Assembly (NCBI RefSeq): GCF_000209655.1
Contig: NC_015458.1
Span: forward strand, 1,922,001 to 1,986,000
Source: Pusillimonas sp. T7-7
Lineage (GTDB): Bacteria; Pseudomonadota; Gammaproteobacteria; Burkholderiales; Burkholderiaceae_B
Direction: 5' to 3'
Length of the DNA stretch: 64,000 nucleotides
A program made the translations under genes and the position numbers. This document shows, one piece after another, positions 1 to 64,000 of the stretch. Position 1 is the first letter of the stretch; every line of letters begins with the position of its first letter. Below the pieces are notes generated by a model. It searched no databases and was not told where the DNA came from. It worked only from the letters and a program-made list of their open reading frames with translations.

Positions 1-522
1 TTTCGCAACACCCCTCTACTGGTCCAAGTGTTCCTTTGGTTCTACGTTGTCCCGGAATTGCTACCGAGCGAATGGGGCACCGCGATCAAACGGATGGATC
101 CCACATTAGGGCAGTTCCTGACCGTTCTTATCGCCCTCTCGTTATACACGGCAGCCAAAGCAGCGGAAGTCATCCGCTCAGGAATACAAGCGGTAAGCAT
201 CGGCCAGAAGCAAGCAGCTTCAGCTCTTGGGCTTACAGAGCCTGGTTCGTATCGTCATGTCATCCTGCCTCAGGCATTTCGCATCATTATGCCGCCCCTT
301 ACCTCTGACTTCCTGAATGTGTTCAAAAACTCCTCAGTCGCGCTGACTATAGGTTTCATGGAGCTCACTGGTCAAACACGCCAGATCGGGGATTTCAGCT
401 CCCAGCCGTTTGAAGCATACATTGCCGCAACCGTCATATATACACTCGTCACCCTTTCAGTCATCTGGTTTATGCGACGTATCGAGAAGGCCACGCGTAT
501 TCCTGGCTATTGGGGAGCCTAA
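1..522 (+). CDS. gltJ: Glutamate/aspartate ABC transporter permease GltJ-like (5' end outside window)
   Basis: This is the C-terminal 173 residues of an inner-membrane permease of the polar amino acid ABC family. The reading frame is open from base 1, so the start lies upstream of the window. The cytoplasmic EAA loop that contacts the ATPase is visible as ASALGLTEPGSYRHVILP, followed by further membrane segments and a PGYWGA tail. It precedes gltK by 4 nt and gltL further on, which fits a two-permease, one-ATPase importer. The substrate-binding protein should lie upstream, outside the window. Glutamate/aspartate specificity is inferred from resemblance to E. coli GltJ and from the better-matching neighbour GltK. 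Confidence 0.85.
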   Translation, partial: FRNTPLLVQVFLWFYVVPELLPSEWGTAIKRMDPTLGQFLTVLIALSLYTAAKAAEVIRSGIQAVSIGQKQAASALGLTEPGSYRHVILPQAFRIIMPPLTSDFLNVFKNSSVALTIGFMELTGQTRQIGDFSSQPFEAYIAATVIYTLVTLSVIWFMRRIEKATRIPGYWGA

Positions 523-526
523 CCAA

Positions 527-1210
527 ATGGACTATTCTTTCGATTGGGGGACGCTCGTAAGAGGATGGCCGTTCATACTCGACGGCATGGCAACGACTGC
601 CCTTCTCGTAAGCGTGGGTATGATGCTCGGCATCGCGCTAGGGGTCGTTTTGGCACTCGCCCGCTTGTTCGGCCCACGGTGGGTCTCTCTGGCGGCAGCG
701 TTCTATGTCAATCTATTTCGTGCGATTCCGCTTATCCTCACCATTTTTTGGTTCTTCTTTCTGGTGCCGTTTGTTTTACGGGCAGTCACAGGAAATCCCT
801 ATGCTGGCGTCGGACCAATCTACGCAGCGCTGTCTGCATTCGTTTTAGCCGAAGCAGCCTATTATTGCGAAATTGTTCGTGCCGGCATCAACAGTGTGCG
901 CAAAGGGCAGATGCAGGCCGCAATAGCCTTGGGGCTGACTCGTTGGCAAGCACTCCGGCATGTCGTTCTGCCGCAGGCATTCCACAATATGACGCCTTCG
1001 CTGATCAACCAGACTATTGCTCTACTCAAAGACACTTCACTTGTATATGTAATCAGCCTGAATGATTTTCTCGGCGCCGCTACCAAAGTTGCCCATCGTG
1101 ATGGCACGTTGGTAGAGATGTACTTATTTGTCGCTGTTACCTATTTAGCCCTCTGCTCATTTGGCGTTTGGCTGGTCAATATATTGAAGAAGAAACAGGC
1201 GGCTTCGTAG
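527..1210 (+). CDS. gltK: Glutamate/aspartate ABC transporter permease GltK
   Basis: A 227-residue inner-membrane permease, the second half of the heterodimeric channel with GltJ. The start is the ATG four bases after the gltJ stop (protein MDYSFDWG); an upstream in-frame extension to 410 would overlap gltJ by over 100 bases and is rejected. The EAA loop AAIALGLTRWQALRHVVLP lies near residue 145, and the C-terminal region with RDGTLVEM and a KKK tail is typical of GltK. Its length matches E. coli GltK (224 residues). It is probably cotranscribed with gltJ and gltL. Substrate is inferred from family resemblance only. Confidence 0.88.
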   Translation: MDYSFDWGTLVRGWPFILDGMATTALLVSVGMMLGIALGVVLALARLFGPRWVSLAAAFYVNLFRAIPLILTIFWFFFLVPFVLRAVTGNPYAGVGPIYAALSAFVLAEAAYYCEIVRAGINSVRKGQMQAAIALGLTRWQALRHVVLPQAFHNMTPSLINQTIALLKDTSLVYVISLNDFLGAATKVAHRDGTLVEMYLFVAVTYLALCSFGVWLVNILKKKQAAS

Positions 1211-1234
1211 CCGCTGCTTTAGAAGGTCAGAAAC

Positions 1235-1969
1235 ATGATAGAGCTAAACAACGTCTCCAAATGGTATGGCGAATTCAAAGTACTGGATCAATGCAGTACC
1301 AGCGTGGCAACAGGTGAAGTCGTAGTGGTGTGCGGGCCGTCGGGTTCAGGGAAATCGACGCTGATCAAAACGATCAATGCGCTTGAGCCCCTTCAGCAAG
1401 GCGAAATATACATCGACGGTAAAGTCGTCCACGGCCCTTCAACCAATCTGCCGGCGTTACGGGCACGCGTCGGGATGGTGTTTCAGCACTTTGAGCTGTT
1501 TCCCCATATTTCGGTCATGCAAAACTTAACGCTAGCGCAAGAAAGAGTGTTGGGCAGAAGCACGGAAGAAGCAAAGGTAAGAGGTGTGGCTCTTTTAGAC
1601 CGGGTCGGTTTGGGGAACCACGCCGATAAGTTTCCAGGGCAGCTATCGGGCGGGCAACAACAGCGCGTAGCTATTGCCCGGGCGCTGGCCATGGACCCTA
1701 TCGTTATGTTGTTCGACGAGCCGACCTCCGCATTGGATCCGGAGATGGTCGGCGAGGTTCTCGACGTCATGGTTGGACTGGCTCGGGAAGGCATGACCAT
1801 GATCTGTGTCAGTCACGAAATGGGCTTTGCGAAAGAAGTCAGCGACCGCGTTATTTTCATGGATCAAGGCCGCATTGTGGAGGATTGCTCCACAGACCAT
1901 TTTTTTAGGCAAACGCAGACGCTTTCGGCACGTGCTCAGGATTTTCTTTCGAAGATTTTGTCTCATTAA
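1235..1969 (+). CDS. gltL: Glutamate/aspartate ABC transporter ATP-binding protein GltL
   Basis: A 244-residue ATPase that powers the GltJK permease. It shows Walker A (GPSGSGKST, near residue 36), the ABC signature (LSGGQQQR), Walker B ([11 protein letters not shown]) and the switch histidine (CVSHEM), all expected of a working nucleotide-binding domain of the polar amino acid family. It follows gltK by 24 bases, with a purine-rich AGAAGG stretch before the ATG. The gene ends 36 bases from the convergent DUF411 gene. Whether this operon belongs to the island or to older chromosome cannot be told from the window. Confidence 0.9.
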
Positions 1970-2005
1970 AGTGGACATTACACTCGCCAATCTTCTCCAG
2001 CCATT

Positions 2006-2422
2006 TTAATCCCTGGAAAAAGGCTTGCCGGTAAAGTCAACAGTAACCAAATTGCCGTCAAGCTTTCCCATACCCGGCGCGTTTAACGGCATGCCGGGTG
2101 CCGATACACCTTTTACCGACGAGTCAGCGAGCAACTTGTTGACCGCGTTGGCCGGTACGTGCCCCTCTATGATTTGGCCGGTGGCCTCGATCACCCCCGT
2201 GTGACATGAGCTAAGTGCTGATGGTACGCCGAGCTTCTGCTTGATCGCGGCCATGTCGGCCGTCTTGATAGCCGTGACATCAAAGCCGGATTCCCGCATA
2301 TGATCAACCCAGCCGGAGCAGCAGCCGCAATTGGGGTCCTGATATACGGTAATGGCGGTGCCGGCAGCCTGTGCAAAGGATGATGCGGCGGTCAACGCCG
2401 CCGCTACTAGCCATAACTTCAT
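2006..2422 (-). CDS. Exported DUF411 metal-binding protein
   Basis: A 138-residue protein with a clear Sec signal peptide (about residues 1-20, ending in AQA) and a DUF411 domain. The cysteine motif DPNCGCCSGW is near residue 30, and a third cysteine lies in SSCHTG. DUF411 proteins recur in copper and other heavy-metal resistance loci and are thought to bind metal in the periplasm; their exact job is not settled. The ATG at 2422 was chosen over an ORF start at 2578 because it begins the signal peptide and has GGAG upstream. It is the last gene of the copA-copB-copI-cytochrome c operon. Confidence 0.85.
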   Translation of the reverse strand: MKLWLVAAALTAASSFAQAAGTAITVYQDPNCGCCSGWVDHMRESGFDVTAIKTADMAAIKQKLGVPSALSSCHTGVIEATGQIIEGHVPANAVNKLLADSSVKGVSAPGMPLNAPGMGKLDGNLVTVDFTGKPFSRD

Positions 2423-2492
2423 AAGATCCACTCCAGCAAAAAAGTAAAATTTCAGTTTTTCAGAATAGAGATAAAGACCACACTCAGACAGC

Positions 2493-2966
2493 TTAGTTCT
2501 GTCGCTGCAAAGTGATTTCTTTTTGTGCCTCCAGAACCTTAGGCGGCCAGTTGCTCTTGATATAAGCCAGTGCGGCAATGATCTCTTGATCGCTGAGGAT
2601 GTCCCGATACGCGGGCATGTCGCTTACATAACCCCGAGGCGCGGTCTTTCCTGGAACCAGGCCGTTTTTCACCATATCGACCAACATCGCATCGGGATGG
2701 TGCCAGGTATGGCCGCTCTTGTCATGCGGCGGTGCAGGCAGCCTGCCATTGGACATGCGTTCACGCCAGTTCGGCTGGCCTTGCAGGGCCTCGCCATGGC
2801 AGGCTGCGCAATTGTTCGCATAGATCGCCTTGCCCTGCATCACAAGGGATTGGTCCGCAGGGTCAATGAATGCCGGGCCAGATGGCAGAATCGTGCTGTA
2901 AAGGACTGCGGCGGCGCCGATTATGACGACGCCAACCACTCCAAAGACCAATTTTCTCCGTGTCAT
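2493..2966 (-). CDS. Membrane-anchored or exported cytochrome c of the copper operon
   Basis: A 157-residue protein with an N-terminal hydrophobic segment (residues 7-27), then one class I cytochrome c domain with the haem motif CAACH near residue 55 and a plausible distal methionine in VSDMPAYRD. It therefore faces the periplasm and carries one covalent haem. It sits between copI and the DUF411 gene, 14 bases after copI, in the copper-resistance operon. Such small cytochromes accompany multicopper oxidases in betaproteobacterial copper islands, but their electron partner is not established. Haem attachment could use the ccm genes of the same island. Confidence 0.85.
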   Translation of the reverse strand: MTRRKLVFGVVGVVIIGAAAVLYSTILPSGPAFIDPADQSLVMQGKAIYANNCAACHGEALQGQPNWRERMSNGRLPAPPHDKSGHTWHHPDAMLVDMVKNGLVPGKTAPRGYVSDMPAYRDILSDQEIIAALAYIKSNWPPKVLEAQKEITLQRQN

Positions 2967-2980
2967 TTGAATGCGCTAGA

Positions 2981-3490
2981 TCAGCTGACTTTTACCTTGC
3001 CGACCATTCCAGCTTCCATGTGGCCCGGAATCAGGCAAGCGAAATCGACAGTGCCCGCCTGGTCGAACTGCCACACCAAGCCGCCGATCTTACCCGGGCC
3101 CAATGTAATCATATTCGGTTCCGAATGCTGCATCCCCGGCATCTTCTGCATCTCGGCCGCATGGGCCTTCAAATCGGCCATTGAGCCGATCACCATTTCA
3201 TGAGGGATTTTCCCCGTATTCTTGATAAAGAAACGAACTGTCTCGCCAGCGCGGACCTGGATGTCACCAGGCGTAAACCGCATGGTGTCGTCCATCGTCA
3301 GCTCAATCGTGCGCGTAACTTTAGCCGGATCGCCAGGCTGGCCAGTTGGCGAAGGTGCATTCGACATGGTAGACATATCGTGACCGGGCATGCCATGCGC
3401 CGGTGCGCCATGCCCCCCGCCATGGTTGCCGGCAGCCAATGCGAGGGTCGGCAGTACGCTCAAAGCCAGAATAGAAAGGGTCTTCTTCAT
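2981..3490 (-). CDS. copI: Periplasmic cupredoxin, CopI-like
   Basis: A 169-residue exported cupredoxin. A signal peptide (residues 1-19, ending ALA) is followed by a His/Met-rich stretch (HGGGHGAPAHGMPGHDM) and a plastocyanin-like domain. The type 1 copper ligands are visible as HEMVIGS near residue 98 and FACLIPGHMEAGM at the C-terminus (Cys, His, Met). CopI proteins support copper tolerance and are often coexpressed with CopA and CopB, as here. The gene lies 74 bases downstream of copB and 14 bases upstream of the cytochrome gene. A degenerate paralogue is at 26453-26950. Confidence 0.88.
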   Translation of the reverse strand: MKKTLSILALSVLPTLALAAGNHGGGHGAPAHGMPGHDMSTMSNAPSPTGQPGDPAKVTRTIELTMDDTMRFTPGDIQVRAGETVRFFIKNTGKIPHEMVIGSMADLKAHAAEMQKMPGMQHSEPNMITLGPGKIGGLVWQFDQAGTVDFACLIPGHMEAGMVGKVKVS

Positions 3491-3564
3491 ATCAATACTC
3501 TCTTGAGATTTGTTTTAGCAGTCGGCCTTTTCAAGCCGCCCATGTGAAAAGGTGAAAGGCGACT

Positions 3565-4791
3565 TCAGAAGCGAAAGCTCAAACCGGCCACAAAGCGAGT
3601 TTCCTGCTTGGAGTCGCCCGCTGCCTGTGCGTAATCCGCCGTTTTTCCAAACTTGCTGGACCATTCGACGCCCACGTACGGGACGAACTGACGCGTGACT
3701 TCATACTTGAGGCGCAAGCCCGCCGTGCCGTCTGTCAAGCCGCTGCCAATGCCCCAGCGTTCATCGTCCTTGCCATAGAAATTCACTTCGACGCTAGGTT
3801 GCAGATACAGCTTCTGGGTCAACAGGATGTCGTACTCGGCCTTCAGCTCCAAAGCGGTGCGACCGCTCGAGCCAACATAGGCGGTGGCATCGACTTCAAA
3901 CCAGTAAGGCGCTAACCCTTTAAAGCCAAATGCCAACCATTCCCGGTTCGACACGCCTTGGCCATGATCGAAACGAAAGCCCAGCTCCGTATCCCAAAAC
4001 GTAGAAACTGCATGGCGCCACAGAAGTTGCGTCTCAGATTCTTGCAGCTTACCGCTCGCTACTTCCCCTTCGGCTTTGATCACGGCGCGGTTGTAGGTAC
4101 TGCCGTACCAGGCCTCGCCTTCATAGGCCGCCCATTCCTCGCCGCGCGCCCTGACGTACTCCAACCGGTCAACGTTGACGGAGCCGAAGTTGTGCATGTC
4201 GGACATGATTAGCGCGTCTGACGGCGGCAACGCATACTTGCCGGCATTGCGGACATAGCCATCGGAGTAGGCGTCCGGATCGCGAGCGTCCGGCGGCGGC
4301 GAGCCGCCCTGCATCTGCATATCGCCATGATCCATTTCGCCACCGCTATGGTCCATGGCACCCATATCGTGTGCGGAGGTTGGCGCATTGGAGCCGGACT
4401 GACCGTGCGACCTTCCCGGCATGGCGGAAGTGTTTTTGACCGGGTCGGCCTGCTTCATGGGCATTTTCATGTCGTCATGACCCTGGGCTGGCACTTTCCC
4501 TGCGCCATGGTCCATACCGGGCATGTCCATCGAACCGTGGTTCATACCCGGCATACCCATGGAGCCATGCTCCTTATCGGATATGTTCATAGAGCCATGA
4601 TCCATGCCCGAAGCCGTCGCGGGCGTGCTTGTTGCGGGCGGCGCCGCAGTATGACCGGTATGGCCGGCATGCGTCTGCGCATAGGAAAGCACGGGCATTA
4701 CTCCCACTGTAGCGATGGTCGCCGCAAGAAACTTCTTCTTCAATTGATTGTTCATGACCAGGATGCCTAACGTGTCGTTCATTGTCTTCAT
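3565..4791 (-). CDS. copB: Outer-membrane copper resistance protein CopB
   Basis: A 408-residue outer-membrane protein. After the signal peptide (ending SYAQ) come about 120 residues of Met/His repeats (MDHGSM, MPGMNHG, MDMPGMDHG), a copper-binding region. The CopB beta-barrel domain follows and ends in the outer-membrane signature with a terminal phenylalanine (SFRF). The start at 4791 overlaps the copA stop as ATGA, suggesting translational coupling. An alternative ATG at 4755 gives a cleaner signal peptide (MNNQLKKKFL), so the start is uncertain. It is the second gene of the operon. Confidence 0.88.
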   Translation of the reverse strand: MKTMNDTLGILVMNNQLKKKFLAATIATVGVMPVLSYAQTHAGHTGHTAAPPATSTPATASGMDHGSMNISDKEHGSMGMPGMNHGSMDMPGMDHGAGKVPAQGHDDMKMPMKQADPVKNTSAMPGRSHGQSGSNAPTSAHDMGAMDHSGGEMDHGDMQMQGGSPPPDARDPDAYSDGYVRNAGKYALPPSDALIMSDMHNFGSVNVDRLEYVRARGEEWAAYEGEAWYGSTYNRAVIKAEGEVASGKLQESETQLLWRHAVSTFWDTELGFRFDHGQGVSNREWLAFGFKGLAPYWFEVDATAYVGSSGRTALELKAEYDILLTQKLYLQPSVEVNFYGKDDERWGIGSGLTDGTAGLRLKYEVTRQFVPYVGVEWSSKFGKTADYAQAAGDSKQETRFVAGLSFRF

Positions 4792-6650
4792 GCCACCACC
4801 ACTTCGCGAAACATCCCTGCATCCATGTGCAACATCAGATGGCAGTGCCATGCCCAGCGTCCGAGCGCATCTGCGGTCACAAGAAAGCTGATACGCTGAG
4901 CGGGCTGCACTGGGATCGTGTGGCGTCGCGCCTGAAATTGGCCATCCGGCGCTTCGAGCTCACTCCACATACCGTGCAAATGCATGGGGTGTGTCATCAT
5001 GGTGTCGTTATGCAAGATGACTCTGACTCGTTCGCCGTAACGGAAATGAACCGGGGTCGATTTTCCATATTCAACGCCGTCGAACGACCAGGCATAGCGT
5101 TCCATGTTCCCGGTCAAATGAAGCTCGATTTCACGTTCTGCGCCGCGCGGGTCCATTGGGCCACCCACGGTGTGCAAATCGGACAGCGTTAGCACGCGTC
5201 GGCCGTTATTACGCAGCCCAATGCCGGGATCGTCCAGGTTGGTGCGCGGCATATCGACCCGCATATCAATGCTGGGCCCATACTCGGCCCTGGCGTGGCG
5301 TACTTGGGTGCTGGCGCCGGCAGCAGACATAGCGCCATGGTCCATGCCTGACATACCTGCGTGATTCATACTTTGCATGCTGCCGTGATTCATCCCAGCC
5401 ATATTGCCGTGGCCCATTCCGGTCATGCCTCCATGGCTCATGCCACCGGACGATTGGCTAGCCGCGCCATGGCTCATTCCTGCCATGCCCCCGCCCATAG
5501 CGCCCATCATGTCCGCCATGGTCAACCATTCCACGGGGTCAAGCGCCGGCACTGGCGCTTCGAGACCAGCATGCGTGGCTAGCGTACCGCGCGCATACCC
5601 TGTTCGATCCATTGCTTGCGCATAAACGGTGTAAGCGTCGTCCTTCGGTTGTACCAATACATCGTAGGTTTCCCCGGGCCCGAATCGGAACTCGTCTACC
5701 GTAACGGGCTCCACATTGACCCCGTCGGTTTGAACGACGGTCAACTGAAGGCCTGGGATGCGTACATCGTAGAAAGCATTAGCCGCGCCATTGATAAAGC
5801 GCAGCCGCACTCGCTCTCCAGGCCGGAATAGCCCCGTCCAGTTGCCCGCCGGCGTCGTACCATTCATCAGGTAGGTCAGCACGTTCGCGGACAGATCGGC
5901 CAAATCCGTGGGGCTCATGCGCATCTCGTTCCACATCTTGCGCTTGTCGATAGCGGCTTTCAGACCCATCTGGGAGGCGTCTTGAAAGAAATCGACCGAC
6001 GTGGGCTGGTTGTAGTTGTAGTAGTCGCCCTGCATCTTAAGCTTGGCCAGAACCCGCATCGGATCCTCGTCGGTCCAGTCAGAGAGTTGGACGACATACT
6101 CGCGATCGGCCCGTATGGAGTCAGTTTGTGCCGGGTCGATAATGATCGCCCCATAAACCCCTGTGGCCTCCTGCATGCCCGAGTGCGAGTGATACCAATA
6201 CGTGCCGCTTTGCTGCACTTTGAACTGATACATGAACGTTTCGCCCGGCGGGATTCCCGCAAAGCTGATGCCGGGCACCCCGTCCATTTGAAACGGCAGG
6301 ATGATGCCATGCCAATGAATTGAGGTGGTTTCGTTCAGGCGGTTCTTGACGCGAATAGTGACGGTATCGCCTTCGCGCCAACGCAACGTGGGCGCCGGGA
6401 GCGAGCCATTGACCGTCGTCGCCATACGAGGCGTACCAGTGAAATTCACAGGTGATTCATCGATCTCCAGATTAAATTCGGTCCCACTCAGTATCGCCGC
6501 AGAACCCGTACTAGTTCGTCCCGATTGCATTCCAGCGGCACGGGCAAATGGCGACAAGCCCAGCAACACGCCGCCGGCCACAAGGCCTTGCACAAAACGG
6601 CGACGAGGTATGGCCGGGAGGGGAACGGCTAGCGTAGTTGAGCGTTTCAC
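4788..6650 (-). CDS. copA: Periplasmic multicopper oxidase CopA
   Basis: A 620-residue copper oxidase that converts Cu(I) to less toxic Cu(II) in the periplasm. It begins with a Tat signal (PRRRFVQGL). Copper-centre motifs are present: HWHGIILPF, WYHSHSGMQ, the C-terminal HPMHLHGMW and HCHLMLHMDAGM. A Met/His-rich insert (residues about 380-450, repeats such as MSHGGM and MDHGAM) probably binds copper. The GTG at 6650 was chosen because AGGA lies 9 bases upstream; a longer frame uses a TTG at 6740 with no ribosome site. A CopR-like box lies 118 bases upstream. It is the first gene of the operon. Confidence 0.92.
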   Translation of the reverse strand: MKRSTTLAVPLPAIPRRRFVQGLVAGGVLLGLSPFARAAGMQSGRTSTGSAAILSGTEFNLEIDESPVNFTGTPRMATTVNGSLPAPTLRWREGDTVTIRVKNRLNETTSIHWHGIILPFQMDGVPGISFAGIPPGETFMYQFKVQQSGTYWYHSHSGMQEATGVYGAIIIDPAQTDSIRADREYVVQLSDWTDEDPMRVLAKLKMQGDYYNYNQPTSVDFFQDASQMGLKAAIDKRKMWNEMRMSPTDLADLSANVLTYLMNGTTPAGNWTGLFRPGERVRLRFINGAANAFYDVRIPGLQLTVVQTDGVNVEPVTVDEFRFGPGETYDVLVQPKDDAYTVYAQAMDRTGYARGTLATHAGLEAPVPALDPVEWLTMADMMGAMGGGMAGMSHGAASQSSGGMSHGGMTGMGHGNMAGMNHGSMQSMNHAGMSGMDHGAMSAAGASTQVRHARAEYGPSIDMRVDMPRTNLDDPGIGLRNNGRRVLTLSDLHTVGGPMDPRGAEREIELHLTGNMERYAWSFDGVEYGKSTPVHFRYGERVRVILHNDTMMTHPMHLHGMWSELEAPDGQFQARRHTIPVQPAQRISFLVTADALGRWAWHCHLMLHMDAGMFREVVVA

Positions 6651-6767
6651 GCGGGGAAATCCTGTAATGAATCGTTGATCGGAGCTTCGTCTGCCGCATT
6701 CTGGGCGAACCGACAAATTGCTATTCCTAACTTTAATCAAGTACGGCTGTCACACGAATGACGGCTC

Positions 6768-6785
6768 CATTACTTTTCTGTAATC
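6768..6785. promoter_or_regulatory. CopR-like operator upstream of copA
   Basis: The 18-mer CATTACTTTTCTGTAATC is an imperfect palindrome with CATTAC and GTAATC arms. It resembles the perfect copy before copR (9533-9550) and a third copy at 8543-8560. The CopR/CusR family binds sites of this kind. Its position between copA and mntP fits activation of the copA operon. Confidence 0.6.
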
Positions 6786-6851
6786 TGGAATTCGCGGCGG
6801 ATTTCATTTGCGGACTCTGTTTAGCGTGATACGAGTGGTAGAATTCCGCTT

Positions 6852-6965
6852 CCTCTTTGGGGAGTAGCCTACTTTCGACTTCGCGCGAAAGGGCTGCGTC
6901 AACATTCTTGGCCTTAATGCCATGGCGCAGCCGGCCGAAAGGCATGGCGAGACCATAGACTCTTC
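6852..6965 (+). ncRNA. yybP-ykoY manganese riboswitch
   Basis: The leader of mntP carries the two conserved blocks of this riboswitch class: GGGGAGTAGCC at 6859-6869, and the GCC-GAAA-GGC stem followed by TGGCGAGACCAT at 6933-6955. Members bind Mn(II) through two docked loops and switch on manganese exporter genes. Its spacing of about 60 bases to the mntP ATG fits translational or transcriptional control. The outer helix boundaries are approximate. Confidence 0.82.
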
Positions 6966-7021
6966 CAGTGCGCAGCCGAGCCGTACTGGGAAGTCCATGT
7001 GTCGCTCGGCTGGAACACCCC

Positions 7022-7585
7022 ATGAATTTTCTCTCTACCATGGTCTTAGCACTAGCCATGTCAACCGACGCATTTGCGGCCGCTGTGGGCAAAGGTACCG
7101 CCCTTCGCAATCCTCGCCTATCGGAAGCGCTGCGCACGGGTATTATTTTCGGTGTGATCGAAGCCGTCACGCCATTGATCGGTTGGGCGCTAGGCTCCAT
7201 CGCTGCTGAGTTCGTTGCGGACTGGGATCACTGGATCGCTTTCGCCCTCCTCCTGGTCTTGGGCGCATTGATGATTCGCACCGGCCTTCGGGCTGACGAG
7301 CCCGAAGCCACTCCTGCGATCCGTCATTCGTTTTGGTTACTTGCCGCCACGGGGTTCGCCACCAGCATCGACGCGATGGCCGTGGGTGTTAGTCTCGCCT
7401 TTATCGATAATAATATTCTGATCACCGCCGCGGCCATTGGCTTAGCAACGTTCCTAATGGTGACGCTGGGTGTCATGATCGGCCGGTTGATCGGCAATGT
7501 GGCCGGCAAGTGGGCGGAGATTCTTGGCGGATTGGCGTTGATAGGTGTCGGTACCGTCATTCTGTACGAACACCTCACCATGTAA
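7022..7585 (+). CDS. mntP: Manganese efflux pump MntP
   Basis: A 187-residue inner-membrane manganese exporter. It has six predicted transmembrane segments in two related halves, each with the family acidic motif: [14 protein letters not shown] near residue 10 and [14 protein letters not shown] near residue 113. Length matches E. coli MntP (188). The ATG at 7022 follows TGGA and begins the first membrane helix; the frame extends upstream into the riboswitch, which argues against an earlier start. It is transcribed away from copA and controlled by the leader riboswitch. Manganese efflux inside a copper locus may relate to metal cross-toxicity (inference). Confidence 0.93.
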
Positions 7586-7628
7586 GAACAGATGTACCTA
7601 GGCGACGCTGAACGGCTACGCCTGGTTC

Positions 7629-8048
7629 TCATGTATGCAGCAGGTTTATTTCCACGGTTGCATGGACAAGTTCATCGTGAATGCTCAATTGCTGCCGAAT
7701 CTGGTCCGCCGTGATCAAGCTTGACGTGGCCAGCGAGACGATACACGCATACTTTCCTTTGCCGTCTGCCGCAGTGAGTGTAGCGACTAGCGTATCGGCG
7801 TTGCTGGACCTCACCGCAATTTTGAACGCTTCGTCTGGCGGCAGCAGCTCTTGGTTAGCTCCCTCATCACTAAACCAACCGCGAAATGAATCGAAGATTC
7901 CCTGAGCCGGGGACGCAGAGTTTGAGGCGGTAATACTCGTGGAGCTGGCAGCTATTGCAGAGAATTTCGCCGGACTAATTCCAGGTAGCCAGGCCAGTGC
8001 CAGTACGAGCAGGGCTGTCAAGAAACGAATAAATTTCACTTCAACCAC
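7629..8048 (-). CDS. Exported protein with truncated DsbD-N-like region
   Basis: A 139-residue protein with an N-terminal signal or anchor (residues 5-30). Residues 66-95 (LLPPDEAFKIAVRSS through LVATLTAADG) look like the start of the N-terminal thiol-exchange domain of DsbD, but the similarity stops where DsbD continues with YYLYRDK. The last 45 residues are not recognised, and no other frame restores the family. The GTG at 8048 overlaps the small upstream ORF; a GTG at 8039 is an alternative. It may be a truncated, repurposed gene at the end of a small operon with the DUF2933 gene. Confidence 0.5.
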   Translation of the reverse strand: MVEVKFIRFLTALLVLALAWLPGISPAKFSAIAASSTSITASNSASPAQGIFDSFRGWFSDEGANQELLPPDEAFKIAVRSSNADTLVATLTAADGKGKYACIVSLATSSLITADQIRQQLSIHDELVHATVEINLLHT

Positions 8049-8154
8049 TCATCATCCAGAACATCATGATGCCCATGAAAACGAAAGCCAAAATAGCGAC
8101 CAACCCAATTGCCGCTAGTACTAGGATGACTATTCGCGTGAGTCTGGTTCTCAT
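8041..8154 (-). CDS. Small single-pass membrane protein
   Basis: A 37-residue protein (starting MRTRLTRIVILVL) with a basic N-terminus and one long hydrophobic helix rich in methionine near its end. It lies 7 bases after the DUF2933 gene and overlaps the start of the next gene, suggesting an operon. No family is recognised. Very small Met-rich membrane proteins are common in metal-resistance loci, but a function cannot be assigned. The ribosome site is weak, so confidence is moderate. Confidence 0.45.
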   Translation of the reverse strand: MRTRLTRIVILVLAAIGLVAILAFVFMGIMMFWMMSG

Positions 8155-8161
8155 GGTCTGC

Positions 8162-8452
8162 TCAAGCATCAAAGCGGTTCGCTGGAGCTGGCGGACGTGA
8201 GTGCCCGCCAGCATTAGTCCCTTCCGGTATTTGTGCTTGAGTGGGTCCACCGTTCTTTGAATCGCTATCGCTATGGCACGACTGCATGCCTTTCATCATG
8301 AAAAGCATCATCAACGGACAGATCAAAAAGAATAAGAATGGGCTCAGCGCAGCGATCCACTCCCGCGCGACAGGCAGGGCCGCGTACGCCACTGCAATCA
8401 ACGCGGCAAGCCCAAGACCGCCTTTCAACATCGTCTTCACATCGCATTTCAT
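8162..8452 (-). CDS. DUF2933 membrane protein
   Basis: A 96-residue protein of the DUF2933 type: a short N-terminus with one cysteine (MKCDVKTMLKG), two hydrophobic segments (about residues 14-30 and 37-56) and a polar Ser/Asp-rich tail. The Met-rich second helix (CPLMMLFMMKGM) followed by a Cys-His pair suggests metal contact, though no biochemical role is known to me. The ATG at 8452 has AAGGAGAG immediately upstream, which decides the start over a GTG at 8470. A CopR-like box lies about 90 bases upstream, so copper induction is likely. Confidence 0.75.
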   Translation of the reverse strand: MKCDVKTMLKGGLGLAALIAVAYAALPVAREWIAALSPFLFFLICPLMMLFMMKGMQSCHSDSDSKNGGPTQAQIPEGTNAGGHSRPPAPANRFDA

Positions 8453-8542
8453 TATCAGCTCTCCTTGCACTTGCGTCGCTTGAACTCTATCTGGCGATGA
8501 GCCTACTGTAACGGTCCGTCGCTGTCAGAAAGGTTGCGCGGG

Positions 8543-8560
8543 CATTACATCTTTGTCATC
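8543..8560. promoter_or_regulatory. CopR-like operator upstream of the DUF2933 gene
   Basis: The 18-mer CATTACATCTTTGTCATC matches the perfect copR-upstream box (CATTACAATTTTGTAATG) at 14 of 18 positions and keeps both half-sites. It lies between the DUF2933 gene (minus) and copZ (plus). It is more probably linked to the DUF2933 operon because copZ has its own MerR-type promoter. Confidence 0.5.
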
Positions 8561-8684
8561 TTTAAAAAGAACGCCACAGAGGTAATAAATTTGTTGCGAT
8601 ATGTATGAAGCACCACATCGCTTCACCCTGTCCGGGGCAAAGTCCCGTTCTATTTGCAAGAGGCGGCAAAAAACACCATATCCG

Positions 8685-8715
8685 TTGACATTGCCACTGT
8701 GGGAATGTTTATCCT
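8685..8715 (+). promoter_or_regulatory. MerR-family (CueR-like) promoter of copZ
   Basis: A perfect -35 TTGACA (8685-8690) and a -10 TATCCT (8710-8715) are separated by 19 bases, the over-long spacer typical of MerR-family promoters. The spacer region contains the dyad CATTGCCACTGTGGGAATG, with CATT/AATG and CCAC/GTGG arms. This is the layout expected for CueR control. No cueR is adjacent in the window. Confidence 0.65.
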
Positions 8716-8755
8716 GTAGTTATCCGGCTCGGCGAATTACCAATAGAGGGAAAAA

Positions 8756-8956
8756 ATGATTCAGTTTGAAGTAAACGATATGACCTGTGGGCACTGCGTG
8801 GGCGCCGTTACCGCCGCTGTCAAAGACGCCGCACCCGAGGCTATCATTTCGGTTGACCTGCCCGAGCACGCCGTGCGCGTGGAGGGGGTTCCCGACGCAG
8901 ACGTAGTAGAACAAGCTATTCGCGAGGCGGGTTACAGTCCGTCGCGTAAAGTTTAA
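8756..8956 (+). CDS. copZ: Copper chaperone CopZ-like (HMA domain)
   Basis: A 66-residue cytoplasmic heavy-metal-associated domain. It has the ferredoxin-like HMA layout with the metal motif MTCGHC near residue 9 and a final loop REAGYSPS. Such chaperones carry Cu(I) to P-type ATPases or regulators. The CxxC site has His between the cysteines (CGHC), common in copper and also some cadmium or mercury chaperones, so the metal is inferred from the copper setting. It is a single-gene unit between a MerR-type promoter and a terminator. Confidence 0.85.
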   Translation: MIQFEVNDMTCGHCVGAVTAAVKDAAPEAIISVDLPEHAVRVEGVPDADVVEQAIREAGYSPSRKV

Positions 8957-8957
8957 A

Positions 8958-8995
8958 AGGCCAAGGTGCAATGATGCGCCCTGGCCTCAATTTGT
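8958..8995 (+). terminator. Rho-independent terminator after copZ
   Basis: Just after the copZ stop, AGGCCA at 8958-8963 pairs with TGGCCT at 8982-8987. The inner GG can extend the stem after a bulge, and a T-containing tail (CAATTTGTTCG) follows. Confidence 0.55.
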
Positions 8996-9045
8996 TCGTT
9001 TGCCCGCACCGCTCGTGCGGGTAGCGATCCTGGTTGCTAGGCCGC

Positions 9046-9381
9046 TCAGGCCGTCTGCGCCATCCGCCTGCACTCTTCAGCACATCTGCGGCAAGCCTCG
9101 GCGCAACGCTGGCAGTGATCCATTTGGTGTTTTGCGCATTCATCACCGCAAGCTTGGCAGACATCAGCGCATAGACGGCAAAGGGCTTGGGCGAATTCAC
9201 TGCCCCTGGCCATATAGCTGGCGGCCAGGCGGCAAATTTGTGCGCAGTCCATATCGAGCTTTATGCACCGCGCCATGGCTTTGACATCTTGTTCCCCCAA
9301 GCATGAGGCTGCGCAGTGGTCGCACTCCGTCGCGCAGGCATAACAAGCGTCTATGCAGGATTGAAACTTTTCATGAGGCAT
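9046..9381 (-). CDS. Cys-rich four-helix copper-storage protein (Csp3-like)
   Basis: A 111-residue cysteine-rich protein with cysteines spaced every three to four residues along predicted helices (CIDACYACATECDHCAASC, then CRLCADVCQACGDEC and CQRCAEACRRCAEECRR). This is the DUF326/Csp family, in which thiols inside a four-helix bundle store many Cu(I) ions. No signal peptide is visible, so it is Csp3-like and cytosolic. The ATG at 9381 has GGAG upstream; an in-frame TTG at 9396 is rejected. It lies divergently from copRS, sharing the CopR-like box at 9533-9550. Confidence 0.85.
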   Translation of the reverse strand: MPHEKFQSCIDACYACATECDHCAASCLGEQDVKAMARCIKLDMDCAQICRLAASYMARGSEFAQALCRLCADVCQACGDECAKHQMDHCQRCAEACRRCAEECRRMAQTA

Positions 9382-9532
9382 ATCGATCTCCAACAAGGTT
9401 GAGGTTTGATCATCATGTGGCCACCGTCATGTGGCCCCACTTGCCTCATGCAGCAACTCGGATGCCGTACGGGCAGTAATTTGCCTGCAAAAGCTGGCAA
9501 CCCAGCTCTACCGGTGACGGCTTCTACCGTAG

Positions 9533-9550
9533 CATTACAATTTTGTAATG
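9533..9550. promoter_or_regulatory. CopR box, perfect palindrome
   Basis: CATTACAATTTTGTAATG is a palindrome with 8-base arms and two central bases, flanked by a further AG/CT pair (9531-9552). It lies between the copper-storage gene (minus) and copR (plus), fitting autoregulation by CopR and control of both directions. It is the best of three copies within 3 kb. Confidence 0.7.
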
Positions 9551-9652
9551 CTGACGTCATGTTGCCGTCAGCGCCATGGCACTAAAGTCTAACAATGGAC
9601 GGCAAAGCGCTCTTCTTTTCGTGATAACCGATGGATCTACAGGACCGAACCC

Positions 9653-10336
9653 ATGAAATTGCTGTTGGTCGAAGACGAGACCAAAACCGGTGATTATGTA
9701 CGCCAAGGGCTAGTCGAGTCCGGCTTCGTTGTGGACCTCGTGCGCACTGGCTTGGACGGACATCATTTGGCCCTGACTGGCTCTTATGATTTGATTATCT
9801 TGGACGTTATGCTGCCCGATGTGGACGGTTGGCGTATCGTCCAGGCTCTACGCGATGCGAAATCGTCGACGCCGGTATTATTTCTGACTGCCCGGGATAG
9901 TGTAGAAGACCGCGTCAAAGGGCTGGAGCTGGGCGCAGACGATTACTTGGTAAAACCGTTCGCTTTTTCAGAGCTCCTAGCGCGTGTACGTACGTTATTA
10001 AGGCGGGGCGCCGCTCCCGCCTTCCAGGATCAGTTACAGATCGCTGATCTCGTTCTCGATATTCCTCGACGTCGAGCTCAGCGCAAAAGCGTGCGTATTA
10101 ATCTTACGAACAAAGAGTTTGCCTTGTTGGAACTCTTGGTACGTCGTCAAGGCGAAGTACTGCCTCGCTCGTTGATTGCTTCCCAGGTGTGGGACATGAA
10201 CTTTGACAGCGACACCAATGTCATTGATGTCGCGATCCGACGCCTGCGCGCCAAAATCGATGACGATTTTGATCCTAAGCTTATCCACACGGTACGCGGC
10301 ATGGGTTACATGCTGGACGTGACGCTCCCCGAATAG
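9653..10336 (+). CDS. copR: Copper-responsive response regulator CopR/CusR
   Basis: A 227-residue OmpR-family regulator. The receiver domain (residues 1-120) has the acidic pair ED near residue 7, phospho-acceptor Asp51 in [13 protein letters not shown], and the KPF lysine. The C-terminal winged helix (residues 125-225) ends with the expected [10 protein letters not shown]. It resembles CopR, CusR and PcoR. The adjacent kinase gene starts 3 bases after its stop, and CopR-like palindromes lie at three copper promoters. It probably activates the copA operon, the DUF2933 operon and itself when periplasmic copper rises. Confidence 0.9.
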
Positions 10337-10339
10337 CTG

Positions 10340-11755
10340 ATGAAAAGACGGCCGGCATCCCTAGCTGTACGGCTTACCGTTTCTATTGGGGCGGTGATAA
10401 CAGTCGTACTACTCACATTCGGCTGGATCGTAGAGCGGTCAATCAACAACCACTTTATTCAGCAAGATGTTGATGAACTGAATGCGGTCGTTCAGGCCTT
10501 AAAGCACACGCTAGCCACGCTACCGACTGATATGGCACGTGCCGAGTTGAATCAGCGGCTTGCCAATGCCGTGTCCGGCCACCATAACGCTCAATATCGT
10601 ATCTCCTCGGACTCCGGTGCGATGATCTATGCTACGCCGGGATCCAATTTGGACAGGTTTGCTCAAATCGCCCAGCCTGTAGAGAAAATCACTATTGACA
10701 CGGTTGGCATATGGCAAGATCACGGCGAGACGTTTCGAGGAGCTGTACTACGGACCGGAACGGACAGTTTCCCTGCGCGGAGCACCTTAACCATCGCCGT
10801 GGCCACGGGCATCAATTTCCATCTGCACTATCTGGACAGCTTTCGGGACTACCTCCGAATCATCACAGTGGCGGCCTGTCTCATTGCGATTTTGGCTACA
10901 TGGTTCGCTGTGCACCAAGGCCATGCACCGATACGGCGCATCAGCCGCGAAATCGGAAAAATCAGGTCAGATCAGCTGCATATACGACTCGAACCACACG
11001 CCGTTCCTACTGAACTGGTCGGGCTTGCAATGTCTTTCAACGGAATGCTTGAGCGGCTTGAGGACGTCTTCCGCCGTCTCTCCGATTTTTCAGGTGACAT
11101 CGCGCACGAGCTTCGAACCCCCATCACGAACCTCAAAACCCAAACTGAGGTCGCGCTTTCTCAATCCCGCAGCGTCGAACAGTACCGGGAGATCCTGTAT
11201 TCGAACTTAGAAGAGTACGAGCGCATGGCCAAAATGGTTGGCGATATGCTGTTTCTAGCTCAGGCCGACAACAATTTACTTAAACCTGAGCTTGTTGAGA
11301 TTGACCTCGAAGCCGAGATCAAGATGCTATTTGATTACTTTAGTGCCTGGGCCGAAGAACGCGAAGTGCAACTGCATGCTGTCGGCGGCCCAGTACTCGT
11401 CCGTGGGGACAGACTCATGATACGCCGAGCGCTGAGTAATCTATTGTCGAACGCCATTCGCTACGCGCCGCGTGGACGCAGCGTTACGGTATTGCTCAAT
11501 CTCGTCGCCGACAAGGCAAGCGTTTGTATCGCGAACCCAGGGCCGATCATAACTCCGGAGCACCTCACCCATATTTTCGAACGATTCTATAGGCCGGATT
11601 CATCGCGCCAGCGCAGCAGTGAAGGCTCGGGGCTTGGATTAGCTATCGTGAAAACAATTGTAGAGGCCCATGGGGGTCGAGTCAGCGCCAGCTCGACGGC
11701 CGACGCAACCCAGTTCGAAGTAGTGTTTCCAGCGGCGCAACGTTCAATACGCTAG
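10340..11755 (+). CDS. copS: Copper-sensing histidine kinase CopS/CusS
   Basis: A 471-residue inner-membrane sensor kinase. Two membrane helices (about residues 13-33 and 173-195) flank a periplasmic sensor domain. HAMP, the H-box DIAHELRTPITNLK, the N-box LSNAIRYAP and the G-box GSGLGLAIVK follow. It pairs with CopR immediately upstream. The IS630 element begins at the last base of the stop codon. Because the base following the duplicated TA is G on both sides, the stop would be TAG with or without the insertion, so the kinase is intact. Confidence 0.9.
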   Translation: MKRRPASLAVRLTVSIGAVITVVLLTFGWIVERSINNHFIQQDVDELNAVVQALKHTLATLPTDMARAELNQRLANAVSGHHNAQYRISSDSGAMIYATPGSNLDRFAQIAQPVEKITIDTVGIWQDHGETFRGAVLRTGTDSFPARSTLTIAVATGINFHLHYLDSFRDYLRIITVAACLIAILATWFAVHQGHAPIRRISREIGKIRSDQLHIRLEPHAVPTELVGLAMSFNGMLERLEDVFRRLSDFSGDIAHELRTPITNLKTQTEVALSQSRSVEQYREILYSNLEEYERMAKMVGDMLFLAQADNNLLKPELVEIDLEAEIKMLFDYFSAWAEEREVQLHAVGGPVLVRGDRLMIRRALSNLLSNAIRYAPRGRSVTVLLNLVADKASVCIANPGPIITPEHLTHIFERFYRPDSSRQRSSEGSGLGLAIVKTIVEAHGGRVSASSTADATQFEVVFPAAQRSIR

Positions 11756-11767
11756 AGCATTTTTAAT

Positions 11768-12367
11768 TTACTTGTTTACATACCCGCATGAAGCAAAATA
11801 GTTGGCGCATTCTGCGGAGGTAAACAAGTCCAGGACCCTGCCGATCTCGTTCCACCGATCGTTCACGGTCCGTTTGGCGGCCTTGCGCAGCAATGCCTTG
11901 AGTTTGGAGAACATCTTCTCGATCGGATTCAGATCGGGCGAATACGGTGGAAGATAGCGCAGCGTGGCGCCGCGCGCTTCGATTGCCTGCCTGCCCCCCG
12001 CTACCTTGTGACAAGACAGATTATCGGCCACTACGATGTCTCCCGGTTTTAGCGTGGGGCACAGGCAGGTTTCGATATAGGCCAGAAACGCAGCGCCATT
12101 CATCGGGCCGTCCAACACCAGTGGGGCGGTGATGGCATCATGACGCAGGCCAGCAATGAAGGTTGTGCTCTTCCAGTGGCCGTGGGGCGCCGAGGCGACG
12201 CAGCGTTGGCCGCGAGGTGAACGGCCTCTTGGTCGGGTCATGTTGGTGGCGGTGGCCGTCTCATCGAGAAAGACCAGATGCCGACAATCCCAGCGTGGTT
12301 GATCATCCATCCATGCAATCCGGGCCTGATACACGTCGGCGCGCGACTGCTCGCTGGCGTGCAGGGT
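11768..12367 (-). CDS. IS630 transposase, catalytic part (second frame)
   Basis: This frame encodes the RNase H-like DDE domain: the first Asp in [12 protein letters not shown], the second in [13 protein letters not shown], and the Glu in [16 protein letters not shown], all typical of IS630. It continues the N-terminal part (12303-12707) through an A8 run at 12367-12374. With seven adenines the junction would read [10 protein letters not shown], as in relatives, so reaching this frame needs a +1 (or -2) shift or reflects an inactivating extra base. The first in-frame start is a GTG at 12334. Confidence 0.8.
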
Positions 12368-12707
12368 TTTTTTTAAAGCTCAATCCCCATTTGTTCAACT
12401 GATGCCAAAGTGCCGGGACCTTGATCTGGATCCCTTCTTTGGCCAGACGTTCACTCAGTTCTGCCAGGGTCAGATCGGGCGTTGCCCCGATCCACTGTCG
12501 AATCTGATCTTCCTTATGCGCAATGCGCGAGCGTCGATAGCCTCCCATGGGCAGACTATGGCGCTGACCGTCTTCTTGCCATCGTTTGCGCACCTGGTAC
12601 ACCCACAAACGGCTGACCTCATGGCGCCGGGCAATCGCTGTAGGGCCTTCGCCGCGCTCCAGTGCACCCAAAACTCGATCTCGCAGATCTTGCGAATAGG
12701 CATGCAT
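12303..12707 (-). CDS. IS630 transposase, N-terminal DNA-binding part (first frame)
   Basis: A 134-residue product starting [16 protein letters not shown]. It has the helix-turn-helix ([20 protein letters not shown]) and the second helical region with LAELSERL that recognise the IS ends. The genuine family sequence ends at LSFKKN near residue 112; the tail after the A8 run is out of frame. Without frameshifting this protein would lack catalytic residues and might act only as an inhibitor. Confidence 0.8.
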
Positions 12708-12781
12708 GACTATCCCTCCATCGTGGCCGCAGAGGATAGTCTATATTATGTATATAATTAAATCAAAAATGCTCTAGTGCG

Positions 12782-12877
12782 CTAACCACCACTTACGTTG
12801 CCATGGTTGCCACCACGCGCCGCTTCAACAGCAATATTTAACGCAAGTATATTTGTCTGGAACGCCATGCTGTCAAT
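12782..12877 (-). pseudogene. Chemoreceptor (MCP) signalling-domain fragment
   Basis: Thirty-one codons read IDSMAFQTNILALNIAVEAA and then RGGNHGNVSGG before a stop. The first part is the hallmark hairpin-tip sequence of methyl-accepting chemotaxis proteins (FQTNILALNAAVEAARAG in relatives). No start, sensor or HAMP region is nearby, so this is a relic. It joins a czcI scrap on one side and the IS630 end on the other. Confidence 0.7.
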
Positions 12878-12905
12878 ACACGCTCACAGCTCCCAAGAGA
12901 CTTCT
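12874..12905 (-). pseudogene. Scrap of a czcI-like gene
   Basis: The stretch contains CAATACACGCTCAC and, four bases on, CCCAAGAG. Both match the intact czcI-like gene at 19464-19820 in the same order and orientation (there five bases apart). In translation it would read AVSVY and then a stop instead of VSVYCQ. It looks like a third, mostly deleted copy of the czcI repeat. Confidence 0.4.
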
Positions 12906-12958
12906 TTTGGGTGGTTTGTATGAACCGTTCGAGATCAGTTCCGGGCAGCGACGTACGC

Positions 12959-13585
12959 TTAAGAAGCTTCTGAACAGGCTTTAGTCTTGGCAGCCTCTTC
13001 AAGTATTTCCTTCCCGCCGTGGGCAGCGACACAGGCTACGGCTATACCGAGAAGTAGGTCCGGCGCATTGGAATCCAGCCACATTACGAGCGCGCCAGAG
13101 ATAACGATCCCAACGTTCGCGATCGAATCATTACTGGTGAAAATCGATGAGGCCTTGAAGTTCACGTCGTTGCCACGATGGCGCGACAACAGCCGTAGGC
13201 ATACTAAGTTCAAGCCGGCATTGACAGTTGCCATCACCATCATGGCAGCGCCAATGGGAGCCTCACCGCCGAAGAACCGACGAACCGCCTCAAAGAGCAC
13301 ACCGAGCGCCAACCCTATCAGCAACCAACCGGATAAGCGCGCGGCCATCACCTTAATATGTGCGGCACGACCGATGGCATAGAGGCTGACACCATAAACC
13401 GACGCATCGGCAAGGTTGTCCAAAGCCGCTGCAATTAACGCAGTTGATTCTGCCCACAATCCAACCATCGCCCCTGCCACACACTGCCCTAGATTGATGG
13501 TAAGCACCCACTTCAACGTACTTCGATCAAGATCTCGAATCTCATCGGCAGGCTTGCCGCTATCCTTCAGTTGGCTCTCGCTCAT
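12959..13585 (-). CDS. Cation diffusion facilitator family transporter
   Basis: A 208-residue inner-membrane protein with about six hydrophobic segments. The CDF metal site is recognisable as DNLADASVYG in the second helix (Asp-x3-Asp) and SNDSIANVG in the fifth. The usual cytoplasmic C-terminal domain is missing, leaving only a short tail, so this is a short CDF variant. These proteins export divalent cations such as Zn, Cd, Co or Pb by proton antiport. The nearby CadR/PbrR-type regulator suggests Cd/Pb/Zn, but no matching operator is visible at its own promoter. Confidence 0.82.
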   Translation of the reverse strand: MSESQLKDSGKPADEIRDLDRSTLKWVLTINLGQCVAGAMVGLWAESTALIAAALDNLADASVYGVSLYAIGRAAHIKVMAARLSGWLLIGLALGVLFEAVRRFFGGEAPIGAAMMVMATVNAGLNLVCLRLLSRHRGNDVNFKASSIFTSNDSIANVGIVISGALVMWLDSNAPDLLLGIAVACVAAHGGKEILEEAAKTKACSEAS

Positions 13586-14008
13586 ATTGCTCTCGGTCAG
13601 ACGGTCTCAGATAAAGGGCATTTACCATCATAGTTTGCGATACATTATCTGCCAAGATGGAATGGGCGGAACGTTTACGGCTGGCTGGACAACGTAGATG
13701 AATTTGCACAGGACAAACTCGCATCGTGCCTCGAGTCAATGGGGCAAGGATTGGGGAGCTAAATATCGCCGTAGGTATATGCAGGTGAGAAGCTGTCTAT
13801 AACGCAGCACACGCCATGCTGTCTTTGGCAAGACAGAAGTGGCATTCGTTGGGCAATCCCTCCATTTTTAGCACTGCGGATTTACGGGAGATTATCGTTG
13901 CAACGCTCTTACATGCAGTTGGGATCCTTTGCGCTTATCCACCTCTTATGCCCTGCCACCAGTGAGGCCACTACGGACCTTGACGGGGAGCACTCTCAAA
14001 AACAAACA
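13586..14008. other. Intergenic stretch without recognisable gene
   Basis: No ORF here has a ribosome site or recognisable product. Short frames on both strands (for example ending GLGS at about 13760 on the plus strand) match no family I know. It may be eroded island DNA. Confidence 0.4.
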
Positions 14009-14212
14009 TCAGCGCTGCGTACGCTCTTGTCGCCGCCTTTTACTTTTGTTCTTCGATAGTACTGGCGGCGGCAAGTTTTGCCGAAGCCGCTCAACACGCT
14101 GTCGCTCCTGTATAGCTGCGTTCGCCGCACGGCGTTTTACAATAAGCCGGGAAATAATAAAGGTTATCGCAAACGCGACAACCAATGTAATGCCACTGGC
14201 CAAACTGATCAT
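14009..14212 (-). CDS. Small single-pass membrane protein with basic tail
   Basis: A 67-residue protein: one N-terminal transmembrane helix (residues 4-25, ITLVVAFAITFIISRLIV) followed by a strongly basic, Arg/Lys-rich cytoplasmic tail ending KRRRQERTQR. The ATG has GGAG seven bases upstream, supporting real translation. No family is recognised. It stands alone between the CDF gene and the MerR regulator. A role in the membrane or nucleic-acid contact is possible but only guesswork. Confidence 0.5.
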   Translation of the reverse strand: MISLASGITLVVAFAITFIISRLIVKRRAANAAIQERQRVERLRQNLPPPVLSKNKSKRRRQERTQR

Positions 14213-14479
14213 TTACCACTCCGTAACGGTGCCACGGCACCACAAAACATAGTTCAAGGATTTTAGCGCGATTATCTGTCGACTCTCACCATGCAATTTC
14301 CATCCATCACACCACATTCCGACTTGAAACGGTGCTCTACACACGTACCGACGACGGATGCAATTATTCCAGCTCGCCCCATAAGCCAGCTAGTGAGTTA
14401 GTCCATAATGTCAAAGTGATCGAGCGAATAGTAGATTGACGAAAACCAGCACACGCTCATGAAATTTGAAACTGACACC

Positions 14480-14890
14480 CTAAACGTGGCAAGAGCAATC
14501 CGACAACGCTTGTAAGATCCCGCACGATTCCGTCGGTTTTGCGCTTGTGCATTTTTGGCGCAAAACCACTAAATGCTCCTTCAATTGCATTAACTCGTCC
14601 ATGCGCACCTCCACCGCATGGATATGCTGATCAAGCAAGGCGTTCACGTCGCCACAATCCTCAGTAGGCATGTCACGGTACTGAAGCAAGGTACGTACTT
14701 CGTCCAACGCCATGTCGAGCGTACGACAGTGCCGGATGAATCGTAGACGTTCAACATGTTCTTCACTATACAAACGGTAGTTACCGCTAGTGCGAGAGGG
14801 TTCCGGTAACAACCCTTCCTTTTCATAATAACGAATGGTTTCGGCCTGACATTCCGTGCGCTTGGCCAGTTCGCCAATCTTGATATTCAT
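14480..14890 (-). CDS. MerR-family regulator, CadR/PbrR type
   Basis: A 136-residue regulator. The N-terminal winged helix starts MNIKIGELAKRT and includes AETIRYYEKEGLLPEP. A coiled dimer helix follows, with the Cd/Pb-type metal site: Cys in EDCGDVNALL (near residue 78), Cys in LRQKCTSA (near 114), and a C-terminal ESCGILQALSDCSCHV. These place it with CadR/PbrR rather than CueR or ZntR. The ATG at 14890 begins the domain; a longer frame to 14974 runs across the operator. The same operator is found at the PbrA ATPase promoter 7 kb away, its likely target. Confidence 0.85.
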   Translation of the reverse strand: MNIKIGELAKRTECQAETIRYYEKEGLLPEPSRTSGNYRLYSEEHVERLRFIRHCRTLDMALDEVRTLLQYRDMPTEDCGDVNALLDQHIHAVEVRMDELMQLKEHLVVLRQKCTSAKPTESCGILQALSDCSCHV

Positions 14891-14903
14891 CTTAATCTCA
14901 GTT

Positions 14904-14935
14904 AATAAAACCATATAGTAACTATAGGGTATTCG
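14904..14935 (-). promoter_or_regulatory. CadR/PbrR operator of the MerR-type gene
   Basis: On the minus strand ACCCTATAGTTACTATATGG is followed by a possible -10 TTTATT. The dyad (ACC-TATAGT / ACTATA-GGT) aligns with ACCCTAAAGCCACTGTAGGG at the ATPase promoter (21923-21942). It lies about 20 bases before the regulator ATG, indicating autoregulation; no divergent gene uses it. Confidence 0.65.
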
Positions 14936-15029
14936 TATGCCAATAGCAACTAACGCAAGACGAAGTCTCCTCACTTACAAGAACGAGATCGTGCACCTTT
15001 AAATAACAAAGTACGCTCAGGAAATGCGC

Positions 15030-15632
15030 CTAATTTGTGCGCCGCGTTTTGGATGAGTCAACGCTATCGCCCAGCAAGTTGCTCGATTTGATCGTCCCCG
15101 GTAACCAGAGTATAAATACAGCCACGGCCCAGAAAACCATGAAAGCCCCTGCATTCCATTGATCGTCAACCAGATAAACGCTGCACAATTGCTGCGGGGC
15201 CTCCTGATAGATCAGGCCCACGGCAACCGTCATCCAGCACCAGTTGAAAATAAAAAATGCCTGAATCACCACGCCCGCCTGGCGCCACGAGACGCCCACC
15301 AGCATGCCGGCAACGAGCCAGCTAAGAACCTTAATTAAGGCCACGCCTGTATGAAGGACGGCCAGATCGAGCGCGGCAGGCACCATCCAGAACGCAGTCA
15401 CCAAGGCCGTGACTACAAGCGCGGTAAGTCCCTTTGCGTTCCAGGGCTCAATCAGCCGCGCAAGACGCGGGCCCGCAGCCGAGGCGGTCAACCAGCCTAT
15501 GACAAACAGAAGCGGAAACTCCAGCCCCATATGGCGGGCCATGGTGGCTTCGAGCCACGGTTGCAGTACGGCTGCCACCACGAGCAGCACGCCAGGCAAC
15601 CATGCAATATAGCGAGATGTGCTCAAGCGCAT
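15030..15632 (-). CDS. Multi-pass membrane protein of the oxidase operon
   Basis: A 200-residue inner-membrane protein with about five hydrophobic helices and a short polar C-terminus (SSKTRRTN). I do not recognise a precise family; it resembles small membrane proteins that accompany haem-copper oxidase operons. It is the last gene of the ccoN-ccoO-cytochrome-SCO unit, starting 3 bases after the SCO stop, so it is almost certainly cotranscribed. An assembly role for the oxidase is inferred from position only. Confidence 0.65.
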   Translation of the reverse strand: MRLSTSRYIAWLPGVLLVVAAVLQPWLEATMARHMGLEFPLLFVIGWLTASAAGPRLARLIEPWNAKGLTALVVTALVTAFWMVPAALDLAVLHTGVALIKVLSWLVAGMLVGVSWRQAGVVIQAFFIFNWCWMTVAVGLIYQEAPQQLCSVYLVDDQWNAGAFMVFWAVAVFILWLPGTIKSSNLLGDSVDSSKTRRTN

Positions 15633-15635
15633 GGG

Positions 15636-16268
15636 CTACGGCTCCGACTTATTATATAAATAGTCGGCCAATGCCAGGTCGGCACGATCGACATCGTACG
15701 CTTTGATCAGCTTTCCGCGCTCGTCAATACGAAATAGCGCCGCATTGTGCGAGTATCCGCCCAGGCCATCAGGAATAACCACGATGTCGAACAACTTGAG
15801 CATGGGTTCCAGGTCGGTGGCCCGGGTGACCGTTGCCGAGCGCCACAGTGATGCGTCGGCCCCCAGGCTACGGGCATGCTTGGCCAACACCGCAGGCGTA
15901 TCGTTGAACGGATCGAAGCTAAGCGTCAACAAACGCACACGACCTTCAAGGCCCCGGTTGCGTATTTCCTGCTGTAGAAACGTTAGCCCCGATGCGCTTG
16001 TACGGCAGATGGTGTCGCAACTGGTGTAGAGCAACGTGACAAAGGTCGTATAACCGGAAGCGCTGCCATAATCGGCCAGCGACAGCGTTTTGCCGGCCTG
16101 GTCGATCATGGATAGGGCTGGCAAGGTTCGCGGCGCTCGCTCTAGGTCGATCCGGCGAACGCCATCGGCGGTGATTGCGGCGAATCCGCGCGTCACCCCG
16201 CCAAACGCCAGCAGCCCCAAGGCGATTACGGCGAAGATGGCCATCAACGTCCTGGCGCCGTGTGTCAT
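15636..16268 (-). CDS. SCO1/SenC-family copper chaperone for oxidase
   Basis: A 210-residue protein with one N-terminal membrane anchor (residues 8-30) and a thioredoxin-like SCO domain. The copper ligands are visible: TSCDTICRT (Cys-x3-Cys) near residue 84 and the histidine in GGYSHNAALFRID near residue 174. SCO proteins load or reduce the CuA site, or assist CuB assembly. Its start overlaps the stop of the cytochrome c gene as ATGA. Because cbb3-type enzymes lack CuA, its job here is probably CuB delivery, together with the PCuAC protein at 25676 (inference). Confidence 0.87.
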   Translation of the reverse strand: MTHGARTLMAIFAVIALGLLAFGGVTRGFAAITADGVRRIDLERAPRTLPALSMIDQAGKTLSLADYGSASGYTTFVTLLYTSCDTICRTSASGLTFLQQEIRNRGLEGRVRLLTLSFDPFNDTPAVLAKHARSLGADASLWRSATVTRATDLEPMLKLFDIVVIPDGLGGYSHNAALFRIDERGKLIKAYDVDRADLALADYLYNKSEP

Positions 16269-16882
16269 GACTGCTCTGCAGCCGGAGCCGCGCCCGCATC
16301 AGTGGCAGGAATATCGGCGACATTGCTCCAAGGCTCAGCCTGGGATGCTGTCGCCGCGCGCGCGGCTTCAATCGTTGCCGTTTCGACAGCAGGACTGTCG
16401 TTGCCCCACTCTGTTCGGATGAAAGTCAGAACGGCCGCGATTTGCGCGTCGTTCAATTGCGTACCGAAACCCGGCATGGCGCCGTTGTAAGTGGTGTCGC
16501 CGACCTCGATCGGCCCGGTCAAGCCGTGCAGCACAATCTGCGCGGGAATATTGGCATCGCCAGTAACCCAGGACGCGCCAGCCAACGGTGGAAAGACGCC
16601 AGGCAAACCTTGCCCGGTTGCCTGATGGCAAGCCTGACAGGTAGTGGTATAAATTTGACGTCCGTCGACTACACTGCCCTCATCGCCACCGGCGCCCGCC
16701 GCCAGGGTTGCGGGAACTCGACGGTCGCCTAGCGACGCCACCCCTGTGGGATCAGCATTGACAATGTAAAAAACCGCCCACGCGACAAGGCCGATGATCA
16801 GCCCCAGAAATACACGCGGGACCGGGTTATACAGCTCTTTGGGATCGGCATGCTCGGAACTACGGGTTTGTTTTGGTCTCAT
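16265..16882 (-). CDS. Membrane-anchored cytochrome c of the oxidase operon
   Basis: A 205-residue protein with one N-terminal transmembrane segment (about residues 26-45), a monohaem cytochrome c domain with CQACH near residue 85, a methionine ligand region GAMPGFG, and an Ala-rich C-terminal tail. It takes the place CcoP usually fills, as an electron-donating cytochrome, but has only one haem motif instead of two. It overlaps ccoO upstream by 23 bases and the SCO gene downstream by 4, so the four are tightly coupled. Confidence 0.85.
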   Translation of the reverse strand: MRPKQTRSSEHADPKELYNPVPRVFLGLIIGLVAWAVFYIVNADPTGVASLGDRRVPATLAAGAGGDEGSVVDGRQIYTTTCQACHQATGQGLPGVFPPLAGASWVTGDANIPAQIVLHGLTGPIEVGDTTYNGAMPGFGTQLNDAQIAAVLTFIRTEWGNDSPAVETATIEAARAATASQAEPWSNVADIPATDAGAAPAAEQS

Positions 16883-17564
16883 CGGTGTTTCCTGATTCGT
16901 TAGTGTCGGTCACCGCCTCGGCAGGCTCTTTAGCCAAGCGACTAGGGGCCAGGCGGCTGGCGGCCCATTCGGCCTCTTCAGCAGAAAGCACGGTATAGGT
17001 GCGATCCAGGCCTTGCAAATAGGCCACCAGGTCCAGGGCCTCGGGTTTGGCGACCACGACCTTACCTTCTTCCACCGCTCCCGGCGGCAAGGAAACCACG
17101 CGTTCGCCCTTAGCTACGGAGCCGGGGTCTTTCACCTCAAACATATAGCGATAAGCAGGCATCACGCTACCTGGAACATAAGCACGCGGCTGGAACAAAT
17201 GCCCCAAATGCCAGTCGGCGCTAGGCTGACGCGCACCAATATTAAACAGGTCAGGGCCGGTGCGCATGGTGCCGAGTAAAGGTGGATTGTCGTAATGGTA
17301 GTCGGCGGCCACCGACGCGCGCCCCCAGCCACGGCTGGCGTCGGCTATGCCGGCGCCCGTGGTGCTAGGCTGCTGGGTATGACAGGCAATACACGCGTTA
17401 GCGATATAGACCTCGCGACCGCGTAGCTGCTCACTGGTATAGGGAGCGAGCGCTTCGGGCGCAGGCACATCTTTAAGCTGCATAAAAGGCACGACAATCA
17501 TTGCCGCCGTCGCTAGAGACAGCGTCACCATCGCACCTACTATAAGTTTACGTTCGTTTTCCAT
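16860..17564 (-). CDS. ccoO: cbb3-type oxidase subunit II (CcoO/FixO)
   Basis: A 234-residue membrane-anchored monohaem cytochrome c. An N-terminal helix (residues 7-28) is followed by the FixO domain with the haem motif NACIACHTQQP near residue 60 and the methionine ligand in PGSVMPAYRYMF. It passes electrons to the catalytic subunit. It lies 5 bases after ccoN. The C-terminal tail is acidic and runs into the next gene. The family call is firm; the precise oxidase subtype is divergent from classical cbb3. Confidence 0.88.
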   Translation of the reverse strand: MENERKLIVGAMVTLSLATAAMIVVPFMQLKDVPAPEALAPYTSEQLRGREVYIANACIACHTQQPSTTGAGIADASRGWGRASVAADYHYDNPPLLGTMRTGPDLFNIGARQPSADWHLGHLFQPRAYVPGSVMPAYRYMFEVKDPGSVAKGERVVSLPPGAVEEGKVVVAKPEALDLVAYLQGLDRTYTVLSAEEAEWAASRLAPSRLAKEPAEAVTDTNESGNTDETKTNP

Positions 17565-17569
17565 ATCTA

Positions 17570-19219
17570 TCAGGCAGTAATCTGTTGAGGGGCTGGGGCT
17601 GGAGCCGGTACTGAGGACGGCACAGAGCTGGAGCGTATGATCATCAGGGCCAAATGGTAGGCAAAGATCAAATGACCCAGAGTCATCATGGCACCGCCGA
17701 TCGAACGACCTTTAAGCCACGGCAAGGTCACGGCAACCGAGTCCATGAAGGGACGCGCAGGATCAAGCAAAACCAAGCCTTGCAAGATGCCGCCAATGCT
17801 AAGCGTAATGATGTAGATCGAAAAACCGGCGACAACCAGCCAGAAGTGCCAGGAAATCAGAGCTGGTTTAGGCCACGGCATATTGACTACGCGGGGCATG
17901 GCGAAATAAATTCCGCCAAAAATCACCATCGATACAAAACCATACATGCCTAAATGGGCATGAGCGACGGTGAAGTGCGTGAAGTGAGTAACGGCGTTCA
18001 AAGAGCGCAATGCTTCGAGCGACCCTTGCACTGATGCCACGGTATACATGCAGGCGCCGAAAAAGATGAAACGCAATACGGGCGAGTGCTTCAGAGCGCT
18101 GAAATACCCCTTGAGCGTCAAGTGCTGATTAATAGAAAACGCCAGCACCGGAATGATCATCATGACACTCTGGACAATGGACAAGGTGATGAGCCATTCA
18201 GGGATTGGGCCACCAATCAGGTGATGCGCGCCGACCTGTCCATAAAAGAACGCCAAGGTCCAGAATCCCAGCAAGGACAAGTTATACGAGCGCACCGGAC
18301 GCCCAATGATTTTAGGAAGCAGGTAGTAAATAATGGCGATGGACATCGGCGTGTAGAACAAACCCAATACACTATGTCCGTACCACCAGTTCATGGTCGC
18401 CTGCTCGACGCCGAAGTGCACGCCTGGGATCTTGGCCACAATATACAGAATCGGGAACCAGAACAGCGCCGCGCCCATATACCAAACCGAAACGTACAAA
18501 TGATGGACTTTACGCCGCGGCAGCATGAATACCAGGGGCAAGCCAATCAGCATGCCGCCTATGGCAAACAAGCTGCCGATTTGCCAGGGAATTTCAAGCC
18601 ACTCCATACCGGCGCTAATGCCTACTGCAAGACCACCCAGACCGGCGATTAACCCGCCGTTCCAGAGAGCGGCGCCCAGAATTACCAGACGCCCACCTTG
18701 CAATGGCGTATGAAGCAAGCGCGGCAACAGCCAAATAGCCAACCCGAGCAGGCCCATGGGCGCCCAGCCATACGCCACGCCATTCAGGTGAATGGTTCGC
18801 AATCGGCCAAACGTGAGCCAGGCGGTATCGGTCAACAAATCGGGCGCATGCAGTTTGACCGATGCGAGCAAGCCGGCGGCCGATGCCACTACCAGCCAGA
18901 CGGCAGCACAGGCAAAAAGTACGTAGGCGGGAAGAGCGCTTGAACGATCGGCGGCTTCACGAGCGGCGATTTCGGTGGGAGAAACGCCCTCTTGCGACAC
19001 ACTGTCACGTTCGTTCGCGTTGGTGACACCTTGTAAACTGCGGCGTTGTTGAGCAGTGGCGGACGGCTCTTCGGTCTGGCCAATTTCGTCTTTTGAAAAT
19101 ATAGAACGTGCACCGCTAGATGTCGCATCGAACAGGCCTTTGCGCATCGACCAGATGAAGGCAAACAGCCCTACGATAGACAAGATAAAAGTAGCCAATA
19201 ATAAGGCTGTCGGGTTCAT
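17570..19219 (-). CDS. ccoN: cbb3-type oxidase catalytic subunit with CcoS-like N-terminal fusion
   Basis: A 549-residue haem-copper oxidase subunit I that reduces O2 to water and pumps protons. About twelve helices carry the conserved histidines, for example WYGHSVLGLFYTP and HFTVAHAHLGMYGF. Unusually the first 55 residues (one helix, then FIWSMRKGLFDA and IFSKDEIG) resemble CcoS, a small cbb3 assembly protein with FFWAVxSGQFDD and a DDE tail. The ATG at 19219 has AAGGAA upstream and decides the start. It is the first gene of the operon. Confidence 0.88.
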   Translation of the reverse strand: MNPTALLLATFILSIVGLFAFIWSMRKGLFDATSSGARSIFSKDEIGQTEEPSATAQQRRSLQGVTNANERDSVSQEGVSPTEIAAREAADRSSALPAYVLFACAAVWLVVASAAGLLASVKLHAPDLLTDTAWLTFGRLRTIHLNGVAYGWAPMGLLGLAIWLLPRLLHTPLQGGRLVILGAALWNGGLIAGLGGLAVGISAGMEWLEIPWQIGSLFAIGGMLIGLPLVFMLPRRKVHHLYVSVWYMGAALFWFPILYIVAKIPGVHFGVEQATMNWWYGHSVLGLFYTPMSIAIIYYLLPKIIGRPVRSYNLSLLGFWTLAFFYGQVGAHHLIGGPIPEWLITLSIVQSVMMIIPVLAFSINQHLTLKGYFSALKHSPVLRFIFFGACMYTVASVQGSLEALRSLNAVTHFTHFTVAHAHLGMYGFVSMVIFGGIYFAMPRVVNMPWPKPALISWHFWLVVAGFSIYIITLSIGGILQGLVLLDPARPFMDSVAVTLPWLKGRSIGGAMMTLGHLIFAYHLALMIIRSSSVPSSVPAPAPAPQQITA

Positions 19220-19322
19220 GAGATTCCTTCTATTTCGGGGATATGGCCACCGTTGATCTTGCAAAAATGAATATCAACAATCAATCTGGCAATCGCAGGC
19301 ATTGAGCCAGTACATCGACACG

Positions 19323-19862
19323 AAGCTGGCAGTAGACGAGCGTTACAGCGGGACTCTCTTTCGAGCTAGAGCGCGCCTAACACGCGCAGCCTGTGCGATC
19401 GAGACAAGGACTCGACGGCTCGGAATGAGATGGACGGTAAGAACGAATCAGCGACGTACCAACTTAGGCTACGTCCGACCACTTGGGCCGCTCGGGCCGT
19501 TCACTGATTGTTGCTAATGGAGGCTGCGAATCAATAAATCGATGCGCCAAGCTGGAGGAAGAAAGGAAGGTGTCTGTATGTGAAACCCCGATTAGAGGCA
19601 CACAGTAAACGTGACACGAATGCACGTTGTGGTCGGCCTTTGCCGTGGTCGATGTATTTTTGTCTTCACCACTGCTTGCATCGACCAGAACCTCTTGTGC
19701 ATCGCCGTAACAGGGAGTGACGCACGCGGATTGCTCCGGCTGGCAATACACGCTCACTACCCCCCAAGAGGCTTGGAGCGGAAGCATGACGAGTATAAAG
19801 AGGAGAAGCAGTTTTTTCATCGCGTGAAAGATTGTACTGGCTAGGGGCTTGGACCGCAAACT
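19323..19862. repeat. Direct repeat, copy A (czcI-like unit)
   Basis: About 540 bases are repeated at 36244-36782 in the same orientation, at roughly nine identical bases in ten by eye. Each copy holds a whole czcI-like gene and about 140 bases beyond its stop. The repeats bound a 16.4-kb segment carrying lnt, pbrA, lspA and the ccm operon. Confidence 0.85.
19464..19820 (-). CDS. CzcI-like small periplasmic metal-resistance protein, copy A
   Basis: A 118-residue protein with a Sec signal (MKKLLLLFILVMLPLQASWG), two cysteines in VYCQPEQSACVTPCYG, a Cys-His segment (VHSCHVYCVP) and a C-terminal RPERPKWSDVA. It resembles CzcI, a periplasmic protein encoded before czcCBA efflux genes. No efflux gene follows: the bases after the stop have no long frame. 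A second copy lies at 36386-36739. The start at 19820 begins the signal peptide. Confidence 0.7.
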   Translation of the reverse strand: MKKLLLLFILVMLPLQASWGVVSVYCQPEQSACVTPCYGDAQEVLVDASSGEDKNTSTTAKADHNVHSCHVYCVPLIGVSHTDTFLSSSSLAHRFIDSQPPLATISERPERPKWSDVA

Positions 19863-20106
19863 CCATATGGGTGTGGGTATGGTTTTTCCCACGGAATCAA
19901 TAACGATTTGAGCCTCGTGGTAATAGCCGCCCTAGGTCGAGACTTTCGTGTCGCGAGCACTACTTTTCTCCCCCCGTCAACTTGACGCGTGGCAGTATAG
20001 TTCAAGGCAAGCAGGATGCTGCTTCTCAGCACGAACTTGGACACAGTCCTGCCAGAGGATGTCGACATTGATGTGTCAGGGACGTACGGCAATGTCGGGG
20101 GAACCA

Positions 20107-21678
20107 TCATTGGCTAGGACCAATCGCTCGGCTGCCTGGTCTAGTTCGAACCCGGGCGAGCCTGCCGCCGATTGCGGCCATACCGATTAGACCAAACAGA
20201 ACGCCTAAAATAGGCCAGTTGCCCGCGAAGTTATAGGGTGTTCGGCCTTTATATCCTTGAACCGTCCCGGTAAGAGCCCCTCTTTCGAATCCGGCAATTT
20301 GTTTCACGAGTCGTCCTTTCGCATCAATGATTGCGGTCGGCCCTGTATTCGTTGCAAGCAGCATATACCGTCCATTTTCCATGGCTCGCATTTGGCTGAT
20401 TTCGACAAACTGTGCAGGAGCAAGTGAACGACCAAACCACGCCAAGTTGCTCAAATTCAGCAGTAAGGTCGCATCGGCGGCCGGCCCAATAATTTCTTCG
20501 CCAAACACATTCTCAAAACAGATATTGACCGCAATGCGCTGTCCCGCCATCTGCATGACTGGCTGCTCTGATGCGCCGGCTGAAAAGTTGGCCATCGGAA
20601 TTTGAAGGACTTCGGGAATCCAGGAAAACAGCGTTACAAAAGGGATGAATTCACCGAACGGCACCAAATGTTGCTTACGATACCGTTGAGGCGGCACATT
20701 ACCAATACTTACCGCACTGTTAAATTGCAAAGTGCCGCTTGCTTCACCTGGAATTTGTTCGGGCACGCCAAAAATAATATCGCCTCCATTTTCGAGCGCA
20801 ATCGTTGCTAATTCGTCGCCGAACCATGCTGGAATTTGGTTGAAAAACATCGGCGCTGCCGTCTCCGGCAGGACAATTAGCTGGGTTTTCGAGGATCGAG
20901 CCAATTGAACATAGTTTCTTAATGTATTTTCAGTTTCATCCGCACGCCATTTTTTGTCTTGCGGCACATTCCCCTGAAGTAAGGACACAGAGACAGGCGC
21001 CCCCACGGGCTGCGACCAATCCAATTGCTGAAGTCCCCAGCCAGCGGCCCAGATGCTTCCGAGAAGGCCTAATTTTAGCCAAGCACGGGTGGGATGTACC
21101 ATGCAGGACACCAGCGTCGTCGCACTAAGAGCCACAACAAAGGAAACCCCGTATACACCAAACACCGGGGCATACCCAGACAACGGGCTAGTAAAACCTT
21201 GTGTATATCCAGATGCTAGCCAAGGGAAGCCACCAAAAAGCACACCACGTAGCCACTCGCACGTCACCCAAACAGGGGCCAGAACCCAAACACCCTGCAT
21301 TTTACGGATAAGGCGGCTTCCCACAAAACCAAATAATGCGGGGAAAAGAGCTAGCACCGCGCAAAACAATAACGTTGCGAGCGCAGCGGATGACGCAGAC
21401 ATGCCTCCGTAGGTGTGGAGACTCACGTAAATCCAATTCACTCCTGCACCGAAGATACCTACCCCAAACATAAACCCGACAAGCGTGGGGTTAAGCGTCC
21501 AGCGCGTTTGGGACAGCAAACCGAAAAGACCCGCGAAGGTCAAAATCGATACCCATGCCAGATTAAACGGTGCAAAGGCCAATACCGATAACACGCCTAA
21601 TAAAAAGGAGCCTAGATAAAGGCCTACGTGTATTGGAATACTACATTGCCGATAAGACCGACGCGCTGACTTGATCAT
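20107..21678 (-). CDS. lnt: Apolipoprotein N-acyltransferase (accessory Lnt)
   Basis: A 523-residue inner-membrane enzyme that adds the third acyl chain to the N-terminal cysteine of lipoproteins. An N-terminal set of about seven helices is followed by a periplasmic nitrilase-fold domain. The catalytic triad is visible: Glu in LIVLPETAAPMF (near 267), Lys in RKQHLVPFGEF (near 334) and Cys in AVNICFENVFGEE (near 385). Length is normal. Its presence in a metal island, near lspA, suggests an extra lipoprotein-processing set; the housekeeping copy should lie elsewhere. Confidence 0.92.
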   Translation of the reverse strand: MIKSARRSYRQCSIPIHVGLYLGSFLLGVLSVLAFAPFNLAWVSILTFAGLFGLLSQTRWTLNPTLVGFMFGVGIFGAGVNWIYVSLHTYGGMSASSAALATLLFCAVLALFPALFGFVGSRLIRKMQGVWVLAPVWVTCEWLRGVLFGGFPWLASGYTQGFTSPLSGYAPVFGVYGVSFVVALSATTLVSCMVHPTRAWLKLGLLGSIWAAGWGLQQLDWSQPVGAPVSVSLLQGNVPQDKKWRADETENTLRNYVQLARSSKTQLIVLPETAAPMFFNQIPAWFGDELATIALENGGDIIFGVPEQIPGEASGTLQFNSAVSIGNVPPQRYRKQHLVPFGEFIPFVTLFSWIPEVLQIPMANFSAGASEQPVMQMAGQRIAVNICFENVFGEEIIGPAADATLLLNLSNLAWFGRSLAPAQFVEISQMRAMENGRYMLLATNTGPTAIIDAKGRLVKQIAGFERGALTGTVQGYKGRTPYNFAGNWPILGVLFGLIGMAAIGGRLARVRTRPGSRAIGPSQ

Positions 21679-21768
21679 GGAGTCACACTGATCCTGGACA
21701 TAAGGTCTTTGAAAATTAGACTTTACCTTCTACGGAAAAGCGGCCTGAATTAGCGATGCCGCTGCTAT

Positions 21769-21842
21769 TGGTGGAGAGGGGAAGAGTCGAACTCCCGACC
21801 TCGTCATTGAAAGACGCACTCTGGCCTCTGAGCTACCTCTCC
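21769..21842 (-). tRNA. tRNA-like gene with apparent UCA anticodon
   Basis: The 74 bases fold as a cloverleaf. The acceptor GGAGAGG pairs with CCTCTCC, followed by A and an encoded CCA. The D arm is GCTC/GAGT. A canonical T arm GGGAG-TTCGACT-CTTCC is present. The anticodon arm is GCGTC-TTTCAAT-GACGA, with a G-A mismatch at its base, giving anticodon UCA with U33 and A37. Base 26 appears absent and the variable loop has 4 bases. A UCA anticodon would read UGA. It may be a suppressor-type, degenerate or mobile-element tRNA. Confidence 0.6.
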
Positions 21843-21920
21843 AAGTCAGCAGCATTCTAGCAATTACTACCCCCGCTAGTTGACGCGACGGCGATAGATG
21901 ACAAGAGAATCAAAAAACAC

Positions 21921-21951
21921 TTGACCCTAAAGCCACTGTAGGGTTTCTAAT
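21921..21951 (+). promoter_or_regulatory. CadR/PbrR-controlled promoter of the P-type ATPase
   Basis: TTGACC (-35, 21921-21926) and TCTAAT (-10, 21946-21951) are spaced by 19 bases, as in MerR-family promoters. The dyad ACCCTA...TAGGGT covers the spacer and matches the known PbrR-type site layout. The same pattern precedes the MerR-type gene at 14480-14890. Confidence 0.78.
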
Positions 21952-21974
21952 AGCGGCATCAAAGGAAATCCACT

Positions 21975-24275
21975 ATGAAAAATCCTCAGCCAACCGTCGA
22001 CAAAACGACCGCATCGTGTTGCGATCACGCACACGGCCACAGTAGCCAACCCACAGAGCCGCCGCAGATGCCACAAAAAAGCGGTTCCGCGACTGCCTAT
22101 CGCATTGCCACCATGGACTGCTCCGCTGAAGAGTCTGAAATCCGTCGCGCGCTCGAACCAGTTACTGGTATCCGTAGCTTGGGCTTTCAGCTTGGCGCGC
22201 GCACATTGGTTATCGATGCACCAACTGACGTGTTGCCGTTGGCTTTGACCGCGATACGTAAAATCGGTTTTGATCCGAAAGAAATATCAAAACCAGGCGA
22301 GAGTGGTGAAATCTCCGGGCCGCATAGCGACCAGGAACACGGATTTTCGAGCGGCATTACCCGCTTGGTTTTTGCGCTCGTTTTTGCCTTCGGAGCGGAG
22401 AGTCTTTCGTTTCTCGCTCCCGACACCCAGCCGTGGCAAATCGCTGGAATGGCGATAGCCGTTATCGGGATTTGGCTGGCCGGACTCGATACTTACATGA
22501 AGGGCTTTTTTGCTCTTCGCCACGGCAGGCTTAACATTAACGCCTTGATGACCGTCGCAGTCACAGGAGCCTTCTTAATCGGCCAATGGGCTGAAGCGGC
22601 CATGGTCATGGCCTTGTATGCTATCGCTGAATTAATCGAAGCTCGCGCCGTGGATCGGGCACGAAATGCGATTAAGGGTCTTCTGGACCTTGCGCCAGAA
22701 ACGGCCGAGGTTCGCCAGCCTGACGGCATTTGGCAGGTAATGCTAGCTGGGGAGATTACGCTCGGGTCAATCGTGCGTATCAAACCAGGTGAACGGGTGG
22801 CCTTAGACGGCACCGTCACGGCGGGAGCAAGTGCGATCAATCAAGCACCTGTGACAGGCGAAAGCATCCCCGTTGAAAAAGCCATCGGTGACCCGGTGTT
22901 TGCCGGCACCATTAATGAGTCTGGCTCTCTGGAGTTTGAGGTCACCGCTGTGGCGAGCGATTCGACGCTGGCCCGAATCATTCATGCCGTGGAGCAGGCG
23001 CAGGGCAGCCGTGCGCCAACGCAACGCTTTGTGGACAAGTTTGCCGCCATCTATACACCAGCTGTTTTTATCATAGCGTTGGCGGTGGCGCTGGCCGGCC
23101 CCCTACTCTTCGATTGGACTTGGCTGCAAGCTGCTTATAAAGCATTGGTCTTACTGGTCATTGCTTGCCCGTGCGCGCTGGTCATCTCCACGCCCGTGAC
23201 AGTTGTCAGCGGCTTGGCTGCGGCCGCGCGCCGAGGAATCCTAATCAAGGGTGGCACTTATCTCGAAGAGGCTCGCAAACTCAAAGCCGTGGCATTAGAT
23301 AAAACAGGCACGATAACCGCAGGCAAGCCAGAGTTGGTCGAATGGGAAATCATCTCCCCTATTGTTTCAAAAGAACGCGTAGCCGCGATGGCGGCAAGCC
23401 TGGCCAGTCGTTCCGACCACCCCGTATCCAAAGCTATTGCCGCAGGATTGAACCTGCCCGTCAATGACGTTGATGGCTTTGAAGCGCTTCCCGGGCGTGG
23501 TGTCAAAGGTGTAGTGGCGGGCGAGGACTGCGTGTTAGGCAACCATCGCTTGATCGAGGAGCGTGACCAATGCAGTGCCGAACTGGAAGCACTGCTTAAG
23601 ATTCATGAAGAGACCGGGCGAACCGTTACGCTGTTTGCCTCCAACGAGGCCGTGCTAGCTCTTTTTGCCGTTGCCGACACGATTAAAGAAACCTCGCGAG
23701 CTGCTATTGCTGATCTGAAGGCGCTTGGGGTCACACCCGTTATGCTAACGGGCGACAATGATGCAACAGCAAAAACCATCGGCCACCAAGCAGGTATCGA
23801 GGACGTGCGCGGCAATCTCTTACCGCAAGACAAGCTGGCCGCGATTCAAGAAATGCAAAAACACTACGGTTTAACCGGGATGACGGGCGATGGCATCAAC
23901 GATGCGCCAGCACTGGCTCAAGCCGATATCGGTTTTGCCATGGGCGCAGCAGGTACGGATATCGCCCTGGAAGCAGCCGACGTGGTAATTATGAATGATG
24001 ACTTGCATCGCATTGCGACAACAGTGGAGTTATCGCGCAAAACCCACGCAGTGCTATGGCAAAATATAAGCTTCGCAATCGGCATCAAGGTCGTGTTTTT
24101 CTACCTCGCCATTTTTAGCGGGGCGACTATGTGGATGGCCGTCTTTGCAGATATGGGTGCCAGCTTACTGGTTGTGGCTAATGGTCTGCGTTTATTGCGT
24201 AGCGGCAATAAAGCAAGAGCGCACTCAGCCGGCTCAGAAACGCGCCAGACCGATTACGAACACTCAACAGGTTAG
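21975..24275 (+). CDS. pbrA: Pb/Cd/Zn-exporting P-type ATPase (PbrA/CadA-like)
   Basis: A 766-residue P1B ATPase that exports soft divalent cations from the cytoplasm. A His/Cys-rich N-terminus (SCCDHAHGHSS) precedes an HMA-like domain with MDCSAEESEIRRAL. Eight helices include the CPC motif (ACPCALVIST) typical of Zn/Cd/Pb pumps. The phosphorylation site DKTGT, the HP region (SDHPVSKA), TGDN and MTGDGINDAP are all present, so it should be active. The PbrR-type promoter and the lspA gene 8 bases downstream mirror pbr lead-resistance operons. Confidence 0.92.
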   Translation: MKNPQPTVDKTTASCCDHAHGHSSQPTEPPQMPQKSGSATAYRIATMDCSAEESEIRRALEPVTGIRSLGFQLGARTLVIDAPTDVLPLALTAIRKIGFDPKEISKPGESGEISGPHSDQEHGFSSGITRLVFALVFAFGAESLSFLAPDTQPWQIAGMAIAVIGIWLAGLDTYMKGFFALRHGRLNINALMTVAVTGAFLIGQWAEAAMVMALYAIAELIEARAVDRARNAIKGLLDLAPETAEVRQPDGIWQVMLAGEITLGSIVRIKPGERVALDGTVTAGASAINQAPVTGESIPVEKAIGDPVFAGTINESGSLEFEVTAVASDSTLARIIHAVEQAQGSRAPTQRFVDKFAAIYTPAVFIIALAVALAGPLLFDWTWLQAAYKALVLLVIACPCALVISTPVTVVSGLAAAARRGILIKGGTYLEEARKLKAVALDKTGTITAGKPELVEWEIISPIVSKERVAAMAASLASRSDHPVSKAIAAGLNLPVNDVDGFEALPGRGVKGVVAGEDCVLGNHRLIEERDQCSAELEALLKIHEETGRTVTLFASNEAVLALFAVADTIKETSRAAIADLKALGVTPVMLTGDNDATAKTIGHQAGIEDVRGNLLPQDKLAAIQEMQKHYGLTGMTGDGINDAPALAQADIGFAMGAAGTDIALEAADVVIMNDDLHRIATTVELSRKTHAVLWQNISFAIGIKVVFFYLAIFSGATMWMAVFADMGASLLVVANGLRLLRSGNKARAHSAGSETRQTDYEHSTG

Positions 24276-24283
24276 AGGCCGGG

Positions 24284-24790
24284 ATGGCGCAACAATTTTC
24301 GTCCCAATCCCGTTGGTGGCTGTGGTGCTTATTAGCATTGAGCTTAGCTGCAATTGATCAAACCATTAAACAGGCGGTTTCAGCCTCCCTCCCACTTCAT
24401 GCGAGTATTCAAATCACGACATGGTTTAACTGGACTCACGTTTTGAACCCTGGCGCCGCCTTTTCTTTTTTGGCTGACGCAAGTGGATGGCAACGGTATT
24501 TCTTCAGCGCTGTGGGGCTGCTGGTGAGCACCATTCTGTTATTCTCGCTGTGGTGCGGAGTCACGAGTCGATTGATAACGGCAGCGTACGTTTCGATCGT
24601 TGCCGGCGCCCTGGGCAATGTCATTGACCGAGTGCGTTTAGGCACTGTCGTAGACTACCTTGATTTTCACTGGGAAGCATGGCACTGGCCGGCCTTCAAT
24701 TTGGCCGATGTGTTAGTGGTCGGTGGCGCTATTTTTCTTGCCCTCTCGTCCTTTACTTTCCCGCGAAACCAAATGAAGCAAGCTACATAA
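24284..24790 (+). CDS. lspA: Lipoprotein signal peptidase LspA of the pbr operon
   Basis: A 168-residue aspartyl signal peptidase with four membrane helices. The catalytic aspartates are in GNVIDRVRLG and FNLADVLVVG, with the conserved NPGAAFSFL. It removes signal peptides of prolipoproteins. It starts 8 bases after pbrA, as in pbr operons where an LspA-like PbrC/PbrB is linked to the lead ATPase and to phosphate release for lead precipitation. The companion undecaprenyl-pyrophosphate phosphatase (PbrB) is absent; an M23 peptidase follows instead. Confidence 0.92.
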   Translation: MAQQFSSQSRWWLWCLLALSLAAIDQTIKQAVSASLPLHASIQITTWFNWTHVLNPGAAFSFLADASGWQRYFFSAVGLLVSTILLFSLWCGVTSRLITAAYVSIVAGALGNVIDRVRLGTVVDYLDFHWEAWHWPAFNLADVLVVGGAIFLALSSFTFPRNQMKQAT

Positions 24791-24890
24791 CCTCTGCAAG
24801 AATCCTATGTTTCCGCGCTATTAACTCATCAGATGTTCCCATTGCACGTTGCACAAAAGCACAATCAACTACTAATAAATACCCAAACTC

Positions 24891-25532
24891 ATGTCCTGGA
24901 ATAACGCATTTTTCACAGCGATCACTCAACAACGCTCCTTGCATATTGTAGGGTTAATTCTGTTATCAACAAGCGCTTTTATGGCCCCAATTGCCTTTGC
25001 TGAGGTTTTGAGCTTCTCCGTTATTAATGAGCAATTTCGATTTCCTGAAGCGAACACTACTGCCGAAGTTCCACGAGTAGAGCGGCTTCGCAAAGCATTC
25101 CTCCCTACGCCAATTAAAGGAATCGAAACAAAAATAAGTTCTAATTTTGGCATACGCCTTCATCCTGTTCTGAACAAACCCATAGCTCATAAGGGAGTTG
25201 ACTACTCAGCACCCAAGGGCACACCTATCAGGACAACAGCAGACGGGACTATCGCATTTATTGGACGAAAGAAGGGCTACGGCAAAGTCATTATTATCGA
25301 ACATGCAGCCAATTTTTCCACGCTCTATGCCCATCAAAGTCGGTTCGCTGAAGGCTTAAAAAAAGGCGGTATCGTTCCAAAAGGGAAAACCATCGGATAT
25401 GTAGGATCAACCGGAATGGTGACTGGAAACAACTTGCATTACGAGGTACGGGTGGACGACCAGCCGATTAACCCATTAGAAGTAGATCGACTACTCGTTG
25501 AGAATGAATATTTTTTCGATAACGTAAATTAA
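24891..25532 (+). CDS. Exported M23-family peptidase
   Basis: A 213-residue protein with an N-terminal hydrophobic signal or anchor (about residues 18-38, ending AFAE) and an LytM/M23 domain. Zinc-binding residues are visible as FGIRLHPV and HKGVDYSAP, the catalytic histidine in TLYAHQS, and NNLHYEVRV at the end. Such enzymes cut peptidoglycan cross-bridges or activate amidases. It lies 100 bases after lspA and may be cotranscribed. M23 peptidases recur in betaproteobacterial Pb and copper islands; why is unclear. The domain looks active. Confidence 0.85.
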   Translation: MSWNNAFFTAITQQRSLHIVGLILLSTSAFMAPIAFAEVLSFSVINEQFRFPEANTTAEVPRVERLRKAFLPTPIKGIETKISSNFGIRLHPVLNKPIAHKGVDYSAPKGTPIRTTADGTIAFIGRKKGYGKVIIIEHAANFSTLYAHQSRFAEGLKKGGIVPKGKTIGYVGSTGMVTGNNLHYEVRVDDQPINPLEVDRLLVENEYFFDNVN

Positions 25533-25675
25533 TCCGGTTATGGGATTTTGACCAAACAATGGCCATCTCCAAAAACGCGAATATTCATAATACCATCAGT
25601 TACTTATCCGTTTATCGAGCGCAATATGATACGGTCAAACCCTCTCCCATTTTGGAATTACAGGAAGACACTACT

Positions 25676-26215
25676 ATGAAAAAAATAGTCCTTAGTATTT
25701 TATTGTTTTGTGGTGCCTCGGTCGCCCATGCGGCGACTGTTCATGGTGAACATGCAGCACCTGTACCTGCGCAAGACCATCCCAAAACAGCTCAGCATCT
25801 CAATATGAGCCACGGTAATAATAGTAAAGCACCGATCTCTAACACGTTAATAGTTTCAGATTGCTGGATTCGCTCCTTGCCAAGACCCACACCCTCAGCA
25901 GGCTACTTTCTAATAAAAAACACCGGCGTAAATGACGCAAAGCTGTCTAATTTGACCATCACCGAATTCGATGAAGTATCGCTACACCAAACGACCAATG
26001 AGGGCGGCAAGAGCAAAATGAGCATGGCCCATGAGATTTTGATCCCGGCAGGTGGAGAATTGAAGTTTAAGCCGGGTAGCTACCATGCCATGCTCGAGAA
26101 ACCTAATCAAACCCTTTCAATCGGCACTCACGTTAACGCTGAATTCACATTTGAACCCAGCGAGAAAGCCATAACAACATGTGAAATCAAACCCGCCAAT
26201 ACGGTGGCAGAATAG
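25676..26215 (+). CDS. PCuAC-family periplasmic copper chaperone
   Basis: A 179-residue exported protein: signal peptide (residues 1-20, ending AHAA), a His-rich linker (HGEHAAPVPAQDH) and a PCuAC/DUF461 domain. The copper motif is recognisable as LHQTTNEGGKSKM, then 21 residues, then HAM. This is a close variant of the family H-M-x10-M-x21-H-x-M, with Gln in place of the first Met. PCuAC proteins deliver Cu(I) to haem-copper oxidases, so it may serve the cbb3-type enzyme of the same island. The ATG at 25676 begins the signal peptide; the frame opens at 25559. Confidence 0.83.
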   Translation: MKKIVLSILLFCGASVAHAATVHGEHAAPVPAQDHPKTAQHLNMSHGNNSKAPISNTLIVSDCWIRSLPRPTPSAGYFLIKNTGVNDAKLSNLTITEFDEVSLHQTTNEGGKSKMSMAHEILIPAGGELKFKPGSYHAMLEKPNQTLSIGTHVNAEFTFEPSEKAITTCEIKPANTVAE

Positions 26216-26452
26216 CTCGGGGCTCGCCAAGCGGCGTGCCAGCATTGATGCAGAACCAAATGGATAGCTAATTCCAGGCAGGCTTGCACTTATCACTTGC
26301 GTGTACTTCCTGCAACGGTTCACTGTTGGCAACTCAGATACCACCTGCCCCAGCGTGAAATCTTGTTTGCAGCATAGGCTTTTCTGATGACCAACTTGGC
26401 CACACTGAAAAGCCGTTTGGCACGCGCTCAATGTAGACTTTCTCGCAGCTCG

Positions 26453-26950
26453 TTAATCGACTTGTATTTCTCCAAGCGTGCCAAATTTGAGATGCCAATC
26501 GACCAGGCAAGCGAAATCCGTCTTCCCAGGCTGGACAAACTGCCAGACAACATTACGCTGCTGACCCGGGTTAAGCGTAATCATATTCGGCTGAGTATGC
26601 GCGACACTGGGTGCTTTTTGCATCAAGGCGGCGTGCGCCCTGAGTTCACTCATAGAACCGATAACCATTTCATGAGAAAACTTGCCAGTGTTCTTAACCA
26701 TGAATAAAACTATGTCACCCGCGTTTACACTAATCAGGCTAGGTGTAAAGTGAACAGTATCGTTAACAACGATTGTGACTGTCTTATTCACTTTAGCTAG
26801 ATCACCCGGTCGCCCGATTGTCGTACTTTTAGCATGACTGCTTGTAACATCATGACGCGACTTCGACGAACCTCTTGCATCGTTGACACCCGAGGCGAGA
26901 ATTTCGATAGGCAAAAACGCCAGCACGAAGACAAGCATTAGTTTGTTCAT
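26453..26950 (-). CDS. CopI-like cupredoxin paralogue lacking the axial Met
   Basis: A 165-residue exported cupredoxin similar throughout to CopI at 2981-3490 (shared HEMVIGSMSEL, PNMITL, VVWQF). The type 1 ligands His (HEMVIG), Cys and His (FACLVDWH) are kept. The axial methionine of CopI (C-LIPG-H-MEAG-M) is replaced by threonine (C-LVDW-H-LKFG-T), and the His/Met-rich N-terminus is reduced. The copper site would be altered or weak. The ATG at 26950 begins the signal peptide. It converges with the PCuAC gene. Confidence 0.83.
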   Translation of the reverse strand: MNKLMLVFVLAFLPIEILASGVNDARGSSKSRHDVTSSHAKSTTIGRPGDLAKVNKTVTIVVNDTVHFTPSLISVNAGDIVLFMVKNTGKFSHEMVIGSMSELRAHAALMQKAPSVAHTQPNMITLNPGQQRNVVWQFVQPGKTDFACLVDWHLKFGTLGEIQVD

Positions 26951-27048
26951 AAAAAATCTTCTCAAGGGTGGCGTACTCGGTTATGAAACAATGGATTTAC
27001 GCGCATCAACCCCCTCCACTAATATCGGCAGTTCGAAAGTTACAGTCT

Positions 27049-27705
27049 TCACTTCTTATAAGCGATTTTGACTTCTTGCTCCACAAGCGTCTTAAGCTGT
27101 TCAAAACCAAATTTTGGCAATGGTTTCCCGTTAACAAAAAAAGTTGGTGTTTGAGTTACCTGCAGTGCACGAAGGTCAACTTTATCCTGATCGACGATAG
27201 CCGCTATCGTCGGATTGCTCATGTCTTTGCGTACTTGGTCAATGTCCAGATCCAACGCCTTCAGATAACCCCAGATCAAATCGACCTGCGGGTTATCATG
27301 CGATGCCCATTGCGGCTGCATGTCTAGAACGGTCTCTAACGTCGACCAGTACTTATCTTGTAGCCGGGACGCCTCAAGAATCTTAGCAACCTCCTCGGAG
27401 CCCTCATGAAATGGAGCATAACGAAGAACGAGTTTGACCTTGCCCCCATTGACGTTGACAAGTTGTTTGACTGCAGGATAAAACGCTCGGCAAGACTCAC
27501 ACGCCGGGTCAAAAAACTCCACGATGGTGACTTTCGCGTCGGCAGGACCATATACAGGCGAATGCATTCGCTCGAATTCTGTGGTTTTTGTACTGGCTAA
27601 CTGCGCTTTTTTACGAACCTGACTCTGCTCATACACGAAACCACTGATGGAGAAAACCATAACAGCCAGGATACTGGTTAAGACAAGAACTGTTTGTTTT
27701 TTCAC
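27049..27705 (-). CDS. Membrane-anchored DsbA-like thiol oxidoreductase
   Basis: A 218-residue protein with an N-terminal anchor (residues 5-24) and a thioredoxin/DsbA fold. The active site is FFDPACESCRAFYP (Cys-Glu-Ser-Cys) near residue 71, and the cis-proline loop is VTQTPTFFVNG. It probably forms or shuffles disulfides in periplasmic proteins, reoxidised by the DsbB-like protein whose gene overlaps it by 4 bases. Such DsbA/DsbB pairs (BdbD/BdbC-like) recur in metal islands. It is the last gene of the long ccm-linked run. Confidence 0.85.
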   Translation of the reverse strand: MKKQTVLVLTSILAVMVFSISGFVYEQSQVRKKAQLASTKTTEFERMHSPVYGPADAKVTIVEFFDPACESCRAFYPAVKQLVNVNGGKVKLVLRYAPFHEGSEEVAKILEASRLQDKYWSTLETVLDMQPQWASHDNPQVDLIWGYLKALDLDIDQVRKDMSNPTIAAIVDQDKVDLRALQVTQTPTFFVNGKPLPKFGFEQLKTLVEQEVKIAYKK

Positions 27706-28136
27706 TTTAAAGCACCTTTTTTTATGAAGAGAAGCGTGGCGATTGCCGTAAATGCCAGCAATGACAATAGAGGAATGGATATGAAACCCAAAAGGTTTAA
27801 ATTCACTTCAGCGCATGATGGGCCTTGCCCACAAGGTTGAAGGGCTGGAGGGATAACGCCCAGGTAAAGTAGATTGTGATAAAGCGCCACAAACCAGCCG
27901 CCAACGACCATCGGTAATGCATACACAAAGACACGCACATCTGAGGTCGCGAGGCCCACGGCCAGGATAAAAACGAGCGGAAACATAAAGATGCGCTGAT
28001 ACCAGCACAGCTCGCAAGGGACGAACCCCATGATTTCACTGAGAAACAAGGCACCTAATGTTGCGGTCAGAGCAATCACCCATGCCGCAAATACTCGGCC
28101 CCACCGAGGCCCTGAAAGTTGGTTGCTGACTACCAT
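27702..28136 (-). CDS. dsbB: DsbB-like disulfide oxidase
   Basis: A 144-residue four-helix inner-membrane protein. It has the quinone-proximal pair FVPCELCWYQR near residue 35 and the second pair QPCGQGPSC near residue 100, as required to reoxidise a DsbA partner and pass electrons to quinone. The ATG at 28136 has AAGGA upstream; an ORF extension to 28286 overlaps ccdA and is rejected. It overlaps the DsbA-like gene as ATGA, so the two are translated together. Confidence 0.88.
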   Translation of the reverse strand: MVVSNQLSGPRWGRVFAAWVIALTATLGALFLSEIMGFVPCELCWYQRIFMFPLVFILAVGLATSDVRVFVYALPMVVGGWFVALYHNLLYLGVIPPALQPCGQGPSCAEVNLNLLGFISIPLLSLLAFTAIATLLFIKKGALK

Positions 28137-28218
28137 AAAACGTCGATCCTTAACGATGTGCTTCAAAAACTGGAGGTAAAGGTTGTAATGGCGAAGGCTA
28201 TAAGAAAGTAGAGAATAT

Positions 28219-28968
28219 TTAGCCAATACTTCCAAGGGCCGGGAACGTCTTAAGCAGCCAAATTGCAAAACGGACCAGTTGCCCACTGGCCACGGCGATG
28301 CCCATAAGTACCAGAATCGCGCCAGTCACTATTTGCAGGTAGCGGCCTGTTCGGCGTAGCGCACCGAGCCGACGCATAAACGGCGCCATGAAGTAAGCCG
28401 ACAGGAGAAACGGCACGCCAAGCCCTAACGCATAAACACCTAACAGCAGCATCCCCTGACCTACGCTCTGAGACGTAGCACCCAGCGCCAGAATACCGCC
28501 GAGCACGGGGCCAATACATGGGGTCCAACCAAAGCCAAAGGCCATACCCAGCACGGTAGCGGACCACGGATTACCCCCAACACCTGCCCCTGGCTCGAAA
28601 CGGTAGTAGCGCTGCGTCCATACGGGAGCTCGCACCACCCCCATAATCAATAGGCCTGCAACAATAATAATGACCCCTGCAACGATATTGAGCTCATAGC
28701 GGTAGGATAAAAACAAGCGCCCGATCGCTGTGATGCTGGCACCTAGGACCAGAAAAACCAAAGAAAATCCCAGAACGAAGCACGCACTAAGACCCAGCGT
28801 TCGCCATCGTGCGGCGCGTGCCTTTGCTGACGACACGCCAGGCTCCGCTGAGCCACCGGCAATATAAGAGAGGTAACCCGGTACGAGCGGTAAGACACAT
28901 GGCGATAGGAACGATGCAATGCCTGCGACAAACGCGGTCAATAGTCCGATGGCGGTTAGCTCAAGCAT
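28219..28968 (-). CDS. ccdA: Cytochrome c biogenesis thiol transporter CcdA
   Basis: A 249-residue inner-membrane protein with about six helices of the CcdA/DsbD-beta family. The redox cysteines lie in conserved sites: FLSPCVLPLVPG near residue 24 and FGWTPCIGPVLGG near residue 151. CcdA carries reducing power from cytoplasmic thioredoxin to periplasmic thiol proteins such as CcmG and TlpA, needed to reduce haem-binding cysteines. It lies between tlpA-like and dsbB genes in the same direction as ccm. Confidence 0.9.
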   Translation of the reverse strand: MLELTAIGLLTAFVAGIASFLSPCVLPLVPGYLSYIAGGSAEPGVSSAKARAARWRTLGLSACFVLGFSLVFLVLGASITAIGRLFLSYRYELNIVAGVIIIVAGLLIMGVVRAPVWTQRYYRFEPGAGVGGNPWSATVLGMAFGFGWTPCIGPVLGGILALGATSQSVGQGMLLLGVYALGLGVPFLLSAYFMAPFMRRLGALRRTGRYLQIVTGAILVLMGIAVASGQLVRFAIWLLKTFPALGSIG

Positions 28969-29001
28969 CGCGCTGCTCCCACAACATACTAAGTCGCATG
29001 G

Positions 29002-29643
29002 CTATTTCTCACCGTCGTTTTTCTTGAGTGATAAAGATAGCTGCGCGGCGTCGATCAAAGCATCGACCTGTGGGCTATCCCAAGCAGCAGGTCCCAATGC
29101 GCGCCCTATCTCACGGCCTTCTTGATCGATCAGCAAGGTTGTAGGAACGCCCGGAGCGCGAATAATGTTGGACACCTTTGACGCCGGATCAAAATATCCA
29201 CGCAGCGTTTGTACGCCAAACTCCTGATAGAAGGATTTGACCTGCGCGGGGTCGCGGTCAATTGATAACGCCACCACTTCAAATGTTGGACCACCGCGCT
29301 TGGCGTTGAGCCGATCCAGCGACGGCATTTCCTCTCTGCAGGGCGGACACCAGGTAGCCCAAATGTTGAGCAAAACAACACGGCCTCGAAAATCGGCCAA
29401 GGTCAAGGTCTTGCCGCTCGCATCTTGAAAGGAGAACAACGGAAGATCACGTGGCGTACTCCAGCGCGTAAAGCGCTGCCCATCTATATCCACCGCGGTG
29501 TCCATCGCAACGTTAACTATTCCGTCTGGGAGAGCCTTGGACGCATTATTACGTTGGTAAAAAAATAAAGCTGTCGCGATAGTGATCACGGTCGTTAACA
29601 CCACTGCTACCCAAATAATTATCTTAAAAGAGTTCTTCATCAT
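29002..29643 (-). CDS. TlpA-family membrane-anchored thioredoxin
   Basis: A 213-residue protein with one N-terminal anchor (residues 8-28) and a thioredoxin-like TlpA/ResA domain. The active site is WATWCPPCREEMP near residue 98 and the cis-proline loop is GVPTTLLID. It is likely a reductant of apocytochromes or of copper-chaperone cysteines, fed by CcdA encoded next to it. It follows ccmI by 10 bases and is thus an addition to the classical ccm set, which already contains CcmG. Confidence 0.87.
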   Translation of the reverse strand: MMKNSFKIIIWVAVVLTTVITIATALFFYQRNNASKALPDGIVNVAMDTAVDIDGQRFTRWSTPRDLPLFSFQDASGKTLTLADFRGRVVLLNIWATWCPPCREEMPSLDRLNAKRGGPTFEVVALSIDRDPAQVKSFYQEFGVQTLRGYFDPASKVSNIIRAPGVPTTLLIDQEGREIGRALGPAAWDSPQVDALIDAAQLSLSLKKNDGEK

Positions 29644-29653
29644 TCTCCACCCA

Positions 29654-30511
29654 TCAGTTTTCAGAGGTCACTGCTTCGGCTTGCTCTCGACGCGCACGCT
29701 TGATTGTGTTTTCGACAGCCTGCGCGGCGTCCGAATCTGGCGGAAGCAACTCGAATAACTGTTGCCAATAATCAATCGCTGCTGGGTAATCTTGACGCTC
29801 CAGCGCAGCAGCCCCCGCCAAAGTGAGAGCGAACGGTTCCCGAGGATTGAGCGATAGTGCGCGCTCCAGCAATTGCGTCGGCTCCCCCTTGAATCCAGTT
29901 TGATTGCTTCTGGCGAGTGTTTCGGCATATTCCGACAGCGCCAAAGGATCCGACTGAATGACGGTCGCCGCTTTGGAAAAGGCCGCCGCAGCATCTTCAT
30001 ACTTTTCAAAATAGCGATAAGAGCGCCCCAGCATGAGCCAGCCAGTTGGATCATCAGGATTGCGCGCCAGCCTCGCCGCGAGCGAATCCACCATGGCCTG
30101 CACATCGGCTTGCGTCATGGCAGACGCGCTTTGCACTGGCGGAGGGGTAATCGCTGCGAGGTTACCTAACGCTAAATAGGTAAGCGTTGCAGCCACTGGC
30201 AGGACGATGGCCAGCGCTATCGCTGCTTGCTTGCTGCTCTGGCGTCGTAGTCCAGTACTCTGAGCTGGTGTTGCCTCATCGAGCGCACGTCGTTGCAGCT
30301 CTTGTTGGGCCGCTGCGTGATCAGGCAAAGACAATATACCGTTCGCACGATCCTGCTCCAGCTCAGCCAATTGGTCGCGCAGCACTCTCGCATTAACGGC
30401 GTGATGTTCAAGACTGCTATCTAGTTTGGGGCCGCGCCACAGAGCCAGCCCTAGCCATAAGGTGACACTAGCTGCAAGTAATGCAGCAATAAGGATAAAA
30501 ATAAAATTCAT
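29654..30511 (-). CDS. ccmI: Cytochrome c maturation protein CcmI
   Basis: A 285-residue inner-membrane protein. A first helix (residues 1-25), a short cytoplasmic leucine-zipper-like region and a second helix (about residues 95-118) precede a periplasmic TPR domain (for example PTGWLMLGRSYRYFEKYEDA). CcmI binds the C-terminus of apocytochromes and hands them to the CcmFH haem ligase. It overlaps ccmH by 4 bases, confirming operon coupling. Confidence 0.88.
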   Translation of the reverse strand: MNFIFILIAALLAASVTLWLGLALWRGPKLDSSLEHHAVNARVLRDQLAELEQDRANGILSLPDHAAAQQELQRRALDEATPAQSTGLRRQSSKQAAIALAIVLPVAATLTYLALGNLAAITPPPVQSASAMTQADVQAMVDSLAARLARNPDDPTGWLMLGRSYRYFEKYEDAAAAFSKAATVIQSDPLALSEYAETLARSNQTGFKGEPTQLLERALSLNPREPFALTLAGAAALERQDYPAAIDYWQQLFELLPPDSDAAQAVENTIKRARREQAEAVTSEN

Positions 30512-30963
30512 GGTGATGTTCCGTTGTCCGTGGTTTGCGCTAGCAGCGCCTGCGCTCTCTTGCGCTCATCGTCGCTTAGCGATGCATCAGCCACGCTGTT
30601 TTTGCGGCGACGCAATGTTGTCGCCAGAACGAGGAGCCCAAAGGCCAGCAGCAACATGGGGCCAAACCATAGCAATAGCGTGGTGGCTTTTAATGGCGTG
30701 CGATAGAGTACGAAATCACCATAACGATCAACCATATAGGTTCTGATCTCGGTATCGCTTTTGCCAGCCTGGATCTGCTCGCGTATCTGTTGGCGCAGGT
30801 CCACGGCCAGGTCGGCGCGTGAGGCTGCGATCGACTCGTTCTGGCACACCAAACACCGCAATTCAGCGGCGATGTTCAGCATGCGCTTTTCCGTCGCCGC
30901 GCTATCCGCCCACGATGGCAAGGCAATAACGGCACACAACAATGTCAACCACCAATGTTTCAT
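30508..30963 (-). CDS. ccmH: Cytochrome c maturation protein CcmH
   Basis: A 151-residue protein with a signal peptide (ending SWADS), a small three-helix redox domain holding LRCLVCQNESIAAS (the Cys-Leu-Val-Cys site) near residue 38, and one C-terminal membrane helix (about 102-122). CcmH reduces or resolves apocytochrome thiols next to CcmF. It represents the CcmH/CcmL half only; the TPR half is the separate ccmI. It overlaps both neighbours by 4 bases. Confidence 0.9.
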   Translation of the reverse strand: MKHWWLTLLCAVIALPSWADSAATEKRMLNIAAELRCLVCQNESIAASRADLAVDLRQQIREQIQAGKSDTEIRTYMVDRYGDFVLYRTPLKATTLLLWFGPMLLLAFGLLVLATTLRRRKNSVADASLSDDERKRAQALLAQTTDNGTSP

Positions 30964-31484
30964 TTTTCAAGCTCCCGGATCAGGGGTAGAAGCGTGTCGC
31001 GCACCGCAGTCTCGGTTACTGCTCCGATGTGCTTGTAACGAATGAGCCCGGCCTTGTCGATAACAAAGGTCTCAGGTACGCCATAAACGCCATAGTCAAT
31101 ACCCACGCGCCCTTGCGTATCGGATACGGACAAGACATATCCATTGCCATGGCGTTCCAACCACGAAATCGCTTCCCCGCGTACATCCTTGTAGTTAAGA
31201 CCAACTATGGGTACTCCGTGCGTTTTAGCCAACGCCGTAATCACGGGATGCTCTTCAAGACAGGCATAACACCAAGAAGCCCACACGTTCAGCAGCCACA
31301 CTTTGCCTTTCATGGCTTCCGGTGAAAACGTTTCTTCGGGCGACGCCAATTGGGGCAACGTGAAATTCGGTGCCGGCTTGTTAATCAAAGGCGAAGGTAC
31401 TTCGCTGGGCTTGAGGGTCAAACCGAAAGCCAGGAAGCCGACCAGCACGACAAAAGCAACCAACGGCCATACAAAGCGACTCAT
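30960..31484 (-). CDS. ccmG: Thiol reductase CcmG/DsbE
   Basis: A 174-residue membrane-anchored thioredoxin. An N-terminal helix (residues 6-26), the CcmG motif NVWASWCYACLEEHP near residue 72, and the cis-proline loop GVPETFVID are seen. It keeps apocytochrome or CcmH cysteines reduced for haem attachment. The active-site dipeptide is Tyr-Ala where E. coli has Pro-Thr; variants are common. It overlaps ccmF and ccmH by 4 bases each. Confidence 0.9.
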   Translation of the reverse strand: MSRFVWPLVAFVVLVGFLAFGLTLKPSEVPSPLINKPAPNFTLPQLASPEETFSPEAMKGKVWLLNVWASWCYACLEEHPVITALAKTHGVPIVGLNYKDVRGEAISWLERHGNGYVLSVSDTQGRVGIDYGVYGVPETFVIDKAGLIRYKHIGAVTETAVRDTLLPLIRELEK

Positions 31485-33442
31485 GATGTGGCCCCTGCAG
31501 CCACCAAGGCGGCCTTTCGTTCGCGACGCTTAAGTCGATAACGGCGATCACTGATAGCTAATAACCCACCCAGCGCCATCAAGATGCAACCTATCCAGAT
31601 CCAGTCAACGAATGGTTTGTAGTAAACACGTACGCTCCAGGCGCCGTCAGCAAGCGGCTCACCCAGAGCGACGTACACGTGACGCAAACCGTTGGCATCA
31701 ATAGCCGCTTCTGTCATGGGCATTTCGGAGGAGATGTAGCTGCGTTTCTCGGGATGAAGCAGACGCAAGATCCGACCATCGCGTGACAACTCGATGTCAC
31801 CGACTTCTGCGACATAATTAGGTCCCTGTGCTTTATTGACGCCTAGAAACTTCAACTCATAGCCCCCTGTGCTTACCGTGCTGCCAGGCGTCATACGCAC
31901 GTCCTGTTCAGTTTCATAGCCCATGACGAGTGTCACTCCCGCTACGAACACGGCAATACCCAAATGGGCCAGATGCATGCCTAGCCAGCTAAGCGGTTGG
32001 GCTCGCAGCCCAGTGCGCGTAGCCCGCATACGGTCAAAGATGCCCTTAACCACCGCAGTGGCAATCCACGTGGCCAGTGCCAAGCCTAAAGCCGCCAACG
32101 CCGACCAACGCCCCAGCATAAACGGTGCGCCAACACCGACCACAAGCGCCACCACAGCCGGAACGTGCAGGTGTTTTATCAGAGCGCTTATCTTGGCTGA
32201 CTTCCAGTTAGCCACCGGGCCTACCGCCATGAGAAGCAACGCGGGCACCATCAGCGGTATGAAAACGGCATTAAAGTAGGGCGGCCCCACCGAAAGTTTG
32301 CCTAACCCGAGCGCATCAATGAAAAGCGGATACAAGGTGCCGAGAATGACGGCACCCGCTGCTACGGCCAACAACACGTTGTTCATTAGCAAGAGCGATT
32401 CACGCGATATCAGTTCAAACCGTCCACCCATACCCACTTTGGGCGCACGCAGCGCAAATAAAAACAAGGACGAGCCCACCACAACGGCGAATAACATCAA
32501 AATGAACACGCCTCGGCGCGGATCGGTGGCGAAGGCGTGTACTGACGTCAATACGCCTGACCGTACGAGAAAGGCCCCCAGCAATGAAAGCGAGAACGTG
32601 CTGATGGCAAGCAGCACTGTCCAGTTCTTGAAACTGGCACGCTTTTCAGTTACCGCCAGGGAGTGAATCAATGCAGTACCCACCAGCCACGGAATAAACG
32701 AAGAGTTCTCTACCGGGTCCCAGAACCACCAGCCGCCCCAACCCAGTTCGTAGTACGCCCACCAACTTCCCAAGGCGATACCCAAGGTCAGGAATAACCA
32801 CGCTGCCGTCGCCCAGGGCCGGGACCAACGGGCCCACGTCGAGTCGAGCTGCCCCGCTAGCAGTGCGGCAATGGCAAATGCGAACGCCACCGAAAATCCG
32901 ACATACCCCATGTACAGCAATGGCGGATGAAATATCAGTCCAATATCTTGCAGTAGCGGATTCAGGTCCATACCTTCTATGGCCGCAGGTACCAGGCGCT
33001 CGAACGGGTTAGAGGTAAGCAGCACAAAGAGCAGGAATCCAGCCGTGACCAGGCCCAGCACTCCCAATACGCGTGCAACCATGACATCGGGCAGTTGCTT
33101 TGAGAACACACTTACTGCGTACGCCCAGCCTGTTTGCATCAGCAGCCACAGCAAGAGCGATCCTTCGTGGCCGCCCCAGACGGCGGCTATGCGGTAAAGC
33201 AAGGGCAATTGCGAGTTGGAGTTCTGGGCGACGTAAGCCACCGAAAAATCCTTAACGATGAAGGACCAACCAAGCGTCGCGAAGCTAACAATAATTAAAA
33301 GGAACTGTGCGCGCGCGGCAGGTCGAGCAAAGGAGATCCAGACAGCATTGCCACGCGCCGCGCCAGCGAGGGCTAAGCAGCCTTGCGCAAGCGCCACGAA
33401 TAGCGTCAGAATCAGAGAGAAATGACCGAGTTCAGGAATCAT
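31481..33442 (-). CDS. ccmF: Cytochrome c haem lyase subunit CcmF
   Basis: A 653-residue protein with about 15 membrane helices, the haem-handling core of System I. The tryptophan-rich WWD motif is WGGWWFWDPVENSS near residue 235, and conserved histidines flank it (for example GHEGSLLLW and FHPPLLYMGYVG). It accepts haem from CcmE and joins it to apocytochrome cysteines with CcmH and CcmI. Length is normal for the family. It starts 5 bases after ccmE. Confidence 0.92.
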   Translation of the reverse strand: MIPELGHFSLILTLFVALAQGCLALAGAARGNAVWISFARPAARAQFLLIIVSFATLGWSFIVKDFSVAYVAQNSNSQLPLLYRIAAVWGGHEGSLLLWLLMQTGWAYAVSVFSKQLPDVMVARVLGVLGLVTAGFLLFVLLTSNPFERLVPAAIEGMDLNPLLQDIGLIFHPPLLYMGYVGFSVAFAFAIAALLAGQLDSTWARWSRPWATAAWLFLTLGIALGSWWAYYELGWGGWWFWDPVENSSFIPWLVGTALIHSLAVTEKRASFKNWTVLLAISTFSLSLLGAFLVRSGVLTSVHAFATDPRRGVFILMLFAVVVGSSLFLFALRAPKVGMGGRFELISRESLLLMNNVLLAVAAGAVILGTLYPLFIDALGLGKLSVGPPYFNAVFIPLMVPALLLMAVGPVANWKSAKISALIKHLHVPAVVALVVGVGAPFMLGRWSALAALGLALATWIATAVVKGIFDRMRATRTGLRAQPLSWLGMHLAHLGIAVFVAGVTLVMGYETEQDVRMTPGSTVSTGGYELKFLGVNKAQGPNYVAEVGDIELSRDGRILRLLHPEKRSYISSEMPMTEAAIDANGLRHVYVALGEPLADGAWSVRVYYKPFVDWIWIGCILMALGGLLAISDRRYRLKRRERKAALVAAGATS

Positions 33443-33447
33443 GAGCG

Positions 33448-33894
33448 TTATGGCCTCGTAGCAATCGTGTTCTTGGCGGCCTCATCCAGCGCATGCTGCG
33501 CCTCGGGGGGCATATAGTTCTCATCGTGTTTGGCAAGCACCTCTTCTGCCCGGAACAAGCCATCGGCCCCGAGCTTGCCTTGGGCCACTACCCCTTTGCC
33601 CTCGCTAAACAGGTCAGGCAATATTCCCGTATAACTGACCGGTATCATTTTGGCGGTATCGGTCACAACGAACTTCACTGTCAGCCCATCACTTTGGCGC
33701 TGCACGCTGCCGGTTTGCACCATGCCTCCGACGCGAAACGTCCTTTCTTGGGGTGCTTCACCAGCACTCACCTGCGTAGGCGTGAAGAAAAACACAAGGT
33801 TGCTCTGAAAAGCATTGAGCACTAAGGCTGTGGCAATGCCGAATGCGGCCAAGCCACCAGCAATGAGCGCGATACGTTTATGGCGATTTTTCAT
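33448..33894 (-). CDS. ccmE: Haem chaperone CcmE
   Basis: A 148-residue protein with one N-terminal helix (about residues 8-28) and an OB-fold periplasmic domain. The haem-binding histidine is in [14 protein letters not shown] near residue 125. It carries haem from CcmC to CcmF. The His-type motif (not the Cys variant) marks it as classical CcmE. The ATG at 33894 overlaps the ccmD stop; a longer frame to 34017 lies inside ccmD and is rejected. Confidence 0.9.
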
Positions 33895-34073
33895 CGAAAT
33901 TCCTCTTCCTTTAGGATTAACTGACGCTTCACCAGCGACAAAGCCGCTTTGCGGCGCTGGCGCAGCAAGAGCCATTCGGCGCAAAGAACGACCAGGGTGA
34001 CGGCGACTGACCCCCACACGTATTGCCCATAGCCGCCCATGGCAAAAAATTCAGCTGGACTCGTCCAGTTCAT
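33891..34073 (-). CDS. ccmD: Haem exporter accessory protein CcmD
   Basis: A 60-residue single-pass membrane protein: a polar N-terminus with the CcmD motif [13 protein letters not shown], one helix (about 17-38), and a basic cytoplasmic tail. CcmD helps release haem-loaded CcmE from CcmC and the CcmAB ATPase. It overlaps ccmC and ccmE by 4 bases on each side, which fixes its limits inside a longer ORF that opens at 34277. Confidence 0.87.
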
Positions 34074-34807
34074 TGCTTTACCTCCCTCAAGTCGTCTAAC
34101 CATCCAGCATGATGTTCGCGTTCTAAAATGATGCAGCGCACGCGCATCAACGCGATCGCCACCGCATACATCCATGACGCCAAGGCCATAAGCAGCATGC
34201 CAATTAGCATGAGGACCGCCATTGAAGGCGCTTGTGTCAGCGAAACAGATGCGCCTTGATGCAAGGTGTTCCACCACTGCACCGAAAAATAAATGATTGG
34301 AATATTGACGACGCCGACAAGGGCAAGGACAGCACCGGCCTTATCCCCGCGCCGTGGCTCATCAATCGCTGACTGAAGCGCCATAAAGCCGATGTACAAG
34401 AAGAGAAGAATCAGCTCGGAGGTCAGGCGCGCATCCCAGACCCACCAGGTTCCCCACATGGGTTTGCCCCACAAGGCCCCCGTCCAGAGTGAAAGAAACG
34501 TGAACATGGCGCCGGTGGGAGCCAAGGCCGCGGCCATCATGGCCGCTAAACGATTCTTAAATGCCAGCCCTATCGCGGCCCAGAAAGCCATGACCAAATA
34601 AATGAACATCGACATCCAGGAGACCGGCACGTGCAGGAAGATGATGCGATAGCCCTCACCTTGCTGGGCGTCGGTGGGCGCCATGAAGAAACCCACGTAC
34701 ATCCCTATGATCGCCAGAATCGCGGCAGCAGCTGCAAACCATGGAATTAGCTTGCCAGCTAGGGGGTAAAACATTTTGGGCGATGAATACTTAAACCAAT
34801 TAATCAT
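34070..34807 (-). CDS. ccmC: Haem transporter CcmC
   Basis: A 245-residue six-helix inner-membrane protein with the tryptophan-rich motif WGTWWVWDARLTSE near residue 132 and histidines in the flanking periplasmic loops (for example FLHVPVSWM). It presents haem to CcmE. Length and motif are standard. It lies 11 bases after ccmB and overlaps ccmD by 4 bases. Confidence 0.92.
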   Translation of the reverse strand: MINWFKYSSPKMFYPLAGKLIPWFAAAAAILAIIGMYVGFFMAPTDAQQGEGYRIIFLHVPVSWMSMFIYLVMAFWAAIGLAFKNRLAAMMAAALAPTGAMFTFLSLWTGALWGKPMWGTWWVWDARLTSELILLFLYIGFMALQSAIDEPRRGDKAGAVLALVGVVNIPIIYFSVQWWNTLHQGASVSLTQAPSMAVLMLIGMLLMALASWMYAVAIALMRVRCIILEREHHAGWLDDLREVKQ

Positions 34808-34818
34808 TCACTTACTCA

Positions 34819-43057: not shown

Positions 43058-45007
43058 TCATGGTGTAACGATGTTGAACCAGAACTCGAAATTATCGAGC
43101 ATGGCGAACATCTCTTCCACTTTGGCCTGATCACCCTGGATTTTGATATCGCCCTTACTTACCGCATCTTGAAAGGTAGTTTTCTTAAGCATGACTTGAT
43201 TGAGCGTATCGCGTGTCAGGACCAGACTGGCAGCCGCATCCTGTGCCTGTTTTCCTTCAGTATGATTTAGAACGCTATTCACCAGCTCAAGCTCATACTT
43301 TTGATTGGTGTCTGTAAAGTCAACATTGAGCACTATGTGCTTGCCTGCTGCCTGCTCGCGATTCAGACGCACACTGAAGTAGTCGAACAACATGTCCAGT
43401 GTCATGGCGCCAACGGTGTCCGGGCTGGCCGTGTCTGGTACTGGCAGTTTCTCAACGCCCTCGCGTAGCTCTTTGGCTCCAGTCAGATAGAAGTTGCGCC
43501 ACGGGCCGCTCTCTGCCTGGTAACCCATTTGCTCCAAGGCGTCAGCCTGCAAATTCTTGGCTTCCTGGTTCTGAGGATCAGCAAAGACGGCATAATTGAC
43601 GACCTCTGCCACCCAGCGATACTCGCCTTTCGCGTAGTATTCACGTGCTTTCTTGAGCAGCGCCTCGGTGCCTCCGAGCATCTCGACATAGCGTTTGGAC
43701 GACTCTTCGATTGGCAAGGTATGCAGCGTGGCCGGGTTACCGTTAAACCAACCCAGATACAGGACATAGGTGGCCCGCACGTTGTGGTTGACCGAACCGT
43801 AATAGCCGCGATTGGAAAATTTCGCGGCAATGGCTTCCGGTAGTTTTATCTGCTCGGCGATTTCTTCCTTGTTGTAGCCCATATTGGCTAAACGCAAGGT
43901 CTCATCGTTGATGTACCGATACATATCACGCTGCAAGCTGAGTTGTTCCTTGACCTGGTCTTGGCCCCACACTGGCCAGTGATGCATGGCATACATGACC
44001 TGGGCGTCGTCCCCCCACAATGCCAAGGCCTCGTTCAGATACTTGGACCATGCCAGCGGATCTCGAATCTTTGCGCCTCGAAGAGAGTACGTATTGTGCA
44101 AAGTGTGTGTAGAGTCTTCAGCAGTGTTTAGCGCCTTCTTCTCCTTAATGTAGTACAACATTTCTGCGGGCGCTTCACTGCCAGGCGCATATAGGAACTC
44201 ATAAGTCAGGCCGTCGATAGTGCGTGTTTCACCGGTCTTCTCGATGATGTCAGTAGGGGGAATGAGCGTGACCGTACCGGCTGATGTAGTGGTACCAAGT
44301 CCAGCACCAACTTGACCGGTTTCGCTTGGCGGCAGCAGATTGCCGTACATGTAGCTTGCTCGACGACTCATGGCAGTGCCTGCCATGACGTTCTCAGCTA
44401 CGGCGTGCTCAAGGAAGCCGAGAGGTGCATAGATCTTCACCTTGCCAGCCTTGACGTCTGCTTCGTCTACTACACCGCGCACACCACCGTAATGATCCAC
44501 ATGGCTATGTGTGTAGATGACCGCCACTACAGGTTTCTTGGGGCGGTGCTGGTAATACAGAGCTAATGCTGCCTTAGCGGTTTCAGTAGAAACCAGGGGG
44601 TCCATAATAGTGAGACCTTCCTTGCCCTCTACAATAGTCATATTGGACAAATCGAAATTGCGGACCTGATAAATACCGTCTGTGACCTCAAATAGACCTG
44701 AGATATTAAGCAACTGGGCCTGACGCCACAGACTAGGGTTGACTGTATCTGGGGCTGCAGCGCCTTCCTTGATGAATCCATACTTACCGGGATCCCATAC
44801 CAGATTATCGGTAGGGCCCTTGATAAGGCCGTCAGGTAGCGGTGCAATAAACCCTTTATGAGCGAGTTCGAAAGACGTCTTGTCCGAAAACGGTAACTCC
44901 TTCATGAGCTCGGCATTTGCCTTCTTGGTAGCCTCTTCGGCGGGCTTCGGACTTTCAGCGGCCCAACTGGGGCTGGTCAGGGCGAGGGAAAAACATATTG
45001 CCGCCAA
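43058..45007 (-). CDS. Exported alkylsulfatase of the SdsA1/type III family
   Basis: A 649-residue metallo-beta-lactamase-fold sulfatase that hydrolyses primary or secondary alkyl sulfates such as SDS in the periplasm. The zinc motif THSHVDHYGG is near residue 170, further ligands lie near NTAEDSTHTLHN, and the alkylsulfatase dimerisation and C-terminal SCP2-like domains follow (from about 390 and 520). The start is unclear: the only in-frame candidate is a TTG at 45007, yet the frame stays open upstream and would supply a basic signal-peptide start (HLLRWQSLAA). An out-of-frame ATG lies at about 45048. Confidence 0.88.
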   Translation of the reverse strand: MAAICFSLALTSPSWAAESPKPAEEATKKANAELMKELPFSDKTSFELAHKGFIAPLPDGLIKGPTDNLVWDPGKYGFIKEGAAAPDTVNPSLWRQAQLLNISGLFEVTDGIYQVRNFDLSNMTIVEGKEGLTIMDPLVSTETAKAALALYYQHRPKKPVVAVIYTHSHVDHYGGVRGVVDEADVKAGKVKIYAPLGFLEHAVAENVMAGTAMSRRASYMYGNLLPPSETGQVGAGLGTTTSAGTVTLIPPTDIIEKTGETRTIDGLTYEFLYAPGSEAPAEMLYYIKEKKALNTAEDSTHTLHNTYSLRGAKIRDPLAWSKYLNEALALWGDDAQVMYAMHHWPVWGQDQVKEQLSLQRDMYRYINDETLRLANMGYNKEEIAEQIKLPEAIAAKFSNRGYYGSVNHNVRATYVLYLGWFNGNPATLHTLPIEESSKRYVEMLGGTEALLKKAREYYAKGEYRWVAEVVNYAVFADPQNQEAKNLQADALEQMGYQAESGPWRNFYLTGAKELREGVEKLPVPDTASPDTVGAMTLDMLFDYFSVRLNREQAAGKHIVLNVDFTDTNQKYELELVNSVLNHTEGKQAQDAAASLVLTRDTLNQVMLKKTTFQDAVSKGDIKIQGDQAKVEEMFAMLDNFEFWFNIVTP

Positions 45008-45206
45008 GGACTGCCAACGGAGTAAATGATTGGGATAAACTTTCCATAGCTCTTTTTCAGTCTAAATTCCTGCCACGGTGAATTAAGATAGGCATAATCT
45101 GCAGTTCTCATAACGCTCTACTCCTGGATATGTTTGTAAACACCGAAATCGCAAGCCGACAGTCAAGCTGCGCCTTACTACAAACTGCTGTACGGTTTTT
45201 TCTTCG

Positions 45207-46019
45207 TTAGTTAGGGAATTGCAAATTGAGCCCCATGTAGATCTGCCAATCCGGTTGTCCAGGGCCACGGCTCGCAACAGAGATCTGAGGCTCAATGAAA
45301 AAGTTGTAGACAATATCGTTATGCTTGACGACCTGCCCTATACCCAGGCCCAACGGCACGCTATAACTATCGTTCTCGAGGTTGTAGGTCATGATGGGTG
45401 TGGATCGCAGATAAGTGCCGCCTCCTAGCTGGTACATGGCGAACGGCTGGAACGCCACGAGATCAGCGTCTTCGCGATGGCTCGAACCGGCAAAGCTGCT
45501 TTGCCACGACAGCAGGTATCCGTACTGGAATTTGGGCGAGCTGGCATTGAACAGTACGTTCACCAGTCCAGCTGACCATTTTTCACTGCCAACCGAATTC
45601 CTGGTGGCGGTCGGCGCAGTGACCTGCGGCCCAAAGCCAAAACTGATGGCCGGGTTGCCCGTATCCATCAGATAAGCTGCAAATACATTCAGGTCGCCCA
45701 TGCCAGTGTCGTGCTGTCCGTCGACGGGAAACGAATTTACCGGCAACGAAGCTCGCATTAACCAGTTGCTCTCTCCGATAGAAAACGGTTGCGCGTAGCG
45801 CAACCAAAATTGGTTGGCATGCTCGCCTGTTTCCGTCTGGCGGCCGATGTAATAGTTCTGCATGTTGAAGGCCGTCATACTTGCCAAGGGGTTATTGGCC
45901 TGGGCGGCAGCGTTCGCCTCTGCTTGTGCGTGGGCGGAAATCATGCAGGTCAACCAAAGCGTGCAGGAAAGCCCAAAGATACCAAGCCAATACCACAGAG
46001 ATTGCTTTATGAGCCTCAT
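45207..46019 (-). CDS. Outer-membrane channel-like protein (phenol_MetA_deg type)
   Basis: A 270-residue protein with a signal peptide (ending SAHAQ) and a beta-rich barrel-like body. Motifs of the phenol-degradation MetA-like transporter family are visible (for example [10 protein letters not shown] and [12 protein letters not shown]), and the C-terminus is LNLQFPN. These are thought to be outer-membrane passage proteins for hydrophobic or aromatic substrates. It overlaps the upstream MFS/spermidine-synthase gene by 4 bases and could admit sulfate esters (inference). A second family member lies at 59152. Confidence 0.75.
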
Positions 46020-48550
46020 TGTCCTGCTCCACTCATGAACCAGCGTAAATAGGGATTATTCTGCGCCGCCCGCATCAAGGCAGCCGCGTCTGTCGCCCAT
46101 CCTTGCCGATCGCCCCGGTAGGCTGCCAGAGCGCTACGGTAAAAAAGATCGAGCTGTGCCCTTTCTTGTTTGATATTGTCAGCCAGAGCCTCGTTGCCGC
46201 CCTGCACAGGAGGTTCGCCACGCAATGCCAGCAATTCTGGCAAGGTGCGTACCAACTCACGTGGCCGCACCCAAGTGGCGTACTCGATGGCAGGAAAGTC
46301 ATCAGTTACAGCCGGGGTTTCGCCAACAAAATCCACCAAGCCGTCTCGATCGGTAACCCACGTTGCCAACAAGGCAGCAGGAGAATCGACTCCCACCTCT
46401 GTTAGGGCTGCGCGCAGGGTGGGCTGTGCATATCGTGCGGCGATAGTGGCCGCATCCAGCGTCAAAGGATCTTCTGAACCTATCAACAACATTTCATGCA
46501 ACTCGGTGCTCCAGAGCGATGCATGCGGAAAAATATCGATGAAGCTGGCCACCAGCGCACGCGTATCTTCCAAGTTCTGAGTGGGCAAAGGCAACCACTG
46601 CGCGACGACACCATGTTGATTCAGGCGCGAAGCCGCTAACGCATAGAAATCTCGCGAATAGAGATTTACCACGCCTGCAGCGGAAGGCGGCGGCGGCTCG
46701 AGGGTGATCAGGTCGTAGTGCTCTACGCTCGCAAGCAGTTCTCGCCGGCCATCACGCATGCGGATTTCCAGGCCGTGGTCCTGAGCCGCACCGTAGGTCC
46801 CCTGGAACAAGTGCGCAGCATGCAGCACGCCGGGGAGCAACTCAGCCACCACTCTGTGCTCCAAGCCGGGATAGCGTGACAACGCACCTGCGGTAATGCC
46901 GGTGCCATAGCCAATGACCAATGCGGAACGTGGTTCGCCTGCGTGTATGATGAGCGGCAGCAAGGATTGCAGCCGCATGTAGCGTAGTGAGGGCATGGCA
47001 TCACCCGAGTTCGACACGCCGTGGATATAAAGGCGCCGGAAACGATGATCACCTCTTCCGCTTTCCACTACAGCCACGGTACCGCCATGGCTCTCTTCGT
47101 AGAACACCAAGTTTTTGCCTTGTGCACCAGGCAGCAGGCGTGCAAGATGGTCCGCAGGCAGCACCCAGCCTCCAATAAGCACGGCCCCGCCTAGTGCCAA
47201 TACCAGCGTACGCATCATCGATGCAGCAGGCCGCGCTTGCCAGACCGCAATAACGCCTACCCCGCAGGCCGCTATGGCCAACAAGGCAAGACTGCGTATC
47301 GTACCCAGATACGGCAATAAAACAAACGCAGTAAGTGCAGTGCCGATAATGCCACCGAGCGTATTTCCCGCCAGCACCGCGCCGGCGCCTTTCCCTCGCT
47401 GCAGCGGCGGCACAGCAATACGTAACACCGCGGGGAAAGCGGCTCCAAGCAACAACGTGGGGAGCAACACAATGACCGACGCGGCAACGACAAAACGCGC
47501 ACTCATGGCGGCCAAACCACTATACGTCCAAGCACCGACCACCGATTCTGCCAAGCTCTGAGCGCTTATCAGCCACCGGCCCAACAAGGCGACTTCCATC
47601 AGTGCAAAAACACCCGCCCCCGCAATGAGCAAGCCAAATACCTGCCAGGGATTGCCCAGCTTATGCTCCCAGCGTGCATACAGCGCCGAACCGATAGCCA
47701 GGCCGGCCAGGTATACGGCCAGCACAATGGAAAATGCGAAGGCCCGCGTGCTCATGAACGGCACGATCATCTGCGACCACAGCACCTCGTACCCCAAGGC
47801 AATAGCGCCGGCCATTGTGTACAAGCCTATTGCCAGCCACGCCTTGGCTGGCAACGCTTGAGGCACATGGCTGCTCTCTTCTGCCTGATGTTTTTCCGGG
47901 GCAGACAGGCTATGCCTACTCAATAATCCAGCGCCCAAAGCGGCAATGAGGTTCAGGCCGGCTGCCGCCCATGCGCTCGCCTGTACGCCAAACACCGGGA
48001 TCAGGACGAATGCCGGCAATAGCGCACCGGCAATGGCTCCACAGGTATTAGCGGCATACAAGGTGGCGCCGGCGCGCCCGACCTTGCCGGCGCCGGTCGC
48101 TCGCAGCAGCACAGGCAAAGTGCCCCCCATCAGGAAAGGTGCTGCACCAATGACCAGGAGTACGGCCAGCCAGGCTAGTAGCGGGCTGTACTGTTCCACG
48201 CGCACGAATGGCAAAGCGCCATGGGCCAGCAATTGGGTCACGGCAACAGCCACCACGGCTATACCAATTTCTATCAGCGCGTACAGGCGCAAGGGACGCG
48301 TGGAACGATCTGCCCAGCGGCCGACCCACCAACTGCCTGCCGCCAGGCCGAGGAAAAACGCACTGACCGCGACCGCGATGGCATGCACTTCCACCCCCAC
48401 GATCAGAGACAGTTGCTTGACCCAAAGAATTTGAAAAATAAGCGCTGCCATACCTGAGAGCGCCAACAAGATGGACGGCACAGCAAGCCCTGTTACCGGC
48501 AACGAACTGGGCCTGGAAACACCTGTCAACACTTGCGCGGACACACTCAT
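46016..48550 (-). CDS. Fused MFS transporter / spermidine synthase-like protein
   Basis: An 844-residue fusion. The first 500 residues form about 14 membrane helices of an MFS-like transporter (for example [16 protein letters not shown]). The rest is a spermidine-synthase-like Rossmann domain with the nucleotide loop [13 protein letters not shown] and [14 protein letters not shown], where polyamine synthases have an acidic catalytic site. Such fusions are widespread but their substrate is unknown. It overlaps the channel gene downstream by 4 bases and lies 83 bases after the sulfatase gene. Confidence 0.8.
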
Positions 48551-48633
48551 ATTGTTGTACTCATGACACTATCCATCGGAAGATCATTTATGCAGCAGTG
48601 GCCAGACAGAAGCCTGGCCGCTGCTTAGTCTGC

Positions 48634-50259
48634 TTATTTTCCCTGCTTCTTCGCTTGCTCGTCGAAGTACTGTTCGACCTTCCTGTCGACTTCAGCCTGA
48701 ACCTGGTCGACACTGAAACTTGCCGGACGTTGGCTGGGCGGCCACTCAACAAACGTCTGCAGGAACTTCGCCGCCTTCACCGAAGCCGCGAGGACCAGAT
48801 AGTCGTTCTTCACTAGCCAATCATAGTATTGGTTGGAAACGACATCTGCTCGCTCGTACGGGTCCATGCGCAGGTTGAACAGCTTTGGCACACGCAGACA
48901 CACGAAAGGATCTTTCCAGACAGCAAACCCACCAGGAGCCTGCTGCTCGCAGAAGACTGCCTTCCAGTTTTTATACCGCATGGCAACCAGCATGCCGTCG
49001 TCATTGAAATAATAGAAGTCCTCGCGAGCGCTCTCATCGGTCTTGCCTGTCAGATAGGCCAGCTGATTGTATCCATCCAGGTGCACTTTGTAGCTTCTAT
49101 CCGCACCCTCAGGCGTCCATCCCTTCAGCAGTCGATCTTTGACATCGGTATCGCCCACTGCGGCAAGCAAGGTAGGAAACCAATCCAGCCCCGATACGAT
49201 GCCGGTCTTAACCTCGCCCTCGGGAATATGCCCTGGCCAGCGGATCATGGCCGGCACACGGTAAGCGCCTTCCCAGTTTGAGTTCTTCTCGTTGCGGAAC
49301 GGTGTGGTTGCGGCATCCGGCCAACTGAACTGATTGGGTCCATTGTCCGTCGTATAAATTACGATGGTGTCGTCGGAGATACCCAAGTCATCAAGTTTTT
49401 TCAACAGCTTGCCAACGTCCTGATCATGCTCCCACATACCATCGGCATAAGGATTTCCGGGCATGCCGCTCTTGCCCTGATGCTCTGGACGGATATGCGT
49501 GTATACGTGCATCCGAGTGGTGTTCATCCACAAGAAGAATGGCTTGTCACCCTTGCCATGCTTGTCCAAATAATCGAGGGCGGCGCCGACGGTCTCGTCA
49601 TCGATCGTCTCCATGCGCTTGGCCGTTAGAGCCCCGGTATCTTCGATCTTGCCATCGGCCGAAGCCTTAATCACGCCGCGAGGCTTCTTGACATCCTCAT
49701 CGGCTTTCTGGGGCCAGTACGGGCGCTCGGGCTCCTCTTCGGCGTTGAGGTGATACAGATTGCCAAAGAACACGTCAAACCCGTGATTGGTCGGCAAGTA
49801 CTCATCTCGGTCACCCAGGTGGTTCTTACCGAACTGGGCAGTCATGTAGCCGTGCGACTTCAGAGCTTGAGCGATGGTGATGTCGCGGTCCTGCAAGCCG
49901 ACCGCCACACCTGGCATCCCAACCTTGGACAGTCCGGTACGGCGCGGTACCTGCCCAGTGATGAAACTGGACCGCCCCGCCGTGCAGCTGTTTTCGGCGT
50001 AGTAGTCAGTGAATATGGTGCCTTCCTCGGCAATACGATCGATATTGGGTGTCGTGTAACCCACCACGCCTTTACTATAGGCACTGATATTAGTTTGACC
50101 AATATCGTCCCCGAAGATCACGAGAATATTAGGCTTCTTGCCTGAGGCCTCGGCCTGTTGCTTGGACTGATCGTTCTGGGCCTGCGCTGACGCTCCCCCC
50201 ATCACGATAAGTCCGCTGGCGGCCACCAGCGCCGCCCCTAACCATCGTCTTGTTTTCAT
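48634..50259 (-). CDS. Exported type I (formylglycine) arylsulfatase
   Basis: A 541-residue sulfatase of the alkaline phosphatase superfamily. It has a Sec signal (ending ASAQA), metal aspartates in NILVIFGDDIGQTN and the activation site ENSCTAGRSSFITG (Cys-x-Ala-x-Arg), whose cysteine must become formylglycine. Later metal site TTDNGPNQFSW is present. It hydrolyses sulfate esters in the periplasm. The ATG at 50259 has GGAGAG upstream. The formylglycine-generating enzyme 8 kb upstream in the same run of genes is its probable activator. Confidence 0.92.
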   Translation of the reverse strand: MKTRRWLGAALVAASGLIVMGGASAQAQNDQSKQQAEASGKKPNILVIFGDDIGQTNISAYSKGVVGYTTPNIDRIAEEGTIFTDYYAENSCTAGRSSFITGQVPRRTGLSKVGMPGVAVGLQDRDITIAQALKSHGYMTAQFGKNHLGDRDEYLPTNHGFDVFFGNLYHLNAEEEPERPYWPQKADEDVKKPRGVIKASADGKIEDTGALTAKRMETIDDETVGAALDYLDKHGKGDKPFFLWMNTTRMHVYTHIRPEHQGKSGMPGNPYADGMWEHDQDVGKLLKKLDDLGISDDTIVIYTTDNGPNQFSWPDAATTPFRNEKNSNWEGAYRVPAMIRWPGHIPEGEVKTGIVSGLDWFPTLLAAVGDTDVKDRLLKGWTPEGADRSYKVHLDGYNQLAYLTGKTDESAREDFYYFNDDGMLVAMRYKNWKAVFCEQQAPGGFAVWKDPFVCLRVPKLFNLRMDPYERADVVSNQYYDWLVKNDYLVLAASVKAAKFLQTFVEWPPSQRPASFSVDQVQAEVDRKVEQYFDEQAKKQGK

Positions 50260-50308
50260 CACTACTCTCCCTGCCCTGAAGGGCGTTACATTTCGCTTCA
50301 AACACCTG

Positions 50309-51343
50309 CTACTGCTTCTCAAAGGAATACACTCGACTCCATTCCGCCCTCATGTCTACGACTGTCCAGCCACGGCGGTTGGCCTCATCCAGCGCCTTGT
50401 CCAGGCGGCCGACCGTGGAGTTTCTGTCGTAAGCCCACTCACGCTGTGCATCGGTGTGATGCACCAGTCCCGCAAAGCGCTTGCCTGCACCTGCAGTAGT
50501 CCACTGCAACATTTGTAGGTCTCCATCGGAATTTCCGAAAGCAAGGATGGGCCTGCGGCCTATATATCGATTGATCGCCACGGGTTTGCCGGGCCCATCA
50601 TCGTTAAACTCGAGTTTGGGTTGGCGCACCAGCCTGGGTTTGCCGTCGCTCATCTCGAAAGTCGTTACGAAACTGCTGCCGATTACCTGTTCAGGAGGGA
50701 TGTCGTAAGCCTCTTCGGCCCAGGTACGCATAAACTCAACGCCACCACCAGACACGATGTAGACCTTGAAATCGCGTGCGCGCAGATAGTCAAGCAATTC
50801 ACGCATAGGCGCGTAGGTCATGCTGGTATAGGGTTGGTTGAAACGCGGATGCCGGGCCGTAGACACCCACTCGATCACGCTCTGCGCGAATTCGTCAGTA
50901 CTCATATTGGTGTGCGTCACACCCACAATCTTCAGCAGGCCTGACTGACCGGCTTTAGCCAGCGTCGCCTTATCGCCATCAAGGGCAGCCTTAAATGGCT
51001 GTTGCTGTGCCCATTCCGGGTGGCTGGGCGCCATGGCCTTGAGGCGATCCAGCGCAAATACACCCTGGAAATACAAGGGTTGCTCGCTCCACAGCGTGCC
51101 ATCGTTGTCGAATACCGCTACACGGTCTTCAACTGCGACGAAATCCGGGCTGTCTGGCTGCGTAACGGCGCGCACGAAGTCAACAATGGCAGTGCGCGAA
51201 GGGCCATCATTCCAGGACGACAGCTCGGTAGCTGCTGTATCACCGTTAGAAGTACCCGCGCATGCTGCCAGCAGCATAGATAATGCAACCGTTCCAGCCA
51301 AGGCGGCCCAGCGCCGCAACGTCAACCGCTGCAATGTCTTCAT
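50309..51343 (-). CDS. Lipoprotein HAD-family phosphatase
   Basis: A 344-residue HAD hydrolase related to phosphoserine phosphatases. The N-terminus is a lipoprotein signal (LSMLLAACAG), so it is anchored in the envelope. HAD motifs are complete: DNDGTLW near residue 79, Ser in VYIVSGGG, and FGNSDGD. Exported HAD enzymes of this kind often sit with sulfatases and FGE-like genes; substrate unknown. The ATG at 51343 overlaps the batD stop as ATGA, tying the gene to the Bat operon. Confidence 0.85.
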   Translation of the reverse strand: MKTLQRLTLRRWAALAGTVALSMLLAACAGTSNGDTAATELSSWNDGPSRTAIVDFVRAVTQPDSPDFVAVEDRVAVFDNDGTLWSEQPLYFQGVFALDRLKAMAPSHPEWAQQQPFKAALDGDKATLAKAGQSGLLKIVGVTHTNMSTDEFAQSVIEWVSTARHPRFNQPYTSMTYAPMRELLDYLRARDFKVYIVSGGGVEFMRTWAEEAYDIPPEQVIGSSFVTTFEMSDGKPRLVRQPKLEFNDDGPGKPVAINRYIGRRPILAFGNSDGDLQMLQWTTAGAGKRFAGLVHHTDAQREWAYDRNSTVGRLDKALDEANRRGWTVVDMRAEWSRVYSFEKQ

Positions 51344-52728
51344 AACCTGCCCCTTTTGCGCATGTCGCGCGATGTATATGCCGGATTCCGGACGGGATTC
51401 AATGACGCAGGCAGTGCATAGGCCCGCGCTGTCATATGCCTTGCCTGCCAGATCCGCCGCCATTGACTCGAGGCTGCCGCCAGTCGGTGGCGCCAGGAAG
51501 CATCGCCCGGGTTCGCCCCATAGGCCTGACGCAGTATGGTGGCAGCCACCTCGCTTGCCGGCTCGCCCAGAGGCGCGACTGCCGCGCGTAGATCGTAGGC
51601 ACCCGTCACCCGCCACAGCCACTGATAAAAGGCACTCAATGCTGCAGTATTTTGTGTGGCTTCCCGGCGCCAGGCTCGCCAATGCCAGGGTTCACCAGCA
51701 CGCCGCCGATCGCGCACGAGCATCGCCCAGGAACGCAAGCGACGTGTGCAGCGTCTCGACCATGGCCAGCACAGCCATGCAAGCAGCAACACCAGCACCG
51801 CGCTGATCGCCCAAGCCGGCGAAGCCGCCGGTAACACCCAGCGCAGATTGTGTCGCAGCTTCGCCAAGTCTTCCGTCAGGGAAAAAGGCTGCTCCACCAC
51901 CGGCGCGGCCGCTACCGTGAACGTACGGCCTGGCAGTTCCTGCTGCTGCAATTGCCCGCTGGCGTTATCGCGCCAATGCATGATCACAGGCGGCAGGCTG
52001 ACCTCACCCGCTTGGCTGGGGATGTAATCGGCGCTGTCTATGCGTTGTCCACCGACAAAACCGCCGCGACCATCTGTCAGCGTTGTGACCTGTGGCTCAT
52101 GCGGGTAGCGCTTGAACCCCGGCACGTCGTTAAGGGCTGCGGCAGGCAATAACATGGCCTGCACCCCTTCGGCTCGTTGCATAATGCTGCGCGTTACTCG
52201 TCCACCAGTCATAAGCGGGTCTGGCGCAAGCGCGTAGTTTTGCGAAATTGTCAGTTGGCTGGCAGCCACTTCTCCGCCGGAAGGTCCGGCGGATTTGCTG
52301 CCCGCCACTACATTGAACGAAAAAGGTTCGCTACTGTCTGTGGCGGCTACGCCTCCGGGCCCGATCTGGGCACTGACGGTGAGCGCCGGTATCTGCAGCG
52401 TGCCCGCTTGGGTTGGACTGAGCACATAGGTGTAGCGCAAACCGCTATATGCCACCCCATCTTTCTTTTCATGCACAATGGCGCCCTGGCCGGATGGAGG
52501 CGTTACCATGGCGCCGGGCAATTCCAAGGTTGGCAACTGCGGCGGTTGTGTAAACCAGGCAGGCGTCATGACCTGCAATTCCAGTTGCACCGTCGCACCA
52601 ACCTGCACTTGCGCAGGCGCCTGCAGCTTCGCCGTCACGTGCAGCGAGGGCGCGTCTTGTGCGCAGGCGATGGCAGCCACGCACAATCCTGCAACAGCCT
52701 GAAAAATCTGACGCCAGCACATCATCAT
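51340..52728 (-). CDS. batD: BatD-like protein
   Basis: A 462-residue protein: signal peptide (ending IACAQ), tandem immunoglobulin-like BatD domains in the periplasm (residues about 25-290), one membrane helix (about 325-345, AISAVLVLLLAWLCW), and a basic cytoplasmic tail. BatD works with MoxR, BatA and BatB proteins in envelope homeostasis; its biochemical role is not settled. It overlaps the upstream VWA/TPR gene and the downstream HAD gene by 4 bases each. Confidence 0.82.
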   Translation of the reverse strand: MMMCWRQIFQAVAGLCVAAIACAQDAPSLHVTAKLQAPAQVQVGATVQLELQVMTPAWFTQPPQLPTLELPGAMVTPPSGQGAIVHEKKDGVAYSGLRYTYVLSPTQAGTLQIPALTVSAQIGPGGVAATDSSEPFSFNVVAGSKSAGPSGGEVAASQLTISQNYALAPDPLMTGGRVTRSIMQRAEGVQAMLLPAAALNDVPGFKRYPHEPQVTTLTDGRGGFVGGQRIDSADYIPSQAGEVSLPPVIMHWRDNASGQLQQQELPGRTFTVAAAPVVEQPFSLTEDLAKLRHNLRWVLPAASPAWAISAVLVLLLAWLCWPWSRRCTRRLRSWAMLVRDRRRAGEPWHWRAWRREATQNTAALSAFYQWLWRVTGAYDLRAAVAPLGEPASEVAATILRQAYGANPGDASWRHRLAAASSQWRRIWQARHMTARAYALPASLNPVRNPAYTSRDMRKRGRL

Positions 52729-54257
52729 GGCTGCCCTCCCGCTGCCGCATCCTCGGCAGCAAACTTGCCACGCAGAAAGCGTGCCGGGGAAATCGTCAGA
52801 TTGCGCAACCAAATGTCTTCCGATGCAGCCTGCGCCACAGGCACCTTGACCATCTTTCCGGTTTGCGCAGTCTTATCATTAATGGAACGATCGGGAGGCT
52901 CAGCCTGCTCTCCTTGCTCCTCCTGGCTCATGGCATCAAGCAACCTTGACACAACATCGCGATTGAATACCGCCGGCTTCCATGCCGGCCTTAACGACAA
53001 GGCCTGGTCGTAGGCGGCCAGCGCAGCATCATATTGCCTTAGATGTACCTGGGTGTTCCCAACGTAAAAGTAGCCTTCGGCTGTTTGCACAAGGGCAAAC
53101 GCCGCCAATGCGGTCTCATAGTCGCCGGCTTCGTAGGCGGCTCGTCCTTTCCAGTATGGGTCGCGAAAGTGTTGCACGGCATCGTCATAACGGCCATGTT
53201 CAAACGCCATTCGCCCCTGCTGATCGGGAGTCAGGAATGCATTTTCGAGCGTACCCGCGTATGCATCCGGCGGCTGTACCAGCATCACCGTTGCCAGCAG
53301 ACACGCCGTCCATGCAATATTCCAGCCACGACGAACAGTCAGCAACACCAATAGCGCCAGCGGCCAGCACAACCAATAACCCGCATCCTTCCAGTGAATG
53401 GAACCGGATTGAGCATCTTGTACCGTGCGGAAATGTTGTTGCGCATGTAGCACGATCCAGTCCAGATCATCATCGGAATTACCGGTCAAGCTACCGAGTG
53501 ATGCACCAGCAGCCTTTGTCAGGCCGCGCAAGGCTGAGGCGTCAATACCCGCCTGGGCGTCATTGGCATGCCCTACCACCATAATTAGTATCTGCATGTC
53601 GCGTGCGGCCTGCGCCCGTTCTTGCACAGCATCCAGCTGTTGCCCGGCGGCCCCATCGGTCATGAGCAACAAGGTACCACCCACCCGCTCCGCTGCCAGC
53701 ATGCTTGCGCCCAGCTCAATCGCGCCTGCTGCGTCTCGTCCCGGATGCTCGATCAGATCAGTGGATAAGGCCTGAATGAAGAGGTCCAACAGATTGAGAT
53801 CATCGGTGGGCGGCAATACCAGATGGCTGCTGCCTGAATAGGCAATCAGTCCGGTTTTCGCGCCCGTACGACGCACAGCAAGGTCGCGCAGCGTATGCTT
53901 GGCCGCTTCCAGCCTTGTAGGCGGCACATCGGCGCCGTCCATCGAGGCAGATAAATCTACAGCCACAATCAACGGCGCCACGTTATCCAGAAATGTCGGT
54001 TCATCACGCTGCCAGGCTGGCCCGGCGGCCGCGATTGCTCCCACAGCCAGAATCAGCGCCAACAGATCTATCGGCCTCGGACCACGGCTGCCATGCACGT
54101 GCACTGTTAAATAGGGCAGCAAGGCCGGTGCGATCCGGCTGTCTCGCCCATACGCTCCACGTTCTCCGCGCCGAGCCCACCACAGCCATCCCGCCGGGAA
54201 CACCCCAAGCAGCCACCACGGACGTATGAAATGAAAAGCGCTCAGATCGAATTCCAT
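52725..54257 (-). CDS. BatB/BatC-like VWA and TPR fusion protein
   Basis: A 510-residue membrane protein joining BatB and BatC functions. Two N-terminal helices flank a short loop, and a von Willebrand A domain follows with the metal site VDLSASMDG near residue 100. A further helix lies near 310, then TPR repeats (GRAAYEAGDYETALAAF, YDAALAAYDQALSLRPAWKP) end the protein. VWA domains hold protein partners through a divalent metal. It overlaps batA and batD, so the module is translated as a unit. Confidence 0.85.
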   Translation of the reverse strand: MEFDLSAFHFIRPWWLLGVFPAGWLWWARRGERGAYGRDSRIAPALLPYLTVHVHGSRGPRPIDLLALILAVGAIAAAGPAWQRDEPTFLDNVAPLIVAVDLSASMDGADVPPTRLEAAKHTLRDLAVRRTGAKTGLIAYSGSSHLVLPPTDDLNLLDLFIQALSTDLIEHPGRDAAGAIELGASMLAAERVGGTLLLMTDGAAGQQLDAVQERAQAARDMQILIMVVGHANDAQAGIDASALRGLTKAAGASLGSLTGNSDDDLDWIVLHAQQHFRTVQDAQSGSIHWKDAGYWLCWPLALLVLLTVRRGWNIAWTACLLATVMLVQPPDAYAGTLENAFLTPDQQGRMAFEHGRYDDAVQHFRDPYWKGRAAYEAGDYETALAAFALVQTAEGYFYVGNTQVHLRQYDAALAAYDQALSLRPAWKPAVFNRDVVSRLLDAMSQEEQGEQAEPPDRSINDKTAQTGKMVKVPVAQAASEDIWLRNLTISPARFLRGKFAAEDAAAGGQP

Positions 54258-55270
54258 GCGCCCTCCTTCGTGTCCAATTTATTTGCCGAGCTGGCGGGAC
54301 GGCGGCCACGCCAGGACATCAGCACAGCCAGGCCATGCCAAAGCAACAACAGGCACAGCGCCAGACCTAGCGGTACCCAGAAGAAATCCTGCTTGGGCTG
54401 ATGCCGCAATGTTTTGACTTCCCGTGGCGTGATGCGATCCAGTGTGGCATAGACATCGTGCAGTGCGGCGCCGTCTTGTGCCTGGAAAAACTGCCCTCCG
54501 GAGGCGCTCGAGATGCCACGTAAAGTATCGAAATCGACTTGGTCGTCTCCGCTTGCCGTCGGACTGCCAATGCCGATCGTGTGTACAGTGACATGATGCT
54601 GCGCAGCCAAATTTGCCGCCCGCAGGGGCGGCACAGCGCTACCCGTATCATTGCCATCAGTCAGCAGAATAAGGACCTTGTCGCGCTCTTGCGCGGAATC
54701 CAGCATACGGATGCCCATGCCGATCGCATCGCCAATAGCCGTGTTGGGACCCGCCATGCCGACGGCGGTATGGTCGAGCAGCAGCCGCAAAGACTTATGA
54801 TCCCGCGTCAGGGGCGCTTGAGGAAAGGCGCCCGTGCCGAACACGATAAGCCCCAGCCGGTCGTCAGTGCGCTTGTCGATGAAATCGGCCACAACGGCCT
54901 TGACTACGGTCCAACGCGACACCTGCCGGTCCTGTGCGTCGCGGAAATCCTGACTATCCATCGATTGCGAGATATCCAGGGCAAGCAGGATGTCGCGCAC
55001 AGGTTCCGTATGCGTCAGTGGCGGTTCTACCCATTGCGGACGAGCCAGTGTAACGACCAGCAGCAGCCAAACAACAATATTGAGCCATCGCTGCATGCCA
55101 CCGATAGGTGCTGCGGGACGCGAAGGAGATTTCCCCGTGAGCTGCGCCATGGTGTCAAAAAACGGCAAACGCAACGCCTTCCTGCCCTGCATATAGGGAG
55201 GCAGCCAGTAATAGACCACCAGCGCCAGTGGCGCAGCAGCCAGCACCCAAACGTACTCAAGCCGCCACAT
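54242..55270 (-). CDS. batA: BatA-like VWA-domain membrane protein
   Basis: A 342-residue protein with two N-terminal helices (about 5-22 and 60-78), a VWA domain with the MIDAS motif ALDISQSMDS near residue 105 and further metal residues in GPNTAIGDAIG and LLTDGNDTG, and a last helix (about 300-320). It is the classical BatA layout. The ATG at 55270 (MWRLEYV) overlaps the DUF4381 stop by 14 bases; an earlier start at 55303 is rejected. Confidence 0.87.
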   Translation of the reverse strand: MWRLEYVWVLAAAPLALVVYYWLPPYMQGRKALRLPFFDTMAQLTGKSPSRPAAPIGGMQRWLNIVVWLLLVVTLARPQWVEPPLTHTEPVRDILLALDISQSMDSQDFRDAQDRQVSRWTVVKAVVADFIDKRTDDRLGLIVFGTGAFPQAPLTRDHKSLRLLLDHTAVGMAGPNTAIGDAIGMGIRMLDSAQERDKVLILLTDGNDTGSAVPPLRAANLAAQHHVTVHTIGIGSPTASGDDQVDFDTLRGISSASGGQFFQAQDGAALHDVYATLDRITPREVKTLRHQPKQDFFWVPLGLALCLLLLWHGLAVLMSWRGRRPASSANKLDTKEGAWNSI

Positions 55271-55760
55271 GATGATGCTCCATCCACCGGCGACTGGCTG
55301 CAATCAGCCGCTGCAGTGCTGTGGGGTCCAGCGAGCAAACCGCTTCGTCTGGACCGTAGGCTAGTGTTGTCAGCAAGCGTGTGCTGCCATCGGGAAACGA
55401 CGCAGACTTGGCGCTGCGGCTCAAGTATGCCAACCAGGCATCGCCCCCCATCACACCGACCTGCGCTGATCGATCTTGATTCTGGGCTGCCAGCGCAGCA
55501 CGCTTGAGCAACCCCGGTAATTCGCGCGCCGCAAGCGGGTTGCCAACAACAGAGTCTATCAAGGCATCCAGCTCTACCAGCGCCTGACGCCTGTATAGAT
55601 TGCGGCGATGGCGCCGCCAATATGCTGCAGCAGCCAAGATGCAAGCTGCAAGCAGTAATCCGGCCACAACAAGCCAGCCCCAGGTTTGAGGCCAATACGA
55701 TATGGGAGCCGGCAGAGGCAGCTCGCGCAGTTGATCCAGACCGGGCAGAGTGTCGCTCAT
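55257..55760 (-). CDS. DUF4381 membrane protein of the Bat module
   Basis: A 167-residue protein with one N-terminal membrane helix (about residues 27-48) and a cytoplasmic helical domain (RQALVELDALID near residue 60). DUF4381 proteins sit between DUF58 and BatA genes in MoxR operons across Proteobacteria, as here, and probably help assemble the VWA complex; no activity is known. It overlaps the DUF58 gene by 4 bases. Confidence 0.8.
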   Translation of the reverse strand: MSDTLPGLDQLRELPLPAPISYWPQTWGWLVVAGLLLAACILAAAAYWRRHRRNLYRRQALVELDALIDSVVGNPLAARELPGLLKRAALAAQNQDRSAQVGVMGGDAWLAYLSRSAKSASFPDGSTRLLTTLAYGPDEAVCSLDPTALQRLIAASRRWMEHHHVAA

Positions 55761-56698
55761 GGCCGCGCTCCAGCCTGTTGCTTGCCAAGCTCTCGCCGCA
55801 ATTGCACGAGTTCATCATCAACCGTATTGATGGACAGCAGAGGTACACGACTGAGCCGCAGCAGATCGGCCACTTGACGCAGACGGGCACTAAAGAAATC
55901 GGCCAGCGGCTGACGCTCACGTTGCCTTCCAACGGCGATTTCAAGCTGTAGCTCACCCTGTGTAACCACCACCCGACCGTGCTTCGGCAGATTCTGTGCC
56001 ATCGGGTCGTATACCAGGACGGCGACTACGTCGTTATGCGCGGCAAGCAGCCTCAGTAAACGGAGGGTATCGTCGTCAGCGCCAGCGAAATCACTGATTA
56101 TGCAAACCAGGCAGTCGTGCGGTGCATGCTTCAATGTGCCGCGCAATGCAGCATTGAGCACAGGCGCTGCAGGATTTTCCGGATACTGAGCTGACAGCGC
56201 AGCGTTAACACGCACTACTTCGGCCAGCAAGGCCCGTACTTGATCACGGCTGCGTAAAGGCTTGATTGCCTGGACGCCCTCATCGCTGAAGACCAGACCG
56301 CCCACACGATCACCAGCGCGATAGGCCATCCAGGCCGCCAGGGCAGCCAAACGCGCAGCCACGGCAGATTTGAAAAAGCGCACCGAACCGAAAAACATGG
56401 TCATGCGCTGATCCACCACAACCATTGTCGGACGATCACGCTCTTCGGTGTACGACCGCACATACGCTTTGCCGTAGCGCAGTGATGCCCGGGGATCCAG
56501 TTGCCGCAGGTCATCGCCCGCCACATAGCGCCGCAACTCTGAAAAATCCAGACCACGCCCTCTTAACCGCGACCCATGCTGCCCCGCCAGCACGCTACCT
56601 AATGGTTGGCGGGCGATAAATGACAAGCCGCTCACGGCGGCCTCCAGCGCCATCAATTCAGAAAGCGGGGGATAGACGGGGTGAGAAGTGCGTGCCAT
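55757..56698 (-). CDS. DUF58 VWA-like protein
   Basis: A 313-residue cytoplasmic protein of the DUF58 family with the signature RGLDFSELRRYVAGDDLR near residue 50, DPRASLRYGKAYVRSY, and a divergent VWA fold (VVVDQRMTMFF). DUF58 proteins are regular partners of MoxR ATPases and may act as adaptors. It starts 8 bases after the MoxR stop and overlaps the DUF4381 gene. Confidence 0.87.
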   Translation of the reverse strand: MARTSHPVYPPLSELMALEAAVSGLSFIARQPLGSVLAGQHGSRLRGRGLDFSELRRYVAGDDLRQLDPRASLRYGKAYVRSYTEERDRPTMVVVDQRMTMFFGSVRFFKSAVAARLAALAAWMAYRAGDRVGGLVFSDEGVQAIKPLRSRDQVRALLAEVVRVNAALSAQYPENPAAPVLNAALRGTLKHAPHDCLVCIISDFAGADDDTLRLLRLLAAHNDVVAVLVYDPMAQNLPKHGRVVVTQGELQLEIAVGRQRERQPLADFFSARLRQVADLLRLSRVPLLSINTVDDELVQLRRELGKQQAGARP

Positions 56699-56706
56699 TG
56701 CTACTC

Positions 56707-57681
56707 CTATGCTGGCACCGCGACCGTATCCAGCAAACGGTCGATAATCTGTTCAGAGTTGACGCCATCGGCCACGGCATCGTACGACAAATGCAGCCTG
56801 TGGCGCAGTACGGCGTGCGCAACAGCACGCACATCGTCAGGCGCAGTAAAGTCGGCGCCCGCCAGCCAGGCATGCACACGTGCTGCGCGGTCAAGTGCAA
56901 TAGCCCCACGCGGACTCGCGCCAATCTGTATCCAATGTCCCAAGTCAGTGTCGAATTCAGCAGGTCTGCGGGTGGCATTGACCAGATCCACAATGTATCT
57001 ATCAACAGCTGGTGCTACATGCAAGACAGCCGCCTCTGCCCGGCAGGCAAAGAGTGCTTCCTGTGAAAGCCGCGTGGCAATGACATCCTTAGCCGATGCT
57101 CCGCCGCGTAGCATGGCCAGCATAGCTATCTCGTCGTCGGCATCGAGATAGCCCAGGCGTATTTTCATAAAAAAACGATCCATCTGCGCTTCGGGCAATG
57201 GATAAGTGCCCTCTTGCTCTATAGGATTTTGGGTGGCCAGCACCATAAAGAGTTCGGGCATGGGCCGGGTAACTCCGCCTACCGTAATTTGCCTTTCTTC
57301 CATAGCCTCAAGCAAGGCCGACTGCACTTTCGCGGGAGCGCGATTGATTTCGTCCGCCAGGATAAGGTTGCCGAATAGAGGCCCCTGTTGGAACTCGATA
57401 CGATGACGCCCTTCGGCATCCTGTTGCAGGACCTCTGCGCCGGTGATATCCGAAGGCAGTAAATCGGGAGTGAACTGGATACGGCTCATCGTTGCTTCCA
57501 TGTGCGAAGCCAAAGCTTTGACCGTACGTGTTTTGGCAAGACCGGGCAAACTTTCCAGCAGGACATGGCCATCAGCGAGCAGAGCGATCAGCACATTGCG
57601 GATGACCTCTGATTGACCCAAGACCTCGGCTGCAATCGCCCGTTCCAACGCCAGAATATCGTCACGACTTGCCATATCCAT
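56707..57681 (-). CDS. MoxR-family AAA+ ATPase
   Basis: A 324-residue AAA+ chaperone-like ATPase. The P-loop is ESLPGLAKTRTVK near residue 48, Walker B is LILADEINRAP, and NPIEQEGTYPLPEAQMDRF holds sensor and arginine-finger residues. MoxR proteins remodel or activate partner proteins, often inserting cofactors, with VWA proteins as adaptors. It is first of the Bat module. The start may be 57681 or 57675 (MASRDDIL). It lies 55 bases after the FGE gene. Confidence 0.9.
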   Translation of the reverse strand: MDMASRDDILALERAIAAEVLGQSEVIRNVLIALLADGHVLLESLPGLAKTRTVKALASHMEATMSRIQFTPDLLPSDITGAEVLQQDAEGRHRIEFQQGPLFGNLILADEINRAPAKVQSALLEAMEERQITVGGVTRPMPELFMVLATQNPIEQEGTYPLPEAQMDRFFMKIRLGYLDADDEIAMLAMLRGGASAKDVIATRLSQEALFACRAEAAVLHVAPAVDRYIVDLVNATRRPAEFDTDLGHWIQIGASPRGAIALDRAARVHAWLAGADFTAPDDVRAVAHAVLRHRLHLSYDAVADGVNSEQIIDRLLDTVAVPA

Positions 57682-57736
57682 CCTTCATGAGCTTTGTCTT
57701 GCAGGCGACGGATCCCCACGACCGCCGCCCCTGACC

Positions 57737-58882
57737 TCAGCGACTGGCAATAGTGTTCTTGCGAGCCTGGGCCAACTTCCATTGTTCGGTTGACATTACC
57801 GTGCGGAACCCCAAATGCGACATGCTATTGAGCGGATCCGTACCTCGCCGTGCACTGGTCCGGTAACTGATGCAATAGGTGTCACTGCACAGAAATGAGC
57901 CTCCACGCGTCACCCGCTTGGGGGCAGATACGGGTACATTGCCATCATCGGGATCAAAGCTGTCAGCGGGGCCAGTTGGGTCGACCGGCATATTTTTTGA
58001 CTCTGCCTGGATGGTGAAGGCGTCAGCCCGATACCAGTCGGCAGTCCATTGCCACACGTTGCCCGCCATATCGAATAAACCATAGTCGTTGGCGGGAAAG
58101 CTGCCCACCGGTGTGGTTCCGACCTGGATTTTTTCGTCTTTGACGACAGGGAACGGCTGTTGCTGCTGGGTATCCCATATATTGGCCATGGGCTTGCCAT
58201 CAGGGCTGAGCTCGTTGCCCCAACTATACGTGGCTTGCTCAAGCCCTCCGCGTGCTGCGTATTCCCACTCAGCCTCAGTGGGCAGGCGTTTTCCCGCCCA
58301 TTTGGCATACGCTTGCGCGTCTTTATAAGAAACCTGGACGACCGGGTGGTCATCTTTGCCTTGAATACTGCTGCCCGGGCCTTGCGGATGACGCCAATTA
58401 GCGCCGGGGATGAAGCGCCACCAGCGGGAGTAGTCGCGTAGCGAAACCTCTGATGCCGTGCCAGTGAACACCATGGCGCCTGGTACGAGCAAGCTGTCGT
58501 CCGGGCGAGGAGTGCCAGGCGGCAACTGGGGTTTAAGGTCTTCCCAAAGGGGTTTCTGCTCAGCCGTCGTGACATAGCCCGTTGCTTCTACAAAACGACG
58601 GAACTCGGCGTTCGTGACGTCGTGGACATCCATCCAGAAACCACTGACACGTATTTGATGTGCCGGCCGCTCGTTGGGTTGCGAAAGCTTATGGCTGTTA
58701 CCCATAAGAAATTCGTCGCCGGGGACCCAGGCCATGTTGGCCGGACCGTTCTTTCCATCCCCGAGTTTGACTGTGGGTGCGGATGAGCCGGAAGCCGATG
58801 AGTAGGCAACATATGTGCCTACTGCCCCCGCTGAGGCAAGAATCGCAATCACCGATAAAATGATCTTTGCATGCTGCTTCAC
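57737..58882 (-). CDS. Exported formylglycine-generating enzyme family protein
   Basis: A 381-residue sulfatase-modifying factor. An N-terminal signal or anchor (residues 5-28) precedes an FGE-sulfatase domain (MAWVPGDEFLMGN onward). The catalytic cysteine pair is kept: RGGSFLCSDTYCISYR near residue 340, matching the Cys336/Cys341 pattern of FGE, which binds Cu(I) and oxidises sulfatase cysteine with O2. Other family blocks LPTEAEWEYAARGG and DMAGNVWQWTADW are clear. It heads the MoxR-Bat-HAD-sulfatase series and is apparently active outside the cytoplasm. Confidence 0.88.
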   Translation of the reverse strand: MKQHAKIILSVIAILASAGAVGTYVAYSSASGSSAPTVKLGDGKNGPANMAWVPGDEFLMGNSHKLSQPNERPAHQIRVSGFWMDVHDVTNAEFRRFVEATGYVTTAEQKPLWEDLKPQLPPGTPRPDDSLLVPGAMVFTGTASEVSLRDYSRWWRFIPGANWRHPQGPGSSIQGKDDHPVVQVSYKDAQAYAKWAGKRLPTEAEWEYAARGGLEQATYSWGNELSPDGKPMANIWDTQQQQPFPVVKDEKIQVGTTPVGSFPANDYGLFDMAGNVWQWTADWYRADAFTIQAESKNMPVDPTGPADSFDPDDGNVPVSAPKRVTRGGSFLCSDTYCISYRTSARRGTDPLNSMSHLGFRTVMSTEQWKLAQARKNTIASR

Positions 58883-59002
58883 GTTGCCACCTCTTACCTT
58901 GTGTCAATATGGCGTCTTTGAATGACGCGGAGATATCATGAGCCATCTCGTTGCAGCCCTTAACACAACTGAATCAAAGCGTACTTCCAATCAAAGCAAG
59001 GC

Positions 59003-59020
59003 ACTATCCAAAAAGCGAAA
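59003..59020. promoter_or_regulatory. 18-bp repeat upstream of the FGE gene (putative AraC operator)
   Basis: ACTATCCAAAAAGCGAAA is repeated exactly at 60598-60615 before the AraC gene. Read on the minus strand it contains CGC and GGATA five bases apart, like an AraC/XylS-type half-site. It lies 120 bases before the FGE start, with two GCTTTGATT repeats in between. Confidence 0.5.
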
Positions 59021-59151
59021 ACTTTAGGCATTCTTTCTATGTTGTTTCGGCCAAATGTTTGCAACATGTTTCCCCATGATTTCGTCCAAAAACGAATCGC
59101 CTCAACTTCCGCTTGTTTTCATAAAACTGCCATATGGAGCCTTGCAGCGAC

Positions 59152-60129
59152 TTAAAAAACAATCGCTGCTGTGGCCATGACCGTACTTGAACTATCCAGA
59201 CGACGCTTGCTGCTGATGGTTGGGGTCCAGCGCAAACTGAAGGACAGCGAACGGTTGTCTGCCAGCTTTCGGTCATAGGTTATGACCGGCCCCAGCACCC
59301 AGTCGCGCCCTCTGAATCCATCGAGTCTGTCCGCTGTTAGCCCCTCATCGTCGTCGAGCTGCTGCTGTGTACCCACAATAAGGCCCGCACCCACGCCGTT
59401 ACCAAACATCCTGCGCGCCATGATGTCTAGCCCGAATATGGGAGCATTGTGATAGTCAGTGGCTTTGTTGCGTGTGTAGAACTGCAGGGATGCCACAGCA
59501 TCAAGCTGTATCTTCTGCTTGGGAAAAATGCCGGTGTACGCCACTTGTGGCACAAAGGTCCAGTTGTTCAGGCTTGGGTTGGCCAATGAGTTTTCATCAT
59601 AAGAACCTGTGGGCGCCCAAATATTCAAGCTCAACGCCATGTGTTGTGTATCAGAGAAGTGGTAACCGGCAATAATGGGGCTGAAGTAAAGGTCGAACAG
59701 GTTGGAGGCCGTATCGCTTCTTGTGCCTCGGCGTCCTCGTGAGCCCGTAAGCGTTGCTTCAACCTTGGTCCAAATGTATGGAACAGTTACCGACGAAGCA
59801 AAATTCCAGCGTCCAGGGCCGGTATCCCAGACTCTCATAAAAGTGGCCAAAGTGAAAGCAACCTGGCCATCCAGTCCCAAGGTGGTATTGCCAGCGATAG
59901 GCACTTCGCGGCTGCCGCCTATCTTGCCATCCATATAAATTTGGCTCAGATTGACCAATGTAATGGGAGTAGGCGAAACGATACCGATATTGGGCTGAAC
60001 CGTTGTGCCGGTGATTTGGCGGCCAAGCCCGCCTTCCGTTGCTTGGCCAACGCCAGGCAGAACGACCAAAACAAAGCCCGCAGTGCACATGTAATGCCAC
60101 CAACGATTTCTAGAAAATTCGGTCATCAT
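59152..60129 (-). CDS. Outer-membrane channel-like protein, second member
   Basis: A 325-residue protein with a signal peptide (about residues 12-30, ending GQATE) and a beta-barrel-like body ending MATAAIVF. Family marks are those of phenol_MetA_deg-type proteins (GDxN-like strands, FSPIIAGYHFSD, LSLNIWAPTGSYDE). It is distantly related to 45207-46019. These proteins are presumed to let hydrophobic substrates cross the outer membrane. The start is the first or second Met (60129 or 60126). Its stop lies 269 bases upstream of the FGE gene, so it may have its own promoter. Confidence 0.75.
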   Translation of the reverse strand: MMTEFSRNRWWHYMCTAGFVLVVLPGVGQATEGGLGRQITGTTVQPNIGIVSPTPITLVNLSQIYMDGKIGGSREVPIAGNTTLGLDGQVAFTLATFMRVWDTGPGRWNFASSVTVPYIWTKVEATLTGSRGRRGTRSDTASNLFDLYFSPIIAGYHFSDTQHMALSLNIWAPTGSYDENSLANPSLNNWTFVPQVAYTGIFPKQKIQLDAVASLQFYTRNKATDYHNAPIFGLDIMARRMFGNGVGAGLIVGTQQQLDDDEGLTADRLDGFRGRDWVLGPVITYDRKLADNRSLSFSLRWTPTISSKRRLDSSSTVMATAAIVF

Positions 60130-60173
60130 GGCCTCTCCTTCGACACATATCAGCCGCTTGTGCGCAAAATCTT

Positions 60174-60446
60174 TTAACCTACGCGAAAGGGGCCTCGATC
60201 CTTTCCCTTGATCCAGTTCGGAGGCCGACCTATACCGTTCCAGGCCTGTCCGGTTTCGGGGTCTCGATAGCGCACCAGATCAGACAAGCCTGGGCCAAAC
60301 AATTGCTCTGGTCTGATTCCGTACTCTTTGATCTTCTGGCGCATGTCGGTCAAGACATCTCCCAGCTCTTGGCGACGCAATCGCTCAGCTTCTGCCTCGA
60401 GCAGATGTATCCGTGCCTTGACTTGTCGATAACTCTCCACCATCAC
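60174..60446 (-). CDS. H-NS family DNA-binding protein
   Basis: A 90-residue nucleoid protein of the short betaproteobacterial H-NS type. An N-terminal coiled coil (LLEAEAERLRRQELGDVL) is followed by the C-terminal DNA-binding motif YRDPETGQAWNGIGRPPNWI. It lies next to the most AT-rich stretch of the window (60447-60632), the type of DNA such proteins bind, so it may silence itself, the AraC gene or the cluster. The ribosome site is weak. Confidence 0.88.
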   Translation of the reverse strand: MMVESYRQVKARIHLLEAEAERLRRQELGDVLTDMRQKIKEYGIRPEQLFGPGLSDLVRYRDPETGQAWNGIGRPPNWIKGKDRGPFRVG

Positions 60447-60552
60447 TCAAGAGCCTCTGCATGGATTAAAAAAGGTAGTAATTAGAATCACTTTGATTTA
60501 AAAAGCAGTTATTAATGGTGCATAGTTTTAAAAAAGTAACGCTAATTTTTAT

Positions 60553-60580
60553 TTGACATTACCTAGTTATAAAAAATAGT
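60553..60580 (+). promoter_or_regulatory. Probable promoter of the AraC gene
   Basis: TTGACA at 60553-60558 and an AT-rich -10 around AATAGT (60575-60580) sit in the AT-rich gap before the AraC gene. Exact -10 placement is uncertain. Confidence 0.4.
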
Positions 60581-60597
60581 GCTAAATAAAAAAAGAA

Positions 60598-60615
60598 ACT
60601 ATCCAAAAAGCGAAA
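60598..60615. promoter_or_regulatory. 18-bp repeat upstream of the AraC gene (putative operator)
   Basis: This is an exact second copy of the 18-mer at 59003-59020, lying directly before the AAGGGA ribosome site of the AraC gene. Binding here would be expected to repress its own expression. Confidence 0.5.
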
Positions 60616-60632
60616 TGTAAGGGACCATTTCC

Positions 60633-61610
60633 ATGACATTGCAACCAATGTACATGCAACACACCTACGCAGGCCTGGAGCCATCGCAGGCATTCGATGT
60701 GGTTTATGGCGGAACCTTCGAACACCGCTTGATGTCCTCCAAGTGCGCAACCATGGAGCACCAGCGTCTATCTCTGGGCGATGTCAGGCTGGAAACGGGG
60801 CGCTACAATTTTCCCATCATTGCCCTAGGCGGTATGCCAAAGGATGCTTTTTCCATCGGCTTCATGGCAGAAGGGGCGGACGCAACCCGATACAACACCA
60901 CGGTGATCGGACGCGATGAAATACAAATTTACCCGCCCGGAGTTGAGCTCCTGTATCACGCTGCAGGACCTTCCCGCTGGGTCAATTTTGTTGTGCCCGA
61001 GGAGCGTCTTCAAGAGGCCGCAGTTGAGCATGGTGGACGGCATCTGGAACTGTCGCAACTTGCTCCCTACTCCATACGCCTACGTGCCGGCGGAAGGCGC
61101 TATTTGACATGTCTTGCCGACGATGCAATGGCTGTTGCACGACGCCTTCAACCTATCGGAGGGATGACGCCTGATTTAGCTGAAGCAGTGTTCCAGTCCC
61201 TTCTATGCAATTATGTAAACGCGCTACTCGATGCGTCATCAGTACGTAAACCGGAAAGATTGTCCACCGAACAACGGCATCATTATTTGATTGCCGCATG
61301 CGAGCGGCTGGTGCTTTCGGGCACAGAAGTTCATGTCGGACTCACTGAAATAGCCAAGCGCAGCGGGTACAGCTTGCGCTCGCTGGAATTAATCTTTCAT
61401 CATAGTGTTGGCATGACGCCTGGGCGGTGGTTTATGACCGCAAGGCTAAATGGCGCATTACGTGACTTGCTTGCAAGCGACCAAACAGCCACAGTTTCGG
61501 AAATTGCCATGAAATGGGGGTTTCACCATATGTCGCGATTTTCGCAATACTACCGCCAGGCTTTCGGGGAATCGCCACGCGATACCTTGCTGCGTTCTCG
61601 CATGCATTAA
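60633..61610 (+). CDS. AraC-family transcriptional regulator
   Basis: A 325-residue regulator with an N-terminal sensing region (residues 1-200) and a C-terminal double helix-turn-helix: LTEIAKRSGYSLRSLELIF near residue 240 and VSEIAMKWGFHHMSRFSQYY near residue 288, ending RQAFGESPRDTLLR. It is the only plus-strand regulator in the sulfatase region. An exact 18-bp repeat links its promoter and that of the FGE operon, so it is the likely regulator of the cluster. The inducer is unknown. The ATG has AAGGGA upstream. Confidence 0.87.
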   Translation: MTLQPMYMQHTYAGLEPSQAFDVVYGGTFEHRLMSSKCATMEHQRLSLGDVRLETGRYNFPIIALGGMPKDAFSIGFMAEGADATRYNTTVIGRDEIQIYPPGVELLYHAAGPSRWVNFVVPEERLQEAAVEHGGRHLELSQLAPYSIRLRAGGRRYLTCLADDAMAVARRLQPIGGMTPDLAEAVFQSLLCNYVNALLDASSVRKPERLSTEQRHHYLIAACERLVLSGTEVHVGLTEIAKRSGYSLRSLELIFHHSVGMTPGRWFMTARLNGALRDLLASDQTATVSEIAMKWGFHHMSRFSQYYRQAFGESPRDTLLRSRMH

Positions 61611-61638
61611 TGATCGGCAAAAACAAATAGCTCGTGCG

Positions 61639-62589
61639 TCAAAAGCTTACGGCCAGGCCAACTGAAAAACCGCGGACGTTATTGCCAAATACGAAGCGTC
61701 CGACCAGCCGTGTACGTGTAATGAAGACGTTATAAGCACTGGAATCAAGCTCCAGACCAGCTCCCAACGCAGTCAGACGGTCGAAACCCAACACACCACG
61801 CTGATCACCCAGGAACTCGGAGTGCGTCAGTTCGAGCACATAGCGCAGCGGCCGCTGCAGCATAGTGATGCCGGTAGGCGCTCGGTAGCGCGCCCAGAGG
61901 TTGACCGACTGCGCTGTTGCATGGCCACGGACAGCCGCGGAGCTGTCAAAGCTCTTCAGACGAATATCGGAGTACCTTAACTCCACGTCCACTTCGTAGC
62001 CTGGGCGATAGTGCTCGTAGTCCAATACGATTGATCCGCCTAGCCCGTAGGCATTCAACGATCCTCTATCTAAAAAATCAATATCCCGACCAGTTTGTCG
62101 ACCCAGATACCAACCTGCGGCACGAACATCGCTTGTGACGTTACCAAGCGCAAAATTGAAAATCGGCCGCAGCTTCAGCTCATCGGTAAGCTTGAAGTCC
62201 CAGCCAATGCCGCCTGTAGCGGACACGCTATTCCATTTGGTTGGTATGCGCCGTGACTCGGCGCCGTGTGTTGCAATAAAGGTTGGGTCGTAGCGACTGG
62301 CTGCCAGCACCCCCTCAAGATAAATAGGTACGGAGTCCGATAGCGTATCGCCGCCGCCCAGCTGTGTCATGAAGAAATCGCTGGATCCATGCGTCCCTCC
62401 TCCACCGCTGCCTATGGAAAGAGAGCTGGTCGTAATATCGGGAACGATGGAGTATGACATCAACGCAAGAACGCCGTTGGCGCGCTTTTGAAGATCATCC
62501 TGGGTCAGCCTGACGGTCTGCGCCGATACGGTTGTACCCAGCACACAAGCCAACACGGAAAAAAGCCCGCCCGCTACGATCTTTATCAT
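61639..62589 (-). CDS. Exported outer-membrane-type protein, unassigned
   Basis: A 316-residue protein with a signal peptide (about residues 1-23, ending VSAQ), a Gly/Ser-rich loop (SIGSGGGGTHGSSDF near 60) and a beta-strand-rich body ending in VGLAVSF with terminal Phe, as in outer-membrane barrels. I cannot name a family. Its start overlaps the stop of the DUF4239-like gene by 4 bases, so the two work together. It converges with the AraC gene. Confidence 0.72.
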   Translation of the reverse strand: MIKIVAGGLFSVLACVLGTTVSAQTVRLTQDDLQKRANGVLALMSYSIVPDITTSSLSIGSGGGGTHGSSDFFMTQLGGGDTLSDSVPIYLEGVLAASRYDPTFIATHGAESRRIPTKWNSVSATGGIGWDFKLTDELKLRPIFNFALGNVTSDVRAAGWYLGRQTGRDIDFLDRGSLNAYGLGGSIVLDYEHYRPGYEVDVELRYSDIRLKSFDSSAAVRGHATAQSVNLWARYRAPTGITMLQRPLRYVLELTHSEFLGDQRGVLGFDRLTALGAGLELDSSAYNVFITRTRLVGRFVFGNNVRGFSVGLAVSF

Positions 62590-63383
62590 TTGATGCCCCC
62601 CGATGGACTGCCCCCCATGGCTTGGCGTTGGGAAATCAGCAACGCATCGCTTTGATCTATGCGTATGGTGCCAATTCGAGGAAACTCAAAATCGATAATG
62701 ATGTACAACGCCCCGGTCATGACGAAAGCGTAGATCACTTGATGAAATACACTGCCCCGTTTGTCAGAGCCTAGATTCATGCCTACAAAACAACAACAGA
62801 CCAGTGTCAGAAGCGCCAGAAACACATAAGTGGCGGCAGGCGGGTGCACCTTTTGAGCAACCGTCAGGGCAGTCGACACATCAAACATGTCATTGACGGC
62901 GCCCACATACGAGGCGGCGAACGGCGCTACGCTGCGCTTGGCGGCCTGCATCGATGTCGTCCAGATTTCCTGCTGGATCGACCCTACCTTGGCCGCGATT
63001 TGATCCCGTTGATCGAAGTTGGCCATGTTCTTGTAGTAGTTGATTCGTTCATCCACATAGCGGCGAAATTGATCGCGCAGCATAGGCTGATCATCACTGT
63101 TGACCATATCGATGCGCAGCCAGGCCGTTCCAATGGCATTGACTTCTTGTACTAGAAGATTTCTTCGTTCTACCATGCGCTGCGCTGCGCCGGAAAACGT
63201 GAACGCCACGAGCAAGCCAAGCAGGGCGAAAACCGACGCCTCGATTGCCGCGGACCCTAGACTACCCGACTCTTTCCCATTGGAGCCTTGACGGCCACCA
63301 AGACGACGCCCGAATTGAATCGCCGCAAACAACAGGAGAAAAAAGAGCACTGCCAAGCCGGAAAGTACAAGGGAGTAGTTCAT
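62586..63383 (-). CDS. DUF4239-like membrane protein
   Basis: A 265-residue inner-membrane protein: one N-terminal helix (about 5-25), a second (about 48-67, SVFALLGLLVAFTFSGAA), a long soluble helical middle with many charged residues, and two C-terminal helices (about 185-240). The layout and the motif FTFSGAAQRMVERRNLLVQE match bestrophin-like DUF4239 proteins. Its function is unknown. It is upstream of and overlaps the outer-membrane-type gene by 4 bases. Confidence 0.75.
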   Translation of the reverse strand: MNYSLVLSGLAVLFFLLLFAAIQFGRRLGGRQGSNGKESGSLGSAAIEASVFALLGLLVAFTFSGAAQRMVERRNLLVQEVNAIGTAWLRIDMVNSDDQPMLRDQFRRYVDERINYYKNMANFDQRDQIAAKVGSIQQEIWTTSMQAAKRSVAPFAASYVGAVNDMFDVSTALTVAQKVHPPAATYVFLALLTLVCCCFVGMNLGSDKRGSVFHQVIYAFVMTGALYIIIDFEFPRIGTIRIDQSDALLISQRQAMGGSPSGGIK

Positions 63384-63599
63384 GTTAACACCCTGCTGTA
63401 TGACAGCAACGAAAAGAGATGTTTCTTGCAGGCAATATTACATAGCTTTTTTATCGCTTTCCAGAAAATTCAGACGCAGAAGTAACTAATTTCACGCCCG
63501 ATGGGATTCATGCGAGAAGCAAACAGTCTCTTGACAAGACTAATGATTTCTTTATTAATCAAAGCATCATGAAGGCCCCGGCCTTGCCAGGAGAAATTA

Positions 63600-63665
63600 A
63601 TGCATCAATTTGACGACCACAAGGAAACAGTTGTCGGGCGTATAAGCAAACTCCCCCTCGTTTAG
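63600..63665 (+). CDS. Possible 21-residue leader peptide
   Basis: An ATG with a strong AGGAGA ribosome site opens a 21-codon frame (MHQFDDHKETVVGRISKLPL plus V) that stops 5 bases before the next ATG at 63671, which itself has no ribosome site. This suggests a translated leader coupled to the downstream gene. It could also be chance. Confidence 0.35.
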   Translation: MHQFDDHKETVVGRISKLPLV

Positions 63666-63670
63666 CAAAC

Positions 63671-64000
63671 ATGTTTTCCTCTTGCCAATTCACCACTCCT
63701 TTTCTGCTGGCGGCTTTGCATCTGCCGGCCATAGGTCTTGCGCAATCCGATCCGCTCATGACAACAGGTGATATGGCCATACACGCTGATAATGTAGGTC
63801 AGTTGTCAGGCAACTATAAGGAAAAAACACAGACCGATTTTGTGGCTTTGCCCATTCCGCAATCCAACCCCGCACTAGGCTTTGGCGTAACATTGATCGG
63901 CATGGCTCTGTACAACCCGAATAACAGCGATCGGCCATGGGTCACGGGTGCCGGCGCCATGAAGGCCGGATCAAGCCACGCCGTCGGTGTTGTGCAGCAA
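63671..64000 (+). CDS. Probable Omp85/D15-like surface antigen (3' end outside window)
   Basis: The frame is open from ATG 63671 to the window end (110 codons). A signal peptide (FLLAALHLPAIGLAQ) is followed by TDFVALPIPQSNPALGFG, then VTLIGMALYNPNNSDRPW and GAGAMKAGSSHAVGV. This resembles the start of the barrel domain of small BamA/TamA-family (bacterial surface antigen) proteins lacking POTRA domains. It diverges from the DUF4239-like gene across 287 bases. Family call is tentative because most of the gene is missing. Confidence 0.6.
   Translation, partial: MFSSCQFTTPFLLAALHLPAIGLAQSDPLMTTGDMAIHADNVGQLSGNYKEKTQTDFVALPIPQSNPALGFGVTLIGMALYNPNNSDRPWVTGAGAMKAGSSHAVGVVQQ

Follow-up and report, generated by a model that had tools for sequence, protein, structure and literature searches.

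The window, a stretch of 64,000 nucleotides from Pusillimonas sp. T7-7, contains a run of nine genes on the minus strand (48634-58882) which leads from a formylglycine-generating enzyme (FGE) to a sulfatase (Table 1). Within this single run MoxR, DUF58, BatA (VWA), BatB/C (VWA and TPR) and BatD make up a Bat-type operon. The common strand and the overlaps of neighbouring genes from DUF58 through HAD (4, 14, 16, 4 and 4 nt with the likely starts) are as a sequence-only reading of this DNA had described them, and Pfam is concordant with each of its nine gene labels. The span that it had given is right for these nine genes but omits a tenth one (46016-48550). According to the ORF coordinates the remaining gaps are short, with 8 nt between MoxR and DUF58, 55 nt between FGE and MoxR and 49 nt between HAD and the sulfatase. 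Several ORF starts as called lie further upstream than the likely starts that we chose (BatD 52728, HAD 51343, sulfatase 50259, BatA 55270). A scan for promoters and terminators gave counts no higher than expected by chance. Further neighbours are an SdsA-type alkylsulfatase and an AraC regulator.

Table 1. Genes of the sulfatase-linked cluster in the window, with the evidence for their assignment.
Feature	Position	Strand	Evidence
FGE (formylglycine-generating enzyme), N-terminal hydrophobic anchor or signal	57737..58882	-	FGE-sulfatase PF03781 7.5e-80
MoxR AAA+ ATPase	56707..57681	-	AAA_3 7.9e-62
DUF58 protein (MxaS-like)	55757..56698	-	PF01882 1.2e-36
DUF4381 protein, one hydrophobic segment	55257..55760	-	PF14316 5.3e-30; hydropathy
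BatA-like VWA membrane protein	54242..55270 (ORF extendable to 55303)	-	VWA PF00092 1.5e-20
BatB/BatC fusion, VWA + TPR	52725..54257	-	VWA_2 PF13519 6.5e-14, TPR_2 1.1e-9
BatD-like protein, hydrophobic segments at N- and C-terminus	51340..52728	-	BatD PF13584 2.7e-9; hydropathy
HAD-superfamily lipoprotein	50309..51343	-	HAD PF12710 2e-12; LLAAC lipobox, DNDGT, GNSDGD
Exported type I sulfatase	48634..50259	-	Sulfatase PF00884 1.7e-50; C92TAGR formylglycine motif
Fused MFS/spermidine-synthase-like membrane protein	46016..48550	-	MFS_1 1.1e-8, Spermine_synth 2.6e-5, NF037959 1.1e-30

The active sites of these proteins are intact. In the sulfatase the C-x-A/P-x-R motif reads C92-T-A-G-R, and the residues D51, D52, C92, A94, R96, K145, H147, H251, D305, N306 and K325, which we take to be the metal-binding and catalytic ones, are conserved in 117 of 118 matches. 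Its nearest solved chain is 7aj0 (3.8e-56), which is also the top Foldseek hit of a weak predicted model (mean pLDDT 62.7); Foldseek puts sulfatases first, and the model is reliable for the overall fold only, so that no substrate or metal site was read from it. The FGE keeps its C-x4-C pair (Cys332/Cys337), as do 67 of its 68 longer tblastn matches, the remaining one being uncovered there, and its relatives in the PDB are 5nxl and 6s07 (E about 1e-68). For the HAD lipoprotein the solved relative is 4ovy (E 2.9e-111). MoxR, the sole AAA_3 gene over the cut-off in this genome, has an intact variant P-loop (GLAKT) and Walker B motif (LILADE); among 75 relatives the P-loop pattern is found in all and the strict Walker B pattern in 60. 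Both VWA proteins of the window have intact DxSxS and TDG motifs (DISQS and TDG in BatA), and in their relatives the MIDAS is present in 72 of 72 BatA proteins and DxSxS in 45 of 71 BatB/C proteins. By hydropathy and eye only, we recognise a lipobox in the HAD protein, a signal-peptide-like start in the sulfatase and an N-terminal hydrophobic stretch in the FGE.

A conserved linkage between MoxR/Bat genes and the sulfatase, on which the earlier reading had staked its proposal, is borne out by a phylum-wide sample, 80 named loci, controls and trees. MoxR was used as the marker at phylum level because DUF4381 was missing from the tblastn maps of several Vibrio loci. Among 319 genomes (sulfatase cut-off E <= 1e-100, MoxR cut-off E <= 1e-95, within 12 kb), 31 besides that of the window carry the sulfatase, and 17 of these, in 11 genera, have MoxR at a distance of at most 12 kb. 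The chance expectation over all 32 sulfatase genomes is 0.39 linked genomes, with a maximum of 5 in 200,000 simulations; the gene cluster is more than a product of chance. MoxR was found in 40 of the 80 named sulfatase loci and, where the 10-kb flanks are complete, in 34 of 51; all but one of these 34 contain at least three Bat genes. The linked loci come from Burkholderiaceae, Pseudomonas, Rhizobiales, Vibrionaceae, Shewanella, Halomonas and Bacteroidota. Their gene order varies: the order of the Bat block is mostly constant, and the partners lie upstream, downstream or divergent. The MFS/spermidine-synthase-like gene is present in 23 of the 80 loci and in most full cassettes of the family, often conserved beside the sulfatase.

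In a sample of the class (274 genomes) DUF4381 exceeds the cut-off in 129 genomes, the sulfatase in 18 and the FGE in 15. Within the family of the window genome, DUF4381 adjoins the window-type FGE in 16 of the 17 genomes that have a match to it (E <= 1e-12). Outside the family, inspection by eye showed no co-location among the matches listed, and in none of the 17 other genomes of this sample with the sulfatase (E <= 1e-60) was it seen beside DUF4381. As a control, 20 other DUF4381 loci were inspected, of which 19 have MoxR and none has a sulfatase, FGE, HAD or MFS gene nearby.

The sulfatase-linked MoxR, DUF58 and BatA proteins cluster on their respective trees. In the MoxR tree (107 sequences) all 28 members of the clade that includes the window are sulfatase-linked, and all 27 of the main ordinary gammaproteobacterial clade are unlinked. 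The label changes observed on the trees are far fewer than after shuffling (6 versus 34.6 for MoxR, 6 versus 31.7 for DUF58 and 5 versus 26.9 for BatA). Not every member of the sulfatase group needs the machine, since 8 of the 14 unlinked sulfatase genomes of the phylum sample are without MoxR at E <= 1e-95. When 16 similar MoxR loci from genomes with an unlinked anchor sulfatase were inspected, nine had at least one partner, seven of them a sulfatase, and seven had none. In two FGE loci (L060, L061) the sulfatases are 46% identical and Bat genes are absent.

Among the closest known parallels is the mxaRSACKL set, which serves the Ca2+-dependent methanol dehydrogenase. As in the window, a single operon next to a periplasmic enzyme codes for MoxR, DUF58, a TPR protein and two VWA proteins. 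Five of the six accessory proteins are homologous: MxaR, S, C, K and L of Methylobacter match MoxR, DUF58, BatA, the TPR part and the VWA part of BatB/C, respectively, although the match of MxaK is weak (E 6.5e-5 over 37 columns) and MxaR shares only 31% identity with the MoxR of the window. The hhalign values for MxaA are not significant (E 0.023 with BatD, 0.11 with DUF4381). The systems differ in that the mxa client is a PQQ dehydrogenase and the mxa VWA and TPR proteins are encoded by separate genes; among the proteins scanned at 43058-63383 there are no PQQ or methanol dehydrogenase genes beside the cluster, and a sulfatase takes this place. The mxa cluster is described as including genes for Ca2+ insertion (PMC3615186).

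Bacteroides aerotolerance (Bat) operons share with the window the gene set MoxR-DUF58-(DUF4381)-BatA-BatB/C-BatD, whose order is identical in ordinary gammaproteobacterial loci, and one account calls their function elusive (PMC3557215). These ordinary loci differ from the window in the missing partner genes of the 20 controls and in their MoxR, DUF58 and BatA, which stand largely apart on the trees.

A MoxR ATPase and a VWA partner that act on an enzyme are likewise found in NorQ/NorD (and RavA/ViaA, CbbQ/CbbO), whereas the VWA partner of NorQ is a single one. We know of no DUF58, DUF4381, BatD or membrane VWA proteins in the NorQ/NorD systems. Metal insertion is reported to be driven by NorQD (PMC13036017), and both proteins are described as most likely cytosolic (PMC9976466). 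In the MoxR-vWA ternary conflict systems MoxR, VWA and an FGE-fold (FGS) domain co-occur (PMC7159879); in that account the FGE fold is an effector domain of the C-type-lectin fold, whereas the FGE of the window keeps its catalytic cysteines and lies beside a true sulfatase.

The linkage across several major bacterial groups suggests that the six-gene, ATP-driven MoxR-Bat machine helps the sulfatase or its phosphatase-like partner to work outside the inner membrane. In our best reading the machine would be an envelope chaperone dedicated to the exported sulfatase, to the HAD lipoprotein or to both, similar to mxaRSACKL. We give about even chances to a system in which an exported sulfatase and its partners (HAD lipoprotein, FGE, MFS/spermidine-synthase-like protein) have their own Bat-type MoxR/VWA machine, which would remodel or metal-load the sulfatase and possibly HAD. 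In the topology that we infer, MoxR and DUF58 would act in the cytoplasm, and BatA, BatB/C and BatD would reside in the inner membrane with their VWA domains most likely in the periplasm; the Bat-type VWA domain of BB0173 is given as periplasmic (PMC5700661). ATP hydrolysis by MoxR may then be relayed through the membrane proteins to the presumed client. By analogy to mxaRSACKL and the periplasmic methanol dehydrogenase, the most likely step would be the insertion of an active-site Ca2+ after export, and formylglycine would be made separately by the FGE. This narrower version, a trans-envelope metallochaperone that delivers Ca2+ to the exported formylglycine sulfatase, activates its HAD partner or does both, is put forward tentatively, as a possibility that we rather doubt.

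The association could also reflect common regulation, with genes for sulfate-ester scavenging and a Bat module for envelope stress being induced and moved together, neither acting physically on the other. Such clusters can spread as a block, sulfatase and MoxR keep a distance correlation of 0.63 (59 loci), the neighbouring alkylsulfatase and AraC regulator would fit, and a link of Bat operons to stress resistance has been described (PMC11834572). However, the association survives many gene orders including divergent ones and is absent from the 20 control loci. Moreover, 19 of the 33 linked genomes searched hold an additional MoxR of less than 50% identity, and none of 13 such loci fetched from linked and unlinked genomes has an adjoining sulfatase. 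We regard co-regulation alone as a rather unlikely explanation.

It is unlikely, too, that the HAD lipoprotein or the MFS/spermidine-synthase-like protein is the client and the sulfatase merely a pathway neighbour, yet several observations point this way. HAD may be the nearer partner, because the distance correlation of the sulfatase with MoxR is lower than those of HAD (0.60 versus 0.87, 45 loci) and of MFS (0.78 versus 0.87, the same 29 loci). In the window the end of batD and HAD share 4 nt. Among the loci with full flanks, 26 of 34 MoxR-linked ones contain HAD compared to 3 of 17 others, a stronger association than that of the FGE. Among all 80 loci, whose flanks are unequal, MFS is present in 21 of 40 with MoxR compared to 2 of 40 without; in three Vibrio genomes HAD lies somewhat further out, 8-18 kb from MoxR. 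On the other hand, HAD adjoins the sulfatase also in 13 of the 40 loci that have no MoxR, and eight full-flank loci (five from Vibrio) combine MoxR and sulfatase with neither HAD nor FGE within 10 kb, although three of the eight have HAD just beyond. A fusion of HAD and sulfatase genes suggested by a script at two loci (L049, L050) was rejected, as the translation shows an intervening stop.

That the machine serves the FGE step, by copper loading of the FGE or by keeping the sulfatase unfolded while formylglycine is formed, is highly improbable: the FGE heads the operon with MoxR in the window, as do 17 of 21 window-type FGE genes, and is reported to need copper activation (PMC4505483), but only 13 of 34 linked full-flank loci (3 of 17 unlinked) have an FGE by tblastn, MoxR is present at none of the 20 other FGE loci, most of which are of a paralogous type, and one genome (L139) with MoxR beside the sulfatase gives no PF03781 match at E <= 1e-20. 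The idea that the machine serves the sulfatase-FGE pair is thus supported in part: the linkage with the sulfatase subfamily holds, but the pairing with FGE and copper finds no support in detail. The emphasis on these two is the weaker part of the idea, as most linked loci have no catalytic FGE and the other FGE loci are without Bat genes. The machine tracks the sulfatase subfamily and HAD, not FGE-sulfatase pairs in general; it may have a role in maturation. The FGE of two Rhizobiales loci is without the hydrophobic stretch at the N-terminus. The 20 other loci include the second FGE of the window genome itself, which lies between two other sulfatases.

In the open-licence literature we found no description of a link between MoxR and sulfatases or formylglycine. 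Bat operons are widespread, and a conserved tie to one exported enzyme family that persists through rearrangement points to a client open to assay. If the Ca2+ version is true, this would be the first client for an orphan Bat machine, and mxa and sulfatase-linked Bat operons would be two branches of one calcium-enzyme maturation family. Some bacterial sulfatases would, if the proposed reading is true, require more than formylglycine for activity, which would bear on the metal acquisition of exported Ca2+ enzymes.

Several further candidates were set aside. Seven Vibrionaceae genomes have a PF03781 protein at a distance of 9-19 kb from the linked MoxR, which might favour the FGE step, but none of the seven has the catalytic C-x4-C pair. 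Further PF03781 proteins in Cerina (about 15 kb off) and Alginatibacterium (adjoining MoxR) also lack it, and none of the nine proteins was counted as FGE. An FGE-sulfatase-MFS set (L037) that looked like an independent second locus without Bat genes says little on independence, because it stands back to back with that genome's own full cassette (L036), whose FGE is about 5 kb away.

The nine-gene run on the minus strand, from the formylglycine-generating enzyme (FGE) through MoxR, DUF58, DUF4381, BatA, BatB/C, BatD and a HAD lipoprotein to the sulfatase, is confirmed by the gene coordinates, as are the overlaps between neighbours from DUF58 through HAD (4-16 nt). The gene for a fused MFS/spermidine-synthase-like protein (MFS), the tenth, is frequently kept alongside the sulfatase at the other loci compared. 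The catalytic motifs of FGE, sulfatase, HAD, MoxR and both VWA proteins of the window are all intact, and FGE, HAD and sulfatase have export signals or anchors predicted from hydropathy or a lipobox. The cluster MoxR is the one AAA_3 gene over the cut-off in this genome; the three genomes of the same genus that were searched have none over it. Downstream of the cluster, an SdsA-type alkylsulfatase of the metallo-beta-lactamase fold (43058-45007) and a protein without Pfam match (45207-46019) suggest a wider sulfate-ester locus.

Ends of the nine-gene run and the gene that follows it
Feature	Position	Strand	Place
FGE	start 58882	minus	first gene of run
Sulfatase	stop 48634	minus	ninth gene of run
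Fused MFS/spermidine-synthase-like protein	46016-48550		tenth gene, after sulfatase

Studying 319 genomes of the phylum, we found the sulfatase (E <= 1e-100) in 32, the window's genome counted, and in 18 of these a MoxR gene (E <= 1e-95) lies within 12 kb of it, start to start. Random placement would give 0.39 linked genomes, with a maximum of 5 in 200,000 simulations. Conserved linkage across genomes, proposed as a check by the sequence-only reading, is thus found in 17 other genomes from 11 genera; it is stronger and wider than that reading could know, and the observation is sound. Eight of the 14 unlinked genomes have no MoxR at the same threshold, and in another unlinked one (G737) the sulfatase stands at the very start of a contig.

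This count is less biased than a search through genomes of named species using the sulfatase alignment A1, from which the best 80 of 582 relatives were taken. Here tblastn maps place MoxR at 40 of the 80 loci, a lower bound because contigs end within loci (L081, for example, begins inside the Bat genes); among those with full flanks MoxR is present at 34 of 51, accompanied at 33 of the 34 by at least three Bat genes. The MoxR-bearing loci include ones from Achromobacter, Pandoraea, Cupriavidus, Ralstonia, Variovorax, Caballeronia, Pseudomonas, Camelimonas, Rhizobium, Bradyrhizobium, Nitrobacter, Brucella haematophila, Vibrio, Photobacterium, Aliivibrio, Shewanella, Halomonas, Mucilaginibacter and Cerina. 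They show 21 gene strings, some distinct only through truncation or extra copies. The block MoxR-DUF58-DUF4381-BatA-BatB/C-BatD is mostly intact (at L109 and L110 MoxR-DUF58 is apart from the remaining Bat genes), and sulfatase, HAD, FGE and MFS are found upstream, downstream or divergent relative to it. With DUF4381 as marker, no linkage outside the family was seen in a class sample of mostly one genome per family.

We built a quick tree from 107 MoxR sequences and labelled as linked those with sulfatase, HAD, FGE or MFS within 12 kb; the label changes 6 times, versus a mean of 34.6 for shuffled labels. The clade of the window's MoxR is linked throughout (28/28) and the main ordinary gammaproteobacterial clade unlinked throughout (27/27), a contrast inflated by sampling, as linked sequences were mostly gathered via the sulfatase and unlinked ones via DUF4381. 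The trees of DUF58 (6 changes versus 31.7) and BatA (5 versus 26.9) behave alike. Sixteen loci (L176-L191) were picked solely by MoxR similarity from genomes with an unlinked anchor sulfatase; nine have a partner gene (sulfatase at seven) and seven have none. Second copies within linked genomes were also included (L192-L195 and others). An additional MoxR of less than 50% identity occurs in 19 of 33 linked genomes, and none of the 13 such loci fetched (L196-L203, L208-L212) has a sulfatase partner.

As controls served 20 DUF4381 loci of 20 kb each (L170 off-centre), 19 from other families of the class and one, L174, from the window's family. MoxR is present at 19, and sulfatase, FGE, HAD and MFS at none. 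L174 does carry genes similar to those for the 45207-46019 protein (87%) and the bestrophin-like protein (71%) of the window.

Within the family, 200 genomes contain 21 window-type FGE genes (at least 72% identity, or split in two), the window's own counted, and 17 of these, the window's included, open a run with MoxR and, as far as the contig permits, the Bat genes. Among the other four, L037 stands back to back with a complete cassette; L043, L044 and L046, from one genus, have FGE and HAD, and MoxR was not found in the fetched stretch. Of the family genomes searched, 17 have DUF4381 (E <= 1e-12), and it adjoins the window-type FGE in 16, the exception being contig C6 of G003; in G180 the gene is apparently split across two contigs.

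The Bat-type MoxR machine likely has a specific exported enzyme as client. That it is paired with FGE, as first proposed, is not borne out, since none of 20 other FGE loci (L054-L073, mostly of a paralogous FGE type; L056 is a 6-kb contig) contains MoxR. FGE-sulfatase pairs in general are therefore not accompanied by Bat genes: L060 and L061 encode a sulfatase with 46% identity to that of the window, and the second FGE of the window's genome (63% identical), of the type found in many family genomes, lies between two divergent sulfatases of ~725 aa (L054:7988-13450) and adjoins the type II secretion genes gspE/gspF. Among the full-flank loci from the best 80 of 582, FGE is present at only 13 of 34 linked versus 3 of 17 unlinked ones. 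The sulfatase subfamily with its partner HAD deserves the emphasis that was placed on FGE and copper. HAD itself is a serious rival to the sulfatase as client: it occurs at 26 of the same 34 linked versus 3 of the 17 unlinked loci, and over 45 loci MoxR distances track HAD (correlation 0.87) more closely than sulfatase (0.60). Achromobacter kerstersii provides a natural split of the cassette, with FGE-MoxR-Bat-HAD-MFS at L176 and a sulfatase elsewhere in the genome (L076).

For comparison we used the mxa cluster of Methylobacter psychrophilus (L221), in which MxaF and MxaI were identified by Pfam and the other genes were named by their position in the mxa gene order. Like the cluster MoxR, MxaR has AAA_3; MxaS has DUF58, MxaC and MxaL have VWA, and MxaK a weak TPR. 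Against the window alignments, MxaC matches BatA (E 3.1e-12); BatB/C is matched in its VWA part by MxaL (1.6e-6) and in its TPR part by MxaK (6.5e-5). MxaA matches neither BatD nor DUF4381 significantly. MxaA, K and L serve in Ca2+ insertion, and the DD...DN site of type I sulfatases holds a divalent metal, commonly Ca2+. Of 118 sulfatase matches, a few counted twice through overlapping fetched stretches, 117 conserve these residues. According to published work, Ca2+-insertion genes belong to the mxa cluster (PMC3615186), metal insertion is driven by NorQD, likewise a MoxR/VWA pair (PMC13036017), and the Bat-type VWA domain of BB0173 is periplasmic (PMC5700661). Taken together, the mxa matches, NorQD, the BB0173 topology and the conserved metal-site residues lead us to favour a role in which the machine would load metal into the sulfatase, or remodel it, after export. 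In an extra sulfatase copy of Vibrio owensii (L125, near 14975) serine replaces the formylglycine cysteine, which is present in the other 117 matches.

A genome-wide search for PF03781 in 29 genomes, picked mostly for FGE absence at the locus, found such a protein in 26 and none in three. Seven Vibrionaceae genomes (L226-L231, L206) encode a PF03781 FGE-fold protein at a distance of 9-19 kb from the linked MoxR; most of these proteins appear by eye to be lipoproteins with a lipobox, three have a HAD gene beside them, and the catalytic cysteine pair is missing from all seven. Two Rhizobiales cassette FGEs (L092:17929-18894, L099:7387-8430) are without the N-terminal hydrophobic stretch of the window FGE, so FGE may reside in different compartments in different lineages. 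Between sulfatase and MoxR, one Vibrio locus encodes a multihaem cytochrome c that has TPR repeats (L128:11660-13978), with sensor proteins and a peroxidase of the MauG type nearby. The window also has, some tens of kb away from the sulfatase cluster, a copper and respiratory region with a multicopper oxidase (4788-6740), a CusS-type sensor kinase (10340-11755) and a metal P-type ATPase (21975-24275), accompanied by CcmF and a COX1-family oxidase subunit.
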